Shown: positions 1 to 64,000 of the stretch, one piece after another
Position numbering within the stretch: position 1 is the first letter of the stretch
Layout of the letters: each line of letters opens with the position of its first letter
Made by a program: the position numbers and the translations under genes
Notes under the pieces: generated by a model
What the model saw: only the letters and a program-made list of their open reading frames with translations
Database searches by the model: none
Told to the model about the DNA's origin: nothing
Assembly (NCBI GenBank): GCA_021154885.1
Contig: JAJKHS010000143.1
Coordinates: forward strand, 1 to 64,000
DNA from: Thermoanaerobaculum sp.
Lineage (GTDB): Bacteria > Acidobacteriota > Thermoanaerobaculia > Multivoradales > UBA5704
Length of the DNA stretch: 64,000 nt
Reading direction: 5' to 3'

Positions 1-83
1 ATCCCCGATCTCAGCTCTTTCTCCATGACTTCCACCCCTTTGTGGTCGAAGGGGGGAAAATTAGCGTCCAGCATGGGGGGAGT

Positions 84-311
84 TTAGGCGTACCGGTGAC
101 ACGCCTCCTTCGTCTCAAGCTTGACCTCGTATTGGACCTTCCCTTTCTCCTTCTCCTCCTTGCAGGCCGTCACCTTGGAGGAGGGATAGGACTTCTTCGC
201 CGCGTCCTTCACGGGAGACGGGCAACCGGGCTTCGCGACGGGCTTTGCGGCGGCAATACCTGGAGCGATGAGCATTGCGAGAGCGAGAGTGAGGACGGTA
301 CGTTTCGACAT
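84..311 (-). CDS. small secreted lysine-rich protein
   Basis: This is a 75-aa protein with a clear Sec signal peptide: positively charged MSKRT, then a hydrophobic stretch to about residue 22 ending in Ala residues. The mature part is short, rich in Lys and Glu, and has three Cys. An AAAGGAG Shine-Dalgarno sequence lies about 9 nt before the ATG. I do not recognise a family. It is probably periplasmic or extracellular. It sits alone downstream of the TIR gene on the same strand, with a 108-bp gap between them. Confidence 0.6.
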   Translation of the reverse strand: MSKRTVLTLALAMLIAPGIAAAKPVAKPGCPSPVKDAAKKSYPSSKVTACKEEKEKGKVQYEVKLETKEACHRYA

Positions 312-419
312 GTTCAGACTCCTTTGAAGAGAGTGGAACTCCTGGGGCGGTGTTGACGGCCCGGTATTGTAGCCCCGATGGCCCCGGCCGGGGCCATCAG
401 ACCCTCCCCAACCGGAACG

Positions 420-2457
420 CTATGCTGAAGCTAATGGACGCAATCGATCCGCGTCTTCGATATGCTGAGACTCCCGGGTCCTTTCACGTCGGTTCTCGGC
501 TACCCTGCGCACTCCTTTTGCAATGTCGAGGAATGCCATGTCCTGGTCAGTCCAAGTTGTCAAAGGTTTCCCGTCCGTAGGCAGGGCCTCCAGCCGACCC
601 AGCGGTGTCGTTTCCCAACTCGAAGCTCTCAGGATCACCGGGATAACTGAGGCAACTCCCTTGCCTTCCCGTAAGAGCGCGATTTTCTGTTCATCTTGAC
701 ATGCCGGCGAGATCAGAAAATCAGTGCTGACTAGCAGTAGGACAATATCAGACTTGGCGAGATATCTCTTGACCATTTCAGACCAATTCTTGCCCGGATC
801 TATCTGTGCATCATACAGAACTGTGATCAGCCCTTCGGATTCAAGGGGTACTAAAAACTTGCACAGTTGTTGCAGCAAATCCCTGTCCTTACGACTGTAG
901 GAAATGAAGACTGTGAGGGGTTCCTCGCTTCGCTCGGCTTTGTGAAACCAGCTAACCACCCCGATTGTAACGATCATCAAGAGCACCGCCAGACTCCCCC
1001 ACAAGGAGCCCGGTAACCATCTGGGGCTCTGGATTGCGAACACCGCCAGAGGTAGGAGTACAGAGACAATAGAGGCCACCAGGGCCGCTAGGATACCTTG
1101 GGATGACATGGTTTGAACCAATACATAGGCCACCGTGACTGCTGACACGAAGTAAAAGTAGGATGGCATCCAAGGTGCAACCAAAGAGACAAGGAGAGCG
1201 GCCAGGATGACCGTCACCAGGGGACTCCGGATAGCCGGTATTGACCCGCTTATCCCTTTCGCTAGAACTACGAAAGCGAGAGGTAATATTCCGTCGATGA
1301 AAAAGGTTCGATCCACAGTCCAGTTCTGAAGGGAGACACTCAGGCTTTCTGGATGAACTCCCGGTGCAGTTACGGCGATCGTCGAGAGAAGCAGCTTCAC
1401 TCCTCCGAGAACCGCGCCTGAGGCAAAGCCCATCAAGAATTGTCGGGCCAACGAATGATTGAGACGACCCTGCCGCAGGGAGTCCAAGCCGCGGAATAAC
1501 CTGCTCTCCGAGCGACGCATCAGCGATTCCCCGCTCGACCAGACAAAGAATAGAAGGATCACAAAGAAAGCAGCGGCGCCGTAAGCAGATATTATCTGAA
1601 CTAGGTTCGTCGTTCTCGCGCTGGTCGTGAAGAAGCTGACCAACAGGCTCACGACTCCTATGATAAATCCAGTGGAGATCGACAGTCTGCTGCGTATGGC
1701 CAAAAGCAAGAAGATTATGGCCGATCCCAAGAGAGCAAGCACTGGGAGAAACCACAATAGGAGAAAACTTCCCGAAGAGATGGCGCCCATCTCGTTGCGG
1801 GCAATCTGTGCCGTGCCCACGCTTCTCACGCAAGTTGATGTGGGGCCTGCTGCAAACGACAATGTAAATTGAGGAATTTCGCCTCCGGCTATGGAGTAGG
1901 CATCCACTCTAGTCGTGAGGAGCCATCCAGAAGGCAGTGGATTAAGGATATCTCCGTCCCAAACGCAAAGCTCCTTTACTGCTTCGGAGACGGGGCGACG
2001 ACGAGGCTGAGGCGGGGCCACTGCTGTCAACAGCCGCTTAGGCGCCCAAACAGCATTCCATGGCTTCCCACTCAAGGAGAAGTCAATTGACAGCCAAGCT
2101 TCATTATCGCTGCCTTGATCGACTAATTGGGAGACCTCGACGACAAGTGGCCGTCGGTGACGACGGATCCAATTCGTTGCCTCTTTTCCACGAAGATCAA
2201 AAATGTAGGCATAATCCTTCATGAAAGGACCAAGACTTATTCTCGCGCTTCCCGGGGCTGGTACAAACCCTTCCTTCGTGGCGAGTGCTCGATCGATCCA
2301 GGAAGAACTTTTTCTCGGGAATTTTTCCAATTTGCCATTCTGGCACCCAATATCGAGCCAACAGAACACACAGGAAAAAGAAAGCCAGTCCACTGACGAT
2401 CCGAAGCAGGACAGCCCTCAGCTCTCTGCGTGATCGCGGCGAGAGTTCGTCGATCAT
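420..2457 (-). CDS. TIR-domain multi-pass membrane protein (frameshifted near N-terminus)
   Basis: The C-terminal ~130 residues form a TIR domain (FISYSRKD start; SPACQDE with the usual Glu), a family that often has NAD-hydrolase or signalling activity in bacterial immunity. Before it lie about nine hydrophobic helices and, further upstream, a ~150-residue probably extracytoplasmic region. The uninterrupted frame runs 420-2393, but its first residues read as non-coding. A better N-terminus lies in another frame: ATG at 2457 with AGGGAGGTGG upstream, MIDELSPRS and a membrane anchor up to KKFFLDR. The two frames join exactly if one copy of a tandem 4-bp repeat at 2291-2298 is removed. The gene is therefore either recently broken or carries a sequencing error. 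TIR assignment is firm; the biological role is inference. Confidence 0.75.
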
Positions 2458-2865
2458 GCATGCCACCTCCCTAAAGGAATACCCATTAGAGTCTACAACA
2501 AAAGATGTGTTGGGCGCTCGTCGGGTCTGCTGCTGCCGCCCTTCGGGGCTCTGAAGCGGAATCTCCCAATCTCTCCGGAACCCCCGTCCCTGGCCGCGCC
2601 TCCGATGTTCCGTAGAGACGATCCAGACCCGATACGATCTCGTTTTGGAGGCCACGGGGACGGCGGGTCGTCTCCGAAGCGGCGATGTCGGTCCGGTCGA
2701 CCCGCATCTCCGGCGTCGCGAATCCAAGGCGCGAGATGTCTACAAGAGGTTGTGAGGACCCACCTTGGCAGTGGAATGCCGGAGTAGCGTCGCGGATCGC
2801 TCCGGGAACGTCCAAGAGCGCTCGCACAGAGCTGAGCAGGTACCAGGCACTTCTTCGGCAACTCG
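2458..2865. repeat. gene-free stretch with left copies of the array-edge repeats
   Basis: No convincing gene is seen in these ~400 bp. They contain a 23-bp sequence at 2530-2552 that recurs with one mismatch at 3638-3660. A 57-bp sequence at 2773-2829 recurs with two mismatches at 3723-3779, where it forms the start of the 21-bp array. The two repeat pairs bracket the toxin-antitoxin genes at 2866-3601 in the same order and orientation. Confidence 0.7.
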
Positions 2866-3357
2866 TCAGCCTTCGCCGGCTTCCTTGAGCACGTTCCTGA
2901 TCAGGAGGGGCGGCAGGTACATCGTCGTGTGCCGCAGTTCCTCGATGACGGGAGAGACCAAGGGAAGAAGTCCCTGCTGCTTGGCCTTGATGAGCACACC
3001 GAGAGTGCCTGTGCAGGTCAGACTGTTCAGGCGAGCGATTCTACGTCCGAGCGCGTCGTCCAGGATGAGCAGACTCCCCGGAGCCGCCAACGCCAGAGCG
3101 ATGGCCTCCGCCTCACCCGCTCCCAGATCGACGACCACGGGCAGCAGCGAGGAGCCTGGGAGGGGCCGCACGTCCAGCCATTCCGTCCCCTTAACGTCAG
3201 GAACGGAGACTCCTCGCTCCGCCCCGGCTTCCAGCTCAGTCCGTACGGCTGTCGGGATCTGCACCCGGCCATAGAGATCGCGCAGCAGGTCGAGCCGCCC
3301 GACTTGATGGAGATAGAGAAGTGGCGAGGTGTTGCAGACGACCAGCCGGTCAGGCAT
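2866..3357 (-). CDS. PIN-like toxin, DUF3368 type
   Basis: This 163-aa protein begins with RLVVCNTSPLLYL, has a central LGAGEAEAIALAL segment and LLILDDALGRRIA, the typical order of acidic positions in DUF3368 PIN-like proteins. The family comprises putative ribonuclease toxins paired with UPF0175 antitoxins. The start overlaps the end of the upstream antitoxin by 8 bp, so the two are translationally coupled. Note Asn rather than Asp at the first acidic position (CNTSPL), which is common in this subfamily. RNase activity is inferred from the family. Confidence 0.8.
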   Translation of the reverse strand: MPDRLVVCNTSPLLYLHQVGRLDLLRDLYGRVQIPTAVRTELEAGAERGVSVPDVKGTEWLDVRPLPGSSLLPVVVDLGAGEAEAIALALAAPGSLLILDDALGRRIARLNSLTCTGTLGVLIKAKQQGLLPLVSPVIEELRHTTMYLPPLLIRNVLKEAGEG

Positions 3358-3601
3358 TGAGGATGTCCTGGCGCAGCTCGTCCTCCGTCATCTGGAAGGG
3401 GGAGACCTGGAAGCGCTGCAGCCCCAGCAGGAACTCGACCCGTGTCATCCCGGCCAGTTGCGCCGCTCTCCCCGAGGACAACTTCCCAAGCTCGAACAGT
3501 TTCACGGCAGCCAGCAGCTTGAGATCCCGAGCGAAGGACTCGGCATCGGTCTTGAGGCTGATTAGCGTCTCCTCGGGAATGTCCAACTGCACAGCGCTCA
3601 T
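3350..3601 (-). CDS. UPF0175 family antitoxin
   Basis: This 83-aa protein has the usual UPF0175 layout: a short N-terminal strand (VQLDIPEETL), a Lys/Leu-rich helix (LKLLAAVKLFELGKLS) and a helix-turn-helix-like segment GRAAQLAGMTRVEFL. It precedes and overlaps the DUF3368 toxin gene, as is standard for this type II module. GAGGAG stands before the ATG. It probably binds its own promoter, but no operator is obvious. Confidence 0.8.
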   Translation of the reverse strand: MSAVQLDIPEETLISLKTDAESFARDLKLLAAVKLFELGKLSSGRAAQLAGMTRVEFLLGLQRFQVSPFQMTEDELRQDILNA

Positions 3602-3727
3602 CGGGCTCTCCTCGTCCTGGAGTCTACTACTTTACGTCTGCTGCCGCCCTTCCGGGCTCTCAAGGGTTTGGGGCGCTTTCCTGGGGCTTGCGGCCCAGAA
3701 GAAAGCCCTGGCTCCTAGGTCGGGAAT

Positions 3728-4084
3728 GCCGGAGTAGCGTCGAGGATCGATCCGGGAACGTCCAAGAGCGCTCGCACAGTGCCACGGAACGTCCCCGAGA
3801 GGTTTCGGAACGCTGGTGAGACATTACGGAGCGTTCCTGCGACGCTGCGGAACGTTCCCGAGGTGAGGTGGAGCGCTCCGGAGGGGCGGAAGAGTGCTCC
3901 GTGGCGTCGCTGGAGCATTCCCTCGCGTCGCTGGAATGCTCCGTAGTGTCGCTGGAGAGTTCCCCAACGTCGCTGGAATGCTTTGTAGTGTCGCTGGAAC
4001 ACTCCCCAGCGTCGCTGGAGCGTTCCCTTGCGTCGCCGGAGCACTCCGCAATGTAGGTCGAGCATTCCGTAATGTCTCTTCACG
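3728..4084. repeat. degenerate tandem array, 17 units of exactly 21 bp
   Basis: Splitting at 3728 and every 21 bp after it keeps the register for 17 units without an insertion or deletion. The loose consensus is GTTCC, then about six variable bases, then GTCGCTGGAGC. Central units (about 3917-4040) are most alike; outer units have diverged. Several frames are open across the array and would give heptad repeats, but no start site, ribosome binding site or signal sequence supports a protein. There are no spacers of the CRISPR kind. The first 52 bp of the array are duplicated at 2778-2829. Confidence 0.85.
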
Positions 4085-4116
4085 GGTCCGCGAGGTCGCG
4101 GGAGCGTCGAGACGTG

Positions 4117-4587
4117 TCACTCCTCCGGTCCGGGAGAGGCGGGGAGCTTGCGGTAGACCGTCGGCAGCCTGCCGGTGCCGGGCTCCTTCACTTCGAGAGC
4201 TCCCTCGTGAACCATATCCCGGAAGACGCGATGCAGGGAGGCGCGGTTGGGAGTGTAGCCGAGCCCGCGGCAGACGTCATTCTTGTCAAATTCCTGCGGC
4301 ACCCGGTTCAGTGCCTCCACGACCTCGTTGCGGAGCGCCCAGTCATCCCGCCGGGCTTTCCGCCGGGCGTGTGGCTGGGCCGGCAGGAGTGGAGAAGACG
4401 GTGGCTCCGGAACGGCAGCCGCCGCCAGTGAGCCCGGGCTCTCCGGTTCGCCCTGAAAGCCCTGAGCGGCCCAGAGCGTCTCCAGCGCCCGGACCTCGGC
4501 CCGGTGCGCGGCCTCCAGCAGTTCGACCCCGGCGCGCAGCCGTTCGTCCAGCTCGCGTTTGCGTTGCAGGTATTCGTCGCGTCTCAT
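4117..4587 (-). CDS. hypothetical protein with coiled-coil and winged-helix-like ends
   Basis: This 156-aa protein has a charged helix at the N-terminus (RRDEYLQRKRELDERLRAG), a Pro/Ala linker, and a C-terminal ~70 residues that look like a winged helix: DWALRNEVVEALNRVP, then NDVCRGLG, and a basic turn near RLPTVYRKL. The ATG at 4587 is used; an in-frame TTG lies 9 bp upstream. There is no clear ribosome binding site. It directly follows the truncated VapC remnant. It may be DNA-binding; the family is unknown. Confidence 0.5.
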   Translation of the reverse strand: MRRDEYLQRKRELDERLRAGVELLEAAHRAEVRALETLWAAQGFQGEPESPGSLAAAAVPEPPSSPLLPAQPHARRKARRDDWALRNEVVEALNRVPQEFDKNDVCRGLGYTPNRASLHRVFRDMVHEGALEVKEPGTGRLPTVYRKLPASPGPEE

Positions 4588-4838
4588 GAGACGCAAATTG
4601 AAACACGAACGGCGGCCCTTGGCAAGGGATGGCGGACACCTGTCCGCTTCCCGTTCAGCTCTTCCGGTAGGCGGGTCGTCACCGAATAGAACTCGAGGCA
4701 GCAGTGCCAGGCGGTCATCGGGTGCTCGATCCGGCCGTCCGCGACGGCATCCATCAACAGCAGGGCGTGACGCGAGCTGCGGCCAAAATCGATGATTCCG
4801 GCGACGAGGATACTGGTGCCGAAGAAGGTGCCCCTCAG
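4584..4838 (-). pseudogene. VapC-type PIN toxin remnant
   Basis: Reading from the codon overlapping the antitoxin stop gives LRGTFFGTSILVAG, then SRHALLLMDAVADGRIE and CCLEFYSVTTRLP, clearly the N-terminal half of a PIN domain. The expected start ATG is CTG, the first catalytic Asp (normally FFDTS) is Gly, and homology ends after about 62 residues, well before the remaining acidic residues. The rest of the frame to the stop is unrelated. The gene is inactive by three independent defects, leaving its AbrB-type antitoxin as an orphan. Confidence 0.7.
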
Positions 4839-5092
4839 CCCGGCCGCCGGTCCCGTTCCTCTTCGATCAACCGTGCTACGTCGACCTCGGTGCGCTCTCC
4901 CTCCGCGGCCTGGGGGCAGGCGACCAGGCGCTTGCCGCGCCGGACAAGTTGGGGGCCGGCCACCGCCCGGACGAGCCGGATGGAAAAGCCCTCGATCCTC
5001 ATCTCGAGCTCCGCGCCGGCGGTCAGACCGAGCCGCTTTCGCACCTCGGCGGGAATGACCACGCGCCCTGCCTTGTCAATGGTCGTCGTCAT
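4835..5092 (-). CDS. AbrB/MazE/SpoVT-type antitoxin
   Basis: This 85-aa protein starts MTTTIDKAGRVVIPAEVRKR and continues LGLTAGAELEMRIEG, the classical swapped-hairpin AbrB fold of MazE/VapB antitoxins. The C-terminal tail is acidic (EVDVARLIEEERD) and would wrap the cognate toxin. The ATG at 5092 is chosen because the domain begins there. Its partner VapC immediately downstream is degenerate, so this is an orphan antitoxin that may still bind DNA. Confidence 0.8.
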   Translation of the reverse strand: MTTTIDKAGRVVIPAEVRKRLGLTAGAELEMRIEGFSIRLVRAVAGPQLVRRGKRLVACPQAAEGERTEVDVARLIEEERDRRPG

Positions 5093-5103
5093 GGGCTCGC
5101 CAG

Positions 5104-5710
5104 GGAGTCCGGCTTCGACGACGAGCACATCGCCTTCGTCCAGAGCAATCCGTTCGCGGACTCTCTGCGGCAGCAGCCGGTGCTCGATCAGCTCGCCGAC
5201 CAGGATCTGCGGCTCCTGCGCGCCGTGCCCGGAGTCCGCGCCGCCTCGCACACCCGGCTGAAGCCCTGGCAGCAGAGCGGCAGCCTCACCGACGTGCGGG
5301 TGCCCGGCAGCCGCACCGAGCCCGTGACCACCCACCTCTGCGCTGCGGACCCGGGCGTCTTCGAGACCCTGGGGGGTGCCCATCGCCGAGGGGCGGGGCT
5401 TCACGTTCGTGGAGTATGACCACGGCGCCAACGCTCCGCTATCCGAGGTGCAGCCCACGGTCGTGAGCCGCGCCCTGGGCGCGGACCGGGCGGCGATCGT
5501 CCGTCATTTCCTGCTGGCGTCGTCCTCGGCGCGGGTCTCGCCTACGCCCTGAACTTCGGCATCGTCACCTGGGTGGCGGGGGCGCGGCTCAGCCCCGGGG
5601 TGGTGGCGGCGGGGGCCGTGGGGCTCTGGGTGATCGGGATTGGAGCGGCCTTGGGGCCGGCGCTGCGGGGGGCGCAGGTGGCGCCGGCGATTGCGGCGCG
5701 GAACGTGTAG
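5104..5710 (+). pseudogene. MacB-like ABC transporter permease fragment
   Basis: Three pieces in two frames read as a MacB/FtsX permease: NPFADSLRQQPVLDQL through RAVPGVRAASH and VFETLG (about 5110-5370), then PIAEGRGFTFVEY to VVSRALG, and finally the C-terminal membrane part GAGLAYALNFGIVTW to VAPAIAARNV, ending at TAG 5710. The frame changes at a run of six G at 5371-5376, and an internal segment is missing after VVSRALG. The N-terminal periplasmic and ATPase parts are absent. A decayed efflux-type gene; direction and family are clear. Confidence 0.7.
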
Positions 5711-5719
5711 GGGGGCGGA

Positions 5720-5819
5720 CGGCAGGGACTCCAGGGACAACAGGGACTCCAGAGACGAAAAAGCTCCGATCTTTCTTCGTGTCCCTGCTGTCCTTGCAGT
5801 CCCTGTTGTCCCTGTCTTC
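5720..5819. repeat. inverted repeat of CAGGGACT-type units
   Basis: The left arm (about 5720-5756) and right arm (about 5775-5819) are imperfect reverse complements built from CAGGGACTCCAGGGACAACA-like blocks. The pair can form a long hairpin between the permease pseudogene and the convergent Cys-rich peptide genes. A short related stretch of GTCC/TGCTGTCCTTG blocks recurs at about 50096-50120. It may end transcripts from both sides; there is no T-run. Confidence 0.6.
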
Positions 5820-5833
5820 GATTTTCTGCGCGC

Positions 5834-6049
5834 CTACTCCAAGCCTCCCGGCGGCGGGCAGAAGTTCTGGGTGCAGGCGATCGGTATTCCGGCCGAGTTG
5901 CACACGCAGCTAACGCAGCACCGCGAGCCGTCCGCATACGTCGTGCAGCGGGGGCAGCCGTGGGTGCCGCCGGCTTCCACACGGGGAGCCATGAGAGCGC
6001 CCGCTACGGTGGCGAGGGAGAGAGTGAGGAGGAGCATCTTCTTGCGCAT
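5834..6049 (-). CDS. secreted Cys-rich peptide, paralogue 5 of tandem family
   Basis: This 71-aa protein has a signal peptide (MRKKMLLLTL, cleavage near VEAGG) and a mature ~45 residues with the family pattern CPxCTTYxDGSxCCxxCxC, followed by IACTQNFCPPP. GGAGGA precedes the ATG. It is the last member in transcriptional order of five paralogues. The even number and regular spacing of Cys suggest disulfides or metal binding outside the cytoplasm. Function unknown. Confidence 0.75.
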   Translation of the reverse strand: MRKKMLLLTLSLATVAGALMAPRVEAGGTHGCPRCTTYADGSRCCVSCVCNSAGIPIACTQNFCPPPGGLE

Positions 6050-6092
6050 TCGTGGTTCCTCCGTTCAGTAGGATTTCAAGAGGGCCCGGCCT

Positions 6093-6317
6093 CTATTTTT
6101 CGCAGGGCCCGTTGGGCGGCGGGCAGAAGTGGTTCGTGCAGGCCACCATCTGTCCGGTCTCGTCGTCGCAGATGCAACTGACGCAGCACTGAGTGCAGTT
6201 GGCGTAGGTGGTGCAGATGGGGCAGGAGTGGGTGCCGCCGGCATTGGCGCGGGGAGCTGACAGAGCGCCGGCGAGCGCGGCCAGGGAGAGGGCCAGGATA
6301 AACAACTTCTTGCGCAT
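6093..6317 (-). CDS. secreted Cys-rich peptide, paralogue 4
   Basis: This 74-aa family member starts MRKKLFILALSLAALAG with cleavage near ANAGG. The mature part has CPICTTYANCTQCCVSC and VACTNHFCPPP. It carries one extra Cys (ANCTQ in place of the usual DGSQ), so the disulfide pattern could differ from its siblings. GGAGGA lies before the ATG. The gap to the previous member is about 42 bp, consistent with one transcript. Confidence 0.75.
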   Translation of the reverse strand: MRKKLFILALSLAALAGALSAPRANAGGTHSCPICTTYANCTQCCVSCICDDETGQMVACTNHFCPPPNGPCEK

Positions 6318-6359
6318 TGATCGTTCCTCCGTTGAAAAGCGTTGATGGGGCGGGTTGGC

Positions 6360-6578
6360 CTAGTTGGCGCCCTCCCCGTCCGGCGGCGGGCAGTAGACGT
6401 TGGTGCAGGCGATGACCCTGTCACCGCAGCAGATGCAACCGACGCAGCATTCCGATCCGTCCGCGTAGGTGGTGCAGATGGGGCAGCTGGTGTTGGGGCA
6501 GGCGTTGGCACCTGGCGTGGAAAGGGCGCCGATGACCGCGGCCATCGCCAAACCGAGGAGCAGCATCTTCTTGCGCAT
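6360..6578 (-). CDS. secreted Cys-rich peptide, paralogue 3
   Basis: This 72-aa family member has signal MRKKMLLLGLAMAAVIG, cleavage near ANACP, then CPICTTYADGSECCVGC, ICCGDRVIACTNVYCPPP. The C-terminal half carries a CC in place of CxC and lacks the two-residue insertion of the others. GGAGGAA precedes the ATG. Function unknown. Confidence 0.75.
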   Translation of the reverse strand: MRKKMLLLGLAMAAVIGALSTPGANACPNTSCPICTTYADGSECCVGCICCGDRVIACTNVYCPPPDGEGAN

Positions 6579-6605
6579 TCGCGTTCCTCCGAGTCTCAGG
6601 TGGAT

Positions 6606-6827
6606 TTAGAGGGCTGGCACACAGGCGATCTCCGGACAGATGACGGGAACTCCGTTGACGCCGCACTGGCAGGTGATGCAGCACTGCGAGCCGTCTTCGA
6701 AGGTCGTACAGACCGGACAGGAGTGGAAGGGACCGCCACCCAGGGGGGATGCCTGGATGCGGGGAGTCGCCAGCGAGGCCGCGGTGGCGACGAGGCAGAG
6801 GGTCAGGAGCAGCAGCTTCTTTCTCAC
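6606..6827 (-). CDS. secreted Cys-rich peptide, paralogue 2 (GTG start)
   Basis: This 73-aa protein starts with GTG (VRKKLLLLTLCLVATAAS), with signal cleavage near IQASP, then CPVCTTFEDGSQCCITC, QCGVNGVPVICPEIACVPA. It is the most divergent member: the mature N-terminus is longer, and the terminal CPPP is replaced by CVPAL. It has no Shine-Dalgarno sequence and starts 11 nt after the previous stop, unlike its siblings, so translation probably depends on coupling. Confidence 0.7.
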   Translation of the reverse strand: MRKKLLLLTLCLVATAASLATPRIQASPLGGGPFHSCPVCTTFEDGSQCCITCQCGVNGVPVICPEIACVPAL

Positions 6828-6838
6828 CGTCGAATAAC

Positions 6839-7051
6839 CTAGCCGCGCCCGCCGGCCGGCGGACAGAAGTGGTCCGTACAGGCGATGCGCCGCCCGGAAT
6901 CGTCGCAGATGCAACTGACGCAGCACTGCGAGCCGTCCGCATAGGTCGTGCAGATCGGACACGAGTGGTTGGCCTCGGCGTGGGGAGCCGACAGGAGACC
7001 CGCGAGCGCGACGGCGGACACGGCCAGCAACATCATCATCTTCTTGCGCAT
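6839..7051 (-). CDS. secreted Cys-rich peptide, paralogue 1 (first in operon)
   Basis: This 70-aa protein has signal MRKKMMMLLAVSAVALAG, cleavage near AEANH, then CPICTTYADGSQCCVSC, ICDDSGRRIACTDHFCPP. It is the first gene of the five-member operon and has the strongest ribosome binding site (AAGGAGGTGA, 6 nt from ATG). A TATAAT box lies 26 nt upstream of the ATG. All five members share a conserved signal, the CPxCTTY opening and the IACTxxxCPP closing motif. Confidence 0.78.
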   Translation of the reverse strand: MRKKMMMLLAVSAVALAGLLSAPHAEANHSCPICTTYADGSQCCVSCICDDSGRRIACTDHFCPPAGGRG

Positions 7052-7077
7052 TCAATCACCTCCTTGAAGGGTGAAGA

Positions 7078-7106
7078 ATTATATCGACACCTATGTATAA
7101 GTGCAC
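7078..7106 (-). promoter_or_regulatory. promoter of the Cys-rich peptide operon
   Basis: A perfect TATAAT on the minus strand (7078-7083) has a weak -35 candidate GTGCAC 17 bp upstream (7101-7106). Transcription would start about 20 nt before the AAGGAGGTGA of the first paralogue. The 180-bp region also separates this operon from the divergent giant-protein genes. Confidence 0.5.
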
Positions 7107-7231
7107 GGCGGGGATCGTGCCGGGACAGGCTGGAGTATATCCAGAGGAGGATGGCCCCATCTGGCGATATGGCTTTGCGCCGATAAGCTTGCTGGATTGC
7201 TCAATCGAGCGTAGCTTGAGAGCAATCCTCT

Positions 7232-10200
7232 ATGAGCTTCCAGACTGACGACCTGTCGATGCTCGTCCTCGGTGTCCTGGGCGACCAGCCCCCGGATACC
7301 GGCCAGCCCCGGCTGCCGGACGGTCTCCATTGCCGCTGGCTCTTCAACCCGGAGCGGGGCTTTCCCTGGCATGGCTTCTATCTCTTCCGGCGCGAGAGCC
7401 AGCCTCGGCAGCCGCGCTGCCTGAGCCCGGAGCTCCGCCGTTTCCGTCCGGGGCCGCTGCAGAGCGTCCAACTTCCCACGACGCTCGGCAGCCTGAGCAG
7501 CGCCAGGCCTCTGGTCTTCACCGAAGAGTTCCCTCCGACCGGCGTGGTCGAGGTCGACCTCAACCAGGGGGCCTTGCTGCGCTTCGACCTGCCCGGGGGA
7601 GTCGAGGCGCGGCGGGTGGACGTGCGGATCGGGTTGCGCGACGCCGGACCGCAGGCGACCAGGACCTGCGTCGACTTCCGCACTTTTCCCCTCGGCACCG
7701 CACTGAGCCCCCGCACGGAAAAGGGTGCCGTCTTCTCGGTGCCGCTGCCGCCGGTCAGCCCCCAGATCGCGCTCACCGCCATCGAACAATGGCCCGGCTC
7801 GCCTCCCGGCCTCCAGTGCACCAGCCGGCTCGAGATCACCCTGCCCTGTCCGGCCACGCGCGTCGACCTGCTGCTCACCAACCGGATGGACCTCAGGATC
7901 GAGGCGCTCGCGAAGGACGGCAAGATCATCGCGACGCAAAGCGTGGTGGGTCAGGCGGCCGGGACCGTCACCCTGACCGGCCCGTCCATTGCCACGGTGA
8001 TCGTGAACGGTCCCATCGCCGAATCGGCCCTCCTGCACCAGATCTGCTGGGAGTGCCCGGCGACCGGACCGGGAAAGGGCGCTGCGATCGAGGTCTCCGT
8101 CCTGGCGGGAACCACCTCCGTGGCCCACACGGTCGTCCAGGGGGACGCCGGGCAGGTGGTCGCAGCCACGCTCGAAGGCCAGGGGATCACCGCCGTCCAG
8201 ATCGGCGGCGGCAACGCCGTGCTCGTCGACCTCTGCGTCTGGCCCAGCCAGCAGGGGGTGACTTTCGGTTGGAGCGAGATACCTGGGTTCCAATACCCCC
8301 TCTGCCTGCCGGTGGCGCACAAGGACTATCCCTGCCCGGGCAAGCCCGCCACCTTCGAGGACGCCAAGACGCTGGCCCTGTCGCGGGTGACCTACCCCGC
8401 GCCCGTGGGCTGGGACCAGGGCTTCCCTGACCTGCACGGTGAGCTCGTGGCCCTCGTCCAGGGCGGGCCGTCCGCCGGCGTCATGGCGGACCGCACGCAT
8501 CCCGAACTCCCCGGCCAGCCGCTTTCGCCAGCCACCCAGGCGGACGTGCCGAAGATCCCGGCCCGCAACCCCCTGGAGCAGCTCCCCGGCTTCCACCCTC
8601 TGGAGCTACTCCTCCTCGCGAGTCTCCAGCCGGCCATCGCCCAAATGCTCGGCCTCTACTTCGTGGACACCACAGCGGCACCGGGAATCGCCTACGACTA
8701 CCTCCTTCTCGCCGATCCCACCGGCGTCCTCGGCGGCAGCGCGGCCACAGCCTTGCAGTGGATCGCCCTCCAGGCGAACGACAAGGCGGTGGACGGTTAC
8801 CTGGTTGCCGGCAAGAGCATCCCCTCCATGCCTGCGCCCCCCATCCAGCCGCCCTCCGCAGGCAAGGCGTACGCTCTCCCAGGACCGGCCGTGCGGCAGA
8901 TCGACGGCACGCTCCCCGAGGTGGCGGGTGAGGTCGGCCTCTGGTGGCCGCTCCCCGCCGACTCGACCGTAGATCAGCCGGACCGGCTCATCTTCTACTA
9001 TCCGAAGCGGGCCTCGCTCGGCCCCAATCCAAACCCGGACCCGCCAGTGACCCAGCCCGCCGACTCGGACTATCTGCCGCTGCGGGACGGCTCACCGGTC
9101 CTGGTCTCGGAGCCCGATCCGCCGAATCCACCGGTCCCCCCCAATCCGCGCAGCTCGGACTGGCCGCCCCCTTCAATCCCCCTCTTCCTGGTGGACAGCA
9201 ATCTCGCCGAGGGCTGGTACAGCTACCGCTTCATCGGTCAGGACCTCTTCGGCCGCCACAGCCCCCTGGGTCCGCCGGCCTCGTGGTACGAGTGGGTTCC
9301 CGCCGAGCACCAGCGCCACGCCTTCGCCGTGGCCCTGCTCGACACCACGCCGCCGTCGCCTCCCCTGAGCGCCGAGGCCTGGGCCCTCGACCCTCCCGAC
9401 CGCTGGGTGCTTCAGGACGAGGCTTACACGAAGTGGCGCAAGGACCACAAGGACGTCGTGGGTCTGCGCGTGCGCTGGCGCTGGACCCACCTCCAGCAAC
9501 TCCAGGCGCCGGACACCCGGGAGTTCCGCCTCTATTACCAGCCCGGGCGCTGGAACGCCCTCCTGGGAAGGATCGTGAAGGTCACCGCCGCCGCGACCGA
9601 TCAAAGCGACGTGGACCTCGACCTCGCCGATGCTCGCGCCGCCGACGCCTTTGCCGGCGCCCGCCTGCGGGTGGGCAACGACGACTTCGCGATCCTGGGC
9701 AGCCAGCCGGGCGCTCAGCTCCGGCTGCGAGTGAAGAACCTCGGACCCCATGACGAAATCCCTCCCATCGCGGGGAAGCCCTGCACCGTGGCAATCCCTG
9801 AAAAGCACGGGCTCTGGATTGATACCAGCCTGACGACGAACTGGGCGCAGCGTCTCGCCGCCGTGCCCTACGAGCCGCCGGCGCGGACGGTTTACGATCC
9901 GTCGAAAGACCCGAACGGCCAGCCGCTCACGCACGACAACGACGCCTTCCAGACTGTGCCGGTGACGGTGACCGGGCAGGACGTCCTCTTCGGCGCCGGC
10001 CCCAATCTCTCCGGTGTTCAGCCCTGGATCGACCACCTCTGGCTCCAAGCTGGCACTGCGCACGAGGCGCACCGTATCGTGCGCTACGACGCCGACACCC
10101 GCACCGTGACCCTGGAGGCGCCCCCGGCGCTCGCCGGTCCGTTCGCCGCCTGGGTCCTCGGCAGGCCCACCCGCGAGTACGATGTTTTCCTCCCGGCTCC

Positions 10201-11800
10201 AGACGCCAAAGACGGCGAGCCTTTCGCACCGAGCCTCGCCGAGCCCGCCGTCTACGCCCAGATCGCGGTGAGCGCAGCGGACGATAAGAAGCATGTAGCG
10301 GACGATCCGAAGTGGAACGATCCCGCCCGCTTCGGCAACGAGAGCCGGCTCTCGCCGTCCGCCACCGTTTTCCGTGTTCTACAGGCGTTGAACCAAGTGC
10401 CCGACCTGCCGGATCCGAGCGAGCGGCGCTACGCCACGCCGGCCGACTACCACAGCCGCTCCTACACGACCTTACGTTTCGCGCCCGTGGAGCAGCTCAA
10501 GGTCCACGTCCTGCGCGCCGTGGACGACAGCCTTTTCAAACGGGATTGGTTGATTCGAGAGACGCGGAAGGCGCTCGAGCCGGCGAACGCGAAGCACGCG
10601 GATTTCTTCCCGGACAGCCTGGACGCCGGCAAGCGGATGGCGGCTGCGGTCGCCCTGAACGCCCTCGCCACGGGAGCGCCTTACAGCAGTCTCTCCGACG
10701 ACGCTTGGGCCGTGCTGGCGCTCCTGCCCGGCAACGAGGCACAGCCCGACCGGACCGCCCTCGAAACACGCGACGCGTCCGTCCGGCACACGCGGGGAGG
10801 TCTCACCGCGGCCGACGTCGACCTGTTCCCCAAGACCTGGAACCCGGCCCAGATTTCCGGCGCGGTCGAGGCTCTCAAGAAGCTCGCCGATCCCACCGGC
10901 TATCCCGCGCTGCCGGATAACGCACTGCGCGTCCTCGCCGGCCTCCCCGGCAACGAGGCCGCCTTCACCCAGGTCACCCTGGCTCCCCTGGAGATGGCGG
11001 ATCCCCAGATCAGAGACGAGCGCCGGCCGGACGACGACGCGGCCTACGTGCCCCAACCGGCCGATATCCGCGCCTACACGGACACTCTCCCGGGCCGCGC
11101 CACCAACCGCTATTTCTATCGTGCACGTTTCGTGGATGGGGCACAGAACCAGGGCTCGCTGAGCCTCGCGGGGCCGCCGGTCTATCTCAGGAAGGTGGAG
11201 CCGCCGCGGGCGCCGGTGATTACGAAGGTGGTGGGGGGAGAGCGGCAGATCACGCTCTACTGGGAGGCGAGCCCGGAGCCGGACGTCGTGGAGTACCGGG
11301 TCTACCGGGCGTCGTCAGCGCAGGAAGCGGACGACGTCCGGCAGATGTCGCTCGTCCACAGCGAGACGGCCGTGGCCAACCCGCCGGAGCGGCCTCACTG
11401 GACGGATGCCCCCGTCCAGGGGCTGACGACCTACTTCTACCGCGTCCTGGCCAGAGATTCCTCGGGCTTCCTCTCGCCGCCGTCGACGGCCGCAGCAACA
11501 CAAGCCTACGACCAGACGCCTCCCGAGCCGCCGCCGTGGGTCTCGGGCGCCTGGAGGACGGACGGCGGCGGCATCGAGCTGCAGTGGTCACCTCCGGCCG
11601 CCGACCTCGAGACCGTCGTCCTCCGCGCCGCTTTCGGTGGCTGGCGCGCCGTCTCCGGCTGGCTGCCGGCAGGAAGCAGCAGCTTCACCGACTTGACGGC
11701 CATTCAGCAGGTCGCCAATCGCTACCGGTTGCGCGTGAGGAACGCAGCGGGCAACGTCAACATTGCTTATCTCGAAACGGCGATCGAGCCGTTCCATTGA
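7232..11800 (+). CDS. giant multidomain protein with C-terminal fibronectin III domains
   Basis: This 1522-aa protein has no signal peptide or membrane segment. Residues about 144-336 (from CVDFR to LCVWP) form a module clearly related to residues about 1156-1340 of the 2652-aa protein downstream: the same CVD opening, paired LxxPC and HQxCxxCP motifs, and a VxIxGxGxxxxxxxCVxP end. The middle is Pro-rich with WYSYRF/WYEW-type segments. Residues about 1320-1425 are a fibronectin type III domain (ITLYWEASPEPDVVEYRVYR), followed by a second one to the C-terminus. It is translationally coupled to the PLD gene (TGATG overlap). Likely a binding or scaffolding protein; function unknown. Confidence 0.75.
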   Translation: MSFQTDDLSMLVLGVLGDQPPDTGQPRLPDGLHCRWLFNPERGFPWHGFYLFRRESQPRQPRCLSPELRRFRPGPLQSVQLPTTLGSLSSARPLVFTEEFPPTGVVEVDLNQGALLRFDLPGGVEARRVDVRIGLRDAGPQATRTCVDFRTFPLGTALSPRTEKGAVFSVPLPPVSPQIALTAIEQWPGSPPGLQCTSRLEITLPCPATRVDLLLTNRMDLRIEALAKDGKIIATQSVVGQAAGTVTLTGPSIATVIVNGPIAESALLHQICWECPATGPGKGAAIEVSVLAGTTSVAHTVVQGDAGQVVAATLEGQGITAVQIGGGNAVLVDLCVWPSQQGVTFGWSEIPGFQYPLCLPVAHKDYPCPGKPATFEDAKTLALSRVTYPAPVGWDQGFPDLHGELVALVQGGPSAGVMADRTHPELPGQPLSPATQADVPKIPARNPLEQLPGFHPLELLLLASLQPAIAQMLGLYFVDTTAAPGIAYDYLLLADPTGVLGGSAATALQWIALQANDKAVDGYLVAGKSIPSMPAPPIQPPSAGKAYALPGPAVRQIDGTLPEVAGEVGLWWPLPADSTVDQPDRLIFYYPKRASLGPNPNPDPPVTQPADSDYLPLRDGSPVLVSEPDPPNPPVPPNPRSSDWPPPSIPLFLVDSNLAEGWYSYRFIGQDLFGRHSPLGPPASWYEWVPAEHQRHAFAVALLDTTPPSPPLSAEAWALDPPDRWVLQDEAYTKWRKDHKDVVGLRVRWRWTHLQQLQAPDTREFRLYYQPGRWNALLGRIVKVTAAATDQSDVDLDLADARAADAFAGARLRVGNDDFAILGSQPGAQLRLRVKNLGPHDEIPPIAGKPCTVAIPEKHGLWIDTSLTTNWAQRLAAVPYEPPARTVYDPSKDPNGQPLTHDNDAFQTVPVTVTGQDVLFGAGPNLSGVQPWIDHLWLQAGTAHEAHRIVRYDADTRTVTLEAPPALAGPFAAWVLGRPTREYDVFLPAPDAKDGEPFAPSLAEPAVYAQIAVSAADDKKHVADDPKWNDPARFGNESRLSPSATVFRVLQALNQVPDLPDPSERRYATPADYHSRSYTTLRFAPVEQLKVHVLRAVDDSLFKRDWLIRETRKALEPANAKHADFFPDSLDAGKRMAAAVALNALATGAPYSSLSDDAWAVLALLPGNEAQPDRTALETRDASVRHTRGGLTAADVDLFPKTWNPAQISGAVEALKKLADPTGYPALPDNALRVLAGLPGNEAAFTQVTLAPLEMADPQIRDERRPDDDAAYVPQPADIRAYTDTLPGRATNRYFYRARFVDGAQNQGSLSLAGPPVYLRKVEPPRAPVITKVVGGERQITLYWEASPEPDVVEYRVYRASSAQEADDVRQMSLVHSETAVANPPERPHWTDAPVQGLTTYFYRVLARDSSGFLSPPSTAAATQAYDQTPPEPPPWVSGAWRTDGGGIELQWSPPAADLETVVLRAAFGGWRAVSGWLPAGSSSFTDLTAIQQVANRYRLRVRNAAGNVNIAYLETAIEPFH

Positions 11801-13299
11801 TGGAGATGCCGGCGATGCCCCCTTTCAGCACGAGCCCCGCAGATTGGTTCCTGGCCGCCGATGAGATCGGCACCCGTGGAATACAAGTGTATTCCTCGAA
11901 CAATCAGGTGACTGCGTTCATCGAGGGCCAGGCTTACATGGCCTTCCTCTTCCAACTGCTTCAGGGTACCGTCTCGGGAGACTACGTTCACATCGTCGAC
12001 TGGGAGATGAACCTCGATGCCGATCTGCTTGGCAAGTCAAAACCGGAGAGCGCTCTGGGCACGGTTCTCGGCGCGGCCTCTAAACGTGACGTCGACATCA
12101 AGATCATCCTCTCCTTGCACACGACCAGCGACAACGAAGGTGTCAGGACAGATTTGGAGGACAAATTCAACGTTGTGTTCTGCATCACCGACGCGCGTAA
12201 CGCATTCTGCGGTTCAGCGCACCAGAAATTCGTCGTCATTTTCAAGAAGGACAGCAGCGTTCTGCATGGTTTTTGTGGCGGTATCGATCTCACGCTGAAC
12301 CGCTGGGATGACGTCGAGCATGACGTGCACGATCAGCGACAGATCACGGACAGCGCATATGAGGGTGGATGGCATGACGTGCATTGCCACGTCCTGGGTC
12401 CAGCCGCTATAGACCTGGAAAAAACTTTTCGGGAACGCTGGAACGATCCCTCTCAACCCAGCAAGCTGTGCTTCGCTCCGCCACTCATCGAAAAAGCCAT
12501 CCCCTCGCAGAGCACCAGCGGCACGCACAACGTGCAGATCCTTCGTACTTATCCCTGCCGGCTCAACGACAAGACTAAAAAGCTGCCCTTCGCTCCCAAC
12601 GGAGAATTCACTGCCCGCCTCGCGTTGCTCAAGGCCATCAACATGGCGCGTGAGCTGATCTACATCGAGGATCAATATTTCATCTCCTACGAAGTGGCCG
12701 CTGCCATCAAGCTCTCTCTGGCTCTTCACCCGAATCTGCGTGTGATCGTCGTCGTTCCCGTGGAGCCCGACAGCGCCATTGCCGCCTTCTTCATGAATAC
12801 TCAACAGTCGATCATCATCAACGATCTCGTCAAGACGGCCGGCGACAGGTTTGCGATCTATTCCCTGCTCAATCCTCTGCAGGCAGAGGCTCCCATCTAC
12901 GTGCATGCCAAGGTCGCCATCGTCGACGACGTATGGGCAGAAATCGGATCCATGAACTTAAATCGTCGCAGCATGACCAACGACAAGGAGTTCGCGCTCG
13001 CGGTCGTCGATTCGGCTCTCACGCCGGACGGGCAGCACTGTCAGTTCGCGCGGGATCTTCGGCACAAGCTTTGGGCGGCGCACATCGACATGCCGGAAGC
13101 GTTGATCGAAGATGACCCCAAGAAGGGCTTCGAGCAATGGAATCGGTCCGCTCTTCCTTATGTTCGGGCAAAGCCTCACCCGCGGCCCATTGTGATACCA
13201 CCTGTTGACCTGCTTCAGCAGCTCGTCTATGACTACTCCTACGATACCGTGATCGATCCCCAATCGCTGTGCAGCGGTGCGCCGCACATCCCTCCCTAA
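11800..13299 (+). CDS. phospholipase D-like protein
   Basis: This 499-aa protein has two HKD-type motifs. The second, near residue 369, is canonical (VHAKVAIVDD followed by GSMNLNRRSM). The first, near residue 141, reads AHQKFVVIFKKD with GGIDL after it; the Asp is three residues later than in the canonical spacing. PLD-family enzymes hydrolyse or transfer phosphodiesters through the two His. No signal peptide is seen. The ATG overlaps the stop of the 1522-aa gene, so both are made together; ATGs at 11806 and 11815 are alternatives. Being sandwiched between two giant proteins suggests a joint role, possibly as a lipid-attacking effector. Confidence 0.8.
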   Translation: MEMPAMPPFSTSPADWFLAADEIGTRGIQVYSSNNQVTAFIEGQAYMAFLFQLLQGTVSGDYVHIVDWEMNLDADLLGKSKPESALGTVLGAASKRDVDIKIILSLHTTSDNEGVRTDLEDKFNVVFCITDARNAFCGSAHQKFVVIFKKDSSVLHGFCGGIDLTLNRWDDVEHDVHDQRQITDSAYEGGWHDVHCHVLGPAAIDLEKTFRERWNDPSQPSKLCFAPPLIEKAIPSQSTSGTHNVQILRTYPCRLNDKTKKLPFAPNGEFTARLALLKAINMARELIYIEDQYFISYEVAAAIKLSLALHPNLRVIVVVPVEPDSAIAAFFMNTQQSIIINDLVKTAGDRFAIYSLLNPLQAEAPIYVHAKVAIVDDVWAEIGSMNLNRRSMTNDKEFALAVVDSALTPDGQHCQFARDLRHKLWAAHIDMPEALIEDDPKKGFEQWNRSALPYVRAKPHPRPIVIPPVDLLQQLVYDYSYDTVIDPQSLCSGAPHIPP

Positions 13300-13334
13300 G
13301 GGCTCTGGAGAGAACGAGGCCGGAGTAGACAGCC

Positions 13335-16300
13335 ATGGCCATCAGCGAAACAGCACGCAGGATCTTCAAACAGAGGCGTGCCATGGTCCTCTCCGACCTG
13401 GTGCGCTCGGTCGAGCAGATCCCTTTCGTTCCACTCGACAGGATCAACCTGCCCCTGGACTCGACACTGCTCGATAGCGTGGGCGTGCGAAAAGTAACGT
13501 CCCGCCGAGTGAACGATTACGTCACGGTACAAGTGCCGCTCGTCTTCACGCAGGAGCTGGCGATCGAGCTTCCCGGGCTGCAAGGCACGTCGCTGGTGCT
13601 GGCGAGCGCAACGAAAGACGGCGCGGATCTCACCCTGGAGATGGACCTCGGTCCGAACCGGTTTGAGCTGCGGCTCGCGGGAAGGCTCGCTCTGCGTTTC
13701 GATGCCACGGTCCTGCGACCCGTGAAGCTGGTCGGGGGTGTCTGGCAGGTGGTCGAGGGGAGCTTCGCCGAGATCTCGATCGAGGGTGTCCTCAGCATCG
13801 ACGGGGACGGCGACATCTCGTTGCAGAGCTCTGGCGACCTCAAGCTTTCACCGGCCATGATCGGCTCGACCGGCGTCGTCATCGACGTATCGGGTCTGAT
13901 TCCGATCTTTTCCAGCAAGACAGCTCTACCGGCTGACCGGCCACCCGACATTGGTGCAGGGTGGAGAGGCATCTTCATTGAAACGGCCGATATTTACCTG
14001 CCTTCCGGCCTGTCCCAGCCGGCCGGCGACCCGTCGGCCATCCCCGTCAGCGACCTGGCTTTCAAGCATTGCTACCTCGGCAGCGGCGGCTTCACGGGCA
14101 GTGTCACCAAGAATTGGACGCCGGCTCAGAAGAGAACACTCTTCGGAATGGATTTTACCCTCGAGAGCATTCACCTTGAGCTCCGGCAGAGTCTTCCCGT
14201 TGAGGTCGAGATCAGCGGCACCTTGCTCGTGCCGTTCTTCGACGGGCCCGTCGCCGCCGAGATCGGCATCGGGCTCGACGGCGCTCTGCTCGTCGGCCTG
14301 AGCAAGGCCGGGGGGCTGAAGCACCTCGTCAAGCCGGACGTCCTCGACATGGAGCTCGACGGTATCGCCTTCGAGCTCAAGAACGGCCTCTTCACCGCCA
14401 AGCTCTCCGGCACGCTCACCCCCCTCTTCGGCGGTCTCGACTGGCCCAGGTTCGACGTCAAGGAGCTCTCGATCGACTCCAAAGGCCACGTCCATTTGGA
14501 CGGCGGCTGGTTGGACGTCCCCGAGCAGAAGACCCTCGACTTCTACGGCTTCAAGATTGAAATCTCCCAGCTCGGCTTTGGCACGAACGACGACGGCACC
14601 CGGTGGGTGGGCTTCTCGGGAGGCCTGCAACTCGTCGACGGCCTTCAGGCGGGGGCGTCGGTCGAAGGGCTGCGGATCACGTGGAATCCTGCCGAAACTC
14701 ATCCGGTCCCCAGGATCACCCTGAACGGCGCCGGGGTCGAGCTGACGATCCCCGACGTTCTCCATCTCAAGGGCGCGGTCTCCTACCGTGAGACCACCGA
14801 TGACCTTGGCAACCTGATCCACCGCTTCGACGGCGACATCCACCTGACTCTCGAAACCCCGGAGCTCGAGATCGACGGTACCCTGGTCATCGGCTCGGTC
14901 AAGGGGGCGCAGGGGCGGTACAACTTCTTCGCCATCTATGTCGACGTCGATCTGCCCACCGGCATTCCGCTCGCCAGCACGGGGCTCGGGATCTACGGCT
15001 TCGCCGGTCTCTTCGCGCTCCAGATGGAACCGAACAAACAGCCGAGCGACATGTGGTTCAGCATCGATCACTCGAAGAGCTTCTACCACCACCCCAAGCA
15101 GGGGATCACCGATCTCAAGAGCAAGTGGGTTCCCAGGAAGGGGAGCTTCGCCGTCGGCGCGGGAATCACCCTCGCCACCCTCGCGGACAACGGCTACACC
15201 TTCAATGGCAAGTTCCTGCTCGCCATCGTCATCCCGGGGCCGATCGTGCTCATCCAGGGCGCCGCCTCGTTCCTGAAGAAGCGGGCGGAAGGGCAGGACG
15301 AGGGGCAGTTCCGCGCTCTCGCCGTGCTTGACGGTCGGGCCGGCAGCGTCCTCATCGGCCTCGACGCCGAGTACAAGAGCGGCACGGGTGGCGAGCTGAT
15401 CGAGATCGGCGGCAGCATGGAGGCGTTCTACGCCTTCCACGACCCCACCGCCTGGCACCTCTACCTGGGGAAGAACGAGCCGCGGGAGCTGCGCATCCGG
15501 GCTCTGTTCGCCCGCCTCGTCGAGGCCAACGCCTACTTCATGCTGGACGCCCACCAGCTCGCTCTGGGCGCCTGGTTCGGTTACAACAACGCCTGGAGCT
15601 TCGGGCCGTTGAGCGTCCGGCTGGAGGCCTGGGCGGACGGCAACGCGCTCCTGAGCTTCAAGCCCAGCCATTTTCACGGCGATCTCTGGCTCCATGCCCT
15701 GGTGGAGCTCAAGGCCTTCGGGCTCGGGCTGGGCCTCTCTCTGGACGCGGAGATCGCGGCCGACGTCTTCAAGCCCTACCATCTGCTCGGCAGGTTCAGC
15801 GTCGGCATCAAGCTCCCCTGGCCATTCAAGAAGAAGATCGGGGCCACGGTGGTGCTGGAGTGGGGGCCGCGGAAGCACGCGCCGCCGCTCCCCCTGCCGG
15901 TGGTAACCATCGGCATTGAGCACTTGAAGAGCTCGGTCACCTGGCCGTTGCCGCGTCCCACGCTGCTGCTGCCGAGCTACGACGACGGCGCGGGTTTTCT
16001 CGTCGCCAATACACCCGCTGCCGCTTCGGACCCGCCCGAAGGCGCCGTCCCCAAAGTACCCCTGGACGCGCGGATCGCCCTCACCTTCGCCCGCTCGGTC
16101 CACGACGGAGCGCTGGTGGGGAGCAACCTGCAGCCGGTCGAAACCCCGTATGAGCCGATTGGCAACCCGCATGGCGGCAGCGTCCTCCGGGTCCGCTACG
16201 TGCTCGACGCGGTGACGCTGGAGCGCAAGGTCGACCATGGCTGGCAGACCGTGGCGGCAAGCCCCGGGAGCTCGAGCTCTGGCCCACCTCCCCTCCGGGG

Positions 16301-19300
16301 CGCGTGGTCGGTCGTCCCGCCGCTGCCGGACGGCGACTCCCCGCCGCAGAGCCGCGGCCAGACCAAGATCCTCCTGGGGGCCAGGAACCCCTTCGAATTC
16401 AACCGGCACACCGGCTCCTCCTGGGAGGAGTGGGTCTCGGACGCCCTGCCGGGCTATCCCTGTGTCCCGGTGCGACCCGGGAAGGAGACCTGCTTCGGCT
16501 TTGGCGGGCTGCAACCTCAGAGCTCCATCCCGTCGCCCTGGACCTTCCCCGGGCCGCCCGCCATCACCCTTTCCTGGGGCTTCGGCCCGGCCACCGTGGG
16601 GACGCGGACCATCACCAGGGACGGCGTGGTCCAGAGGATCCCGCTTCTCTGCTTCCCGGAAGCCGCCGTGCGGCATGGTATTCGTGTGCAGTCGCGGGCT
16701 CCGGGGAGCCGGTTCCGCTTCATTCTGGCGCAGGCTGACGCGGGCCCGATAACCCTCTTCTCGACCGCGGCGCGGGAGATCGCGACTGTCGATGCGGTGC
16801 CGGCCTGCGTCGACGTGCGCCGGCGGGTGGCCGGCACCCTCTCCAACCCCTGGAAGGCGGAGGAGGGGGCCCGCTTCGCAGTGCGCGGTGCCGACGGCGC
16901 GCTCCTCCCCGTCGCCCGGATCGAGCGCTGGGATCAAGGCGAGCTCGGTTTGAACGCCGGCTTCGAGCTCGACGTCGAGCTCCCATGCTCCGCCGCGTGG
17001 GTGACGCTCCTGGTCACTCACCGCCCGCCCTTCCGCATCGTCGCCTACAACGCTGCCGGCACGGCGGTCGCCACCCACGCGCCTTTTGGCACGGGCGGGA
17101 CCTCGACGGAGACGATCCGTCTCGACGGGCCGGCCATCACGCGGGTCGTGGTCTATGCCTCCGGCAGCGAGAAGCTGATCCATCAGGTCTGCTTCTTCTG
17201 TCCGCAGCCCACCGGCCCGTGGGCCAGCGTCGATGGCACCCCCTTCAGCCCCTTCTTCCCAGTCAACGGGGTGATCCAGGTCGACGGTCCCGAGATGCCC
17301 GGTGTGGTGATCACCGGCGACGGTCCCCTCTGCCTGGAGCAGGTCTGCGTCACCCCCGATCCCGAGGCCGGGCAGGTGGTGCGGCAGGACGAGAGGATCC
17401 AGCACCAGATCGACGAGCTCGCCCACTGGCGAGCGGAGGGCGAGGTGCTCGCGCCGGACAGCTTCTACAAGCTGACCGTGAAGACCCATCTCGATCTCGA
17501 CCCCGCAAGCCCCGACCTGGACGGCCTGCCGAGCGACCGCTCGCCGGTCGAGCGCGCCTACTTCCGCACCGGCGGCCCTCCGGGCCTCACCGAGCTCAGC
17601 CGGCCGGCAGGGGGCAACGCCAACAATCCCTTCGAGACCGGGCTGGAGGACCTCACCCGCTACGTGCGGAAGACGACGCCGCCGACCGTGCCGCCGCCGG
17701 GAGAGAAGCCGATCCTCTTCAAGCCGTTCTATCGCGCCTACGATGTGGGGCTGGAATTCAACGAGGACTACGTCGAGCAGATGTATCGCATGGACCGGCG
17801 GGACCTCGGCCTCTATCTCTACGACGCCAGCAACCAGCCGGCGCGGGACGGCTTGGGGCGGCTTCTGGTCCTCAGCGGGCAGTGGGGGACGGCGGAGACG
17901 CTCACCCTGTCGGAGAAGGAGACGCGCTGGATCACGCTGATCGCCGCCGCCACCTGCCTGCCCAAGAAGCTCGATCCTCAGACCTTCCCCAAGGACAGCG
18001 CGCTGACCTCCTCCGATCCGGGGCGCGTGCTCGCTGCCGACACCCTCCACGAGGCGCGGCTGACGCCGCTGCTGCTGCATGAGACCTTCCCGGGGAATGT
18101 CCTGGGGCACGCGCCCGACGGCTGGTCTGTAGAGGATACGGGGCCGGGCGGGTCCTCCAGTTGGCAGGTGGGGGAGGTGGAAGAGCCTCCGAGCCGGTTC
18201 GTGGAGCAGCTCTCGGCGATGGGCGGCATCGTCTCGCCCGACCGGCCGGGCACTCTGCTGCTCCTCGCTGGGGCTGGAGCCTGGACGGACTATCGGGTGA
18301 GCGTCTATCTCCGGGCACCGGCCGGGGCCGTGGGCGTGGTGGTCCGCTATCAGGGGCCGGGTACGGGCTACCGGTTCTCGCTGGATGGCCGGGTCCGCCG
18401 GCTGGTCAAGGGAGGAACGATCCTCCTGGCCGAGGACCACTTCGCGTACCGGAAGAATCGCGATTATCTGGTGACGGTCGAAGCGATCGGCAAGTCCCTG
18501 CGCGCCTATGTGGACGGCGAGCCGGTGTTCGCGGTCGAGGACGGGGATTTCGCCGCGGGCGGCCTCGGCCTCTACTCGTGCCAGAGCCCCGGAGCTCGCT
18601 TTACCGACGCCCGGGTGGACGATCTCGGAAAGGCGGCACCGGTCGTCTACCGGTTCCAGCTCACCACCTCGCTCTACGCCAACTTCGTCCATCACCTCCA
18701 CAGCTTCCAGGACGAGACCTGGAAGGCCGATCTGGGAGCGGATACAGCGGTGGGGGATCTGCTCAACGAGGCCGTGGCGCCCTCTTTCTCGCCTCCCTCG
18801 GAGAAAGAGGCCCGGGCCTACGAGGATCTCGCGACGCGAGCCCTGGGGCCGGCCGCGCGACAGAACCCGGCGCAGGTGGAGGTCACCCGCCTGGAGAAGG
18901 CCGGCGTGCCGGTCGCCTTCCTGCTGCGGAGCCCCGAGCCCCTGGCCTGGGACCGGATCGAATTCGCCCTCTCCGGCACCCTGCGCCATCTCCCGGCGCC
19001 GGAGACCCCCGGCGCGGTGAAGCTCGTCGAGGCCACCTTCGGCGCGGTCCTGCCCGCGGAGGAGTCCGCTGCTCTGCTGCTGCGCGAGGCCACGGACCTC
19101 TCCCGGACTCGCGTCGAGCTGCGCGCCCTGCCGGGCGTGGTAGCCGAGCCGGCGGGCGATCCGGTGCTGCTCTCGGAGCGGTTCGGGGGCGAGCCGGTCG
19201 CCACCCGAGCTCGTTTCACCGTGGTCGATCAAGGGGCGACCGGCGGCCCTTCGGACTGGCGGGTGGAGGGCGGGGCGCTGATCCAGATCTCGGAGATCGG

Positions 19301-21293
19301 CGGCGGGGCCGAGCCGGAACTGCCGGGCACCGTGGCCCTGGCCGGCGATCCCGGCTGGACGGACTACCGCTACACGGCGGATCTGCGCTGCGACTCGGGC
19401 GGCACTCTGGGCGTGGTCTTCCGCTGGGTGGACGGCGACAACCATTACCGCCTCTCCCTGGATGCGGGCCTCAAATACCGGCGGCTGGTCAAGAGCGAAA
19501 AGGGCCAGACCTCGGTCCTCTGGGAGGAGCCGAAGGGCTACACGGCGGGCGAGCCCTTCCGGCTCACCGTCGAGGCGGTGGGCTCCCGGCTGACGGGTTT
19601 CCTGGGGAGCGACCGGCTCTTCCAGGTGACGGACGCCGCCCACGCCGACGGCCAGGTGGGCCTGTACTGTGCCGGCAACGCCGAGGCCCGGTTCGAGGCC
19701 ATCGAGGTGCGCCAGCCGTCGCTGGACGCCTATGCCCTGGCGCGGGACCAGTTCGCGGCGGGCGACCTCGCCGGCTGGGGACGGATCGACGAGGTGCCGG
19801 GGACGCAGCCGTCGAGCTGGGAGATCTCCGACGGCGAGCTTCACCTCTCGAGCTTCGTCCAGCAAGGGGACGTCCCCGCCCTGCCCGGCACCTATGCCTA
19901 CACCGGAGACCCGGGCTGGACCGATGTCGTCTACAGTGCCCGCCTGCGGTGCCAGGCCGGCGGCGACATCGGCCTGATCTTCCGCGGCCGGGACCTGGCG
20001 AACTACTACCGGTTCTCGATGAATGCCCGGCAGTCGTATCGCCGGCTCGTGAAGCGGGTGAACGGCCAGGTCACCGTGCTGTGGGAGGACGGCGTCTCCT
20101 ATCCGCCGGGCCGCTCCATCGAGGTGACCGTGGTGGCCGTGGGCAGCTCGTTGCGCGGCTACATGGATGGCGTCCCCCTGTTCGCGGTGGAGGATGGGGA
20201 CGTCCCGGCGGGACGCATCGCCCTCTATGCCCGGGACAATTCCGACGCCCACTTCTCCGCGGTGCGGGTCTTTCCGGCCAGCCGGACCTTCACCGGCTGG
20301 GGGCTGGACGAATCGTTCGACAGCCTGATTCCAGGCCGCTGGAGCTTCCTGGACGCCCAGACGCAGCCGCTGCCCGATAGCTGGACGGCCGAGGGGGGAG
20401 CCTTGCGTCCGGCGGGCGCCGATCTCCTGGCCCCCCGCGTTGCCCTGACCGGCGACCCGGCAGCGACCGACTACCGGTTCGCCGTGCGCCTTCGCCCCGG
20501 GACGGGTGGAGTCGTGGGAGCGCTGTTCCGTTTCCTCGACATCGACAACGGCGTCATTTTCTCCATCGAGTCCGGGAGCGGAGCCCGGCGGCTGGTCAAG
20601 AGGGTCAAAGGCCAGGAGACCGTTCTCTGGCAGGGGACGGGACCGATGCCGGCGGGCCGCGAGATCGGCCTCACCTTCGACGCCGTGGGCGAGCACTTCG
20701 CCGGGTGGCTCGATGGGGAGGAGCTGTTCCGTCTGGAGGACGCCGATCTGCCCGCCGGCCGGGTGGGGTTCTTCGCTGCGGCCAGCCCAGACGTGAGCTT
20801 CAGCGAGGTGCGCGTGGCGGAGCCGGAGTGGACGACCTGGTACGGCTTCGGCGGCGAGGACCCACTGCCGGCGGGAGCCCGTGTCCGGATCTTTGGAGGT
20901 TCCGAAGCCGGGGCGATGTCTGCCGGGATTGCCGGGACTGCCGAAGCGGGAGTCGAGCGCCGCTTCGCCGCTCCCCTGGGTGAGCCGGGGCGTTTGCGCT
21001 TCCCGGCCGCGGGAGCCGAGCTGCGCGTGGTGGGGACGGGCGGCCCCGGCCACCGCCGGACCTTCGTGGCGCCGACGGAGCACATCCCTCTGACCCAGCC
21101 CACGGTGGTGCGCCGGGCGGACGGTACGGGGCTCGTCCTCCTTCCCCTGGGCGGCTCCACTCTGGTGGCAGGGCAGTACCGGCTGGAGCTCACCTACGAC
21201 CGGGAGAGGTCCGATCAGGTCCACCCCTTCAGCCAGGCCGGGGATCGGAGCCCCGAGCGGGCGGTGATCGACATCCCCTGGCAGGCGCGCTAG
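13335..21293 (+). CDS. giant multidomain protein with four ConA/LamG-like repeats
   Basis: This 2652-aa protein has an N-terminal ~900 residues rich in alternating beta-strand sequence (blocks such as LGLGLSLDAEIAADVF and GAWFGYNNAWSFGPLSV), recalling the DUF6603 type of giant bacterial proteins; that match is from memory. Residues about 1156-1340 share a module with the 1522-aa protein. Four ~180-residue repeats follow at about 1580-1765, 1943-2125, 2135-2315 and 2326-2498, each running from a short opening motif through PGTVALAGDPGWTDY, the R(F/W)xDxxNxYR core and RRLVK to a VxAVGxxLxGxxDG segment, the pattern of concanavalin A-like (LamG) lectin folds. No signal peptide. Probably binds glycans or surfaces; function unknown. 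Confidence 0.72.
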   Translation: MAISETARRIFKQRRAMVLSDLVRSVEQIPFVPLDRINLPLDSTLLDSVGVRKVTSRRVNDYVTVQVPLVFTQELAIELPGLQGTSLVLASATKDGADLTLEMDLGPNRFELRLAGRLALRFDATVLRPVKLVGGVWQVVEGSFAEISIEGVLSIDGDGDISLQSSGDLKLSPAMIGSTGVVIDVSGLIPIFSSKTALPADRPPDIGAGWRGIFIETADIYLPSGLSQPAGDPSAIPVSDLAFKHCYLGSGGFTGSVTKNWTPAQKRTLFGMDFTLESIHLELRQSLPVEVEISGTLLVPFFDGPVAAEIGIGLDGALLVGLSKAGGLKHLVKPDVLDMELDGIAFELKNGLFTAKLSGTLTPLFGGLDWPRFDVKELSIDSKGHVHLDGGWLDVPEQKTLDFYGFKIEISQLGFGTNDDGTRWVGFSGGLQLVDGLQAGASVEGLRITWNPAETHPVPRITLNGAGVELTIPDVLHLKGAVSYRETTDDLGNLIHRFDGDIHLTLETPELEIDGTLVIGSVKGAQGRYNFFAIYVDVDLPTGIPLASTGLGIYGFAGLFALQMEPNKQPSDMWFSIDHSKSFYHHPKQGITDLKSKWVPRKGSFAVGAGITLATLADNGYTFNGKFLLAIVIPGPIVLIQGAASFLKKRAEGQDEGQFRALAVLDGRAGSVLIGLDAEYKSGTGGELIEIGGSMEAFYAFHDPTAWHLYLGKNEPRELRIRALFARLVEANAYFMLDAHQLALGAWFGYNNAWSFGPLSVRLEAWADGNALLSFKPSHFHGDLWLHALVELKAFGLGLGLSLDAEIAADVFKPYHLLGRFSVGIKLPWPFKKKIGATVVLEWGPRKHAPPLPLPVVTIGIEHLKSSVTWPLPRPTLLLPSYDDGAGFLVANTPAAASDPPEGAVPKVPLDARIALTFARSVHDGALVGSNLQPVETPYEPIGNPHGGSVLRVRYVLDAVTLERKVDHGWQTVAASPGSSSSGPPPLRGAWSVVPPLPDGDSPPQSRGQTKILLGARNPFEFNRHTGSSWEEWVSDALPGYPCVPVRPGKETCFGFGGLQPQSSIPSPWTFPGPPAITLSWGFGPATVGTRTITRDGVVQRIPLLCFPEAAVRHGIRVQSRAPGSRFRFILAQADAGPITLFSTAAREIATVDAVPACVDVRRRVAGTLSNPWKAEEGARFAVRGADGALLPVARIERWDQGELGLNAGFELDVELPCSAAWVTLLVTHRPPFRIVAYNAAGTAVATHAPFGTGGTSTETIRLDGPAITRVVVYASGSEKLIHQVCFFCPQPTGPWASVDGTPFSPFFPVNGVIQVDGPEMPGVVITGDGPLCLEQVCVTPDPEAGQVVRQDERIQHQIDELAHWRAEGEVLAPDSFYKLTVKTHLDLDPASPDLDGLPSDRSPVERAYFRTGGPPGLTELSRPAGGNANNPFETGLEDLTRYVRKTTPPTVPPPGEKPILFKPFYRAYDVGLEFNEDYVEQMYRMDRRDLGLYLYDASNQPARDGLGRLLVLSGQWGTAETLTLSEKETRWITLIAAATCLPKKLDPQTFPKDSALTSSDPGRVLAADTLHEARLTPLLLHETFPGNVLGHAPDGWSVEDTGPGGSSSWQVGEVEEPPSRFVEQLSAMGGIVSPDRPGTLLLLAGAGAWTDYRVSVYLRAPAGAVGVVVRYQGPGTGYRFSLDGRVRRLVKGGTILLAEDHFAYRKNRDYLVTVEAIGKSLRAYVDGEPVFAVEDGDFAAGGLGLYSCQSPGARFTDARVDDLGKAAPVVYRFQLTTSLYANFVHHLHSFQDETWKADLGADTAVGDLLNEAVAPSFSPPSEKEARAYEDLATRALGPAARQNPAQVEVTRLEKAGVPVAFLLRSPEPLAWDRIEFALSGTLRHLPAPETPGAVKLVEATFGAVLPAEESAALLLREATDLSRTRVELRALPGVVAEPAGDPVLLSERFGGEPVATRARFTVVDQGATGGPSDWRVEGGALIQISEIGGGAEPELPGTVALAGDPGWTDYRYTADLRCDSGGTLGVVFRWVDGDNHYRLSLDAGLKYRRLVKSEKGQTSVLWEEPKGYTAGEPFRLTVEAVGSRLTGFLGSDRLFQVTDAAHADGQVGLYCAGNAEARFEAIEVRQPSLDAYALARDQFAAGDLAGWGRIDEVPGTQPSSWEISDGELHLSSFVQQGDVPALPGTYAYTGDPGWTDVVYSARLRCQAGGDIGLIFRGRDLANYYRFSMNARQSYRRLVKRVNGQVTVLWEDGVSYPPGRSIEVTVVAVGSSLRGYMDGVPLFAVEDGDVPAGRIALYARDNSDAHFSAVRVFPASRTFTGWGLDESFDSLIPGRWSFLDAQTQPLPDSWTAEGGALRPAGADLLAPRVALTGDPAATDYRFAVRLRPGTGGVVGALFRFLDIDNGVIFSIESGSGARRLVKRVKGQETVLWQGTGPMPAGREIGLTFDAVGEHFAGWLDGEELFRLEDADLPAGRVGFFAAASPDVSFSEVRVAEPEWTTWYGFGGEDPLPAGARVRIFGGSEAGAMSAGIAGTAEAGVERRFAAPLGEPGRLRFPAAGAELRVVGTGGPGHRRTFVAPTEHIPLTQPTVVRRADGTGLVLLPLGGSTLVAGQYRLELTYDRERSDQVHPFSQAGDRSPERAVIDIPWQAR

Positions 21294-21305
21294 CCTTCGG
21301 GGCGG

Positions 21306-21575
21306 ATGAAAAAACTTTACCTGGAAGTGACGTTCCGGCATGGTCGTCCCATGGCGGCATACCTCTATCTTCCGCGTCAGGCGGATGAAAAAAGCTCGTC
21401 GACGAAGCGAGTCGAGCCGGGTATGGTGATCGATTTCGGTCCACGCGGCAATCCCATCGGCATCGAAATCACTGCGCCCAGCCAGATCTCGCTGGCGGCG
21501 ATCAACGGCCTGCTGGAAAGGTTGGGGCTTCCGCCAGTGGCGAAAGCCGACTTGGCGCCCTTACTGGCGGCCTGA
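21306..21575 (+). CDS. DUF2283-like small protein
   Basis: This 89-aa protein has the core VEPGMVIDFGPRGNPIGIEI, matching the central strand-turn-strand of DUF2283-type proteins, which are short, often near toxin or accessory genes and of unknown role. It starts 12 bp after the 2652-aa gene and is probably cotranscribed with it. The first half, KKLYLEVTFRHGRPMAAYLYL, is consistent with the family. Confidence 0.65.
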   Translation: MKKLYLEVTFRHGRPMAAYLYLPRQADEKSSSTKRVEPGMVIDFGPRGNPIGIEITAPSQISLAAINGLLERLGLPPVAKADLAPLLAA

Positions 21576-21620
21576 TTCCCTGTGATACCCTTTTCCGCCG
21601 AACGACTAAGGACCCGACGC

Positions 21621-22226
21621 ATGAACACCCCCACTCCCAAGGCCCTGCTCGCCGCCGCTCTCCTCGGCGCCCTGCTCTCCGCCTGCGCCTCGACCGTGCC
21701 CACCGAACGGTCGCGGGCGGCGGACGAGGGCGTGCGGGAGCAGGAGGTGTCCGACGCGCGGCTGGAGCACGAGATCCGGCTGGCCCTGCTGGAGAAGCTC
21801 GGGAAGGACGTCCTCGGGGTGACGGTGGAGGTCAAGGGCGGATGGGTCCGCCTCTTCGGCGCGGTCGACAAGCGCTCCACTCAGGATCTGGCTGAGGAGG
21901 TCGTCAAGACGGTCCCCGGTGTCCGGGACGTGGACAACAACCTCACCAACCGGGAGGAGGCCGCGCCCGGCACTCCCGTGGCCAGGGCTGTCGGCCACGC
22001 CGAGCGCAAGGTGGACGACGCCGTCCTCGAAATGCGCGTGGGCAAGAACCTGTTGGAGGAGGTCGGCCGTTACGCCCTCGACCTCGAGGTCGAGGTGAGC
22101 GACGGGGTGGTCAGCCTTCGCGGCGCCCTCCCCGACCGGGAGCGCAAGTCGCTGGCGCTCAGGGCGGTCGAGGAGACGCCGGGCGTCAAGAAGGTCGTCG
22201 ACCTGCTGAAGGTCCAAGCCCGGTAG
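21621..22226 (+). CDS. BON-domain lipoprotein
   Basis: This 201-aa protein has a lipoprotein signal (LLGALLSACAS, lipobox Cys at about residue 20) followed by two BON domains: about 45-110 (LEHEIRLALLEKLG to VRDVDNNL) and about 130-200 (VDDAVLEMRVGKNLLEE to VKKVVDLL). BON domains bind phospholipid or stabilise the envelope; OsmY and DolP are the model proteins. It should be anchored in a membrane and face the periplasm. The ATG at 21621 is chosen because the signal peptide begins there. Confidence 0.82.
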   Translation: MNTPTPKALLAAALLGALLSACASTVPTERSRAADEGVREQEVSDARLEHEIRLALLEKLGKDVLGVTVEVKGGWVRLFGAVDKRSTQDLAEEVVKTVPGVRDVDNNLTNREEAAPGTPVARAVGHAERKVDDAVLEMRVGKNLLEEVGRYALDLEVEVSDGVVSLRGALPDRERKSLALRAVEETPGVKKVVDLLKVQAR

Positions 22227-22276
22227 CCCCGTTTTCGATTCGCATTACCAACCTCTTTTCTGGACTGGAGACGATC

Positions 22277-22540
22277 GTGTCGCTGGGAACCTGGTTTCGC
22301 AATCTGCTCTCGCCCAAGCCGAAGGCTGCGGAGGTCGCGCTGGGCCGCAACGACACCTGCTGGTGCGGCAGTGGGAAGAAGTACAAGAAGTGCCACCTGA
22401 AGAGCGACGAGCTCAAGCGGGTGGAGGCCAACTACTCGTCCACGGTGACCGCCCGCAACCGTATGGGCGACGGCGTGATGCCCACCAAGGCCAAGCCGCG
22501 CAAGCTGGAGAAGGCGGAGGAGCCGGCGGGTAAGCGGTAG
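22277..22540 (+). CDS. SEC-C motif protein
   Basis: This 87-aa protein starts with GTG. The centre carries GRNDTCWCGSGKKYKKCH, the zinc-binding SEC-C motif (CxC...CH) also found at the C-terminus of SecA. The rest is basic with a Lys-rich C-terminus, suggesting nucleic-acid or ribosome contact. It lies 50 bp after the BON lipoprotein gene, perhaps in the same transcript. Confidence 0.8.
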   Translation: MSLGTWFRNLLSPKPKAAEVALGRNDTCWCGSGKKYKKCHLKSDELKRVEANYSSTVTARNRMGDGVMPTKAKPRKLEKAEEPAGKR

Positions 22541-22558
22541 ATCCTCGAATAGATCCTA

Positions 22559-22677
22559 GGGTAGGGGCGGGTCTGGCCGGCGGGTGGGGGCTCGACCCGC
22601 CCTACTAAGGGATCGATCTCGCGGCCTCCCAGGGCGGGTCGAGCCCCCGACCACCCCTCCAGACCCGCCCCTACCCT
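22559..22677. repeat. long inverted repeat
   Basis: The arms 22559-22603 and 22631-22677 are nearly perfect reverse complements (GTAGGGGCGGGTCTGG outside, CTCGACCCGCCCT inside) around a 27-bp centre. The element can form a ~45-bp stem. It has no T-run, so it looks like a dispersed palindromic element rather than a standard terminator, although it would stop or fold transcripts leaving the SEC-C gene. Confidence 0.8.
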
Positions 22678-22773
22678 AAGCGACCTTCCCCACCTTCCTC
22701 GCTCCCCAATCCTCTCTTCGCTCGTCTCGTCTTGACACCCGCCCTCCGCCCCTCTATCATCCCAAAAAAAACC

Positions 22774-22800
22774 GAACGCTCGTTCCGTGAACGCTCGTTC
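22774..22800. promoter_or_regulatory. double TetR operator
   Basis: The 12-bp sequence GAACGCTCGTTC occurs twice, at 22774-22785 and 22789-22800, 15 bp apart. Its outer halves GAACG/CGTTC are palindromic, the usual form for TetR-family repressors of lipid or fatty-acid genes. It lies 28-54 bp before the ATG of the TetR gene, so autoregulation of the whole locus is likely. Confidence 0.75.
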
Positions 22801-22827
22801 TGCGATTCGCGGCCCGGGAAGGAGACC

Positions 22828-23466
22828 ATGGCGAAGCGGCGCACCCAGGCGGACAAGTCGGATGCCTCGGCCCGGAAGGTGCTGAAGGCGGCGCTGTCGC
22901 TGTTCGCCCGCCAGGGGTTCCGGGCGACGACGATGCGGCAGATCGCCCGGCGGTCGGGGCTCTCGGTGGGCAACCTCTACCACCACTTCGGCGGCAAGGA
23001 GGAGATCTTCGGCCAGCTCATCGACCAGTACTGGCAGGTGCTGCTCGACCCCGAGCTGCCGCTCAACAAGATCTTCAGCGCCGCCCGCTTTCCCGAGGAC
23101 CTGGAGGAGATGGCGGCGGCGATCGAGCAGGTGGTGGCGGAGAACTCCGCCCACATCCTGCTCATCTATATCGACGTCATCGAGTTCAAGGGCAAGCACA
23201 TCAAGGCCTTCTACCAGCAGATGGCGGACCGCTTCGCGGCCACCTACGCCGAGCGCCTGGCGGCGCGCCAGGAGGCGGGCGAGCTGGGAGAGGCGGACCC
23301 GCTGGTGGCGGTGATGCTCGCCACCCGCTGGTTCTTCTACTTCTTCACCGTCGAGAAGTGCTTCGGCGTGCCCATGCACTTCGGCCTGGACTCCCACCAG
23401 GCGGTCCACGAATTCTCGAAGATCCTGCGCCGCGGGCTCGATCCGCGGGATGTGAAAAATCCATAG
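22828..23466 (+). CDS. TetR-family transcriptional regulator
   Basis: This 212-aa protein has an N-terminal helix-turn-helix domain (residues about 12-60) with ALSLFARQGFRATTMRQIA and LSVGNLYHHFGGKEEIF, diagnostic for TetR. The C-terminal two thirds would bind a small ligand. GGGAAGGAGACC precedes the ATG, and two operator copies lie just upstream. The next gene, a TonB receptor, starts 39 bp later on the same strand, so this is the local regulator, probably sensing a hydroxyacid or acyl-CoA released by the downstream pathway (inference). Confidence 0.88.
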   Translation: MAKRRTQADKSDASARKVLKAALSLFARQGFRATTMRQIARRSGLSVGNLYHHFGGKEEIFGQLIDQYWQVLLDPELPLNKIFSAARFPEDLEEMAAAIEQVVAENSAHILLIYIDVIEFKGKHIKAFYQQMADRFAATYAERLAARQEAGELGEADPLVAVMLATRWFFYFFTVEKCFGVPMHFGLDSHQAVHEFSKILRRGLDPRDVKNP

Positions 23467-23504
23467 ATTCAAAGGCGTCCCCTGAAGGACATGAGGAGAG
23501 GATC

Positions 23505-26303
23505 ATGCTGAGGAAGATGGAGGTTCTGCCGCGCGGATGGGCCGCCCTGGGGGTGGCTCTCGCGCTGGCGCTGCTGCTGGGAATGGGAATCCTGGCGGGG
23601 CCCCTGGCCGCCCAGGTCTCGACCGCCAGCGTCGAGGTCGTGGTCACCGGGACGGACGGCGCGCCCCTGCCCGGGGTGACGGTGACGCTGCTCAATCGGG
23701 AGACGGGCCTGGCCCGCTCCGAGGTGACGGGCGCGCAGGGGATCGCGACCCTGGAGGCCCTGCCGCCCGGCACCTATAAGGCCGACATCCAGCTCCAGGG
23801 CTTTTCGCCGGTGACCCAGGACGGCCTCACCCTGCGGGTCGGCCAGACGGCCCGGGTGCGGGCGACGCTGAGCCCGGCGGTGACGGAGAGCATCACCGTC
23901 AGCACCACCGTGCCCTTGGTGGACGTCTACAAAACGGACACTTCGACGAACATCGTGCCCGAGCAGATCGAGTCGCTCCCCGTGCCCGACCGCGACTTCC
24001 AGCGCCTGGCCTTCATCGCCCCTGGCGTGCAGCGCGAGCGCGGCGGCTTCCGCTTCATCGGCGGCGGCCCGGTGGTGGGCGCCGGCGGCAACGCCAGCCA
24101 GTCCACCATCCTGGTCAACGGCGTCGACTTCACCGACGCCGCCCTGGGGCTGGCCAAGATCCGTTTCAGCCAGGACGCCATCGGCGAGTTCCGGGTGATC
24201 AACAACCGCTACGACTCCGAGATCGGCGGCACGGCGGGCGGCGCTCTCTCGATCATCACCCGGAGCGGCACCAACCAGGTTCGCGGCTCGGCCTTCGGTT
24301 TCTATCGCGCCGATTCGCTGCGCTCCCGGGGGGCCCTGGAGCAGCAGAAGAACGACTTCTCCCGCGACCAGTACGGCTTCTCGGTGGGCGGCCCCGTCGT
24401 GCAGGATAAGGTCCACTACTTCGCCAACGCCGAGGAGGTCAACGAGAAGAACATCGCTCTGTTCCGGCCCGGCGGCGCCTTCGCCTCTCAGGCCAGGGAC
24501 GTCAAGCACCCGTTCGATCAGACCCTGGGTTTCCTCAAGCTCGACGACATCCTCTCCGAGAGCAAGTCGCTCAACGGCAACCTGGTGTTCGAGAAATACA
24601 AGGAGAAGAATTTCCGCGTCGGCGGCGTCAACGACGAGAGCAACGGCCAGACGCTGAACCGCGACAACTGGAATCTTACCCTGGAGAACCTCGCGGTATT
24701 CTCCGGCGGCCGGCTCAACGAGCTGCGGGGCCAGTATGGCCAGCGCAAATTCGAGGAGCCCACGAACTCCCAGGCCGTGGGCGAGTGGTTCTCCTCCGGC
24801 AACACCCTGGAGACGGGGGCCAACATTCTCGGCAACCTGCTGGGGGAGGGGAAGGAGTACGAGGTGCGGGACACTCTCCACCTCGGGCTCGAAGGGAAGG
24901 GGACGCACGACGTCAAGGCCGGCGCCTCCTTCCTCTACCACCAGGAGCGGTCGCGCATCGACACCTTCCAGTACGGCCTCTTCACCTATCTGACCGACAC
25001 CCGGGCCATCCCCATCGCCTATCTCTACGGCGACGGCTCGAGCGACGTCACTTATGACACGAAGCGTTATGCCGGCTTCCTCCAGGACGACTGGCGGCCG
25101 CGATCGAACCTGACGGTCAACCTCGGCGTGCGCTACGATCTGGACGACGGTGGCAACAACCCCGGCTTCACCCATCCGCTGGTTCCCAAGCCGCGCAAGA
25201 AGGACACTAACGACTTCCAGCCCCGGCTCTCCTTTTCCCTCGATCCGGGCAACGACGGCAAGAGCGTCTTCCGCGCTGGCGCCGGCCTGTTCAACGGCCG
25301 CTACCTGCTGGTGCCGGCGGGCGTCGAGCTGCAGCAGAACGGTGTCACCGGCCGCGTCAGCCGCACGCGGGTCAACGGCCTCCTGCTGGGCCTCAACACG
25401 CCGCCGTTCGTCCTCGATCCCAACCACCCGACGACGACCGGCGTCCTGCTGAAGCCCGACATCTCGCTCCTCGCGCCCAAGCTCGACACGCCGGAGTCGA
25501 CCCAGGCGAGCGTCGGCTGGACGCGGGCGATCACCCCCCGCCTCTTCTTCGACGCCGAGGGGGTCTACGCCAAGGGGCGCCAGGAGATCGTCATCCGCGA
25601 CGTCAACTTCGGCGGCAACGCCCACCCGGTGCGGCTGAACCCGGCCTACAACCAGATCAACATGTTCACCAACGATGGGCGCAGCGAGTACAAGGCGCTC
25701 ATCCTGCAGCTCAACGGCTCCGTGCGGCAGGGCGACCTGATCACCGCCTCCGTCACCGTGGCCGACAAGAAGAACATCGCGGACGACTTCAGCCCCGCGT
25801 TCCCCACCGGCTACCCGAACGACCCGTCGAACATCGGCGCCGAGTACGGCCGCAGCCAGGCGGACGAGCGCTACCGCTTCGTGCTCACCAGTATCATCCA
25901 CCTGCCTTGGGATCTCACCCTGGCGCCCATCTTCGAGTACGGCTCCGGCCAGCCATGGAATCACCGCCTGGGCTATGACTTCAACGGCGATGGTAAGAAC
26001 TCGGATCGTCCCGCGGGGGTCGTGCGCAACAGCGAGAACGGCCCGCCGTTCCGCCAGTTGAGCCTGCGCCTCACCAAGGGCCTCCACCTCTTCGGCGGCC
26101 AGCGCCTGGACGTCATCGCCGAAGCGTTCAACGTCACCAACACCGTGAACTACGACGTCAATTCGATCGACGGCGCCGAGTTCCTCTCGGGACCGACGCT
26201 GGCCAATCCGAGCCTGCCGTTCCGGGTGAACCCGAGCTTCGGCAAGGCCCGGGCGACGCTGCCGGGGCGGGAGATCCAGCTCGGGTTGCGGTGGGGGTTC
26301 TAG
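23505..26303 (+). CDS. TonB-dependent receptor, Oar-like, with N-terminal regulatory-like domain
   Basis: This 932-aa protein has a long signal peptide (cleavage near LAAQV), then a carboxypeptidase-regulatory-like beta-sandwich (TDGAPLPGVTVTLLN to PGTYKADIQLQGF). The plug domain (PVPDRDFQRLAFIAPGV, ILVNGVDFTDAA, GGTAGGALSIITRSGTN) and a ~650-residue outer-membrane barrel ending in Phe follow. Such Oar-like receptors are abundant in Acidobacteriota and Myxococcota and import bulky or oligomeric substrates. The ATG at 23505 has GAGGAGAGG before it. It sits inside the TetR-PhaZ7 locus, so oligomers of hydroxyalkanoate are a candidate substrate. Confidence 0.88.
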   Translation: MLRKMEVLPRGWAALGVALALALLLGMGILAGPLAAQVSTASVEVVVTGTDGAPLPGVTVTLLNRETGLARSEVTGAQGIATLEALPPGTYKADIQLQGFSPVTQDGLTLRVGQTARVRATLSPAVTESITVSTTVPLVDVYKTDTSTNIVPEQIESLPVPDRDFQRLAFIAPGVQRERGGFRFIGGGPVVGAGGNASQSTILVNGVDFTDAALGLAKIRFSQDAIGEFRVINNRYDSEIGGTAGGALSIITRSGTNQVRGSAFGFYRADSLRSRGALEQQKNDFSRDQYGFSVGGPVVQDKVHYFANAEEVNEKNIALFRPGGAFASQARDVKHPFDQTLGFLKLDDILSESKSLNGNLVFEKYKEKNFRVGGVNDESNGQTLNRDNWNLTLENLAVFSGGRLNELRGQYGQRKFEEPTNSQAVGEWFSSGNTLETGANILGNLLGEGKEYEVRDTLHLGLEGKGTHDVKAGASFLYHQERSRIDTFQYGLFTYLTDTRAIPIAYLYGDGSSDVTYDTKRYAGFLQDDWRPRSNLTVNLGVRYDLDDGGNNPGFTHPLVPKPRKKDTNDFQPRLSFSLDPGNDGKSVFRAGAGLFNGRYLLVPAGVELQQNGVTGRVSRTRVNGLLLGLNTPPFVLDPNHPTTTGVLLKPDISLLAPKLDTPESTQASVGWTRAITPRLFFDAEGVYAKGRQEIVIRDVNFGGNAHPVRLNPAYNQINMFTNDGRSEYKALILQLNGSVRQGDLITASVTVADKKNIADDFSPAFPTGYPNDPSNIGAEYGRSQADERYRFVLTSIIHLPWDLTLAPIFEYGSGQPWNHRLGYDFNGDGKNSDRPAGVVRNSENGPPFRQLSLRLTKGLHLFGGQRLDVIAEAFNVTNTVNYDVNSIDGAEFLSGPTLANPSLPFRVNPSFGKARATLPGREIQLGLRWGF

Positions 26304-26304
26304 G

Positions 26305-26450
26305 CCCTCATCACCCCGGCCCTCTTCTCCCGTCCCCTCCCACCCCCCTCACCGGGAGAAGAGGGAGAACAGCAACAAGAGGCTGGTGATTTTCTTCTCC
26401 CTCTCCCGGTGAGGGGGGTGGGAGGGGACGGGAGAGGGTCGGGGTGAGGG
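26305..26450. repeat. REP-like palindromic element
   Basis: Long arms at about 26305-26369 and 26392-26450 are reverse complements, with the common CTCACCCC/GGGGTGAG and CTCTTCTCCC/GGGAGAAGAG blocks, around a ~22-bp centre. The 27 bp at 26305-26331 recur exactly, inverted, inside the first M56 gene at 45371-45397. It lies between the TonB receptor stop and the SDR start and would form a very stable hairpin in the transcript. Confidence 0.85.
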
Positions 26451-26479
26451 TTTGGGTGGGGGAAAGAGAGGAGTCTGCG

Positions 26480-27247
26480 ATGAAAGAAAAGATCGTCGTC
26501 GTCACCGGCGGCGCGGCGGGCATCGGCCGCGCCACGGCCCGCCGCTTCGCTCAGAGCGGCGACCGGGTGGCCGTCTGGGACGTCAAGGCCGCCGACCCTG
26601 ACGCCCTCGTCGCCGAGCTCGCCGCGGCGGGGGGGGAGGGGTCGTTCCAGACGGTGGACGTCACGGACGCCGCCGCGGTCGAAACGGCCGTGGCGGCGGT
26701 CGTGGAGCGCTGGGGGCGGGTCGACGTGCTGGTCAACAACGCCGGCATCCTGCGCGATCACCAGCTCGTCAAGTGGAAGGACGGCCAGAATCTGGCCGAA
26801 ATGACGGAGAGGGACTTCGACGCCGTGGTCGCGGTCAATCTCAAGGGGGTGTTCCTCTGCACCCGGGCCGTCGCTCCCCTGATGATTGAAAGCGGCGGCG
26901 GCTCGATCCTCAACGCCTCGTCGGTGGTGGGACTCTATGGCAATTTCGGCCAGACCAACTACGCCGCCACCAAGGCCGGGGTGATCAGCATGACGAAGAC
27001 GTGGGCGCGGGAGCTGGGGCGATACAACGTCCGGGTCAACGCCGTGGCCCCCGGCTTCATCGCCACGGAGATGGTCACGGCCATGCCCGAGAAGGTGCTC
27101 CAGGGAATGGTCTCCCACACGCCACTCGGCCGGATGGGGAGGCCGGAAGACGTCGCCGAAGCCTACTTCTGGCTGGCCTCGGACGTCGCGGGCTTCATCA
27201 CCGGCACCGTGCTCTCGGTGGACGGCGGCCTGGTGGTGGGAACGTAG
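26480..27247 (+). CDS. SDR-family oxidoreductase (3-oxoacyl reductase / 3-hydroxyacid dehydrogenase type)
   Basis: This 255-aa classical short-chain dehydrogenase has the NAD(P)-binding TGGAAGIGR, NNAG, catalytic Ser in NASSVVG, the YxxxK of NYAATKAG, and a C-terminal ITGTVLSVDGG typical of FabG-like enzymes. It interconverts a hydroxyl and a keto group. In this locus a 3-hydroxybutyrate or 3-hydroxyacyl substrate is plausible. The next gene begins 12 bp after the stop, so an operon is likely. Confidence 0.85.
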   Translation: MKEKIVVVTGGAAGIGRATARRFAQSGDRVAVWDVKAADPDALVAELAAAGGEGSFQTVDVTDAAAVETAVAAVVERWGRVDVLVNNAGILRDHQLVKWKDGQNLAEMTERDFDAVVAVNLKGVFLCTRAVAPLMIESGGGSILNASSVVGLYGNFGQTNYAATKAGVISMTKTWARELGRYNVRVNAVAPGFIATEMVTAMPEKVLQGMVSHTPLGRMGRPEDVAEAYFWLASDVAGFITGTVLSVDGGLVVGT

Positions 27248-27259
27248 AGGGAAAACCCG

Positions 27260-28765
27260 GTGATCTCCGGAGATATTCTGGGTGAGCGGGCGCGGCTGAC
27301 GCCGGACCGGCTCGCCTTGGTCTACGTGCCCACGGGCGAGCGCTTCACCTACAGCGAGCTCGACGCGCGGGCCGTTCGCGTGGCCCGGGTCTGGAGGGAG
27401 GTGCTGGGGATCGGAAAGGGGGAGCGCTTCGCCCTGCTGGCGGACAACCGGCCGGAGTATCTCGACGCCCTCTTCGCCGCGCCCAAGTCCGGCGTGATCC
27501 TCGTCCCCCTGGGAACGCGGCTCACCCCCCGCGAGCTGGCGGGAATCCTGGACGACGCCCGGCCCGCCGGCCTCCTCTACGGCGCCGAGCACGCCGGGAC
27601 CGTGCGCGCTCTGCGGGAGCTCGTCTCCCTGGATCACTGGATTTCGCTCGACGAGGATTTCGCGCCGCTGGCCGCCGCCGTGCCGGACACGCCGTGGACC
27701 CGGGAGCGCTGCGATCCCGAGGATCTCTGGTGCCTGCTCTACACCTCCGGCACCACGGGCAAGCCGAAAGGCGTCATGCTCCCGCACCGCATGATCCTCT
27801 GGAACGGCTACAACACGGTCGTCGGCTGGCAGCTCCGGGCGGACGACGTGAGCCCGATTTTTACTCCGCTCTACCACGCCGGCGGCCTGGGAGCGTTCCT
27901 GGTTCCTATCTTCACCATCGGCGGTAAAGTCGTCCTCTACCGCGGTTTCGACGCCGCCGAGGTCTGGCGGACGATCGAGGACGAGGGCTGCACCGTGGTC
28001 CTCGGGGTGCCCACGATCTTCAAGCTGCTGATGGACGATCCCGGCTTCCAGGCGACGGACCTTTCGCGGGTCCGCTGGTTCATCAGCGGCGGCGCGCCGC
28101 TCCCCACCTACTTGATCGAGGCGTACCAGCGCCGGGGCGTGGCCTTCAAGCAGGGCTACGGCCTCACCGAGGTGGGGGTGAACTGTTTCGCCATGACCGT
28201 CGAGGAGTCGGTCGCCAAGCCGGGCAGCATCGGCAAGCCGCTGATGTTCACCGAGACGCGGCTGATCGGTGAAGATGGCGCCGAGGTGCCGGCGGGAGAG
28301 CTGGGGGAACTGCTGCTTCGAGGCCCCCACGTCAGCCGCGGCTACTGGAAAAACCCTGAGGCCACGGCCGCGGCCCTGGATGCCGAGGGCTGGTTCCACA
28401 CGGGCGACCTCGCGCGGCGGGACGCGGACGGCTTCCACTCTATCGCTGGCCGGAAGAAGGACATGATCATCAGCGGCGGCGTCAACGTCTATCCCGCCGA
28501 GATCGAGGGCGAGCTGCTCCAGCATCCAGCGGTGCGGGACGCCGCGGTGGTGGGCATCCCCCATCCGACCTGGGGCGAGGTGGGAGTCGCCTTCGTGGTG
28601 CCGGGAGGCGCGCCGCCGGACGACCTCGGCGGGTTCCTCGAATCTCGGCTCGCGAAGTACAAGGTTCCCCGGGAATTCGTCTTCGTGGACGCGCTGCCGC
28701 GGACGCCGTATGGAAAGGTGGTCAAGGGGGAGCTGAGAGAGAAATATTTGGAAAGGAAAACCTGA
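27260..28765 (+). CDS. acyl-CoA synthetase (AMP-forming)
   Basis: This 501-aa member of the ANL superfamily has the P-loop-like LLYTSGTTGKPKGV, the GYGLTEVG motif, GWFHTGDLARRD, the hinge GRKKDMIISGGVNVYP and the C-terminal catalytic Lys in PYGKVVKGEL. It starts with GTG. It would activate a carboxylic acid to its acyl-AMP and then the CoA thioester. Next to an SDR and a PhaZ7-like depolymerase, the substrate could be 3-hydroxybutyrate, acetoacetate or a short oligomer; this is inference. Confidence 0.88.
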   Translation: MISGDILGERARLTPDRLALVYVPTGERFTYSELDARAVRVARVWREVLGIGKGERFALLADNRPEYLDALFAAPKSGVILVPLGTRLTPRELAGILDDARPAGLLYGAEHAGTVRALRELVSLDHWISLDEDFAPLAAAVPDTPWTRERCDPEDLWCLLYTSGTTGKPKGVMLPHRMILWNGYNTVVGWQLRADDVSPIFTPLYHAGGLGAFLVPIFTIGGKVVLYRGFDAAEVWRTIEDEGCTVVLGVPTIFKLLMDDPGFQATDLSRVRWFISGGAPLPTYLIEAYQRRGVAFKQGYGLTEVGVNCFAMTVEESVAKPGSIGKPLMFTETRLIGEDGAEVPAGELGELLLRGPHVSRGYWKNPEATAAALDAEGWFHTGDLARRDADGFHSIAGRKKDMIISGGVNVYPAEIEGELLQHPAVRDAAVVGIPHPTWGEVGVAFVVPGGAPPDDLGGFLESRLAKYKVPREFVFVDALPRTPYGKVVKGELREKYLERKT

Positions 28766-28793
28766 CTTGAAGGGCATGCCGCTGGAGTTACCC

Positions 28794-29585
28794 ATGAGCC
28801 CACTCGCCCACCGCATCACCGGCAACCCGGACGGCCCGCCGCTCTTCCTGTTGAACGGCGGGCTGATGACCATGGCCGCCTGGGAGAAGATCGCCGCGCC
28901 CCTGGAGGATGCGTTCCGCATCGTGCGGTGCGATTTCCGGGGCCAGCTCTTCTCGCCGGGCGTGCCCGAGCCCCGCTTGGAGCCCCACGCGGAGGATCTC
29001 GTGACCCTGCTGGATGCGCTGGGGATCGAGCGCATCCACGCCGCGGGCACCTCCTTCGGCGCGCTCGTGGCTCTGCGGCTGGCTTCGCTCCATCCCGAGC
29101 GGGTGGCGTCCGTGATCGCGATCACGGCCACGGAGAAGGTCACCCCCGAGTTGTGGGCGGCCTCGGCCCTGGTGCGCGACGCGTGCCTGGAGACCGTGGC
29201 GGGCGGCGACGGCGGCCGGGTCTACGATCTGGTGATCCCTGCTACCTACAGCCCCGAGTACCGGGAGGTCAACGCCGCGACCCTGGCCCTCTACCGGCGG
29301 CAGGTGGGCCTCCTGCCAGCCGCGTGGTATACGGGGCTGGCGCCCATCATCGGCGTCCTCGAAGGGCTTGACCTGACGCCGTATCTCCCTCTCATCCAGG
29401 CGCCAACGCTCGTCGTGGCCGGCGAGCGCGACACCATGTTTCCCCTGGAGCATTCCCGGGCCCTGGCCGCCGGCATCCCCGGCGCGCGCCTCGAAATCGT
29501 CCCCGGCGGCAGCCACGGCCTGATCATCGAACAGCCGGAGAAGACCGTGGAGATCCTCCGCGGCTTTGTCGGCTCCCTGACGTAA
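28794..29585 (+). CDS. alpha/beta hydrolase
   Basis: This 263-aa protein has the nucleophile elbow GTSFGALVAL, acid GERDTMFP and catalytic His GGSHGLIIEQP, so the Ser-Asp-His triad is complete. The oxyanion region is LLNGGLMTMAAW. The ATG at 28794 has GGAG 6 nt before it; in-frame TTG (28767) and ATG (28776) are alternatives upstream. It has no signal peptide, so it is cytoplasmic. It may split hydroxyalkanoate oligomers or an ester taken up by the receptor. It directly follows the acyl-CoA synthetase. Confidence 0.82.
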   Translation: MSPLAHRITGNPDGPPLFLLNGGLMTMAAWEKIAAPLEDAFRIVRCDFRGQLFSPGVPEPRLEPHAEDLVTLLDALGIERIHAAGTSFGALVALRLASLHPERVASVIAITATEKVTPELWAASALVRDACLETVAGGDGGRVYDLVIPATYSPEYREVNAATLALYRRQVGLLPAAWYTGLAPIIGVLEGLDLTPYLPLIQAPTLVVAGERDTMFPLEHSRALAAGIPGARLEIVPGGSHGLIIEQPEKTVEILRGFVGSLT

Positions 29586-29606
29586 CCCCTCATCCCGGAG
29601 TCCACC

Positions 29607-30596
29607 ATGCCACGCTACGCCAAGCTCGTCTCCACCGGCTCCTACCTGCCCGAGCGGGAGATCTCGAACGACCTCCTGCGCGAGCGCTTTCCCGAGCCGC
29701 CGGACTTCGTGGACAAGATGGAGGCCTCCACCGGCATCCGCCGCCGCTGGTGGGCCCCCGAGGACTGGTCCACCTCCGACGTCGCCGTCCACGCCGCCCG
29801 CCAAGCCCTGGCGGCGGCCGGCCGCCGGCCGGAGGACGTGGACCTCATCATCCTGGGCACCGACTCTCCCGACTACATTACCCCCGCCACCTCGGTCGTC
29901 GTGCAGGAGAAGCTGGGAGCGAAGAACGCCGGCACCTTCGACGTCGGCTGTGCCTGCGCCTCGTTCCCCACCGGCTTTGCCACGGGCGCGGGGCTGATCG
30001 CGGCCAACTCGGCCCTGAAGACCGTGCTCGTCATCGGCGTCTACCTGATGCACAAGCTGACCGCCGCCAACGACCCCATGGTCTTCTTCTATGGCGACGG
30101 AGCGGGCGCGGCGATCCTCGCGCCGTCGGACGAGCCGGGTTTCCTCAACGCGGCGTTCCAGGCGGACGGCGCCTATGCCGGCTACTGGGGGATCTACTCC
30201 GGTGGCACGGCCGAGCCGGCGAGCGAGGAGTCCGTCCGCGCCGGCCGCACCCAGGTGCAGATCGTCCAGCGCTACCCCCCGGAGATCAATCACGAGGGGT
30301 GGCCGCGCCTCGTACGCCGGCTGGCCCGGGAGGGGGGCTTCGAGGTCCCGGACATCGATTTCCTGATCTTCACCCAGGTGCGCAAGCCGTCCATCGAGCT
30401 GGTGATGGGCGATCTGGGCCTCCCCCTGGAGCGCACCCACACGGTGATGGAGGACTGGGGCTACACCGGCTCCGCCTGCGTCCCCATGGCCCTCCACGAC
30501 GCCCGGGCGAAGGGGAAGATCAAGGCGGGCGACCTGGTCGTCCTCATCGGCTCGGGCGTGGGCTACAACCAGGCGGGCGTGGCGTTCCGGGCGTAG
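29607..30596 (+). CDS. ketoacyl-ACP synthase III-like protein, triad His and Asn replaced
   Basis: This 329-aa thiolase-fold protein has a FabH-like start (AKLVSTGSYLPEREISN), the IILGTDSPDYITPAT region and the active-site Cys in DVGCACASFPTG. Where FabH has PHQAN the sequence reads FTQVR, and where FabH has GNTSxAS it reads GYTGSAC, so the catalytic His and Asn appear to be Thr and Tyr. Such enzymes may transfer acyl groups without decarboxylative condensation. It lies 21 bp after the hydrolase gene, in the same operon. The exact reaction is unknown. Confidence 0.8.
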   Translation: MPRYAKLVSTGSYLPEREISNDLLRERFPEPPDFVDKMEASTGIRRRWWAPEDWSTSDVAVHAARQALAAAGRRPEDVDLIILGTDSPDYITPATSVVVQEKLGAKNAGTFDVGCACASFPTGFATGAGLIAANSALKTVLVIGVYLMHKLTAANDPMVFFYGDGAGAAILAPSDEPGFLNAAFQADGAYAGYWGIYSGGTAEPASEESVRAGRTQVQIVQRYPPEINHEGWPRLVRRLAREGGFEVPDIDFLIFTQVRKPSIELVMGDLGLPLERTHTVMEDWGYTGSACVPMALHDARAKGKIKAGDLVVLIGSGVGYNQAGVAFRA

Positions 30597-30637
30597 ACGA
30601 CCGAATGGACAGACAACGTAAAAACGAAGGAGGAGAT

Positions 30638-31651
30638 ATGAAGAAGCAGGCTCTGGCGGTCTCGTTCCTGATGCTTCTCCTGGCGCTGCCGGCGGGCGCC
30701 CTGACCTACACCGGCAGCTCCGTCCAGTTCGCCGGCGGCTTCAATCCCGCCAGCGCAGCCAATGGCGGCTTCGGCGGCGGCAACTGCACGGCCACCCATA
30801 CCCCCATCGTTTTCCTGCACGGCAACGGCGACGAGGCCAAGAACTGGGACTACCCGCCGTCGACGGGCGTCCTCTCCGTCTACGCCGAATTCCGGGCCGC
30901 CGGCTACAACGACTGCGAGCTTTTCGGCCTCAACTATCTGTCGTCCTCCGAGCGGGCGGCTCCGCAGCTCAACTACCACCAGCCCAGCAAGGCCGCCATG
31001 GTGCGGGACTTCATCAACGCCGTGAAGACCTACACCGGCAAGTCGCAGGTGGACGTCATCGCCCACTCCATGGGAGTGACCGTGGGCATCCACGGCATCG
31101 ACTACGGCAACCTCTGGGGGAGCGTACGGAAATTCATCGCCATCTCCGGCGGCCTGCGTGGCCTCTCCTCCTGCTACTGGGCCGGCTACGCCAACCCCGC
31201 CATCACCACCTGCGGCGGCCAGAACATCTTCGATTCAAACGTCTTCGGCTTCTTCCCCCACCTCGCACCAGGCTACAACCCAAAGATGGGCGATGGCGGT
31301 TATCGCGACAAGCCTTCGGGAAAGACGACCCAGTTCTACAGCCTCCGAGCCGGCTACAACGACCAGATCGCCTGCTCCACCTCCTCCTTCTATTCCGGTT
31401 GCGGCGACACCGCGAAATTTGACACGTACACGAATGTCAAAGCGCAACTAAACGTCGGGAGAGGTTCCACCGCCGCCCAGTTCGATTATAATTTCAGCGA
31501 CTGGAGTATCTACAACACGGCGGGAGGTGACGCGGACGGAGTTGGCCATTTCCGAGCGAAGAACAATACCGGGGCGATCCAGCGCAGCATGATCACCACC
31601 AGTTGCACGGGGACGGGTTGCTGCTCGGGGTACGGTTTCTCCTGCCAGTGA
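30638..31651 (+). CDS. PhaZ7-like extracellular polyhydroxybutyrate depolymerase
   Basis: This 337-aa protein has a signal peptide (KKQALAVSFLMLLLALPAGA). The mature part follows the PhaZ7 of Paucimonas lemoignei closely as I recall it: QFAGGFNP, NGGFGGGNCTATHTP, FLHGNGDEAKNWD, YNDCELFGLNYLSSSE, YTGKSQVDVIAHSMG, SVRKFIAISGGLRGL, GVGHFRAKNNTGAI. All triad positions are present: Ser in AHSMG, Asp in GYNDQ, His in GVGHF. PhaZ7 attacks native amorphous PHB granules outside the cell. GGAGGAGAT precedes the ATG. It is the last gene of the TetR locus. Confidence 0.85.
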   Translation: MKKQALAVSFLMLLLALPAGALTYTGSSVQFAGGFNPASAANGGFGGGNCTATHTPIVFLHGNGDEAKNWDYPPSTGVLSVYAEFRAAGYNDCELFGLNYLSSSERAAPQLNYHQPSKAAMVRDFINAVKTYTGKSQVDVIAHSMGVTVGIHGIDYGNLWGSVRKFIAISGGLRGLSSCYWAGYANPAITTCGGQNIFDSNVFGFFPHLAPGYNPKMGDGGYRDKPSGKTTQFYSLRAGYNDQIACSTSSFYSGCGDTAKFDTYTNVKAQLNVGRGSTAAQFDYNFSDWSIYNTAGGDADGVGHFRAKNNTGAIQRSMITTSCTGTGCCSGYGFSCQ

Positions 31652-31749
31652 CGCCGTCGCCAAGCTCGGAAGCGAAATGAATATCCTCCCGCGCTCACTC
31701 GTATTCGGAGTGCATAAAGCCCTTAAGGGCAGCGAGGAGGAGGATTTCC

Positions 31750-32064
31750 TTGGAGCATCCCTCGGACGAGACTCTCAAGCGATTCGTCGCGGGCACCGCT
31801 GCACGGGATGAGAGCCGGATCGTCGTGGCCCACCTGCTGAAGGGGTGCGCCTCCTGTGCCCGGAAGGTTCGCGACCTCATGCAGCCGGACGAGGTGCGCC
31901 GCGACCTCTATGACTCCGTCCTGAACCGCTTCGACCGTGGGCTGGTCGAGGGCCTGGAGTCCTCGATCAGCCCCGTCCAGACCCTGCGGACGGTGTTGAA
32001 CCGGCTGCTCGAGGGCGATCACCAGCCGCCGCCGAGCCGCAAGCCACCGTACCGGGAGAGTTAG
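31750..32064 (+). CDS. small protein with His/Cys-type zinc-finger-like N-terminus
   Basis: This 104-aa protein starts with TTG, with GAGGAGGA upstream. The first 45 residues (HPSDETLKRFVAGTA, VVAHLLKGCASCARKV) resemble the zf-HC2 domain of anti-sigma factors, with His then CxxC. The remainder is a charged helix and a Pro-rich tail, with no membrane segment. It could be a soluble anti-sigma-like protein, but no sigma factor is nearby. Start and role are uncertain. Confidence 0.5.
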   Translation: MEHPSDETLKRFVAGTAARDESRIVVAHLLKGCASCARKVRDLMQPDEVRRDLYDSVLNRFDRGLVEGLESSISPVQTLRTVLNRLLEGDHQPPPSRKPPYRES

Positions 32065-32074
32065 CCGTCTCGTC

Positions 32075-32824
32075 TCATCCCCGGGCCTGGCCCTGCTTCG
32101 CCACGGCCTCGGCCGCCTTGCGCGCCGCCTCCGGATCTCCCAGGTAGTAGCTGCGGACCGGCGTCAGATCGTCGTCGAGCTCGTAGACCAGCGGGATTCC
32201 CGTGGGGATGTTGAGCCCCACGATCTTCTCCTCCGAGATGTCATCCAGGTGCTTGACGAGCGCCCGCAGGCTGTTGCCGTGGGCGGCGATGAGCACCCGT
32301 TTGCCGGCTTGCAAGTCGGGGACGATCGTCTGGTGCCAGTAAGGGAGGAAGCGGGCGACCGTGTCCTTGAGCGACTCGGCGAGCGGGATCTCCTCCGGCT
32401 TGAGGCCGGCGTACCGGCGGTCACGGCCGGGATAGCGTGGGTCGTCGGAGGTGAGGGGCGGCGGCGGCTCGGAGTAGCTGCGACGCCAGACCAGCACCTG
32501 GGCATCGCCGTACTTCGCCGCCGTCTCCGCCTTGTTGAGCCCCTGGAGAGCGCCATAGTGCCGCTCGTTCAGGCGCCAGCTCCGGTGGACAGGGATCCAC
32601 ATCAGGTCCATCTCGTCGAGGGTGATCCACAGCGTCCGGATGGCCCGCTTGAGCAGCGACGTGTAGGCCACGTCGAAGGTATAGCCCCCCTCCCGGAGCA
32701 GCCGGCCTCCTTCATGGGCCTCCTCGATCCCCTTGGGCGAGAGGTCCACGTCGGTCCATCCCGTGAACCGGTTCTCGACGTTCCAGGTGCTCTCACCGTG
32801 CCGCAGCAGAACCAGCTTGAGCAT
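32075..32824 (-). CDS. gpmA: 2,3-bisphosphoglycerate-dependent phosphoglycerate mutase
   Basis: This 249-aa histidine phosphatase-superfamily enzyme has the phospho-acceptor LRHGESTWN at residue ~10, [12 protein letters not shown], the [17 protein letters not shown] region and the second catalytic His in [17 protein letters not shown]. It interconverts 3- and 2-phosphoglycerate in glycolysis and gluconeogenesis in the cytoplasm. Length and motifs match dPGM exactly. It is preceded by the membrane-anchored protein gene on the same strand, 5 bp away. Confidence 0.93.
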
Positions 32825-32829
32825 GCTTG

Positions 32830-33657
32830 CTACTTCTTCTCCTGGAACGTCACGGCCGCGGAGGTCTCCCCGTTGGCGGTCCCGAAGATGACGCTGGCCT
32901 GCTTCTTCTCGTCGTCGCTCTTGGCGGTGAGTGTACCGCCGTCCTGGCCGTTGGAGGAGATCGTGGTCTTCTCGACCTTCAAGCCGGCGCTCTTGAGCTG
33001 GGTCTCGTAGAATTCCATCATCTTGGAGACCGAGTCCTTGGTGGTCACCGTGAACGCCGCCGAATGGCCCTCGGCGTTGGTGGTGTCGAGGGTCCCCTGG
33101 ACGTTGCCTCCAGGATAGACTGGCAGCCACGACGGGAGGTTCTGAGGCGCGCCGGCCCCGGCGTTCATCGTGGTCACCTCGCCCTTCTCGTTGGTGGCCT
33201 TGAAGGTGGCGCCGTCCTTGCCGCTCGCGTCGAAGGTTGCCGTGCCTTTGTTGCTCTTGATAGTGAACCGGCCCGCCTTCACGTCGTCGGTGCTCATGGT
33301 GGTCGTCTCACCGGTCGTCTCGTTCTTGACGGTGAGGGTTTTGTTTTTCTCGTCGGCGGTGATGGTGACGACCTCGTTGCTCTTCTTGTCCTTGATCGTG
33401 AGGGTGCCGGCGTCCTCATCGCTCTTGACGAGCTCCAACTGGGGGTTGAACTGCACCATGAGCTTGGCGCTGGAGAAGGCCGGATGCTTCGTGAAACCTT
33501 CCGCCTTGCTCTTGATGAACCAGCCCGCACCGACCACAGCGATCAAGCAGAGGACGATGATGACGGCGCAGCCGATGCCGACCCAGACAAGGGGGCTCGT
33601 CTTCTTCGGAGCCACCGGCGTTCCTGGTGGAGGAGGAACAGGCGACGATACGGTCAT
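32830..33657 (-). CDS. membrane-anchored protein of unknown function
   Basis: This 275-aa protein has a Pro-rich cytoplasmic N-terminus, then one hydrophobic helix (about 23-48, [20 protein letters not shown]), then an extracytoplasmic beta-rich domain with many Thr/Lys ([29 protein letters not shown]) and a C-terminal segment [20 protein letters not shown]. The repeated short strands suggest a beta-meander like that of other acidobacterial orphan proteins. It probably shares a transcript with gpmA. Confidence 0.7.
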
Positions 33658-33757
33658 ATGATGATCCCCTTTCGCATATTTCAGGTTGCTGAAACAGGAG
33701 CGTCCGACCCTGAGACTTTAGCACTGCTCGGGCTTGGATAAAGAGGAACTCTCCCGC

Positions 33758-35299
33758 CTAGCTGTTCGAGGCCTCGGGCAGGGGCTCGACCCGTCTCGCT
33801 TCCGAGCCCGGCTCGTCGAAGCGGTGCCGGCGCCGGTACTTCTTTTCATAGACGTCGAGCGCCCGGTGGAGTCTGGAGAGGATGGCCTTCGCCTTCGGCT
33901 CGGCGATGTCGTTCAGTCGGCTTCCAAGGTTCTGGATCGCCGCGGCGCCGCGCCGGTGCTCGGCGCGCAGCCAGTCCTGCACGGCGGCCGTGTCGAGGGC
34001 CGTCGCGAGGATCGCGGGATCGCCGTTCCAGCCGGCCCGCGCCAGCACCTCGGCGGGGACGTTGATCAGCCCCTTCTTCAGGTCCGCCTCGAGGTCCCGC
34101 ACGGGCGAGCACCAGGCGAGGGCGGCGATCACGTCCGGCGCGTCGGCGGCCCGCAGCCCGGAGCCGGCCAGGATCAGGGTGAGGTTCAGGGAGTAGAAGA
34201 AGGTGAGCCGGTGCTGCTCGGCGAGGGCCTCGGCGCACAGCGTCCGCCGGGCGTCCATCCGCCGCCGGTCCTCCAGCAGCACCTCGAAGAGCTTCACCAG
34301 GTCGCTGCGCGGATGGTCCCGGGCATCGTCCCGCTCGCTCTCGAACCGTCCGAGCTCGGCGCCGACGAACGCGGCGAGCTGATCCGCCGTCGTCTCACCG
34401 AACGGCGCCTCGCCCCGGAGCCCGCGCACCACGGCGAGGACATAGGCTTCGGGATCCCCCTTGATCTTCCGGTCGCCGTCCAGGATGTCGTCCACGTGCT
34501 GGGCCAGGCAGTAGGTGGCGCGCAGCACGCGCGTCTTGCGCCAGCGGGGGACCGAGGCCCGGAACAGGGCGAAGAACATCACCAGGTAGCGCGGGTGCCG
34601 GCGGACGAACCAGGCGAACTCCCGCAGGCAGAGCGCCTCGATGCGCAGCGATTCCAACACCTCGTCCCGCGACGTCCGGCGCCAAACGATCCCGACTCCC
34701 GCCAACCCGAGCACGGCCCCGGAGGCGAGGTCCAGGATGTGGTGCTCGTGCATGAAGAGAGTCGAGACGCCCACGGCGACCGTCCACAGGGCGAAGAGGG
34801 CCCGCCCCAGGGGACCGCACCGCCGGCCGAAGACGATCGCCGCCGTCACCGTGAAGGCGATGTGCAGCGACGGGAACTCGTTGTATTGGAGGTTCAGCCG
34901 GTCTGCGAGGTGGAAGATGGCGCCGCCGACGCCGGAAGCCACCCGCGCCGGATAGACCTGTACCATGGGGATGGCCAGGAAGACGATGCCGCCGACCAGC
35001 GTCTCCGCCGTCAGCGCCAGGAAGAACGGGGTGAACGACCGCCACGTGCGCAGGGTGAAGGGCGTCAGCAGGAGCAGCAGAGGGACGGAGAGATAGACGA
35101 CGGCGAGCCAGGGGATGAACGGCAGCCGCAGCTCCCAGTCGAAATGGAAGTCTGGGCGGGCGCCCCGCAGCCCGGCGAGCAGGCTGGCGCCGCCGTAGAT
35201 CGAGAAGAAGATCTTCGAGAACAGGTAGGAGAGGGGGAGCGTCAGCTTGAGGCTCTCCACCCCCGGCCAGGCCAGCAGGGGCTCTCTAGGCGCGGCCAT
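33758..35299 (-). CDS. PAP2 phosphatase fused to squalene/phytoene synthase-like domain
   Basis: This 513-aa protein has residues about 40-200 as a multi-helix PAP2 (inositolphosphotransferase-like) membrane domain with NEFPSLHIAFT and STLFMHEHHILD, the acid-phosphatase motif pair. Residues about 215-490 are a head-to-head prenyl synthase-like domain with two acidic motifs: QHVDDILDGD and RDLEADLKKGLINVP. The parts are normally separate proteins. The fusion could dephosphorylate a prenyl diphosphate or phospholipid and join or rearrange prenyl chains at the membrane. It is the last gene of the minus-strand operon with GH3 and two acyltransferase-like genes. Confidence 0.8.
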   Translation of the reverse strand: MAAPREPLLAWPGVESLKLTLPLSYLFSKIFFSIYGGASLLAGLRGARPDFHFDWELRLPFIPWLAVVYLSVPLLLLLTPFTLRTWRSFTPFFLALTAETLVGGIVFLAIPMVQVYPARVASGVGGAIFHLADRLNLQYNEFPSLHIAFTVTAAIVFGRRCGPLGRALFALWTVAVGVSTLFMHEHHILDLASGAVLGLAGVGIVWRRTSRDEVLESLRIEALCLREFAWFVRRHPRYLVMFFALFRASVPRWRKTRVLRATYCLAQHVDDILDGDRKIKGDPEAYVLAVVRGLRGEAPFGETTADQLAAFVGAELGRFESERDDARDHPRSDLVKLFEVLLEDRRRMDARRTLCAEALAEQHRLTFFYSLNLTLILAGSGLRAADAPDVIAALAWCSPVRDLEADLKKGLINVPAEVLARAGWNGDPAILATALDTAAVQDWLRAEHRRGAAAIQNLGSRLNDIAEPKAKAILSRLHRALDVYEKKYRRRHRFDEPGSEARRVEPLPEASNS

Positions 35300-35432
35300 G
35301 GTGCTCTTGCTGCGAGTGCTGCACGATCCGGTTCACCTTCGGGTTTCCTGGATGACGGCGGCCTGTTTGAAGATCGAGAACAGGATCTCCAGTCTGATCC
35401 TTCCCAAAGGTCGGAGATGGATCGATAGCTGG

Positions 35433-37013
35433 CTATCTTAGACCGGAAAAGACGTCCAGCCAGCCGACGGCGCTCGATAATGCCAGGGGCTTGACGTCCC
35501 CCAGGCGCTGCCCCCGCTCGCGGCACTGCTGGAGATAGCGGGGGAAGGCCGAGCCCTCGACGAAGAAGACGGCCGCCGGCGCGAGCTGCCCCAAGGCCAC
35601 GCAAGCCCGGTAGTGAGGATTCGCCGCCAGCTCTTCCTCCACGGCCGCCGCCAGCCCGGGAGGCGCCTGCCCTGCGATCTCCACGTACAGGACGTACCGC
35701 GGCGCACTGGCAGAGTCCGCCTCTGGTGCCAGCATGGCGAAGCGGGGGGCGATGGCGAGCCGGCGGAAGGCCCGGGCCAGGGCGCCGGCCACGAAGCTCT
35801 CGTGGAGCTTCTCGCCGCGCAGATCGGAGACGTGCCCCTCCCGGCCCAGGAAACGCAGCGACGGCGTGCGGCCGGCGAAGCCCGTCACCTCCACCCGGTC
35901 CTCCAGGCGATAGCGGTAGAGCCCGCCGCCCGTCGTCACCACCGCCGAGTAGACGCCCCCGGGCTCCAGCTCGTGGGCCAGCCGGGGCCGCTCCCCGGCG
36001 GCGCCCTCGGTCAGGAATTCGAAGAAGTGGGACCGGATCGCGAGCGGCATCTGCCCCGCGAACGGGATGGTCACGAACGCCTCCGTGGCCAGCAGGCCCT
36101 TGGGCTGAATCTCCACCCCCGGAAACGCCCGCCGCACCTCCTCCAGGTGGAGAGCCGCGTGCGCGTCTCCCCAGCAACTGATCAACCCCAGCCGGGGCCA
36201 GATCCTCACCAGCGCATCCGGAGCGAGGCGCCGCAACTCCGCCGCCCGCCCTGGCAGGGGCTTCAAGCTCCTCCCCGCGATCTTCCTCCCCCCTTCCACC
36301 TCGCGCAGCAGATCCGGCCACAGCTTCGGCAAAGTCCCCATCAGCAGGATCAGGAAACTGGGATGCCACACCGAGATCAGAGTCAGGTCCGCCCGCCGCA
36401 GCAGGAAGAGCAGGGTGGCGTAGCGGAACGACTCGACATCGCGCAGGAAGCGCACCGCTCCCGGCACTGCCAGAGTCGAGTCCACCAGCCGCTTCCAAGA
36501 TCCTCCGAGATATTCGGCGTCCTCTTCGAACCCCTCCTTCACAGCTCCGCCGGCCGGCTCCTCGTCCATCTCCAGCGGGCTGATCGACCAGTAGGCGCAA
36601 CCCAGGGCGAGCCGGGGCCGGTCCTTGTAGAGGTCGAACACCCAGGGAGCGACCGCCCGGCGGACCTCCCCCTGCATCGCCGCCGTGTAGGGGATGCGCT
36701 TGGCCGCGGCGGACGAGCCGCTGGTCACCTCCAGCGTCCGCACGGGCGACCGCGTCAGCACCGCCGATTCCCCGGCGGCCACCCGCGCGATCCACGGCTC
36801 CATCTCGGCATATCCCGCCAGGGGGACCCGATCCTGGAATTCCCTGACGCTACGGATCGACGAGAACCCATGCTCGCGCCCGAACGCCGTTTCCGCGTTC
36901 GCCCGCAAATAGCGCCGCAGGATCGCCGCCTGCACCCTCGCCGGGTCGGCCAGGGCGGTGCGGAACCGCCACCACCCGCCGGCGTTGGCGGCGATCCAGG
37001 GGAGGGTCAGCAT
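35433..37013 (-). CDS. GH3-family acyl-AMP ligase
   Basis: This 526-aa protein matches the GH3 auxin-responsive family: ATP-binding VTSGSSAAAKRIPYT, a central LISCWGDAHAALHL and GGGLYRYRLEDRVEV, and LRFLGREGHVSDLRGEKLHE. Plant GH3 enzymes conjugate acids with amino acids; bacterial members adenylate carboxylates for conjugation. It starts 3 nt after the stop of the upstream acyltransferase-like gene, in the same operon as the PAP2-prenyl synthase fusion. The substrate is unknown. Confidence 0.85.
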   Translation of the reverse strand: MLTLPWIAANAGGWWRFRTALADPARVQAAILRRYLRANAETAFGREHGFSSIRSVREFQDRVPLAGYAEMEPWIARVAAGESAVLTRSPVRTLEVTSGSSAAAKRIPYTAAMQGEVRRAVAPWVFDLYKDRPRLALGCAYWSISPLEMDEEPAGGAVKEGFEEDAEYLGGSWKRLVDSTLAVPGAVRFLRDVESFRYATLLFLLRRADLTLISVWHPSFLILLMGTLPKLWPDLLREVEGGRKIAGRSLKPLPGRAAELRRLAPDALVRIWPRLGLISCWGDAHAALHLEEVRRAFPGVEIQPKGLLATEAFVTIPFAGQMPLAIRSHFFEFLTEGAAGERPRLAHELEPGGVYSAVVTTGGGLYRYRLEDRVEVTGFAGRTPSLRFLGREGHVSDLRGEKLHESFVAGALARAFRRLAIAPRFAMLAPEADSASAPRYVLYVEIAGQAPPGLAAAVEEELAANPHYRACVALGQLAPAAVFFVEGSAFPRYLQQCRERGQRLGDVKPLALSSAVGWLDVFSGLR

Positions 37014-37016
37014 CGT

Positions 37017-37736
37017 TCAGGTCGCCAGTGTGACCCGGCCCTGCCGCCACATCCGCCGGCCCGCCGGGCTCAGATTTCCTTCGGCCAGCTCGGCGAGGCA
37101 GACCAGCTCATCCCCGTGAGCCCAGCCGGGGTTCCGCTCCAGGAAGAAGGCGACGTGGGGATCGGCGAGACGCCCTTCCGGCACCGCGTCCAGGCCCTCG
37201 CGGAGGATCTGGGGCTCGGGGAAGCGGACGACGCCGGACGCGGGATCGTAGAGCGGGCCGAAGCATTCGCGGGCAAGATGATCGAGCAGGGCCCGGACCT
37301 CGGCCGGCGTCCCGGCTTCAGGCCGGGGCCAGAACTCCCGCCAGAAGACCGGCAGGAAGCGGTAGGTGCGGAACCCCGAGGTGAGGAGGAGCCAGAGGAG
37401 CCGGCCTCGCGGGTGCCGCTCGCGCAGGGCGCGCACGGCCGCGATCCACGACTTGGGCAGGGCCGCCGTGGCCCAGGCGCCCCGCTCCACGATGGTGTCC
37501 CCGGAGTAGACCACCGTCAGCGGCTCGCCGCCGGGCGAGGCCGTCTCATAGATCCGCAGCGTGGAGAAGCCCCGCACGCGGCCGTCCTCCTCCAGGAGGA
37601 GAATCCAGTTCTTCTCCGCCAGGTCGGCGGCGAAGCGCTCCCGGGTGACGCCTTGGAAGTGGGCGGCGAGGAGGGCGAACAGCGCCTCTCGCTCCGCCTG
37701 GGTCAGCTCCTCGCGGGGCACCAGCCGGCCGGTCAC
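37017..37736 (-). CDS. acyltransferase-like protein (GNAT-type fold, unassigned)
   Basis: This 239-aa protein starts with GTG, overlapping the stop of the previous gene (GTGA). It has EKNWILLLEEDGRVRGFSTLRIYE and VVYSGDTIVERGAWATAALPKSW, reminiscent of the N-acetyltransferase fold, then a hydrophobic WLLLTSGFRTYRFLPVFW. It lies in an operon with a second GNAT and GH3. I would call it a GNAT-like enzyme of unknown substrate. Confidence 0.6.
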   Translation of the reverse strand: MTGRLVPREELTQAEREALFALLAAHFQGVTRERFAADLAEKNWILLLEEDGRVRGFSTLRIYETASPGGEPLTVVYSGDTIVERGAWATAALPKSWIAAVRALRERHPRGRLLWLLLTSGFRTYRFLPVFWREFWPRPEAGTPAEVRALLDHLARECFGPLYDPASGVVRFPEPQILREGLDAVPEGRLADPHVAFFLERNPGWAHGDELVCLAELAEGNLSPAGRRMWRQGRVTLAT

Positions 37737-38455
37737 AGCAGGGCCACCTCGACGTGGGGCATCCGCCCGTCCAACTCGGCCACGGCCTGCGTTTCGTCCT
37801 CCCAAGAAACGGCGTACAGCACGCTGGCGTAGGTCCGAGGCTTGAAGCGGCTCTCCAGCCAGCCGCGCCACGGATGGCGCGCCGCGAGGCCGATCACTAC
37901 GTAGACGTAGCGCCGGGCGCGGGCTTCGCCATAGGCGGCCTCCACCAGGACGCGGAAGATCGCGGGATCATCTCTGTCCACTGCCAGGTGGGAGAGATAG
38001 GCGTGGGGGAGCGGCTGACCGGGGTCCGGCAGGCGGGGCATCCCCAGGAGAGGGGATAGACCGTTGATCCAGGGCCGCCGGCGGGCGAGGCGGGGAGCAT
38101 AGCCTTGGACCACCACTTGCTTGAAGCCGCTCTGGTCCCAGAGAGCCAGACAGCCGACTACTTCATCACCTACCACAGCGAGAAAGAAATCTCCTGGCTC
38201 GAGCCCGCGGCTGCGCTCGGGCGACAGCAGGTCCGCCGTGGAGAAGCGCGGGGCGAACTGGTACCGGCGGCGGTTGCGCTCCAGGCAGGCGGCGACTTCT
38301 CCCATCCTCTCCCGGGTCCCTCTCTCAATCCGCACCCCGGACGCCCGTCGCGGCCGGGACGTCGTGGGCACCACGAACGTCGTCCACTCCTCGATCTCCC
38401 TGTAGGTGGGGAGCCCCGGCAGGCCTGCCCCCAGCAGCCGGCGGCGTACCGCCAT
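37733..38455 (-). CDS. GNAT-family N-acetyltransferase-like protein
   Basis: This 240-aa protein, ATG at 38455, has an opening GVRIERGTRERMGEVAACL, a core GDFFLAVVGDEVVGCLALWD, and SHLAVDRDDPAIFRVLVEAAYGEARARRYVYVVIGL, which follows the GNAT order of strands and helices. The start overlaps the 3' end of the upstream radical SAM frame, and the next gene overlaps its stop. The acceptor is unknown. It probably acts in the same pathway as GH3 and the prenyl-synthase fusion. Confidence 0.65.
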   Translation of the reverse strand: MAVRRRLLGAGLPGLPTYREIEEWTTFVVPTTSRPRRASGVRIERGTRERMGEVAACLERNRRRYQFAPRFSTADLLSPERSRGLEPGDFFLAVVGDEVVGCLALWDQSGFKQVVVQGYAPRLARRRPWINGLSPLLGMPRLPDPGQPLPHAYLSHLAVDRDDPAIFRVLVEAAYGEARARRYVYVVIGLAARHPWRGWLESRFKPRTYASVLYAVSWEDETQAVAELDGRMPHVEVALL

Positions 38456-39623
38456 GCCGTCTCGATTCCGTGCTGGAGCTGCTCGACGCTTATCTGCGCC
38501 GGCTGGAAGACCACGTGCTGGCCGTCGTAGAGCTCCCAGTTGCGGGTCAGAATGCGCCCCTCCCGCTCCAGACGGTGGAACAGGGCCGTACTCGGGAAAG
38601 GGGTCACCACGGCGAAGCGGGGGAGGTCGATCCGCGCCTCGACGGCGAAGCGGGCCGTCTCCAGAAAGACCTCCGGCGTGTCGTGGTCCAGGCCGAAGAC
38701 GAAGCAACCCTGGAGGGCGATGCCGTGGCGATGGAGGGTCGCCACCAGCTCCTTGTAACGCTCCGGAGAGTTGAAGCCTTTCTTCGAGTCGCGCAGGTTC
38801 TCCCGCGATTGGACTCGAGGCCCATCAGAATCCCCTTGCAACCGCTCCTCTGGGCCAGCGCGAGGAGGCGGGGATCGTCCCCCAGCATCACCGTCGACAG
38901 GCCGTACCACTGGACCTTGAGGGGGATCAGGGCCGCGAAGAGGCGAGCCGCGTAGTCACGATCGGAGATCAGATTGAGATCGACGAAGATGAGCTTGCGC
39001 GCCTTCATCTGCCGGATGTCGGCGATCACGTCCTCGACCGGCTTCTGATAGGGCTTCTGGCCCCAGGCCGCGGGGACGACGCAGAAATCGCACTTGTGGA
39101 TGCACCCCCGGGTGGCCTCGAAGACGTTGTCGGTGATGAACCGGTCGCGGGGGAGGAGGTCGCGGCGGGGGAAGGGGAGGCCGGCGAGCGAGAGCCCCGG
39201 GCGCTGGTCGTAGCGCGAGCCCATGCGGCCGGCGGCGAAATCGCGGAGCAGCTCGGGCCAGCTCTCCTCGGCGTAGCCCGTCACGATGGCGTCGGCGTGG
39301 CCTTGAGCGTCCTCCGGGACGAGGGTGACGTGGGGACCGCCGAGCACCACGCGAATACCCCGTTCGCGAAACCGGGCGGCGAGCTCGTAGGCCCGCGGCG
39401 CCGTACCCGTGATGACCGTCAATCCCACCAGGTCCGCCTCGATCGCGGTGGGATCGACGTCCTCGATCCCCTCGTCGATCAGCCGCAGCTCCGCCTCCAG
39501 CTCCTCCGGCACCAGCGACGCCAGGGTGGTGAGCGTCAGCGGCATGTAGCGCAGCGACTTCTTGAAGATGCCGCCGCGATGCCGGTAGAGCGGGCCCTTG
39601 GGGGAGATGAGGACGATGCGCAC
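38440..39623 (-). pseudogene. B12-binding-type radical SAM protein, frameshifted
   Basis: The N-terminal frame gives a cobalamin-binding-like segment (RIVLISPKGPLY to GGPHVTLVPEDAQGHADAIVTG), then the SAM cluster motif ATRGCIHKCDFC and KLIFVDLNLISDRDY to GILMGLESN. At about 38810 homology jumps to a second frame (SRENLRDSKKGF, then LVATLHRHGIALQGCFVFGLDHD to GIETAWRY). It belongs with the HpnJ/BchE-like B12 radical SAM group. A one-base deletion or two-base insertion at 38807-38812 splits it. GTG at 39623 has GGGAGGG upstream. The 3' limit is unclear because the second frame stays open to 38170. It is broken unless this is a sequencing error. Confidence 0.7.
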
Positions 39624-39758
39624 GACGACGGCCCTCCCGCGGAGGCTGATCGGGTCTCCAAGCATCCTGGCTCCCCGCCTCGGGGTTGTCAAGGCGGGGG
39701 CGAAGGAGGCGGCGGTCGCTGTCGCCGTTTCTGAGAATCCGGTGCTACACTCCATGCC

Positions 39759-40967
39759 GTGATTCCGAAAAAGCGTCCTGCTGCGCGGGGATCCACCGCC
39801 GCTGAGAAGCGTGCCAAGAAGCCGATTGTGCAACAGCCTGTTGCACAATTGATTCTGGGCTATGAATCCTTCCTGGAGGATCTCAAGGGCCGGATCCGCT
39901 CCGCTCAGACCCGGGCTGCGCTGTTGGCCAATCGCGAGTTGATCCTCCTCTATTGGGAGATCGGTCACCGGATCGCAGACCGCCAGAACGAGCAGGGTTG
40001 GGGTCGCTCTGTCATCGAGCGTCTGGCCGACGATCTCCAGAAGGAGCTCCCCGGTCTTCAGGGCTTCTCCCGCAGCAACGTCTGGAGGATGCGCGCCTTC
40101 TTCCTGGCCTACCACGAGATTTCTCGCACAGCTGTGCGAGAATTGCAAGTCACTGATTCCAAAGGGAAAAAATCCACTTCCAGGTCAAATCTCGCACAGC
40201 CTGTGCGAGATTTGATTCCGGCCGAGCCGCCGCCTGTGCTGGCCGCTCTTCCCTGGGGGCACAACGTGGTCCTGGTGGAGCGGCTGAAGAAGACGGAGCA
40301 TCGTCTCTGGTATGCGGAGAAGACGGTCGAGAACGGCTGGTCCCGGGCCATCCTGGTCCACCAGATCGAGTCCGGTCTCCACCGCCGGCAGGGCCAGGCA
40401 TTGACGAACTTCGACCGTGTATTGCCCCCGGCCCAGTCCGACCTGGTGCGGGAGACCCTGAAAGATCCTTACATCTTCGACTTCCTGAGCCTCGGCGACG
40501 AGGTTCGCGAACGCGACGTGGAGCGGGTCCTCGTCACCCACGTCCGCAACTTCCTCCTCGAGCTGGGAGCCGGCTTCGCCTTGGTGGGCACCCAGGTCCC
40601 GCTGGAGGTGGACGGCAAGGATTTCTATCTCGATCTCCTCTTCTACCATCTGCGCCTGCGCTGCTACGTGGTCGTCGAGCTCAAGGTGGGGGAGTTCCAG
40701 CCCGAGCACGCGGGCAAGATGAGCATCTACCTCGCGGCCGTGGACAACCACCTCCGTCATCCCGACGACCAGCCTACCGTCGGCCTCATCCTGTGCAAGA
40801 CCAAGAGCCGGCTGGTCGCCGAGTACACCCTCCAGGGCTTGGGCAAGCCCATCGGCGTGGCGGGTTATCGCACGATGCCCGCTCACCTCCGCGGCACGCT
40901 GCCCAGCCCCGCCCAACTCGAGGCGGAGCTGGGCAGCGTGGAAACGGGGAGTCCCGCCGCGTCATGA
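39759..40967 (+). CDS. DUF1016/YhcG-type nuclease-like protein with intragenic palindromes
   Basis: This 402-aa protein starts with GTG. The N-terminal half (LILLYWEIGHRIADRQNEQGW, FSRSNVWRMRAFFLAY) is DUF1016 N, and the C-terminal half (YLDLLFYHLRLRCYVVVELK, TVGLILCKTKSRLVAEYTLQ) is its PDDEXK-type nuclease domain. Family members are putative restriction or repair nucleases with a VVELK catalytic strand. Between the domains the gene contains two perfect palindromes, and a third lies near the start. They translate as IVQQPVAQL, ISRTAVREL and SNLAQPVRDL, so the insertions are in frame. Confidence 0.82.
   Translation: MIPKKRPAARGSTAAEKRAKKPIVQQPVAQLILGYESFLEDLKGRIRSAQTRAALLANRELILLYWEIGHRIADRQNEQGWGRSVIERLADDLQKELPGLQGFSRSNVWRMRAFFLAYHEISRTAVRELQVTDSKGKKSTSRSNLAQPVRDLIPAEPPPVLAALPWGHNVVLVERLKKTEHRLWYAEKTVENGWSRAILVHQIESGLHRRQGQALTNFDRVLPPAQSDLVRETLKDPYIFDFLSLGDEVRERDVERVLVTHVRNFLLELGAGFALVGTQVPLEVDGKDFYLDLLFYHLRLRCYVVVELKVGEFQPEHAGKMSIYLAAVDNHLRHPDDQPTVGLILCKTKSRLVAEYTLQGLGKPIGVAGYRTMPAHLRGTLPSPAQLEAELGSVETGSPAAS
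39825..39849. repeat. perfect 25-bp palindrome inside the DUF1016 gene
   Basis: ATTGTGCAACAG and CTGTTGCACAAT are exact reverse complements around a single C. It lies 66 bp inside the coding sequence and is translated as part of KPIVQQPVAQLI. Confidence 0.9.
40121..40214. repeat. two related perfect palindromes inside the DUF1016 gene
   Basis: 40121-40142 (TTCTCGCACAG / CTGTGCGAGAA, 11-bp arms, no spacer) and 40186-40214 (CAAATCTCGCACAG / CTGTGCGAGATTTG, 14-bp arms, one-base spacer) share the core CTCGCACAG/CTGTGCGAG and flank a 43-bp segment. They sit between the two conserved domains of the protein. A regulatory hairpin, a protein binding site or an inserted palindromic element are all possible. 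Confidence 0.9.
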
Positions 40968-40992
40968 GGCGACATCCGGGCGCGACTTGCGC

Positions 40993-40998
40993 TATACT
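40993..40998 (+). promoter_or_regulatory. putative -10 box of the PA0069-like gene
   Basis: TATACT lies six bases before the ATG at 41005. With a start point 6-7 nt downstream the mRNA would be leaderless; no Shine-Dalgarno sequence is present in this spacing. The -35 is weak. Confidence 0.4.
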
Positions 40999-41004
40999 TA
41001 CGCC

Positions 41005-42057
41005 ATGGAGACGGCGCCGAAGGGCCGGGGCGCGGCCCTCAACCCCACCAACCGCTTCGAGACGATCGCCGTCGAGCGCGATCCGGAGATCCCCGGCCCG
41101 GAGCGTATCGGCACCGAGCTGCTGCGCGACACCTCGCGCTCGGTGATCACCCGCAACGACAGCCCGGACGTGGGCTTCGAGGCCTCGATCAATCCGTATC
41201 GAGGCTGCGAGCACGGCTGCATCTACTGCTACGCCCGGCCCACCCACGAGTACCTGGGATTCTCGGCGGGGCTCGACTTCGAGACCCGTATCCTGGTGAA
41301 GGAGGACGCCGCCGCGCTGCTGCGTAAAGAGCTCGCCTCGCCGCGGTGGGTGCCCCAGGCCCTCGCCATGAGCGGCGTGACGGACCCCTACCAGCCGGTC
41401 GAGCGCAAGCTGGAGATCACCCGCCGGTGCCTCGCCGTGCTGGCGGAGTTCCGCAATCCGGTGGGGATCATCACCAAGAACGAGCTGGTGACCCGGGACC
41501 TGGACCACCTCTTGGCTCTCAACGAGCACCAGGCCGTGTCCGTCAACCTCTCCATCACCACCCTGGACGGCGAGTTGGCGCGCAAGATGGAGCCCCGGGC
41601 CTCCCACCCCCGCGAGCGCCTCAAGGCCGTCGAGCGCCTGGCCACGGCCGGCATCCCCGTGGGCGTGATGGTGGCGCCCATCGTCCCCGCCATCACGGAC
41701 CATGAGACGGCGAAGATCCTGGAGGCCGCGGCGAGCGCGGGGGCCAGCTCCGCCGGCTACGTGGTGATGCGACTTCCGGGCGCCGTGGCTGGCCTCTTCG
41801 AGGAGTGGCTGGAGCGCCACTTCCCGGAGCGCAAGGAGAAGGTCCTCAACCGCGTCCGCGACCTGCGGGGCGGCCGGCTGAACGATCCCCGCTTCGGCAG
41901 CCGCATGCGCGGCGAGGGGATCTACGCCGAGCAGATCCGCACCACCTTCGAGACCTTCAAACGCCGCTACGGCCTCGATCAGCCTAGGCCCGAACTCTCC
42001 ACCACCGCCTTCCGGCGGCCGGGGCAGGTGGAGCAGCTCGGGCTGTTCGGCCTCTGA
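41005..42057 (+). CDS. PA0069-family radical SAM protein
   Basis: This 350-aa protein has the cluster motif INPYRGCEHGCIYCYARP and then TRILVKEDAAALLRKEL, VTDPYQPVERKLEITR, VGIITKNELVTRDL, matching the PA0069/Rv2578c radical SAM family (SplB-like, function unknown). The C-terminus has the extra HFPERKEKVLNRVRDLRGG. The chosen ATG at 41005 is preceded by a TATACT, so the mRNA may be leaderless. The gene ends 6 bp from the convergent helicase gene. Confidence 0.9.
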   Translation: METAPKGRGAALNPTNRFETIAVERDPEIPGPERIGTELLRDTSRSVITRNDSPDVGFEASINPYRGCEHGCIYCYARPTHEYLGFSAGLDFETRILVKEDAAALLRKELASPRWVPQALAMSGVTDPYQPVERKLEITRRCLAVLAEFRNPVGIITKNELVTRDLDHLLALNEHQAVSVNLSITTLDGELARKMEPRASHPRERLKAVERLATAGIPVGVMVAPIVPAITDHETAKILEAAASAGASSAGYVVMRLPGAVAGLFEEWLERHFPERKEKVLNRVRDLRGGRLNDPRFGSRMRGEGIYAEQIRTTFETFKRRYGLDQPRPELSTTAFRRPGQVEQLGLFGL

Positions 42058-42063
42058 CGAAAA

Positions 42064-44598
42064 TTAATTGGCAACCCGCCGCCGCACCCGGAAACCCGCC
42101 ACGGCCTGGGGCTTGGCGTCCTTCGGGAGGAGGTCCGCCATGCGGCGGATGGCCTTGCTCCAACTTGCCTGTTGGGTCCACTTCCTGACCTCGACGGGCT
42201 CGGGGACGATGGGCTTGCGGGTCAGGCGGTCGGCGAGGTCGGGGCGGAGAGCCCCCTTGGCGTCCACCACCACGGCCCGCCAGTCCGTCCCCTCGCTGTA
42301 GACAGCCATCAGGGCGAAGACCTCCTCGTCGCCCTCGTTGCCGGGGATCTGGAACAGGGCCACCCGGCCCCGCGGGCCCTCCTCCAGCTCGATCAGGATG
42401 CCTTCGACCAGCGGATGGCCGGAGGAGAAGAAGTCGAGCGTCTCCTCGTCGACCGCCCGCGCGCGGCTGAAGGTACCGAGGAAGGACGTGCCCAGCGGCA
42501 CTCCGGGAAAGTGATCCACCAGCGCCTCGTAGCCGAACTCGATCCGCCAGGTCCGCTCGCCGCTTTGCTGCTCCACCTCGAAGCCGAAGCGCGAGGCGGC
42601 CCGCACCACGACGCTCTCGTTCAGCGCGTCGAGCTCCGGCGGCACGCGGGAGAGGATCTCCGCCGCCAGCTCCGGCCGGTACGGGTCCCGGTGCAGCTCG
42701 TGGAAGGCGGCGTTCTGCACCCGGTCGTGGGCCGTCCGGGCCTCCAGCAGCACGTTGCGAAAAACCATGGGATCGATCTCCGCCGGCCCCTCGACCGCCG
42801 CCTTCTCGACCGCCCGGGCCACGTGGCGCAGCTCCCGCTCCAAGCCGCCCAGCGGCTCGCGGAAGAGGCCGATCGCCTCGTAGAGGTCGGCCACGGCACG
42901 GCCGAAACCGGCCTCCGGCCGGAAGTAGACGATCTCCGTGGGGATGGTGCGGCCGATGCGGTCCAGGCGGCCGATGCGCTGCTCCACCACGCCGGGGTTC
43001 CAGGGCAGGTCGAACAGCACCAGCCGGCGGCAGAACTGGAAGTTCCGCCCCTCGCCGCCGGCCTCGGTGGAGAGCAGCAGCGACGGCCCCTCGGGGAGGC
43101 GGAACTGGGCCACCTCGATGTCCCGCCGCTCGGGGGTGAGGTCCTCGTGGAAGATGCCGGCCCGCCGCCCCTGGCGCTCGATCACGCTCTTGAGAACCTC
43201 CAGCGTCTCGCGATGGGCCACGAAGACGAGCGTCTTCTCCTCCGGGCCGATCCAGCGGAGGGCCTGCTCGGCCAGCCAGCGCACCCGCGGGTCGCGGTCG
43301 CGGGCCTCGGCGGCCAGGGCGGCGGTCTCGGTCTCCTCCCGGCTCAAGCCCGCGAGCAGGGCCGCCGGCGAGGCGAGGCCGCGGAACACCCGGTCCAGCT
43401 TGCGCCGCGGCGCCACGGCGTTCTCCACCGGCTGGGCCCGCAGGTGGCGCACCAGTCGATCCAGGGGCGCCCAGTCCGCCGCCGGCACCGCGACCGGCTG
43501 CGGCACGCGCGGCGGCAGGCCGCCGATGTCCAGCCGCCGGGTGGAGCTGGTGCAGGGCGGCAGCGGCTCGCGCCGGGCCAGCCGCTCGTCGAAGGTCTCC
43601 TCCTCGGGAAACTCCTCGGGACGCAGGAGCTGGAGCAGGCGGAAGAAGCCGTGGGCGTCGTCCTCCAGGGGGGTGGCGGTGAGCAGCAGGACGTGACGAC
43701 CCAGGGCGGCGATGGGCGCCACGGCCCGGTAGGGTTCGGTGCCCGGGTGACCCTTGGGTCGCCGCAGGTGGTGCGCCTCGTCCACCACCAGCAGGTCGAT
43801 CCCCGCCGCCACGGCCTGCTCGGTGAGCCGGCGGCGGCGCGTCAGGGTCTCGAGACCCACGATGGCCCGGCGGTGGACGTCGAAGGGGTTGAAGTCCTCG
43901 CCATGATCTTTCGCCACGTCGCTCAGGCGCTTGTCGTCGAGGAGGACGAAGACCTGGTGGTACTTGCGCCACAGCTCGCCCAGCCATTGCAGGACGAGCG
44001 TCTCGGGCGCCACCACCAGGGTACGCCCGGCGCGGCCGGTGTGGAGGAGGCGGTTGAGGATCAGGCAGGCCTCGACCGTCTTGCCCAGCCCCACCTCGTC
44101 GGCCAGCAGCCAGCGCACGGGATCGCTGTGGCAGGCCCGCTCGGCCACGTAGAGCTGATGGGGGAAGAGCTGGATGCGGCCGCCGAGGAACGAGCCCAGG
44201 CCGCCGGCTTGGCGGATGCGCTGGAGGCGCAGCCCGTCCAGGCGGTTGGCGAAGTCCTCGAAGCCGTCCACGTTGCCCCGGGCCAGGCGCTCCACGGGGG
44301 AGACCTCCGCCGGCAGCGGCCACAGCGCGTCGAGGGATACATCGCGGCCATCCACCAGCCGGCAGAGCCCCGCTTCGCACGACTCGACGACCACGATCTC
44401 GCTCGTCCCCTCCAGCCGCGCCTTGCCGCCGGGCTGGACGCTCAGCGGCACGAGAGCGTCCGTCCCCGCGGCGAAGCTCAGGGTCTGACCCGCGTCCGGA
44501 AACTCGACGCGCAGGCTCCGCCCCTCGACCGCGGCGATGCGGCCCGGGCCCAGCTCGGCATGGAATCGATGAGAGACGCGATCACCCGGCTGCCACAT
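42064..44598 (-). CDS. SNF2/RapA-like DEAD/H helicase
   Basis: This ~844-aa protein has an N-terminal SH3-like segment (QPGDRVSHRFHAELGPGR), then Walker A in LLADEVGLGKTVEACLIL, VDEAHHLRRPKGH, SAT-like LLTATPLEDD, and the helicase C motifs (KTLVFVAHRETLEVL, STEAGGEGRNFQFC, QRIGRLDRIGRT). The C-terminal ~250 residues are acidic and family-specific, as in RapA. It is predicted to remodel transcription complexes or translocate on DNA. No Shine-Dalgarno sequence lies before the ATG; TACAAT is 9 nt upstream, suggesting a leaderless mRNA. It shares an intergenic region with blaI. Confidence 0.88.
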   Translation of the reverse strand: MWQPGDRVSHRFHAELGPGRIAAVEGRSLRVEFPDAGQTLSFAAGTDALVPLSVQPGGKARLEGTSEIVVVESCEAGLCRLVDGRDVSLDALWPLPAEVSPVERLARGNVDGFEDFANRLDGLRLQRIRQAGGLGSFLGGRIQLFPHQLYVAERACHSDPVRWLLADEVGLGKTVEACLILNRLLHTGRAGRTLVVAPETLVLQWLGELWRKYHQVFVLLDDKRLSDVAKDHGEDFNPFDVHRRAIVGLETLTRRRRLTEQAVAAGIDLLVVDEAHHLRRPKGHPGTEPYRAVAPIAALGRHVLLLTATPLEDDAHGFFRLLQLLRPEEFPEEETFDERLARREPLPPCTSSTRRLDIGGLPPRVPQPVAVPAADWAPLDRLVRHLRAQPVENAVAPRRKLDRVFRGLASPAALLAGLSREETETAALAAEARDRDPRVRWLAEQALRWIGPEEKTLVFVAHRETLEVLKSVIERQGRRAGIFHEDLTPERRDIEVAQFRLPEGPSLLLSTEAGGEGRNFQFCRRLVLFDLPWNPGVVEQRIGRLDRIGRTIPTEIVYFRPEAGFGRAVADLYEAIGLFREPLGGLERELRHVARAVEKAAVEGPAEIDPMVFRNVLLEARTAHDRVQNAAFHELHRDPYRPELAAEILSRVPPELDALNESVVVRAASRFGFEVEQQSGERTWRIEFGYEALVDHFPGVPLGTSFLGTFSRARAVDEETLDFFSSGHPLVEGILIELEEGPRGRVALFQIPGNEGDEEVFALMAVYSEGTDWRAVVVDAKGALRPDLADRLTRKPIVPEPVEVRKWTQQASWSKAIRRMADLLPKDAKPQAVAGFRVRRRVAN

Positions 44599-44607
44599 GG
44601 GAGGGGG

Positions 44608-44613
44608 ATTGTA
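44608..44613 (-). promoter_or_regulatory. putative -10 of the helicase gene
   Basis: TACAAT on the minus strand lies 9 nt before the helicase ATG, pointing to a leaderless transcript. The expected -35 position falls inside the upstream BlaI-type box (44627-44644), so the repressor could touch both divergent promoters. Confidence 0.4.
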
Positions 44614-44626
44614 CCGGGGGAAAGAA

Positions 44627-44670
44627 ATACGAAACTCTTCGTTGACAATACGAAGACCTTCGTATATCGT
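44627..44670 (+). promoter_or_regulatory. blaI promoter with two BlaI-type operators
   Basis: TTGACA (44642-44647), 17 bp, TATCGT (44665-44670). The spacer holds a perfect dyad ATACGAAG-AC-CTTCGTAT (44648-44665), and a second, weaker dyad ATACGAAA...TTCGTTG lies at 44627-44644. The first dyad covers the promoter exactly as expected for a BlaI/MecI repressor. Transcription would begin at about the ATG (44677), so the mRNA is leaderless or nearly so. Confidence 0.75.
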
Positions 44671-44676
44671 CTCTCC

Positions 44677-45060
44677 ATGGCCGACATTCCCCGTCCCACC
44701 GACGCCGAGCTGTCCATCCTCCGGGTGCTGTGGCGCCGCGGCCCGAGCACCGTCAAGGAGGTCCACGACGAGCTCGCGCGCCGCGCTCCCACCGGCTACA
44801 CCACGACCCTGAAGCAGCTCCAGATCATGACGGAGAAGGGGCTGGTGACGCGCGATGAATCCCAGCGGGCCCATCTCTACGTAGCCCGTCTGCCGGAGGA
44901 GCAGACCCAGACGCAGCTCGTGGGGGACCTCCTCGATCGGGCGTTTGAAGGCTCGGCCAGCCGGCTTGTCCTGCGTGCCCTCTCCTCCCGGCCGGCGACG
45001 CCGGGGGAGCTGGCGGAGATCCGTGAACTGTTGGATCGGCTCGAAGGAGATACGAAATGA
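44677..45060 (+). CDS. BlaI/MecI-family transcriptional repressor
   Basis: This 127-aa winged-helix protein has the full BlaI signature: LSILRVLWRRGPSTVKEVHDEL, GYTTTLKQLQIMTEKGLVTR and the dimerisation end LVLRALSS to LDRLEGDTK. Its stop overlaps the ATG of the M56 gene (ATGA), the standard BlaI-BlaR1 arrangement. BlaI represses until the partner membrane metallopeptidase triggers its cleavage. Its probable operators lie in the promoter just upstream. Confidence 0.92.
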   Translation: MADIPRPTDAELSILRVLWRRGPSTVKEVHDELARRAPTGYTTTLKQLQIMTEKGLVTRDESQRAHLYVARLPEEQTQTQLVGDLLDRAFEGSASRLVLRALSSRPATPGELAEIRELLDRLEGDTK

Positions 45061-47057
45061 GCGGGACCGAAACGTCGTGGGCGACCCCCGCGGTCCAGGC
45101 GATCGCCTGGGCCCTGGTTCAATTCCTCTGGCAGGGAGCGCTCGTCGGGCTGGCCGCCGCGGGCGGCTTGAGCCTCCTGAAAAAGAGCTCGGCCGCCCTC
45201 CGCTACGCCGTGGCCGCCGGCGCCCTCCTCCTGATGCTGGCGCTGCCGGTGGGGACGGCCCTGCGGATCGCCGGTTCACCGGGAACGGGCCCCGCCTTTA
45301 CCGGAGCACGTCTTTTTGGACAAACCTCTCCCTCGCCTCCCGGCGGGCCCCCGCTGACAGTTGGGAGGCTGGGAGAAGAGGGCCGGGGTGATGAGGGTCC
45401 CACGACCGTCCGGAATGCCCTCCCGTCCGCCCTGCCCTGGATCTTCGCGCTCTGGCTGGCGGGAGTCGCCCTCCTTTCGGTCTACCACCTGGGCGGCTAT
45501 CGCCAGGCGCGGCGGCTGACGCGGACCGGCCGGCCGCTGGGCCATGACCTGAATGACCTGGAGGCGACAGTGCGCACGCTGGCGAGCCGGCTCGGCGTCG
45601 GGCGGGCCGTCCGGCTCCTCGAATCGGCGGCCGTGCCGGTGCCGGCGGTGATCGGCTGGCTGCGGCCGGTGATCCTGGTCCCGGCGAGCACCCTGGCCGG
45701 CCTTTCGCCGCGGCAGCTCGAAGCCGTCCTGGCCCACGAGCTGGCTCACGTGCGGCGGCACGACTATCTGGTCAACCTCCTGCAGGCGGCGGTGGAGACC
45801 CTCCTCTTCTATCACCCGGCGGTCTGGTGGGTCTCCTCCCAGGTGCGCCGCGAGCGGGAGAACTGCTGCGACGACCTGGCCGTGGCGGTCTGCGGCGACC
45901 GGCTGGGCTACGCCCGCGCCTTGGCGGACCTGGAGGGGTTGCGCGCCCCCTTGCCGCGCCCTGCCTTTGCCGCCATGGCCGCGGATGGCGGCTCCCTCCT
46001 GGACCGCGTCCGCCGTCTGGTGGGCGCCCCGGCCCCCCGCTCCCGCCGCTCCTGGCTGGCCGGTGTCCTCGCCCTGTCGCTCCTCCCCGCCGGGCTGACG
46101 TTCAACGTCGCCCGGGGCGCCGCAGGCTCGGAGGGCTCTGCGGGCTCGGACGCCGCCGTCGGCGCCGGCCACGCGGCTGGCGAGGGGCGTTCCTCCGCTG
46201 AAGGCCGCCAGGGCACCTGGTCGACCGAGCGCCGGGGGGACAAGATCCAGCTCGAGATGTCGATGAGCTGGGACGGCGGCCACCACCGCTGGACGAACGG
46301 GGAGACCTACTCCGCGAAGGACCTCCCCGGCCTCGCCGCCGGCCCGGACGTGCGCTTCGATCTGCGCCGGGACGCTGGGACCTTCCGCTTCGAGGGAAAA
46401 CTCAAGGGCGATCAGGGCAGCGGGTTCTTCACCTTCGCGGGCAACCCCGGCTACGTCCGGGACATGGCTGCTCTTGGATATAAAGTGACAGAGGACCGTC
46501 TCCTGGAGATGGCGACCCATGACATCTCCCTCGCCTTCGTGCGCGAGATCCACGACTCCGGCTACCGCGACGCCTCGCTCGACAAGCTGGTGGAGTTCCG
46601 CATCCACGGCGTGAGCCCCCAGTTCATTCACGAGCTTTCGACGCTCGGCTACCGCAACGTGCCGGCGGATCAGCTCGTCGAGCTCCGCATCCACGGCGTG
46701 TCGGCCGACCTCGTCCGCGAGCTGGCGGCGGACGGCTACCCGAACGTACCGGTCGATCAGCTCGTGCAGCTCAAGATCCACGGCGTGTCGCCCGAATTCA
46801 TCCACGGTCTCGCGGCGAACGGCTACCGCGGCGTGCCGGCGGATGAGCTGGTGCAGTTCCGCATTCACGGCGTGTCGCCCGAGTTCGTCAAGGAGCTGGC
46901 GGACACGGGCTACCGGGGAGTGCGGTCGGATCAGCTCGTGCAGTTCCGCATCCATGGTGTGAACGGCAATTTCATCCGTGAGGCGGTGGGCCGCTATGGC
47001 AAGCTCTCCGCCGACGATCTGGTGCAGTTGAAGATCCGCGGCCGGCTCGACCGCTAG
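45057..47057 (+). CDS. BlaR1-like M56 membrane metallopeptidase with HGV repeats
   Basis: This 666-aa protein has several membrane helices before and after a zinc metallopeptidase motif AHELAHVRRHDY (about residue 226), then ENCCDD, as in BlaR1/MecR1. The usual C-terminal penicillin-binding sensor is absent. Instead residues ~470-660 are a run of ~28-residue repeats with pattern GYxxVPxDQLVxLRIHGVSP. A REP-derived insertion at 45325-45397 adds a Pro/Gly-rich loop in the first part. It is likely the signal-transducing protease for BlaI; the ligand is unknown. Confidence 0.88.
   Translation: MSGTETSWATPAVQAIAWALVQFLWQGALVGLAAAGGLSLLKKSSAALRYAVAAGALLLMLALPVGTALRIAGSPGTGPAFTGARLFGQTSPSPPGGPPLTVGRLGEEGRGDEGPTTVRNALPSALPWIFALWLAGVALLSVYHLGGYRQARRLTRTGRPLGHDLNDLEATVRTLASRLGVGRAVRLLESAAVPVPAVIGWLRPVILVPASTLAGLSPRQLEAVLAHELAHVRRHDYLVNLLQAAVETLLFYHPAVWWVSSQVRRERENCCDDLAVAVCGDRLGYARALADLEGLRAPLPRPAFAAMAADGGSLLDRVRRLVGAPAPRSRRSWLAGVLALSLLPAGLTFNVARGAAGSEGSAGSDAAVGAGHAAGEGRSSAEGRQGTWSTERRGDKIQLEMSMSWDGGHHRWTNGETYSAKDLPGLAAGPDVRFDLRRDAGTFRFEGKLKGDQGSGFFTFAGNPGYVRDMAALGYKVTEDRLLEMATHDISLAFVREIHDSGYRDASLDKLVEFRIHGVSPQFIHELSTLGYRNVPADQLVELRIHGVSADLVRELAADGYPNVPVDQLVQLKIHGVSPEFIHGLAANGYRGVPADELVQFRIHGVSPEFVKELADTGYRGVRSDQLVQFRIHGVNGNFIREAVGRYGKLSADDLVQLKIRGRLDR
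45325..45397. repeat. REP-like element inserted in frame in the first M56 gene
   Basis: Hairpin arms 45325-45341 and 45363-45381 (CCTCTCCCTCGCCTCCC and its near complement) are followed by 27 bp (45371-45397) identical, in inverted orientation, to 26305-26331. It encodes the Pro/Gly-rich region around SPSPPGGPP and GRLGEEGRG of the M56 protein. Confidence 0.8.
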
Positions 47058-47081
47058 GCTCTGAAAAAAAGGAGGGATGAG

Positions 47082-48812
47082 ATGAACGCGATCGATTCTC
47101 CGATGATCCAGGCGGTCCAGGCGGTGGCCTGGGCCCTCGTCCATTTCCTCTGGCAGGGTGCGCTCGCGGGGCTGGCCGCCGCCGGCGTCCTGACCCTGCT
47201 GAAGAACGGCAAGGCCTCCGTCCGCTACGCCGTGGCGGCGGGGTTCCTCCTCCTGATGCTGGCTCTGCCTGTGGCGACGGCCCTGCGCCTTGCCGGCTCG
47301 CCGGTGGCGGGGCCGGCCTTCGCCGGGTCGCCTCTTCTCAAGCCAACCTCTCCCTCTTCTTCCGGCCGACCCCCGCTGATCTTGGGGAGACTGGGAGAAG
47401 AGGGCCGGCCGATCGACGCTCTCCCTCTCGTCCTGCCCTGGGTCTTCGGCCTCTGGGTGGCCGGCGTGGCGGCCCTCTCCGTCTACCACCTGGGCGGCTG
47501 GCGGGTGACCCGCCGGCTCTCCCGTCAGGGCCGCGCGGCCGGCGAGGAGCTGGAGGCTCAGGTGCGGGGCCTCTGCCGGCGCCTGGGGATCGAGCGCGCC
47601 GTGATCCTCCTCGAATCCGCCGCCGTCGCCGTGCCCTCGGTCGTGGGCTGGCTGCGGCCGGTGCTCCTGGTGCCGGCGAGCACGCTCGCGGGCCTGTCGC
47701 CGCGGCAGCTCGAAGCGATCCTGGCCCATGAGCTGGCCCACGTGCGGCGGCACGACTACCTGATGAACCTCCTGCAAACGGCGGTGGAGACCCTGCTCTT
47801 CTATCAACCGGCGGTCTGGTGGGTTTCGAACCAAATGCGCCGCGAGCGCGAGAACTGCTGCGACGATCTGGCCGTGGCGGTCTGCGGCGACCGGCTGGGC
47901 TATGCGCGGGCCTTGGCGGACCTCGAAGGGCTGCGCTCCGCCGGACCCCGGCTGGCAGTCGCCGCCATGGCCGCGGACGGCGGTTCCCTGGCCGACCGCA
48001 TCCGGCGGCTGGTGGGCGTGCCGGCCCGCCGTTCCCCGCGCCGCTCCTGGGTGGCCGGCCTTCTCGCCCTGGCCCTGCTGCCGGCCGGAGCGGCGATCCA
48101 ACTCGCCTGCTCCCACGGCTCCACGTCAAAGCAGGACAGCCAGGCCGCCTCGACCGCGGACCTCGCGGGCACCTGGTCGGGAGAGCTCCAGGGAGACCAG
48201 CTCCGCCTCGAAGTGAAGATGCGCTCCGGGATGGGCCACTGGGGCGTGATGGACAGTTATCCGTTAAGCCAGCTCGCCGGCTTCGCCGCCGGTCCCAACG
48301 CCCGCTTCGAGCTGCGCCGCGACGCCGGCACCTTCCACTTCCAGGGCAGCTTCAAGGACAACCGGGGGAATGGCACCGCGACCTTCAGCCCCGATCCCGA
48401 ATTCGCGCGCCTGATCGACGTATCGCCCGGCAATACGGCCCTCCTGGAGCTCGCGGCGCACGATGTCTCCCTGGGTTACGCCCGCGAGATGAAGGAGCTG
48501 GGATACGTGCGCTCCCTGCGGCAGAGCCGGAGCCTCCACCTCGCATTTATGGGCTACGTCCACGACGTGCTCGGGGTTCGCCCCCCGGCGGTCGACCGGC
48601 TGGTCAGTCTTCATGCCCACGGCGTCACCCCCGACTACGTCCGCGGCATGAAGGCCGCCGGCTACGACCTGGGAACCTGGGAGCTGATCGACTTGCACGA
48701 TCACGGCGTGGACCCCGCCTGGGTCATCCGCGAGGCCCAGAGCCGCGGCCAACGGCCGCTGAAAGTGCCAGAGATTCTCGCCCTCCACGCCCGGCGCGGC
48801 GTCAGCTCGTAG
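47082..48812 (+). CDS. second BlaR1-like M56 membrane metallopeptidase
   Basis: This 576-aa paralogue of the preceding gene starts MNAIDSPMIQAVQAVAWALV, with the same helices, AHELAHVRRHDY, VWWVSNQMRRERENCCDD and RRLVGVPA. The C-terminal part again has HGV segments (SLHAHGVTPDYVRGMKAAGY, DLHDHGVDPAWVI), but the repeats are fewer and degraded. It has no BlaI of its own, so it may answer a different ligand through the same repressor. It lies 25 bp after the first M56 gene. Confidence 0.85.
   Translation: MNAIDSPMIQAVQAVAWALVHFLWQGALAGLAAAGVLTLLKNGKASVRYAVAAGFLLLMLALPVATALRLAGSPVAGPAFAGSPLLKPTSPSSSGRPPLILGRLGEEGRPIDALPLVLPWVFGLWVAGVAALSVYHLGGWRVTRRLSRQGRAAGEELEAQVRGLCRRLGIERAVILLESAAVAVPSVVGWLRPVLLVPASTLAGLSPRQLEAILAHELAHVRRHDYLMNLLQTAVETLLFYQPAVWWVSNQMRRERENCCDDLAVAVCGDRLGYARALADLEGLRSAGPRLAVAAMAADGGSLADRIRRLVGVPARRSPRRSWVAGLLALALLPAGAAIQLACSHGSTSKQDSQAASTADLAGTWSGELQGDQLRLEVKMRSGMGHWGVMDSYPLSQLAGFAAGPNARFELRRDAGTFHFQGSFKDNRGNGTATFSPDPEFARLIDVSPGNTALLELAAHDVSLGYAREMKELGYVRSLRQSRSLHLAFMGYVHDVLGVRPPAVDRLVSLHAHGVTPDYVRGMKAAGYDLGTWELIDLHDHGVDPAWVIREAQSRGQRPLKVPEILALHARRGVSS
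47347..47410. repeat. related REP-like hairpin in the second M56 gene
   Basis: CCTCTCCCTCTTCTTCC and the later GGGAGAAGAGGG (about 47393-47404) form a stem at the position equivalent to the insertion in the first M56 gene. It encodes SPSSSGRPPLILGRLGEEG, so the element predates or accompanied the gene duplication. Confidence 0.65.
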
Positions 48813-48884
48813 CAGCGCCTCGGACCGGGCGGCCGCTCATCCGAATCCCCTCCCGCCGGCGTAGGATCGGCGGGAGGGTCTCGC

Positions 48885-49364
48885 ATGTCCGACTATGCCT
48901 TCGTCACCCGCTGGAGCTTCCAGGCGCCCGTCGAGGCCGTCTGGCAGCTCCTCTCCGAGCCTGAGGACTGGCCCCGCTGGTGGCCGGGAGTGGAGAAGGT
49001 GGAGCTACTGGAGCGGGGAAGCGACGGCGACGTGGGGACCCTGCGCCGCTTCACCTGGAAGAGCCGGCTTCCCTACCGTCTCGCCTTCGACATGCGCACC
49101 ACCCTCGTCGATCGTCCGCACCGGCTGGAGGGCCGGGCCGAGGGCGAGCTCCAGGGAACGGGCATCTGGCAGCTTCAGGCAGACGGCGACTGGACCCGCG
49201 TCCGCTACGACTGGCGCGTGGCCACCACCAAGGCTTGGATGAACCTGCTGGCGCCCCTCGCCCGGCCCTTCTTCGCCTGGAACCACGACATCGTCATGGG
49301 CTGGGGCGCCGAGGGGCTGGCGCGGCGGTTGGGGTGTGCGGTGCGGCTGGAGCCGGGTGAATGA
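48885..49364 (+). CDS. SRPBCC/polyketide-cyclase-like protein
   Basis: This 159-aa protein has [38 protein letters not shown], the opening of the START-like SRPBCC fold, with [16 protein letters not shown] and [28 protein letters not shown] in the body and at the end. Such proteins bind a hydrophobic ligand in a helix-grip fold. The ligand is unknown. It follows the M56 pair at 72 bp on the same strand. Confidence 0.83.
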
Positions 49365-49415
49365 ACTGGCTCAGGTAACTACATCTCGTATATACTCCTA
49401 TCGGAGGTGGTACTG

Positions 49416-49655
49416 GTGTCTCAGCGCGCCAAGCTGTTCAAGAGTGGAGGGAGCCAAGCGGTCCGGCTGCCGAAGGATTTCCGCTTCGAGGGCGAAGAGG
49501 AGGTCCTCGTCTACCGGCAGGGAGACCGGGTGATCTTGGAACCCCTGAAGAGGACGTGGAGCCGGAGGTTTCGCGAGCTTGCGGGATCCGCGCCGGACTT
49601 TCCCTATCCCGAAGAGCCAGCGCCGGCTGAGCCGGGTCCCGATCTCGATTTGTGA
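49416..49655 (+). CDS. VapB-type antitoxin
   Basis: This 79-aa protein starts with [23 protein letters not shown] followed by [17 protein letters not shown] is the VapB SpoVT/AbrB fold. The C-terminal Pro/Glu-rich tail would mask the toxin. GGAGG lies 8 nt before the GTG. The stop overlaps the next start by 4 nt. Autoregulation with the toxin is expected; TATACT at 49391-49396 may be its -10. Confidence 0.85.
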
Positions 49656-50062
49656 AATATCTCCTCGATACCAATGTATGCGTCGATTTCATGAACCGGC
49701 GCTACCCGAACGTCATAGAGAGAATTCTGAGCTCGCCGCCGGAGGATCTCTGCCTCAATTCAGTGGTGGTTGCCGAGTTGCGCTATGGAGCCGACCGTAG
49801 CGCCCGCAGAGCGCAGAATCATCAACGGCTCGATATTCTGATTTCCGAGATTCAGTGTCTGGATTTCGATCTCGCTGCGGCACGGGTCTTCGGCCGGATC
49901 CGGTCCACGCTCGAGTCTGAGGGTTTGGTCATTGGTCCCTACGACATGATGATCGCAGCGCACGCCTTGTCCCTTGGGATCGTCCTGGTCACAGACAACG
50001 AGAAGGAATTCCGGCGTGTCGCCGGGCTGCAGATCGAGAACTGGCGTCAGACCCGGAACTGA
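49652..50062 (+). CDS. VapC-family PIN toxin
   Basis: This 136-aa protein starts with GTG. The PIN acidic residues are present in order: [26 protein letters not shown] (Glu), [24 protein letters not shown] (Asp, Asp). This is a complete VapC ribonuclease fold. It overlaps the VapB stop. Target RNA unknown. Confidence 0.9.
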
Positions 50063-50123
50063 GAGAGGCGCCAAGGATGACCCAGACTCGGCTGTGTCCG
50101 TGCTGTCCTTGTTGTCCTTGAAG

Positions 50124-50417
50124 TTGCGAACGATCTGACCCGAGTTGCGGATGACCCGCCCCGCGGATGGGGTGATCTGACCCGCGGAGAAGGTGACCTC
50201 ATTCGCGGATCAGATGCCCCGCCCCGTGGTTGGGGTCCCCTGATTCGCGGATGAGGTCCCCTGCCCCGCGGTTGCGGTCCCCCGCCCCGCGGATGAGACG
50301 ACCTGCTTCACGGGGCGAAAGACCTGCCCCGCGAATCAGGTGACCCGCCCCGCGGTTGAGGTCCTCTCATCCGCGAATGAGGTCCCCAGCCCCGCGGATG
50401 AGATGCCCCGATCCGCG
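50124..50417. repeat. degenerate tandem array, 14 units of exactly 21 bp
   Basis: The loose consensus is GATGAGGTGACCTGCCCCGCG; each unit ends in CGCG or a close form. Counting from 50124 the period of 21 holds to 50417 with no indel. Most reading frames carry stops (TGA in GATGA), so a protein is unlikely. The array ends 3 bp before the stop codon of the RiPP-like precursor and fills most of the ~360-bp gap after vapC. Confidence 0.87.
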
Positions 50418-50419
50418 GG

Positions 50420-50605
50420 TCAGCACGCCTCGGTTTCGCAGGGGCTGACGCTGAAGTTGGGATCGCAGGGCGTTTCCGCGGTCAGACAATCCCCAGTCAT
50501 GCAATCGGTCGTGTGCACGGCGCCCACAGCCTCTCTGAGCTCCGGTCCCGCGAGCCTCTGCACGGTCTCCCTGGTCAACGAGAGCTTCTTCGCCTTCTTC
50601 TTCAT
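50420..50605 (-). CDS. class I-type lanthipeptide-like precursor peptide
   Basis: This 61-aa peptide opens MKKKAKKLSLTRETVQRL, the leader type of class I lanthipeptides in Bacteroidota and Acidobacteriota (KKLSL core). The C-terminal half is rich in Cys, Thr and Ser (TTDCMTGDCLTAETPC, SVSPCETEAC) and would be the modified core. AGGAGG lies 5 nt before the ATG. No LanB or LanC is in the window, so its enzymes must be elsewhere. Its promoter and leader are shared in sequence with the TPR gene on the same strand. Confidence 0.65.
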   Translation of the reverse strand: MKKKAKKLSLTRETVQRLAGPELREAVGAVHTTDCMTGDCLTAETPCDPNFSVSPCETEAC

Positions 50606-50610
50606 CGCTT

Positions 50611-50642
50611 CCTCCTGTCTGATGCGCCGGTGACTATACCAG
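50611..50642 (-). promoter_or_regulatory. promoter/leader of the RiPP-like precursor
   Basis: A 32-nt block including an extended -10 (TGGTATAGT, 50633-50641) and the AGGAGG ribosome binding site. The same 32-nt layout, with the -10 and SD ends identical and only the middle differing, occurs at 52441-52472 before the TPR gene, suggesting duplication and shared control. Confidence 0.65.
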
Positions 50643-50655
50643 AACCATGCGGCGT

Positions 50656-52434
50656 CTACATGTCCTGCATATTGGGTAGGACTTTGCTCCTCCAATTCCG
50701 CTCGAAACGCTCTTTGACGCCCGTGGCTTCGGAGAGGTGCTGTGCCGCAAGGGCCTGCCAGAGCCCGAAGAGCGAGCGGGAGTTGTTGGGGCGGCGCTTC
50801 AGATCCTCGCGAAAGACGAGCTCCGCCTTTTTGAATTCTTGTTTGAGGAAGAGGGAGGAACCGTAGGTCTCGCGGGAAGAGAGATACCACCCGGGCGGCT
50901 CGTCGTAGTCGAGGAGGTCCTCGGTCTCAACGGCCAGCAGCGCAAAGGTTTCGGAGGCGTCCTGGAGGCCCTTCATGCGCGCGATCCGCTCCAGCAGGCG
51001 CCATCTGACGACCGCGAGAATGGCAGAGGCGGAGTTGTTGCCCCAACCGAGCCCGGCGTTCTGTACACAGCTCTGCGCCTGTTGAAAGCTGAAGAGGTCG
51101 TCGTCGGTGGGAAGCCCGAGAGAAGCGTGCGCCATGCCACGACCGAAGTACCACATCGCCGTCGCGAGCTTGTATTTGAGAGCGGCGCAAAACTTCGGGT
51201 CCTTGGGGTTGGGCATGTCGCTCTGCGGCGGCGGGAGCTTGGCAAGCTCCTGCCATTTGCCGAAGTGCACCCTCATGGCGACCTTGGTGGTGAGGTAGTG
51301 CTCCAATCCCGGTTGAGCACGAATGAACTTGCGCACATTTTTCTCGAGCCGCTCGGAGAGCGGCTCGACCTCTCCCCACTCTCCCCGGTTGTTGTAACCG
51401 ACGTCGAGAAAGAGCATGTCGTGACTGTAGTAGTGGCCCACGAGAAGTTGATTGCAAGCGAGAGCGGAGCGCTTTCGGCAGGCCTCGGCCCAGGGCTGAT
51501 CGGCTTCTACGGCGCGCTGATTGGCGGCAACCACCTGGTCCCATTCCCCGAGGAGGAGGAACGTATGGGCAGGCATGTGGCGCAGGTGCGGCGTGATGAA
51601 AGGTGCCTTTTCGACGAGGACCTCGGCGGCGGATCGGGCACTTTCGGCCTGAGCGATCGGAGCTTCTTCCATGGCGTGAATCAGCATGTGGTTGAGCCCG
51701 ATGTGCAAGGGGAAGTCATGGAGGCCGGCTTTGACGACCCGGAGAGCCTCGTCGATCTCGGCCGAAGGCTGGCCGGGGGTGGTCCACCAGAGCCAGGGGC
51801 GAAGGTTCATCAGGCTGTAGGCGTAGAGAGCACCGGCCTCGGGGTCCTGAGAGCCGATCTTTTCGTAAACCGACTTCATGGCGAGCGTGTAATTGACGCT
51901 GAGCTGCTGGGGATCGCGCAAGCGGACGTCGGAGCCGGGACTGGAGCTCGTGCCGTAGCGTTGCGCGAGTGCGTTGATATAGAGCTGCTCCGTCGGAGTG
52001 GCCCGGTTCAGAAGCCGATTCGCCATCTTGCTCTGCTCGACGGCAAGCAGCATGCACTTATCGCCGCCCGGGATGTTCAGGTCGCCGCCGGCGGCTAGGG
52101 CGACGCCCCAGTAGGCCATCGCGAGATTGGGGTCTGCGACCGCGGCTTGATGGAAAGAGCGGAGGGCCGATTCGGAGTCAAAACCATAGAAGAACGTAAG
52201 CCCTTGATTGAAGAACTGTTGGGCACGCGGGTTGGAGGTGCTGACCTTATGGTTGAGGTCGCCCGCTTGATCCAGCGGGAAGAGCGGGATGGGCCCATCG
52301 AACCGTCCGGGCAGGCAGGCGGAGGCGCTGCCGGTGCCGGAATGAGAGTGCATGCCCAGGGAATGCTGGCCGTGAGCGACCACTGGAATTAGCAAGAGAA
52401 AGGATACAGAGGCCACAGCCATTCGTTGCTTCAT
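50656..52434 (-). CDS. secreted TPR-like repeat protein
   Basis: This 592-aa protein has its ATG at 52434, chosen because the signal peptide MKQRMAVASVSFLLLIPVVAHG begins there and AGGAGG lies 6 nt upstream. The body is alpha-helical with TPR-like blocks (QQFFNQGLTFFYGFDSESAL, FHQAAVADPNLAMAYWGVAL and later AELVFREDLKRRPNNSRSLF). Families of this type act in the periplasm or on the surface; the role is unknown. It is followed by the RiPP-like gene on the same strand. Confidence 0.8.
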   Translation of the reverse strand: MKQRMAVASVSFLLLIPVVAHGQHSLGMHSHSGTGSASACLPGRFDGPIPLFPLDQAGDLNHKVSTSNPRAQQFFNQGLTFFYGFDSESALRSFHQAAVADPNLAMAYWGVALAAGGDLNIPGGDKCMLLAVEQSKMANRLLNRATPTEQLYINALAQRYGTSSSPGSDVRLRDPQQLSVNYTLAMKSVYEKIGSQDPEAGALYAYSLMNLRPWLWWTTPGQPSAEIDEALRVVKAGLHDFPLHIGLNHMLIHAMEEAPIAQAESARSAAEVLVEKAPFITPHLRHMPAHTFLLLGEWDQVVAANQRAVEADQPWAEACRKRSALACNQLLVGHYYSHDMLFLDVGYNNRGEWGEVEPLSERLEKNVRKFIRAQPGLEHYLTTKVAMRVHFGKWQELAKLPPPQSDMPNPKDPKFCAALKYKLATAMWYFGRGMAHASLGLPTDDDLFSFQQAQSCVQNAGLGWGNNSASAILAVVRWRLLERIARMKGLQDASETFALLAVETEDLLDYDEPPGWYLSSRETYGSSLFLKQEFKKAELVFREDLKRRPNNSRSLFGLWQALAAQHLSEATGVKERFERNWRSKVLPNMQDM

Positions 52435-52440
52435 GGGCTC

Positions 52441-52472
52441 CCTCCTGTCTGATGGAGCGCCGACTATACCAG
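52441..52472 (-). promoter_or_regulatory. promoter/leader of the TPR gene
   Basis: Same architecture as 50611-50642: extended -10 TGGTATAGT, about 20-nt 5' UTR, AGGAGG. The two leaders are 32 nt each with identical ends. Confidence 0.65.
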
Positions 52473-52563
52473 GAGACCGGGTGAGGGGAGCCCACGGGCC
52501 GAGCTCAAGCAACGGGCATTGCCCCGGTCTTCCCGGTTGGGGGCACCCTTCCTATGGAGCCGT

Positions 52564-52588
52564 GCTCCGCCGCACTCCGTGGCGGAGC
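52564..52588 (+). promoter_or_regulatory. GC hairpin upstream of lanA1
   Basis: GCTCCGCC (52564-52571), 9-nt loop, GGCGGAGC (52581-52588) lies 25 nt before the ATG, just upstream of the AAGGAGG. An identical stem precedes lanA2. Confidence 0.75.
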
Positions 52589-52613
52589 GCCGGCTCGCAA
52601 GGAGGACCTGACC

Positions 52614-52823
52614 ATGAACAAGATCGACGTCATCCGCGCCTGGAAAGACCCTGTCTACCGCGCCGGCCTGAGCCGCGAGGAGATCGCCGCCCTGCCGGGA
52701 CACCCGTCCGGCCTGCTGGAGCTGAACGAGGAGCAGCTCAAGATGGCCGCCGGTGCCATCCTCACCACCTACAAGACCTGCACCGCGTACACCGTCAACC
52801 AGGCCCGGGGGTGCTGCAAATAG
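52614..52823 (+). CDS. lanA1: LanM-type lanthipeptide precursor 1
   Basis: This 69-aa peptide has a mersacidin/lichenicidin-type leader (MNKIDVIRAWKDPVYRAGLS to ELNEEQLKMAAGA), cleavage expected after GA, and core ILTTYKTCTAYTVNQARGCC ending in Lys. Thr and Cys at TTxxxC and the terminal CC give likely methyllanthionine bridges. AAGGAGG precedes the ATG. The first of three precursors before lanM. Confidence 0.85.
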   Translation: MNKIDVIRAWKDPVYRAGLSREEIAALPGHPSGLLELNEEQLKMAAGAILTTYKTCTAYTVNQARGCCK

Positions 52824-52868
52824 GAGCGCGGTCTGCCGCGTGGGGCGCACCCTTAGTGTAGGAGCCCT

Positions 52869-52893
52869 GCTCCGCCGCACTCCGTGGCGGAGC
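52869..52893 (+). promoter_or_regulatory. GC hairpin upstream of lanA2
   Basis: Identical GCTCCGCC...GGCGGAGC stem to the one before lanA1, ~25 nt before the ATG. The surrounding ~80 nt, through the first codons, are also almost the same in both copies. Confidence 0.75.
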
Positions 52894-52918
52894 GCCGGCT
52901 CGCAAGGAGGACCTGACC

Positions 52919-53128
52919 ATGAACAAGATCGACGTCATCCGCGCCTGGAAGGATCCCGTCTACCGCGCCGGCCTGAGCCGCGAGGAGGTCGCCGGCCTGC
53001 CGGGCCATCCGGCCGGCTTCCTGGAGATCAGCGAGGAGCAGCTCAAGTCGGCCTCGGGGGCCCTCATCACGACCGCCAGGGGCTGCACCATGAACTCCTT
53101 CGGCGGCTGGCGGTCCTGCTGCCCGTAG
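52919..53128 (+). CDS. lanA2: LanM-type lanthipeptide precursor 2
   Basis: This 69-aa peptide has the same leader type (MNKIDVIRAWKDPVYRAGLS), with the core after SASGA: LITTARGCTMNSFGGWRSCC ending in Pro. It shares the TTxxxC and terminal CC pattern with its siblings. Near-identical 5' region to lanA1, so a recent duplication. Confidence 0.85.
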   Translation: MNKIDVIRAWKDPVYRAGLSREEVAGLPGHPAGFLEISEEQLKSASGALITTARGCTMNSFGGWRSCCP

Positions 53129-53144
53129 TAACATGGCCACCGCG

Positions 53145-53163
53145 CCCGGCGCGGCGCGCCGGG
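53145..53163 (+). promoter_or_regulatory. GC hairpin upstream of lanA3
   Basis: CCCGGCGC (53145-53152), GGC loop, GCGCCGGG (53156-53163), a perfect 8-bp stem 22 nt before the ATG. The sequence is unlike the lanA1/2 stem but at the same position. Confidence 0.7.
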
Positions 53164-53185
53164 AGCCGCTCGAAAGGAGCTTGAG

Positions 53186-53398
53186 ATGAACCGAGTCGAC
53201 ATCGTGCGGGCCTGGAAAGACCCCCTCTACCGCGCCAGTCTGACCGCCGACGAGCGGGACCGCCTCCCCGGGCATCCGTCCGGCCTCATGGAGATCGAGG
53301 ACGAGCTGCTCAAGTCCGTTGCCGCGGGGGCGCTGACCACCGCGCTGAAGTGCACCGAGTCCAGCTTCAACAACTTCCGGAGCTGCTGCCCGAAGTAG
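53186..53398 (+). CDS. lanA3: LanM-type lanthipeptide precursor 3
   Basis: This 70-aa peptide has a diverged leader (MNRVDIVRAWKDPLYRASLT to LLKSVAAGA), core LTTALKCTESSFNNFRSCC ending PK. It keeps the TTxxxC and CC pattern. It is more distant from the other two and has its own hairpin and an AAAGGAGC ribosome binding site. Confidence 0.85.
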   Translation: MNRVDIVRAWKDPLYRASLTADERDRLPGHPSGLMEIEDELLKSVAAGALTTALKCTESSFNNFRSCCPK

Positions 53399-53407
53399 CC
53401 GTTCCAC

Positions 53408-53428
53408 GCCCGGCCCGCTGGGCCGGGC
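53408..53428 (+). promoter_or_regulatory. GC hairpin upstream of lanM
   Basis: GCCCGGCCC (53408-53416), GCT loop, GGGCCGGGC (53420-53428), then a second stem CCCCGGGGGCC...CCCCGGG before the start. It resembles an attenuator or processing hairpin between lanA3 and lanM and could reduce LanM relative to precursor. There is no long T-run. Confidence 0.65.
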
Positions 53429-53465
53429 TTCCTCTCCCCGGGGGCCTCCCCGGGAGCCGCCGCAG

Positions 53466-56400
53466 ATGCACGAAGCCCTCATCGATCTCACCCCGGGGTA
53501 CCGAGCCCTGGCCCTCGCCGAGCGGGCGGCGGCGCCCCGCAACGGCGCGCTGGCGAAGGCAGCCGCGACGGAGGTCGACGCGCTCGCCCGCCTGCGCCTC
53601 GCGCAGTGGCAGGAGCTCTCGCCCTTCCGCTCGGGCGACGCCTTCGCCCGCCGGCTCGCGGACGACGGGCTCGACGCCGTCTCCTTCGCGCGGCTGTTGG
53701 CGGAGCCCGCCGAGGACGCCGGCGCCCGTCTGCCGCAGACGCCGGCCTGGCTCGCCGAGGTGGCGGCGGCCTTCGCCGAGCCCGGTTCCGCCACGGCGGA
53801 GCCGTTCCCCTGGCCCGAGGAGATGGGCGAGGACTCCGCCGCCGGCTTCGTGGAGCTGGTCCGGCCGCTGGTCGACCGGGCGCGCGCCCGGCTGCGCGCA
53901 GGGATCGAGAGGATCGTCCAGGACCATCAGGACCCTCGCCCGCCGTTCACCGCGGCGGAGGCGGAACGGCTGGTGAGCGAGACGCTCGGCCTGCGCCTGC
54001 TGCCGCTCCTGGCGCGGACGCTGGTGCTGGAGATGCACGTGGCGCGGCTTCAGGGGCTGCTGGCCGGCGAGACCGCGGCGGAGCGCTTCGCCGCCTTCGT
54101 CGAACGCCTGCGCCAGCCCGCGGTCGCCGCCGCGATCCTCAACGAATATCCCGTCCTCGCCCGCCTGGTGGTCGAGGAGCTCGAAACCTGGGTCGCCACT
54201 TCGCTCGAGCTCCTCGCGCGGCTGGCGGCGGACTGGCCGGACCTCGTGGCCACCTTCTTCGCCGGCCAGGACCCCGGCCCCTTGACCGCCCTCGACGGCG
54301 GCGCCGGGGACCGCCACGGCGGCGGCCGCGCCGTGCGCATCTGCGGGCTCGCCTCGGGCGCGAAGCTGGTCTACAAGCCGCGGTCGCTGGCCGTGGACAG
54401 TCACTTCCAGGAGCTCCTCGCCTGCCTGGAATCCCTGGAGTCTCGGGAGTCGGGCAGCGGCCTCTCCTTCCGCCGGCTGGCGGTGCTCGACCGCGGCGAA
54501 TACGGCTGGATGGAATTCGTCGCCGCCAGGGGGTGCGCATCCGCGGCCGAGGTGGCGCTCTATCACCGCCGGCTCGGCGGTCTGCTCGCCGTGCTCTACG
54601 CCCTGGAGGCCACGGACTGCCACTTCGAGAACCTCATCGCGGCGGGAGACCAGCCGGTGGTGGTCGACCTCGAATCGCTGTTCCATCCGCGGATCGACGT
54701 CCCGTCTCCCCCGCGGCCGGACGAACGGCTGGCGGGCCACGCGCTGGCGGAGTCGGTGCTGCGCATCGGGCTCCTCCCCTTCCGCGTCGGCGAGAGCGAC
54801 GAGTTCGACGGCGTCGATCTGAGCGGCGTGGCGGTGGTGGCCGGCCAGCCCTCCCCGCAGCCGGTCCTGCAATGGCAGGGGATCGGGACCGACGAGATGC
54901 GGGCCATTCGCGAGCGGGTCGCGATGGAGGGAGGGAGCAACCGCCCGTCCCTCGACGGCCGCGAGGTCGAAGCCGCCGAGTACACGGACGACATGGCCGC
55001 GGGATTCGCCGAGGTCTACCGCCTGCTGGTCCGCCATCGCGAGGAGCTGCTGGCGCCCGGCGGGCCCGTCGCCCGGTTCGCGGACGATCCGGTGCGGGCG
55101 GTATTGCGCGCCACCCGCGTCTACGGCCTCTTGCTCGGCGAGAGCTTCCACCCCGACGTGCTGCGCGACGCGCTCGACCGCGACCTCCTCTTCGACCGCC
55201 TCTGGGTAGGGGTGGAAGAGGTGCCCGCCCTGGCGCGGGTGGTAGTGCCCGAGCACCGCGACCTGCGTAGCGGCGACATTCCGTCCTTCACGGCCCGCCC
55301 CTCCTCGACCGACCTGTGGACGAGCCGCGGCGAGCGCCTCCCCGGCTTCTTCCGCGACACCGCGCTCGCGGGCGTGCGCCGCCGTCTCCAGGGCCTGAGC
55401 GAGGAGGATTTGCGGCGCCAGCTCGCGCTCCTCCGCCTCGCCCTCGGCACCCAGTTGCTCAACCGCGACGACGTGGGCTGGCAGGGCTACGCCGAAGCCG
55501 ATCCCGGCCCGCCGCTCGCGCCGGCAGAGCTGCGCCGGCGGCTCGTCGCCGCCGCCCGCGCGGTGGGGGAGTGGTTCGCGGACCAGGCCCTGCGCGATGA
55601 CCGCGAAGATCGCGATGACGATCACGCCACCTGGATCGGCCTCGAATACCGCAACCGCCTCTGGTCCATGGTGCCCGCGCCCGAGGACCTGTATGCGGGC
55701 CTGCCGGGGATCGCCCTCTTCCTCGGCTACCTCGGCGCGGTCACCGGCGAGGAGCGCTGGACCGCCCTCGCGCGGGCGGCGATGAATTCCCTGCTGGCGC
55801 GCTTCGAGGACGCGCCGGCGAGCACCGCGAAGCCCGCCTCCGGCCCCGAAGCGATCGGCGCCTTCTCCGGCTGGGGGGGCATCCTCTACGCCGCCGCTCA
55901 CCTGGGCTCGCTGTGGCACGACCCGGACCTCCTCGCCACGGCGGAGCGGCTGGCCGAGAAGATCCCGCCCCGCATCGAGAGCGACGAGGACCTCGACGTC
56001 GTCGGCGGTGCGGCCGGCGCCATCCTCGGCCTCCTGGCCCTCCACCGCGCCGCCGGCTCGCGCCGCGCCCTCGCCGTGGCCGTCCTCTGCGGCGAGCGTC
56101 TGCTCGCCCGGTCCCAGCCGGCGGGTCCGGGACTCGGGTGGCTCACGCGGCTCGCCACGGAGCGGCCGCAGATCGGTTTCTCCCATGGCAACGCCGGCAT
56201 CGGTCTCGCACTGGTCGAGCTGGGCGCGACGGCCGGCGACGCCCGCTTCCTCGCGGCGGGCCTGGCGGCCTGGGACTGGGAGCGGGAGGCCTTCTGGCCC
56301 GAGCTGCGGCGCTGGCTCGCCGGCGGCGACGGCCAGTCGCCGCCGCCCGAAAGCACGGTGGCCGTGGCCTGGTGCTACGGCGCCCCGGGCGTCGGCCTCG

Positions 56401-56816
56401 CGCGGCTCAAGGCCCTGGCCCACGTCCGCGAGCCCGCGGCCCGGCGCGCGCTGCTGGAGGAGCTGACGGAAGCCGTGCAGAAGACCGTCGAGCACGGCTT
56501 CGGCGAGAACCATTGCCAATGCCACGGCGACCTGGGCAACCTCGACTTCCTTCTCCAGGCCCGCCAGTCCCTGGGCGATCCGGCCCTGGACGACGCGATC
56601 GACCGCCAGACCCGGATCGTCCTCGCCAGCATCGCCCGCGACGGCTGGCTCTGCGGCACGCGCGGAGGCGTCGAATCGCCCGGCCTGATGAACGGCTTCG
56701 CCGGCATTGGCTACGGCCTCCTGCGCCTCGCCGATCCCGGGCGGGTACCGTCGGTGCTGGCGCTGGAGCCTCCCGCCGGGACCCCTGGGACCGCCGGCGT
56801 CCCGCCGGCTTGCTAA
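53466..56816 (+). CDS. lanM: class II lanthipeptide synthetase LanM
   Basis: This 1116-aa protein has an N-terminal ~650-residue dehydratase (DUF4135) with VYKPRSLAVDSHFQELLA, YGWMEFV, DCHFENLIAAGDQPVVVDLES. The C-terminal LanC-like cyclase shows GFSHGNAGIGLALVELG, VAWCYGAPGVGLARLKAL and NHCQCHGDLGN, giving zinc ligands Cys (WCYG) and Cys-His (CHG). It dehydrates Ser/Thr in LanA and forms thioether rings. No LanT or LanP is adjacent. The last 12 or so residues (TPGTAGVPPAC) come from a palindromic repeat. Confidence 0.92.
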   Translation: MHEALIDLTPGYRALALAERAAAPRNGALAKAAATEVDALARLRLAQWQELSPFRSGDAFARRLADDGLDAVSFARLLAEPAEDAGARLPQTPAWLAEVAAAFAEPGSATAEPFPWPEEMGEDSAAGFVELVRPLVDRARARLRAGIERIVQDHQDPRPPFTAAEAERLVSETLGLRLLPLLARTLVLEMHVARLQGLLAGETAAERFAAFVERLRQPAVAAAILNEYPVLARLVVEELETWVATSLELLARLAADWPDLVATFFAGQDPGPLTALDGGAGDRHGGGRAVRICGLASGAKLVYKPRSLAVDSHFQELLACLESLESRESGSGLSFRRLAVLDRGEYGWMEFVAARGCASAAEVALYHRRLGGLLAVLYALEATDCHFENLIAAGDQPVVVDLESLFHPRIDVPSPPRPDERLAGHALAESVLRIGLLPFRVGESDEFDGVDLSGVAVVAGQPSPQPVLQWQGIGTDEMRAIRERVAMEGGSNRPSLDGREVEAAEYTDDMAAGFAEVYRLLVRHREELLAPGGPVARFADDPVRAVLRATRVYGLLLGESFHPDVLRDALDRDLLFDRLWVGVEEVPALARVVVPEHRDLRSGDIPSFTARPSSTDLWTSRGERLPGFFRDTALAGVRRRLQGLSEEDLRRQLALLRLALGTQLLNRDDVGWQGYAEADPGPPLAPAELRRRLVAAARAVGEWFADQALRDDREDRDDDHATWIGLEYRNRLWSMVPAPEDLYAGLPGIALFLGYLGAVTGEERWTALARAAMNSLLARFEDAPASTAKPASGPEAIGAFSGWGGILYAAAHLGSLWHDPDLLATAERLAEKIPPRIESDEDLDVVGGAAGAILGLLALHRAAGSRRALAVAVLCGERLLARSQPAGPGLGWLTRLATERPQIGFSHGNAGIGLALVELGATAGDARFLAAGLAAWDWEREAFWPELRRWLAGGDGQSPPPESTVAVAWCYGAPGVGLARLKALAHVREPAARRALLEELTEAVQKTVEHGFGENHCQCHGDLGNLDFLLQARQSLGDPALDDAIDRQTRIVLASIARDGWLCGTRGGVESPGLMNGFAGIGYGLLRLADPGRVPSVLALEPPAGTPGTAGVPPAC

Positions 56817-56878
56817 CTCCGTTTTTGATTAGTTTTGGGTTAGAAGGCCGGCGGGACGCCGGCGGTCCCAGGGGTCCC
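56778..56878. repeat. long perfect inverted repeat spanning the end of lanM
   Basis: The arms 56778-56809 and 56847-56878 are perfect 32-bp reverse complements with blocks such as CCGCCGGCGTCCC and CCCTGGGACC, separated by a 37-bp AT-richer loop with the lanM stop codon. The left arm is translated as the LanM C-terminus. It is a dispersed palindrome type rather than a classical terminator, but it may end or stabilise the lan transcript. Confidence 0.85.
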
Positions 56879-56922
56879 AGGGTTTTTGCTACCATCCCCC
56901 CACCCTTTCAGGAGACTCCGCC

Positions 56923-59900
56923 TTGAAGCCACGGATCCTCATCCCCCTTTTCCTCCTCCTCCCCTGCGCCGTTTGGGCAGAGGAGATTGGCTATTACCGC
57001 TTCCCGGCCCTGCACGGCGACACGGTCGTGTTCGCGGCCGAAGGCGATCTCTGGCGCGTGGGGCGCCAGGGCGGGACGGCGACGCGGCTGACCACGCATC
57101 CGGCCGAAGAGTCGAATCCCGCCATCTCGCCGGACGGTAAGACGATCGCCTTCTCGGCCGCCTACGAAGGACCCACCGAGATCTACACCATGCCCATCGA
57201 CGGCGGCCTGCCGGTGCGTCGCACGTTCGAAGGCGGCGATGCGCGGGTGGTCGGGTGGATGCCCGGCGGCGAGATCCTCTATTCGACTCGCCACGGGTCG
57301 GGCCTGCCGGCCACGCAGCTCGTCCGCCTCGATCCGGCGACGGGCAAGAGCGCGCTTCTACCCCTGGCCCAGGCCGCCGACGGCGAATTCACTCCGGACG
57401 GCAAGACGCTGTTCTTCACCCGCTTCGCCTTCCAGGGGAGCCACACCAAGCGCTACCGCGGCGGCACGGCCCAGAGCCTCTGGCGCTACCGCGAGGGCGA
57501 TGCCGAGGCCGTCCCCCTCACCGCCGATTTCGACGGCACCAGCCGCGAGCCCATGCTCTGGCAGGGGCGCGTCTACTTCGTCTCCGACCGCGACGGCACC
57601 CACAACCTGTGGTCCATGGACCAGGACGGCCACGACCTCAAGCAGCTCACCTCCCACCGCGGTTGGGAGGTGGCCTCACCCAGCCTCTCGGACGGCCGCA
57701 TCGTCTATCAGCTCGGAGCCGACCTGCGGATCTACGACGTCGCGGCGGGCAGGGACGAGCCGCTCCCCGTCCGCCTCGTCTCGGATTTCGACCAGATGCG
57801 GGAGACGTGGATCAAGGAGCCGCTGGAGTACCTCACCTCGGCCGACCTCTCGCCCGCCGGCGACCGGCTCGCGCTGACGGCCCGCGGCCAGGTGTTCGTG
57901 GTGCCGGTGAAGAAGGGACGGATCGTGGAGGTCACCCGCAAGCCCGGCGTGCGCTACCGCGAGGCCCGCTTCCTCGCCGACGGCAAGGGCGTGCTCGCCC
58001 TCTCCGACGAGACCGGCGAGGTGGAGCTGTGGAAGTTCCCGGCCAACGGCGTGGGCAAGCCCGAGCCGCTCACGTCCGACGGCAAGGTGCTGCGCTGGGA
58101 GGGTGTCCCCTCGCCCGACGGCAAATGGATCGCCCATCGCGACAAGGATCGCCAGCTCTGGCTCCTGAACGTGAAGACCCGCAAGAACAGCCGCATCGCC
58201 GTCTCGGCCGACGGCGACTTCCAGGACCTCCACTGGTCGCCGGACGGCCGCTGGCTGGCCTGGGCCGTCTCCGCCACCAACACCTTCCTGCGGATCTATC
58301 TCTACGACACCACCAACGGCCGCACCGTGCCCCTCACCTCCGAGCGCTTCAACAGTTGGAGCCCCGCCTGGAGCCAGGACGGCAAGTGGCTCTGGTTCCT
58401 CTCCGACCGCGAGCTGCGGACCCTGGTCCCGGGGCCCTGGGGGCCGCGCCAGCCCGACCCCTTCCTGACGGCGACCACCAAGATCTTCGGCGCCGCCCTG
58501 AAGAAGGGGCTGCGTTCGCCCTTCCAACCGCCGGACGAGCTCCATCCGGAGGAAAAGGACGAGAAGGACGGCAAGAAGGAGAAGGAGGCGAAGGAGGACA
58601 AGGACGAGAAGGAGACCGCGGAGACTGGCACGGCCAAGGCCGCGGCGCCCAAAGTGGACAAAGTGGAGATCGACCTCGACGGCCTGTCGGAGAGGCTCGT
58701 CGAGGTGCCGGTGGAGGCCGGCAATTACGACTCCCTCTCGGCCAATGAGGACCGGCTGTTCTGGCTGCAGTCCGATCCCTCCTTCGCGGACGAGCCCGCC
58801 TCGTCCCTGCTGACGGTGGCCTTCGACGGCGAGAAGCCCAAGGCCAAGACGTTGATCGAGGGGATCGCCGACTACCAGCTCTCAGACGATGGCAAGAAGC
58901 TGCTGGTGCACAAAGAGAAGGCCCTCTACGTCTTCGGCGCCGGCGAGGAGGCGCCCGACGAGCTCGACGAGGCGAAGGTGGACCTCTCCGGCTGGACCTT
59001 TCCCATCGATCCCAGGGAACAGTGGCGCCAGATGTTCCGTGAGGCGTGGCGCCTGGAGCGTGACTACTTCTACGACCCCAAGATGCACGGCGTGGACTGG
59101 CCCGCCATGCTGGAGAAGTACCGCCCCCTGTCACTGCGGGTGACGAGCCGGCCTGAGCTCAACGACCTGCTGGCGCAGATGGTGAGCGAGCTTTCGGCCC
59201 TGCACACCTTCGTCCATGGCGGCGACCGGCGCAAGGGGGACGCCGACGTGGACGTGGCCTCGCTGGGGGCCGTGCTGACCCGTGACGAGAAGCGCGGCGG
59301 CTACCACGTGGACCGCCTCTATGCCTGGGACCCGGACCTCCCGGCCGACGCGCCGCCGCTGGCCATGCCCGGCGTCGACGTCAAGGCGGGCGACGTCATC
59401 GAATCGATCAACGGCGTTTCAACTCTGTCGGTGCCCGACGCCGGCCTGCTGCTGCGCAACCAGGCGAACCGGCAGGTGCTGCTGCGCGTGCACGACGCCA
59501 AGATCCGCGCCGCGCGCGACGTGGTGGTGGTCCCGGTCTCCCCGAAGCAGGAGGGGGACCTGCGCTATACGGACTGGGAGCTCTCCCGCCGGCGGCTGGT
59601 GGAGGAGAAGGGGAAGAGCCAGATCGGCTACCTCCACCTGCGAGCCATGAGCAGCGAGGACTACACGAGTTGGGCGCGGGACTTCTACCCGGTCTTCGAT
59701 CGCCAGGGGCTGATCCTCGACCTGCGCAACAATCGCGGCGGCAACATCGAGAGCTGGCTGCTCGGCAAGCTCCAGCGCAAGGCGTGGTTCTGGTGGCAGC
59801 CGCGGGTGGGCACGCCCTATTCGAACATGCAGTACGCCTTCCGCGGCCACGTGGTGGTACTGGTCAACGAGAACACCAGCTCGGACGGCGAAGCCTTCGC

Positions 59901-60258
59901 CGAGGGCGTCAAGCGCCTGGGGCTGGGCAAGGTGATCGGCACCCGCACCTGGGGCGGTGAGATCTGGCTGAGCGCGTCCAACGTCCTGGTGGACAAGGGG
60001 ATCGCCACCGCCGCCGAGTTCGGCGTCTTCGGTCCCGAAGGGACCTGGCTGATCGAAGGCCACGGCGTCGATCCCGACATGGTGAAAGACAACCTCCCCC
60101 ACGCCACCTTCCTCGGCGGCGACGCCCAGCTCGACGCCGCGATCGCGTATCTCCAGGAGGAGATCAAGAAAAACCCCGTGCCGCCGGTGAAGACGCCGGA
60201 GTATCCGAACAAGTCGGGGCGGCGTAGCGGGGAGGGGAACGGAAGGGGAAACCCGTGA
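56923..60258 (+). CDS. Tricorn-type protease with PDZ and S41 domains
   Basis: This 1111-aa protein starts with TTG and a signal peptide (PRILIPLFLLLPCAVWA). The N-terminal half is a WD40-like propeller of PD40 blocks (NPAISPDGKTIAFSA, PAWSQDGKWLWFLSDR). Then a Lys/Glu-rich linker of ~45 residues, a C1 region, a PDZ domain (DVKAGDVIESINGVSTLSVP), and an S41 peptidase domain with Ser in ENTSSDGEAFAEG (about residue 986). Tricorn proteases trim peptides in the periplasm or outside the cell. It follows lanM at ~106 bp beyond a long inverted repeat. Role in lanthipeptide maturation is only speculation. Confidence 0.88.
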   Translation: MKPRILIPLFLLLPCAVWAEEIGYYRFPALHGDTVVFAAEGDLWRVGRQGGTATRLTTHPAEESNPAISPDGKTIAFSAAYEGPTEIYTMPIDGGLPVRRTFEGGDARVVGWMPGGEILYSTRHGSGLPATQLVRLDPATGKSALLPLAQAADGEFTPDGKTLFFTRFAFQGSHTKRYRGGTAQSLWRYREGDAEAVPLTADFDGTSREPMLWQGRVYFVSDRDGTHNLWSMDQDGHDLKQLTSHRGWEVASPSLSDGRIVYQLGADLRIYDVAAGRDEPLPVRLVSDFDQMRETWIKEPLEYLTSADLSPAGDRLALTARGQVFVVPVKKGRIVEVTRKPGVRYREARFLADGKGVLALSDETGEVELWKFPANGVGKPEPLTSDGKVLRWEGVPSPDGKWIAHRDKDRQLWLLNVKTRKNSRIAVSADGDFQDLHWSPDGRWLAWAVSATNTFLRIYLYDTTNGRTVPLTSERFNSWSPAWSQDGKWLWFLSDRELRTLVPGPWGPRQPDPFLTATTKIFGAALKKGLRSPFQPPDELHPEEKDEKDGKKEKEAKEDKDEKETAETGTAKAAAPKVDKVEIDLDGLSERLVEVPVEAGNYDSLSANEDRLFWLQSDPSFADEPASSLLTVAFDGEKPKAKTLIEGIADYQLSDDGKKLLVHKEKALYVFGAGEEAPDELDEAKVDLSGWTFPIDPREQWRQMFREAWRLERDYFYDPKMHGVDWPAMLEKYRPLSLRVTSRPELNDLLAQMVSELSALHTFVHGGDRRKGDADVDVASLGAVLTRDEKRGGYHVDRLYAWDPDLPADAPPLAMPGVDVKAGDVIESINGVSTLSVPDAGLLLRNQANRQVLLRVHDAKIRAARDVVVVPVSPKQEGDLRYTDWELSRRRLVEEKGKSQIGYLHLRAMSSEDYTSWARDFYPVFDRQGLILDLRNNRGGNIESWLLGKLQRKAWFWWQPRVGTPYSNMQYAFRGHVVVLVNENTSSDGEAFAEGVKRLGLGKVIGTRTWGGEIWLSASNVLVDKGIATAAEFGVFGPEGTWLIEGHGVDPDMVKDNLPHATFLGGDAQLDAAIAYLQEEIKKNPVPPVKTPEYPNKSGRRSGEGNGRGNP

Positions 60259-60745
60259 TGACGAGGTGCGGAGGAAAGCGGTCAGGGCTCGTCACAGAAT
60301 GACCGTGTCAATCCATGCCCCAGCCCCGGAGGGGCGGCAGCATAAGCCTGGGGCGTCAGCCCCAGGACCAGATTTGAGACATTTTTCAAAGCCCTGAAAG
60401 GACGACAGGGATCGATGCCGGTGAGACTCTGGAGTCGATCGCACCAATCGGTCTGCGGCGTCTTCGGTCGTGCCGGAGGTCCGGGGAGAACCTCACGGCA
60501 CAGGGCGGTGCCGACTGGTACCTCGTCACTCCAGAAATGACGAGTGAGTTCCCGGCAAGTTCCTGGAAAAAGCACCTCACCTGTCGATCTACCCACCGGC
60601 CCAACGGGCCGGCCACTCACGCCGGGTTAAACACTGTTACCCTCACGCGGCAAGAATCCGAGATCCATCGGGATCATGTTACAGGAACTCGCGCACTCCT
60701 CACACCTATTGAGACTCATATCAATTTTTCTCGGCCAACGGCGTC
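60259..60745. repeat. gene-free stretch with palindromic element
   Basis: No convincing gene is seen in 60259-60745. At 60323-60335 (GCCCCGGAGGGGC) and 60347-60366 (CCTGGGGCGTCAGCCCCAGG) are short hairpins of a MITE/REP-like element known from many large GC-rich genomes, and a third CCCTGAAAGGACGACAGGG-like block follows at about 60395-60410. The remaining ~330 bp hold nothing I can identify. Confidence 0.55.
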
Positions 60746-61117
60746 TCATGCCGATTGCTTCGGCGCCGGCGCGGCAACGCCTTTGATGAGCAGCCACAGA
60801 GCGAGGGCCACCTCATACACCAACGCCGGCAACCATATGAGCCAGGTGACCGATGACGACCAACTCGTAAGGCCACCCAGCAGTCCGGCGCGCTGCAGCG
60901 GAAGGATCACGACGAGCAGAGCCGACGCGAGCACGCCGAGCCAAGCCAGTGCGACGGGAATCATTCGGCCGCGGAGGAGGAGCCAGGAAAAGAGCGTGCT
61001 GCCCACGGCGAAAAAGATTGCGCCCTGGTGGCCGGGGATGGCTTCGATGACGCGACAGGTCAGGGCCAGCAGTGCGAGATCTGCATCCTGTTGGCGCGTG
61101 ATCGCATAGAGCGTCAC
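60746..61117 (-). pseudogene. DUF4386-like membrane protein, N-terminally truncated
   Basis: The 123 residues read TLYAITRQQDADLALLALTCRVIE to YEVALALWLLIKGVAAP with three or four helices and match the second half of DUF4386-type proteins, normally about 230 aa. The first half is missing: upstream is non-coding and then a 20-bp tandem array. A GTG could start the fragment, but the domain is incomplete. It may be the residue of a deletion linked to the array. Confidence 0.6.
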
Positions 61118-61190
61118 ACCGTGCCGTAAGCTCGTCGAAGACTCTTCAAGAGACTATTCTGGATGCAAAAGGCGTATTGGAGTGTCTGGG

Positions 61191-61390
61191 TCGTTTTTTC
61201 AGCGTTTCCCGGCTTTTTTCATTGTTTCTCCCGTTTTTTCAATGTTTCTCCGCTTTTTCCAATGTTCCACGGCTTTTTTCGTTGTTTGGCGGCCTGAAAC
61301 AATGAAAAAAACCGGGAAACATTGTTTGCAGCCGTAGAACATTGTTTCAGCGGCTTTTCCATTGTTTCAGCGGGAGAAACCGCGTTTCAG
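61191..61390. repeat. degenerate tandem array, ten units of exactly 20 bp
   Basis: From 61191 the units start every 20 bp: C(C/G)GCTTTTTTCATTGTTTC as the loose form, with GTTT and AAAC halves in phase. One unit (61291-61310) is inverted. The register holds through 61390, with a weaker unit after it. The DNA is much more AT-rich than the neighbourhood. A period of 20 is not a multiple of three, so coding is unlikely. Confidence 0.85.
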
Positions 61391-61491
61391 GCGGCGGTGC
61401 CGCGATTCCGGCCAGCGCGCATCGTGCAACGCGTCCTTTCTGTGTGTGTGCATAGATAGCCTGCTTTGCGCTGCTCTGTCAAGCCAGATCA

Positions 61492-61520
61492 TTGACAGGC
61501 CTCTCCGGTTTCGATATCCT
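61492..61520 (+). promoter_or_regulatory. consensus-like sigma-70 promoter
   Basis: TTGACA (61492-61497), 17-bp spacer, TATCCT (61515-61520) on the plus strand. The following ~280 bp before the end of the convergent gene at 61807 have no good open frame, so the promoter probably makes a small RNA or a short peptide. Confidence 0.6.
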
Positions 61521-61524
61521 ACCG

Positions 61525-61800
61525 CATATCGAGGAGACTACGTCCAGATGCTTCTCCAGCAGGCTCAGGAGGAGCCGTCAGGGCATGGCCGCCGCGAAAG
61601 GCGCTCTTTGACAATTGAGAAGGGACGGCGGCCGCCGAGTCCAAGGACGCCGCCGTTCCGCCCGAAGGAGGCCCGCCTCCTGGGAGGAGCTGCGTCCTCC
61701 CCGCGGGGAGAGGAGGCGGGCCTGAGCCATTCGAGACTTGCGCCGCGAAGTAGGAAGGCAAAAGGCCGGCACCGCCAGGGATGCTGGCCCAGGAAGCACT
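61525..61800 (+). ncRNA. candidate structured small RNA
   Basis: The region downstream of the 61492-61520 promoter has a strong hairpin (arms 61671-61680 and 61712-61721, GCCCGCCTCC / GGAGGCGGGC) with nested GGAGGA/TCCTCC pairing, and the GCTCTTTGACAATTGAGAAG string at about 61600. An alternative is a short peptide from ATG 61550 with weak SD. I cannot name an RNA family. The boundaries are approximate. Confidence 0.3.
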
Positions 61801-61806
61801 CCACCG

Positions 61807-62760
61807 TCAGTTGTTGCTGTGGCTGGAGTCGACGGTGCCGATCGGCGTCGGATCGGCCGGCGTCGACGGATCGACGGGAATCGGGCCGTAGCGCACCTTG
61901 TCCACCGGCTTGTCGCAGTCGACATAGACCTCGACGCAGTGCAGGTGGTCGCAATACCAGTTGGGGGTGTATGGATCCTTGGACCACTTGGCGCAGTGGC
62001 AGGAGGTGTCCTTGCACAGCGCCGTGGCCGTGGCGACGGCGTGCGGGTCCACTCCGGCGAGGAAGTTCGAGGGGGCCGGCACCAGGGTGTCGGGCACCCC
62101 GTCGCCATTCGTGTCCACCTTCACCGTGCCGGTGTGCTTCACGGCCACCTTGGCGATGCCGGTCGGGTACGCCCAGAACGACTGGCTGCCGGGCCCGAGG
62201 CTGACCCGGTTCGCCACCTCGCGGCGGTCGCCCTTGCCGGAGACCGGCGTGAAGACCAGTCTGACCTTGAGGTCGAGCGGGGCGACGTAGTAGCCGCCGT
62301 AGCTGCTGGTACGCACGATCTTCATCTCGGTCACCGGCTGCACGCCGGCCAGCGACGCGATCACGTCATAGAGGCCGCAGCCGGTGTCGACCGGCTTGAC
62401 ACTGGCGAGGGACAGCGCCATCAACTGGATGCGGGTCGTGGTCTCGCCCTGCGGGTTGAAGGTGGCGTCGTCGAGCCGCCGGACGATCGTGTCGGTCTCG
62501 CCGAGACCGCCGACGGGAATCGTGGCGAGCGGCACCCCCTTCATGTTGATGGTGCCCTTGAAGGGCTTGGACCCCTGGCAGAAGAAGTCGGCCGGGATGG
62601 GGTTCTCCGCGAAGCTGGTGAACGTGAATCCCGACGTGGTGTGCCAGAGATCGGCGCCGTTCTGGACGACCTCCGCCGCGAACGCGGGCACGGCGGCCAC
62701 CAGGACGAGCAGGGCGCAGCTCAGGGCGAGCCGCCTCCCCCAGGATCGCTTTCCTTTCAT
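61807..62760 (-). CDS. secreted protein of unknown function
   Basis: This 317-aa protein, ATG at 62760 preceded by AAAGGAG, has a signal peptide (KGKRSWGRRLALSCALLVLVAAVPAFA). The mature part is a beta-rich secreted domain with internal Cys pairs (SCHCAKW, YCDHLHCVEVYVDC). It may bind a ligand or the surface. No family recognised. Located opposite the candidate small RNA and next to a Cys-rich secreted gene. Confidence 0.7.
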   Translation of the reverse strand: MKGKRSWGRRLALSCALLVLVAAVPAFAAEVVQNGADLWHTTSGFTFTSFAENPIPADFFCQGSKPFKGTINMKGVPLATIPVGGLGETDTIVRRLDDATFNPQGETTTRIQLMALSLASVKPVDTGCGLYDVIASLAGVQPVTEMKIVRTSSYGGYYVAPLDLKVRLVFTPVSGKGDRREVANRVSLGPGSQSFWAYPTGIAKVAVKHTGTVKVDTNGDGVPDTLVPAPSNFLAGVDPHAVATATALCKDTSCHCAKWSKDPYTPNWYCDHLHCVEVYVDCDKPVDKVRYGPIPVDPSTPADPTPIGTVDSSHSNN

Positions 62761-63016
62761 CACACGCTCCTTTTCTCCCTGCAAGGACACGACGCCGCTC
62801 CGTTGACGGCGCCGGGTCCGGATGGGCTCGCGCGGCGAAATCCAGCTCCGGTGAGAGAAACCCGATGATGTCCTCTAGAAGTCAAGGTGCGCGCGGCCCG
62901 GATTGAGGGGACAACCACCTCAGTCCGGCTCCCTGCGGGAAGGAAGTGCCAAAAGGGACTCCTTGACTTCGACATCATGAGCATGTTTAATCGTCTGCCT
63001 CTAAGGAGGACGCGAT

Positions 63017-63466
63017 ATGAGAACCTGTCTTTCTTGTGCCCTGCTCGGCCTCATGCTCGCCTTCGTCCCCGCCCTCGCGAGCTCCCCCAATCGGTGTACC
63101 TCTTCCCGGGCTTCCACTCCGCTCCCCAGGTTCGTGACTGCCATGGGCTCCTGTACGGCAGCGTGCGGAAACATGGGAGGATCGGCGACGGTATCGTGCA
63201 CGGGGACCTGCACCATTGTGGACCAGGACTGCGACTCTGGAGTTCAAGGCTACGTCCAGTGTAATAGCGCACAGCCGGTGTACTGCCCCGCCTGCCAGTG
63301 GTGCTCGATCGAGGGATCGTGCCCGGAGGGCGGCTCTATTTCGTGCGGCACCTGGGGGTACGCCGGATCCACCTGCAGCGGCGGCTATAATACCTGCTTC
63401 GTCAAGTGCGGCAACGAGTATACGTTCTGCCCCGGGCACGTAGGGCAGATCTACTGCGGCTTCTGA
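63017..63466 (+). CDS. secreted Cys-rich protein
   Basis: This 149-aa protein has signal MRTCLSCALLGLMLAFVPALAS, then about 16 Cys in the mature part (SCTAACGNMGGS, CTGTCTIVDQDC, CPACQWCSIEGSCPEGGSISC, CFVKCGNEYTFC). AAGGAGG lies upstream. Probably disulfide-rich and extracellular. It reads unlike the tandem family at 5.8-7.1 kb except for being Cys-rich. Function unknown. Confidence 0.7.
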   Translation: MRTCLSCALLGLMLAFVPALASSPNRCTSSRASTPLPRFVTAMGSCTAACGNMGGSATVSCTGTCTIVDQDCDSGVQGYVQCNSAQPVYCPACQWCSIEGSCPEGGSISCGTWGYAGSTCSGGYNTCFVKCGNEYTFCPGHVGQIYCGF

Positions 63467-63487
63467 ACCAGTCTGGCGTAGGGCCGG

Positions 63488-64000
63488 TCAGCCCAGGGAT
63501 TCGACCCGGCTCCGCAGCCGGGTGAGCCCCTCGGACGCCGCGCCGAGCTCCTGGCTGGCGGCGGCCAGGCGGTCGCGCTCGGCGCGCACGAAGCGGGTGT
63601 ACGGGCCGATCGCTTCGTCGATCCGCCGCAGGCTGCCCTCGACCTCGCGGTCGAACTGGGCGGTGAGGGAGCCCATGAGCTGCTCGCGCATGGCGGCGAT
63701 CTTCTCGCGCAGGTCCCGCTTGGCGTCGGCGCGGCGGTTGGGGATGATGAACAGACCGAGGACGGCCACGGCGCTGGCGGCGAGGATGCCGGTGAAATCC
63801 GCGGCGGCAGTGACGGCGATGTGGGTGAGGACGGCCCCCAGCCCCAGGGCCCCCACCTCGGCCAGCGCCGTGCCCGCCACCGCCACCTGCACCGAGTCGG
63901 CCAGCCGCGACGACTCCCGCTCGCGGTCGAAGGTCTCCACCGACCGCTGAGCGGCCCGGCCGACGCTGTCGAGCAGGCGGGTGCGGTCGAAGTCGAAGCT
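63488..64000 (-). CDS. dynamin-like GTPase, C-terminal fragment (continues past window)
   Basis: The visible 170 residues (DFDRTRLLDSVGRAAQRS to LTRLRSRVESLG, stop at 63488) have a pair of membrane-associated hydrophobic helices (AVAGTALAEVGALGLGAVL, FTGILAASAVAVLGLFIIP) between charged coiled coil (REKIAAMREQLMGSLTAQFD, RRIDEAIGPYTRFVRAERD). This matches the C-terminus of bacterial dynamin-like proteins. The GTPase domain lies beyond position 64000. Predicted role: membrane remodelling. Confidence 0.75.
   Translation of the reverse strand, partial: SFDFDRTRLLDSVGRAAQRSVETFDRERESSRLADSVQVAVAGTALAEVGALGLGAVLTHIAVTAAADFTGILAASAVAVLGLFIIPNRRADAKRDLREKIAAMREQLMGSLTAQFDREVEGSLRRIDEAIGPYTRFVRAERDRLAAASQELGAASEGLTRLRSRVESLG

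What the first reader, a model, noticed from the sequence alone, without database searches (positions are those of the whole stretch)
52564..56816. Three-precursor class II lanthipeptide locus without transporter or protease
LanM with three LanA, all with TTxxxC and terminal CC cores. No LanT/LanP nearby. Cores look unlike known lantibiotics to me and could be new.
Basis: partly seen in the sequence, partly recalled or inferred. Interest (0 to 1): 0.6.

Follow-up and report, generated by a model that had tools for sequence, protein, structure and literature searches.

The report
Three-peptide lanthipeptide operon, exporter elsewhere
A soil acidobacterium carries a small, real gene cluster that most likely makes three related ring-shaped peptides with lacticin-481-like spacing; it has no exporter of its own, and a sister cluster in the same genome fuses two such peptides behind one leader, which may be new for this peptide class.

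Summary
Confirmed: window 52614-56816 is a four-gene class II lanthipeptide operon, A1-A2-A3-LanM. All three leaders pass the TIGR03898 (mersacidin/lichenicidin) cut-off. LanM matches TIGR03897 (E 5e-273) and aligns with LicM2 and CylM with the kinase-type and zinc-site residues in place. No LanT or LanP was found in the 64 kb. This is not an assembly gap: a same-genus genome has the orthologous A1-LanM, also without LanT on either side. The genome has three C39-ABC exporters elsewhere. One (contig C83, with an HlyD-like partner) is conserved in both same-genus genomes, so export in trans is the best reading. "Unlike known lantibiotics" is only half right: all cores share the exact T-x4-C-x3-[S/T]-x6-CC spacing of lacticin 481 and nukacin (about 0.5% of shuffles do), but carry another leader family and lack the acidic residue before the first Cys, so lipid II binding is doubtful. 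Orthologous cores are conserved while paralogous cores diverge: distinct products under selection. Unexpected: a paralogous cluster (contig C141), gp7 AA5, another same-class genome and a planctomycete have one leader followed by two tandem cores, which a 2026 paper says was unreported for lanthipeptides. New variant of a known kind; chemistry untested.

The parts
52614..52823 (+). lanA1, 69 aa; leader 1-48 (ends AAGA), predicted core ILTTYKTCTAYTVNQARGCCK
   Evidence: TIGR03898 E 1.4e-18; orthologues with near-identical core in G457 (L067) and G458 (L184)
52919..53128 (+). lanA2, 69 aa; leader 1-48 (ends ASGA), predicted core LITTARGCTMNSFGGWRSCCP
   Evidence: TIGR03898 E 2.1e-18, sub-threshold lacticin 481 family hit E 0.0056; duplicate of A1: leader 87.5%, core 57% nt identity
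53186..53398 (+). lanA3, 70 aa; leader 1-49 (ends AAGA), predicted core LTTALKCTESSFNNFRSCCPK
   Evidence: TIGR03898 E 1.8e-17; orthologue G458:C323 core TTALKCTESSYNNFRSCCP
53466..56816 (+). lanM, 1116 aa; DUF4135 dehydratase domain (228-610) and LanC-like cyclase domain (737-1098)
   Evidence: TIGR03897 E 4.8e-273; PF13575 and PF05147; LicM2 6st5 E 1e-122 and CylM 5dzt E 1.4e-48; active-site positions
52548..52605 (+). strong RNA hairpin just upstream of A1; its stem pairs the ribosome-binding site (role unknown)
   Evidence: MFE -44.4 kcal/mol, z -5.9; 25-nt inverted-repeat core occurs only here and before A2 in the 8.2 Mb genome; not seen in relatives tested
52851..52910 (+). second copy of the hairpin, upstream of A2 (part of the A1/A2 duplication unit)
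   Evidence: MFE -36.6, z -4.0

Best explanation
A1, A2, A3 and LanM are an operon for three class II lanthipeptides. LanM binds the mersacidin/lichenicidin-type leader, dehydrates Ser/Thr in each 21-residue core (5, 5 and 6 candidates) and closes up to three thioether rings with the three Cys: probably one of the two N-terminal Thr (-5 or -4) to the first Cys, the other to one Cys of the CC pair, and Ser/Thr(+4) to the other, as in lacticin 481. The modified precursors are exported and cut after the GA motif by a C39-ABC exporter encoded elsewhere; the C83 exporter with its HlyD-like partner is the first candidate, the C45 LanT the second. The three products are distinct, arose by duplication followed by core divergence, and A1 and A3 are conserved within the genus. 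Shown here: genes, leader family, catalytic residues, spacing, conservation, absence of a local exporter. Inferred: modification, ring connectivity, trans export. Bioactivity is unknown; competition with Gram-positive neighbours is plausible, but the lipid II signature is incomplete.
For: HMMs: TIGR03898 x3, TIGR03897, DUF4135 + LANC. CylM positions D252, H254, K274, D347, H349, N352, D364 (PMC4550811) align with D282, H284, K304, D384, H386, N389, D401; zinc-type C970 and C1019-H1020 present (zinc-ligand roles from general knowledge). All 13 listed family cores and five lacticin 481-family peptides fit T/S-x4-C-x3-S/T-x6-CC; 0.4-0.8% of shuffled cores do (references). Orthologous cores differ at 1-2 of 18 residues while leaders differ at 9-18 of 45; paralogous cores differ at 7-11 of 18. 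The six acidobacterial CC-core LanMs form one clade (SH-aLRT 99). LanT beside LanM or LanA in more distant members (G092, G201, G404; OFTM49 on the same contig) shows that C39-ABC export is normal for the family. C83 exporter 84% and 79% identical in G457 and G458.
Against: No chemistry is shown. NF040664 (lacticin 481) matches only A2, well under cut-off. More distant family members have five or fewer residues between Ser/Thr(+4) and CC, so the lacticin spacing is not universal in the family. The C83 exporter lies about 7 kb from a LanB gene and may serve other peptides. The G457 and G458 MAGs are fragmented, so a LanT elsewhere in them could be missing.
Confidence: 0.75

Rival explanations
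1. Same lanthipeptide operon, but exported by the C45 LanT that sits beside another LanM in this genome, or by the NHLM exporter on C81.
For: C45 carries precursor-LanM-C39 ABC in order; C45 and C83 transporters are 60% identical. C81 is a full NHLM exporter with its HlyD.
Against: No C45-type second exporter was found in G457 or G458, which also have the A1-LanM pair; only the C83 orthologue was found as a full-strength C39 match. NHLM exporters are associated with other leaders (general knowledge).
Confidence: 0.3
2. A decaying cluster: LanT was lost and the products stay inside or are not made.
For: No local LanT or LanP; orphan CC-core precursors without LanM exist in AA152 and G458:C323.
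Against: LanM is intact with its active-site residues; A1 and A3 cores are conserved across species while leaders drift; the LanT-less arrangement is shared by G458 in a different gene neighbourhood.
Confidence: 0.12
3. The adjacent tricorn-like S41 protease (56923-60258, 106 bp downstream) is the leader peptidase.
For: Same strand, close, a protease with Tricorn_C1, PDZ and S41 domains.
Against: No homologue was found beside the LanM in G458, C141, G092, gp22, G404 or OFTM49. It is not of the known LanP (S8) or C39 types.
Confidence: 0.07

Closest known systems
Lacticin 481 / nukacin ISK-1 group (type AII; NF040664)
   Same: Class II LanM; identical core spacing T-x4-C-x3-S/T-x6-CC; short 3-Cys core ending in CC; A2 even shares M-N-S after the first Cys
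   Different: Different leader family; TT instead of T-x-S/T; no Glu/Asp before the first Cys; conserved Thr after the first Cys; no N-terminal KGGSG-type extension; HMM below cut-off
Mersacidin/lichenicidin-type leader family (TIGR03898), found here in cyanobacteria, chloroflexi, planctomycetes and acidobacteria
   Same: Leader passes the family cut-off in all three precursors; GA at the expected cleavage site
   Different: Cores unlike mersacidin or lichenicidin; among 118 precursors compared only the acidobacterial and one planctomycetal relatives share this core
Lanthipeptide systems with unclustered genes (prochlorosins, PMC10783134; hidden proteases, PMC8960859)
   Same: One LanM with several divergent cores; export/protease genes or precursors elsewhere in the genome
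   Different: TIGR03898 leader instead of Nif11; only three linked precursors, plus possible distant ones
CC-core clusters of gp22 acidobacteria, G092 and G404 (found here)
   Same: LanM of the same lineage (45-56% identity) and TTxxxCT...CC cores
   Different: These keep a LanT next to LanM or LanA; most have shorter spacing before CC; G404 has two cores per precursor

Membership tests
Class II lanthipeptide system | LanM with DUF4135 dehydratase and LanC cyclase domains | tested here: met
Class II lanthipeptide system | Dehydratase and zinc-site residues intact | tested here: met
   alignment to CylM/LicM2, positions, roles from PMC4550811
Class II lanthipeptide system | Adjacent LanA with leader, double-Gly-type site and Ser/Thr/Cys core | tested here: met
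Class II lanthipeptide system | Thioether rings in the product | not testable with these tools
   needs mass spectrometry
TIGR03898 mersacidin/lichenicidin-type precursor | Score above the curated cut-off | tested here: met
   63-66.5 bits against 23.5
Lacticin 481 family (NF040664) | Score above the curated cut-off | tested here: not met
   A2 16.8 bits against 46; A1 and A3 not listed
Lacticin 481 family (NF040664) | Core spacing T/S-x4-C-x3-S/T-x6-CC | tested here: met
Lacticin 481 family (NF040664) | Mersacidin-like lipid II motif T-x-S/T-x-E/D-C | tested here: not met
   residue before the first Cys is T, G or K in A1-A3
Class II cluster with dedicated LanT | C39-ABC gene in the locus | tested here: not met
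   nearest C39 genes are on other contigs; also absent beside LanM in G458

The most novel reading that the evidence does not exclude
This lineage is the first documented case of multi-core lanthipeptide precursors: one leader directs LanM over two complete cores (C141 LanA in this genome, both L066 precursors of gp7 AA5, G404, planctomycete OFTM49), giving either two peptides or one two-headed peptide, while the window cluster shows the alternative route of gene duplication.
Probability: 0.5. Interest if true: 0.65.

Novelty: new variant of a known kind. Interest (0 to 1): 0.42.

Why it matters
It joins a widespread leader type to a lacticin-481-like core layout outside the Firmicutes and Actinobacteria where that core family is mostly reported (PMC7268733). 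The genus offers a clean test of an exporter acting in trans. Single-core and tandem-core precursors made by closely related LanMs in one genome let one ask how LanM handles two cores behind one leader, a strategy that PMC13343206 says had not been reported for lanthipeptides.

Tried and rejected
Tricorn-like S41 protease as LanP: not conserved beside related LanMs. Upstream hairpin as a conserved regulatory RNA: unique to A1/A2 and not found upstream of A3, C141 LanA or G457 A1. Sigma-70 promoter and terminator scan gave nothing above chance. A phylum search centred on the planctomycete was not possible. Structure prediction was not run: HMM and PDB sequence matches already fix the LanM fold. 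Recent plasmid origin: best plasmid LanMs are only about 40% identical.

Full report
WHAT IS THERE. The window is contig C143 of an 8.2 Mb, 161-contig genome; one same-genus genome (G457) carries the same contigs as the public MAG 'Acidobacteria bacterium isolate gp7 AA5', so the organism is a relative of gp7 soil acidobacteria. At 52614-56816 lie three short genes and one long one on the + strand: A1, A2, A3 and LanM. A1-A3 have clear ribosome-binding sites; the gaps between genes are 57-95 bp. Upstream, a TPR-like gene (50656-52512; description from reading, no Pfam match) runs the other way; downstream, 106 bp after LanM, a tricorn-like protease gene starts.

IDENTITY. All three leaders pass the NCBIfam TIGR03898 cut-off by far, and LanM passes TIGR03897. 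LanM has the DUF4135 and LanC-like domains and aligns with LicM2 (E 1e-122) and CylM (E 1.4e-48) among solved structures. Residues tested as catalytic in CylM (PMC4550811) are present at the aligned positions D282, H284, K304, D384, H386, N389 and D401; the LanC-type Cys/Cys-His set is present (C970, C1019, H1020). The enzyme is expected to work.

THE CORES. Cut after GA, the three cores are 21 residues each with three Cys. They follow TT-x3-C-T-x2-[S/T]-x6-CC. I fetched real lacticin 481-family precursors from plasmids. Five of six, including lacticin 481 and the nukacin-type peptide of pPI-1, fit the same pattern T/S-x4-C-x3-S/T-x6-CC, as do all 13 listed cores of this family; 0.4-0.8% of shuffled cores fit. 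So the cores are not unlike known lantibiotics in layout. They differ in having TT instead of T-x-S/T, a conserved Thr after the first Cys, no Glu/Asp just before it, and another leader family. PMC11877530 links lipid II binding of this group to a motif that includes that Glu; lipid II binding here is therefore doubtful. The family HMM NF040664 is not reached, so I do not file them as members. Ring connectivity is inferred from spacing only.

SELECTION. A1 and A2 are a recent duplication: about 81% identity over 80 bp upstream, 87.5% in the leader, 57% in the core, with 14 amino-acid-changing codon differences of 21 in the core. Between species it is the reverse: A1 of this genome, G457 and G458 differ at only 2 of 18 core residues in every pair, and A3 against its G458 orthologue at 1 of 18, while leaders differ at 9-18 of 45. 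Cores diverge between paralogues and are held between orthologues, the mark of distinct selected products (shown for A1 and A3; no A2 orthologue was found).

RELATIVES. A profile search of 396 genomes of the phylum and 149 of the class, plus a scan of 84,980 species genomes, found this core only in acidobacteria (own genus, gp22, AA152, G092, G404) and one planctomycete, OFTM49. In a tree of 74 LanMs the six acidobacterial CC-core enzymes then in hand form one clade (SH-aLRT 99), with the planctomycete one and one further LanM of this genome (C126) next to it.

THE MISSING LanT. In G092, gp22 (G201) and G404 a C39-ABC gene sits beside LanM or LanA, and in OFTM49 one lies on the same contig. 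In this genus it does not: not in the window, and not in G458, where 5 kb on one side and 6.7 kb on the other of the A1-LanM pair are readable and hold ordinary genes. The genome has three C39-ABC exporters elsewhere: C45, next to another LanM; C81, an NHLM exporter with its HlyD; and C83, with an HlyD-like partner. C83 is the one found in both same-genus genomes, 84% and 79% identical (the second over 332 residues), its partner 70% identical in G457. The leaders here end in GA, as C39 peptidases require (general knowledge). Trans export by C83 is the best reading, C45 the second; this step is inference. PMC8960859 reports that about a third of lanthipeptide clusters lack protease genes, so the lack itself is not rare.

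TANDEM CORES. A paralogous cluster in this genome (C141, LanM 58% identical) has a single LanA whose leader is followed by two complete cores, TTAPNCTNYTFLHWRSCC and TTAINCTEYTFNSAAGCC. The same design appears in two precursors of gp7 AA5 (L066), in G404 (TTAITCTATLGGCC and TTAITCTATMGGCC) and in planctomycete OFTM49. [quoted passage not shown] The linker is only a few residues, so the product may be one peptide with two ring modules rather than two peptides.

GENOME CONTEXT. The genome gives 16 LanC-like matches, six LanM (DUF4135) matches (one probably split between contigs C156 and C30), three LanB, seven TIGR03898 precursors, a HopA1-LanC protein and a RamC-type LanKC: a lanthipeptide-rich genome.

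VERDICT. As a cluster it is a new variant of a known kind. The tandem-core sister precursors are what a specialist would not expect. No chemistry has been shown.

Noticed in passing
L014 (G000:C141) 3815-4099; L066 7043-7639; L186 3500-3769 (minus); L070 from 10001: Single LanA precursors with two tandem complete cores behind one leader, in this genome and in related or distant genomes.
   Followed up: partly
window 50420-50605, minus strand: Short ORF MKKKAKKLSLTRETVQRLAGPELREAVGAVHTTDCMTGDCLTAETPCDPNFSVSPCETEAC resembling a class I lanthipeptide leader (lant_leader_L1a, E 0.008, under cut-off) with a Cys/Thr-rich core; no LanB in the window, three elsewhere in the genome.
   Followed up: partly
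window 52548-52605 and 52851-52910: Two copies of a strong hairpin that pairs the ribosome-binding sites of A1 and A2; the inverted repeat is unique in the genome. Possible translational control or just the duplication unit.
   Followed up: partly
G177 / AA152 (L154, L155): CC-core precursors in a MAG (87% complete) with no LanM and no C39 gene found: orphan precursors or missing contigs.
   Followed up: no
L012 (G000:C45) 14251-16602: HopA1-LanC two-domain protein a few kb from a LanA-LanM-LanT cluster, possibly a class V-like lanthipeptide enzyme.
   Followed up: no
L012 (G000:C45), precursor ending at 5167: LanA with a very Cys-rich core (GGTSCAVSCCSDCCNSCSSGTRPLCCC), unlike the other cores.
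   Followed up: no
L026 (G000:C83) 6180-10398: C39-ABC exporter next to a protein joining an N-terminal regulator-like part (weak NifA-type match) with an HlyD/RND adaptor part; conserved in the genus.
   Followed up: partly
window 45057-48812: Two adjacent BlaR1-type M56 peptidase genes; a similar gene lies near the LanM of G458 (L184 10748-12739).
   Followed up: no
window 13335-21293: A 2652-aa protein with only weak Pfam matches (3-keto-disaccharide hydrolase, DUF6603).
   Followed up: no
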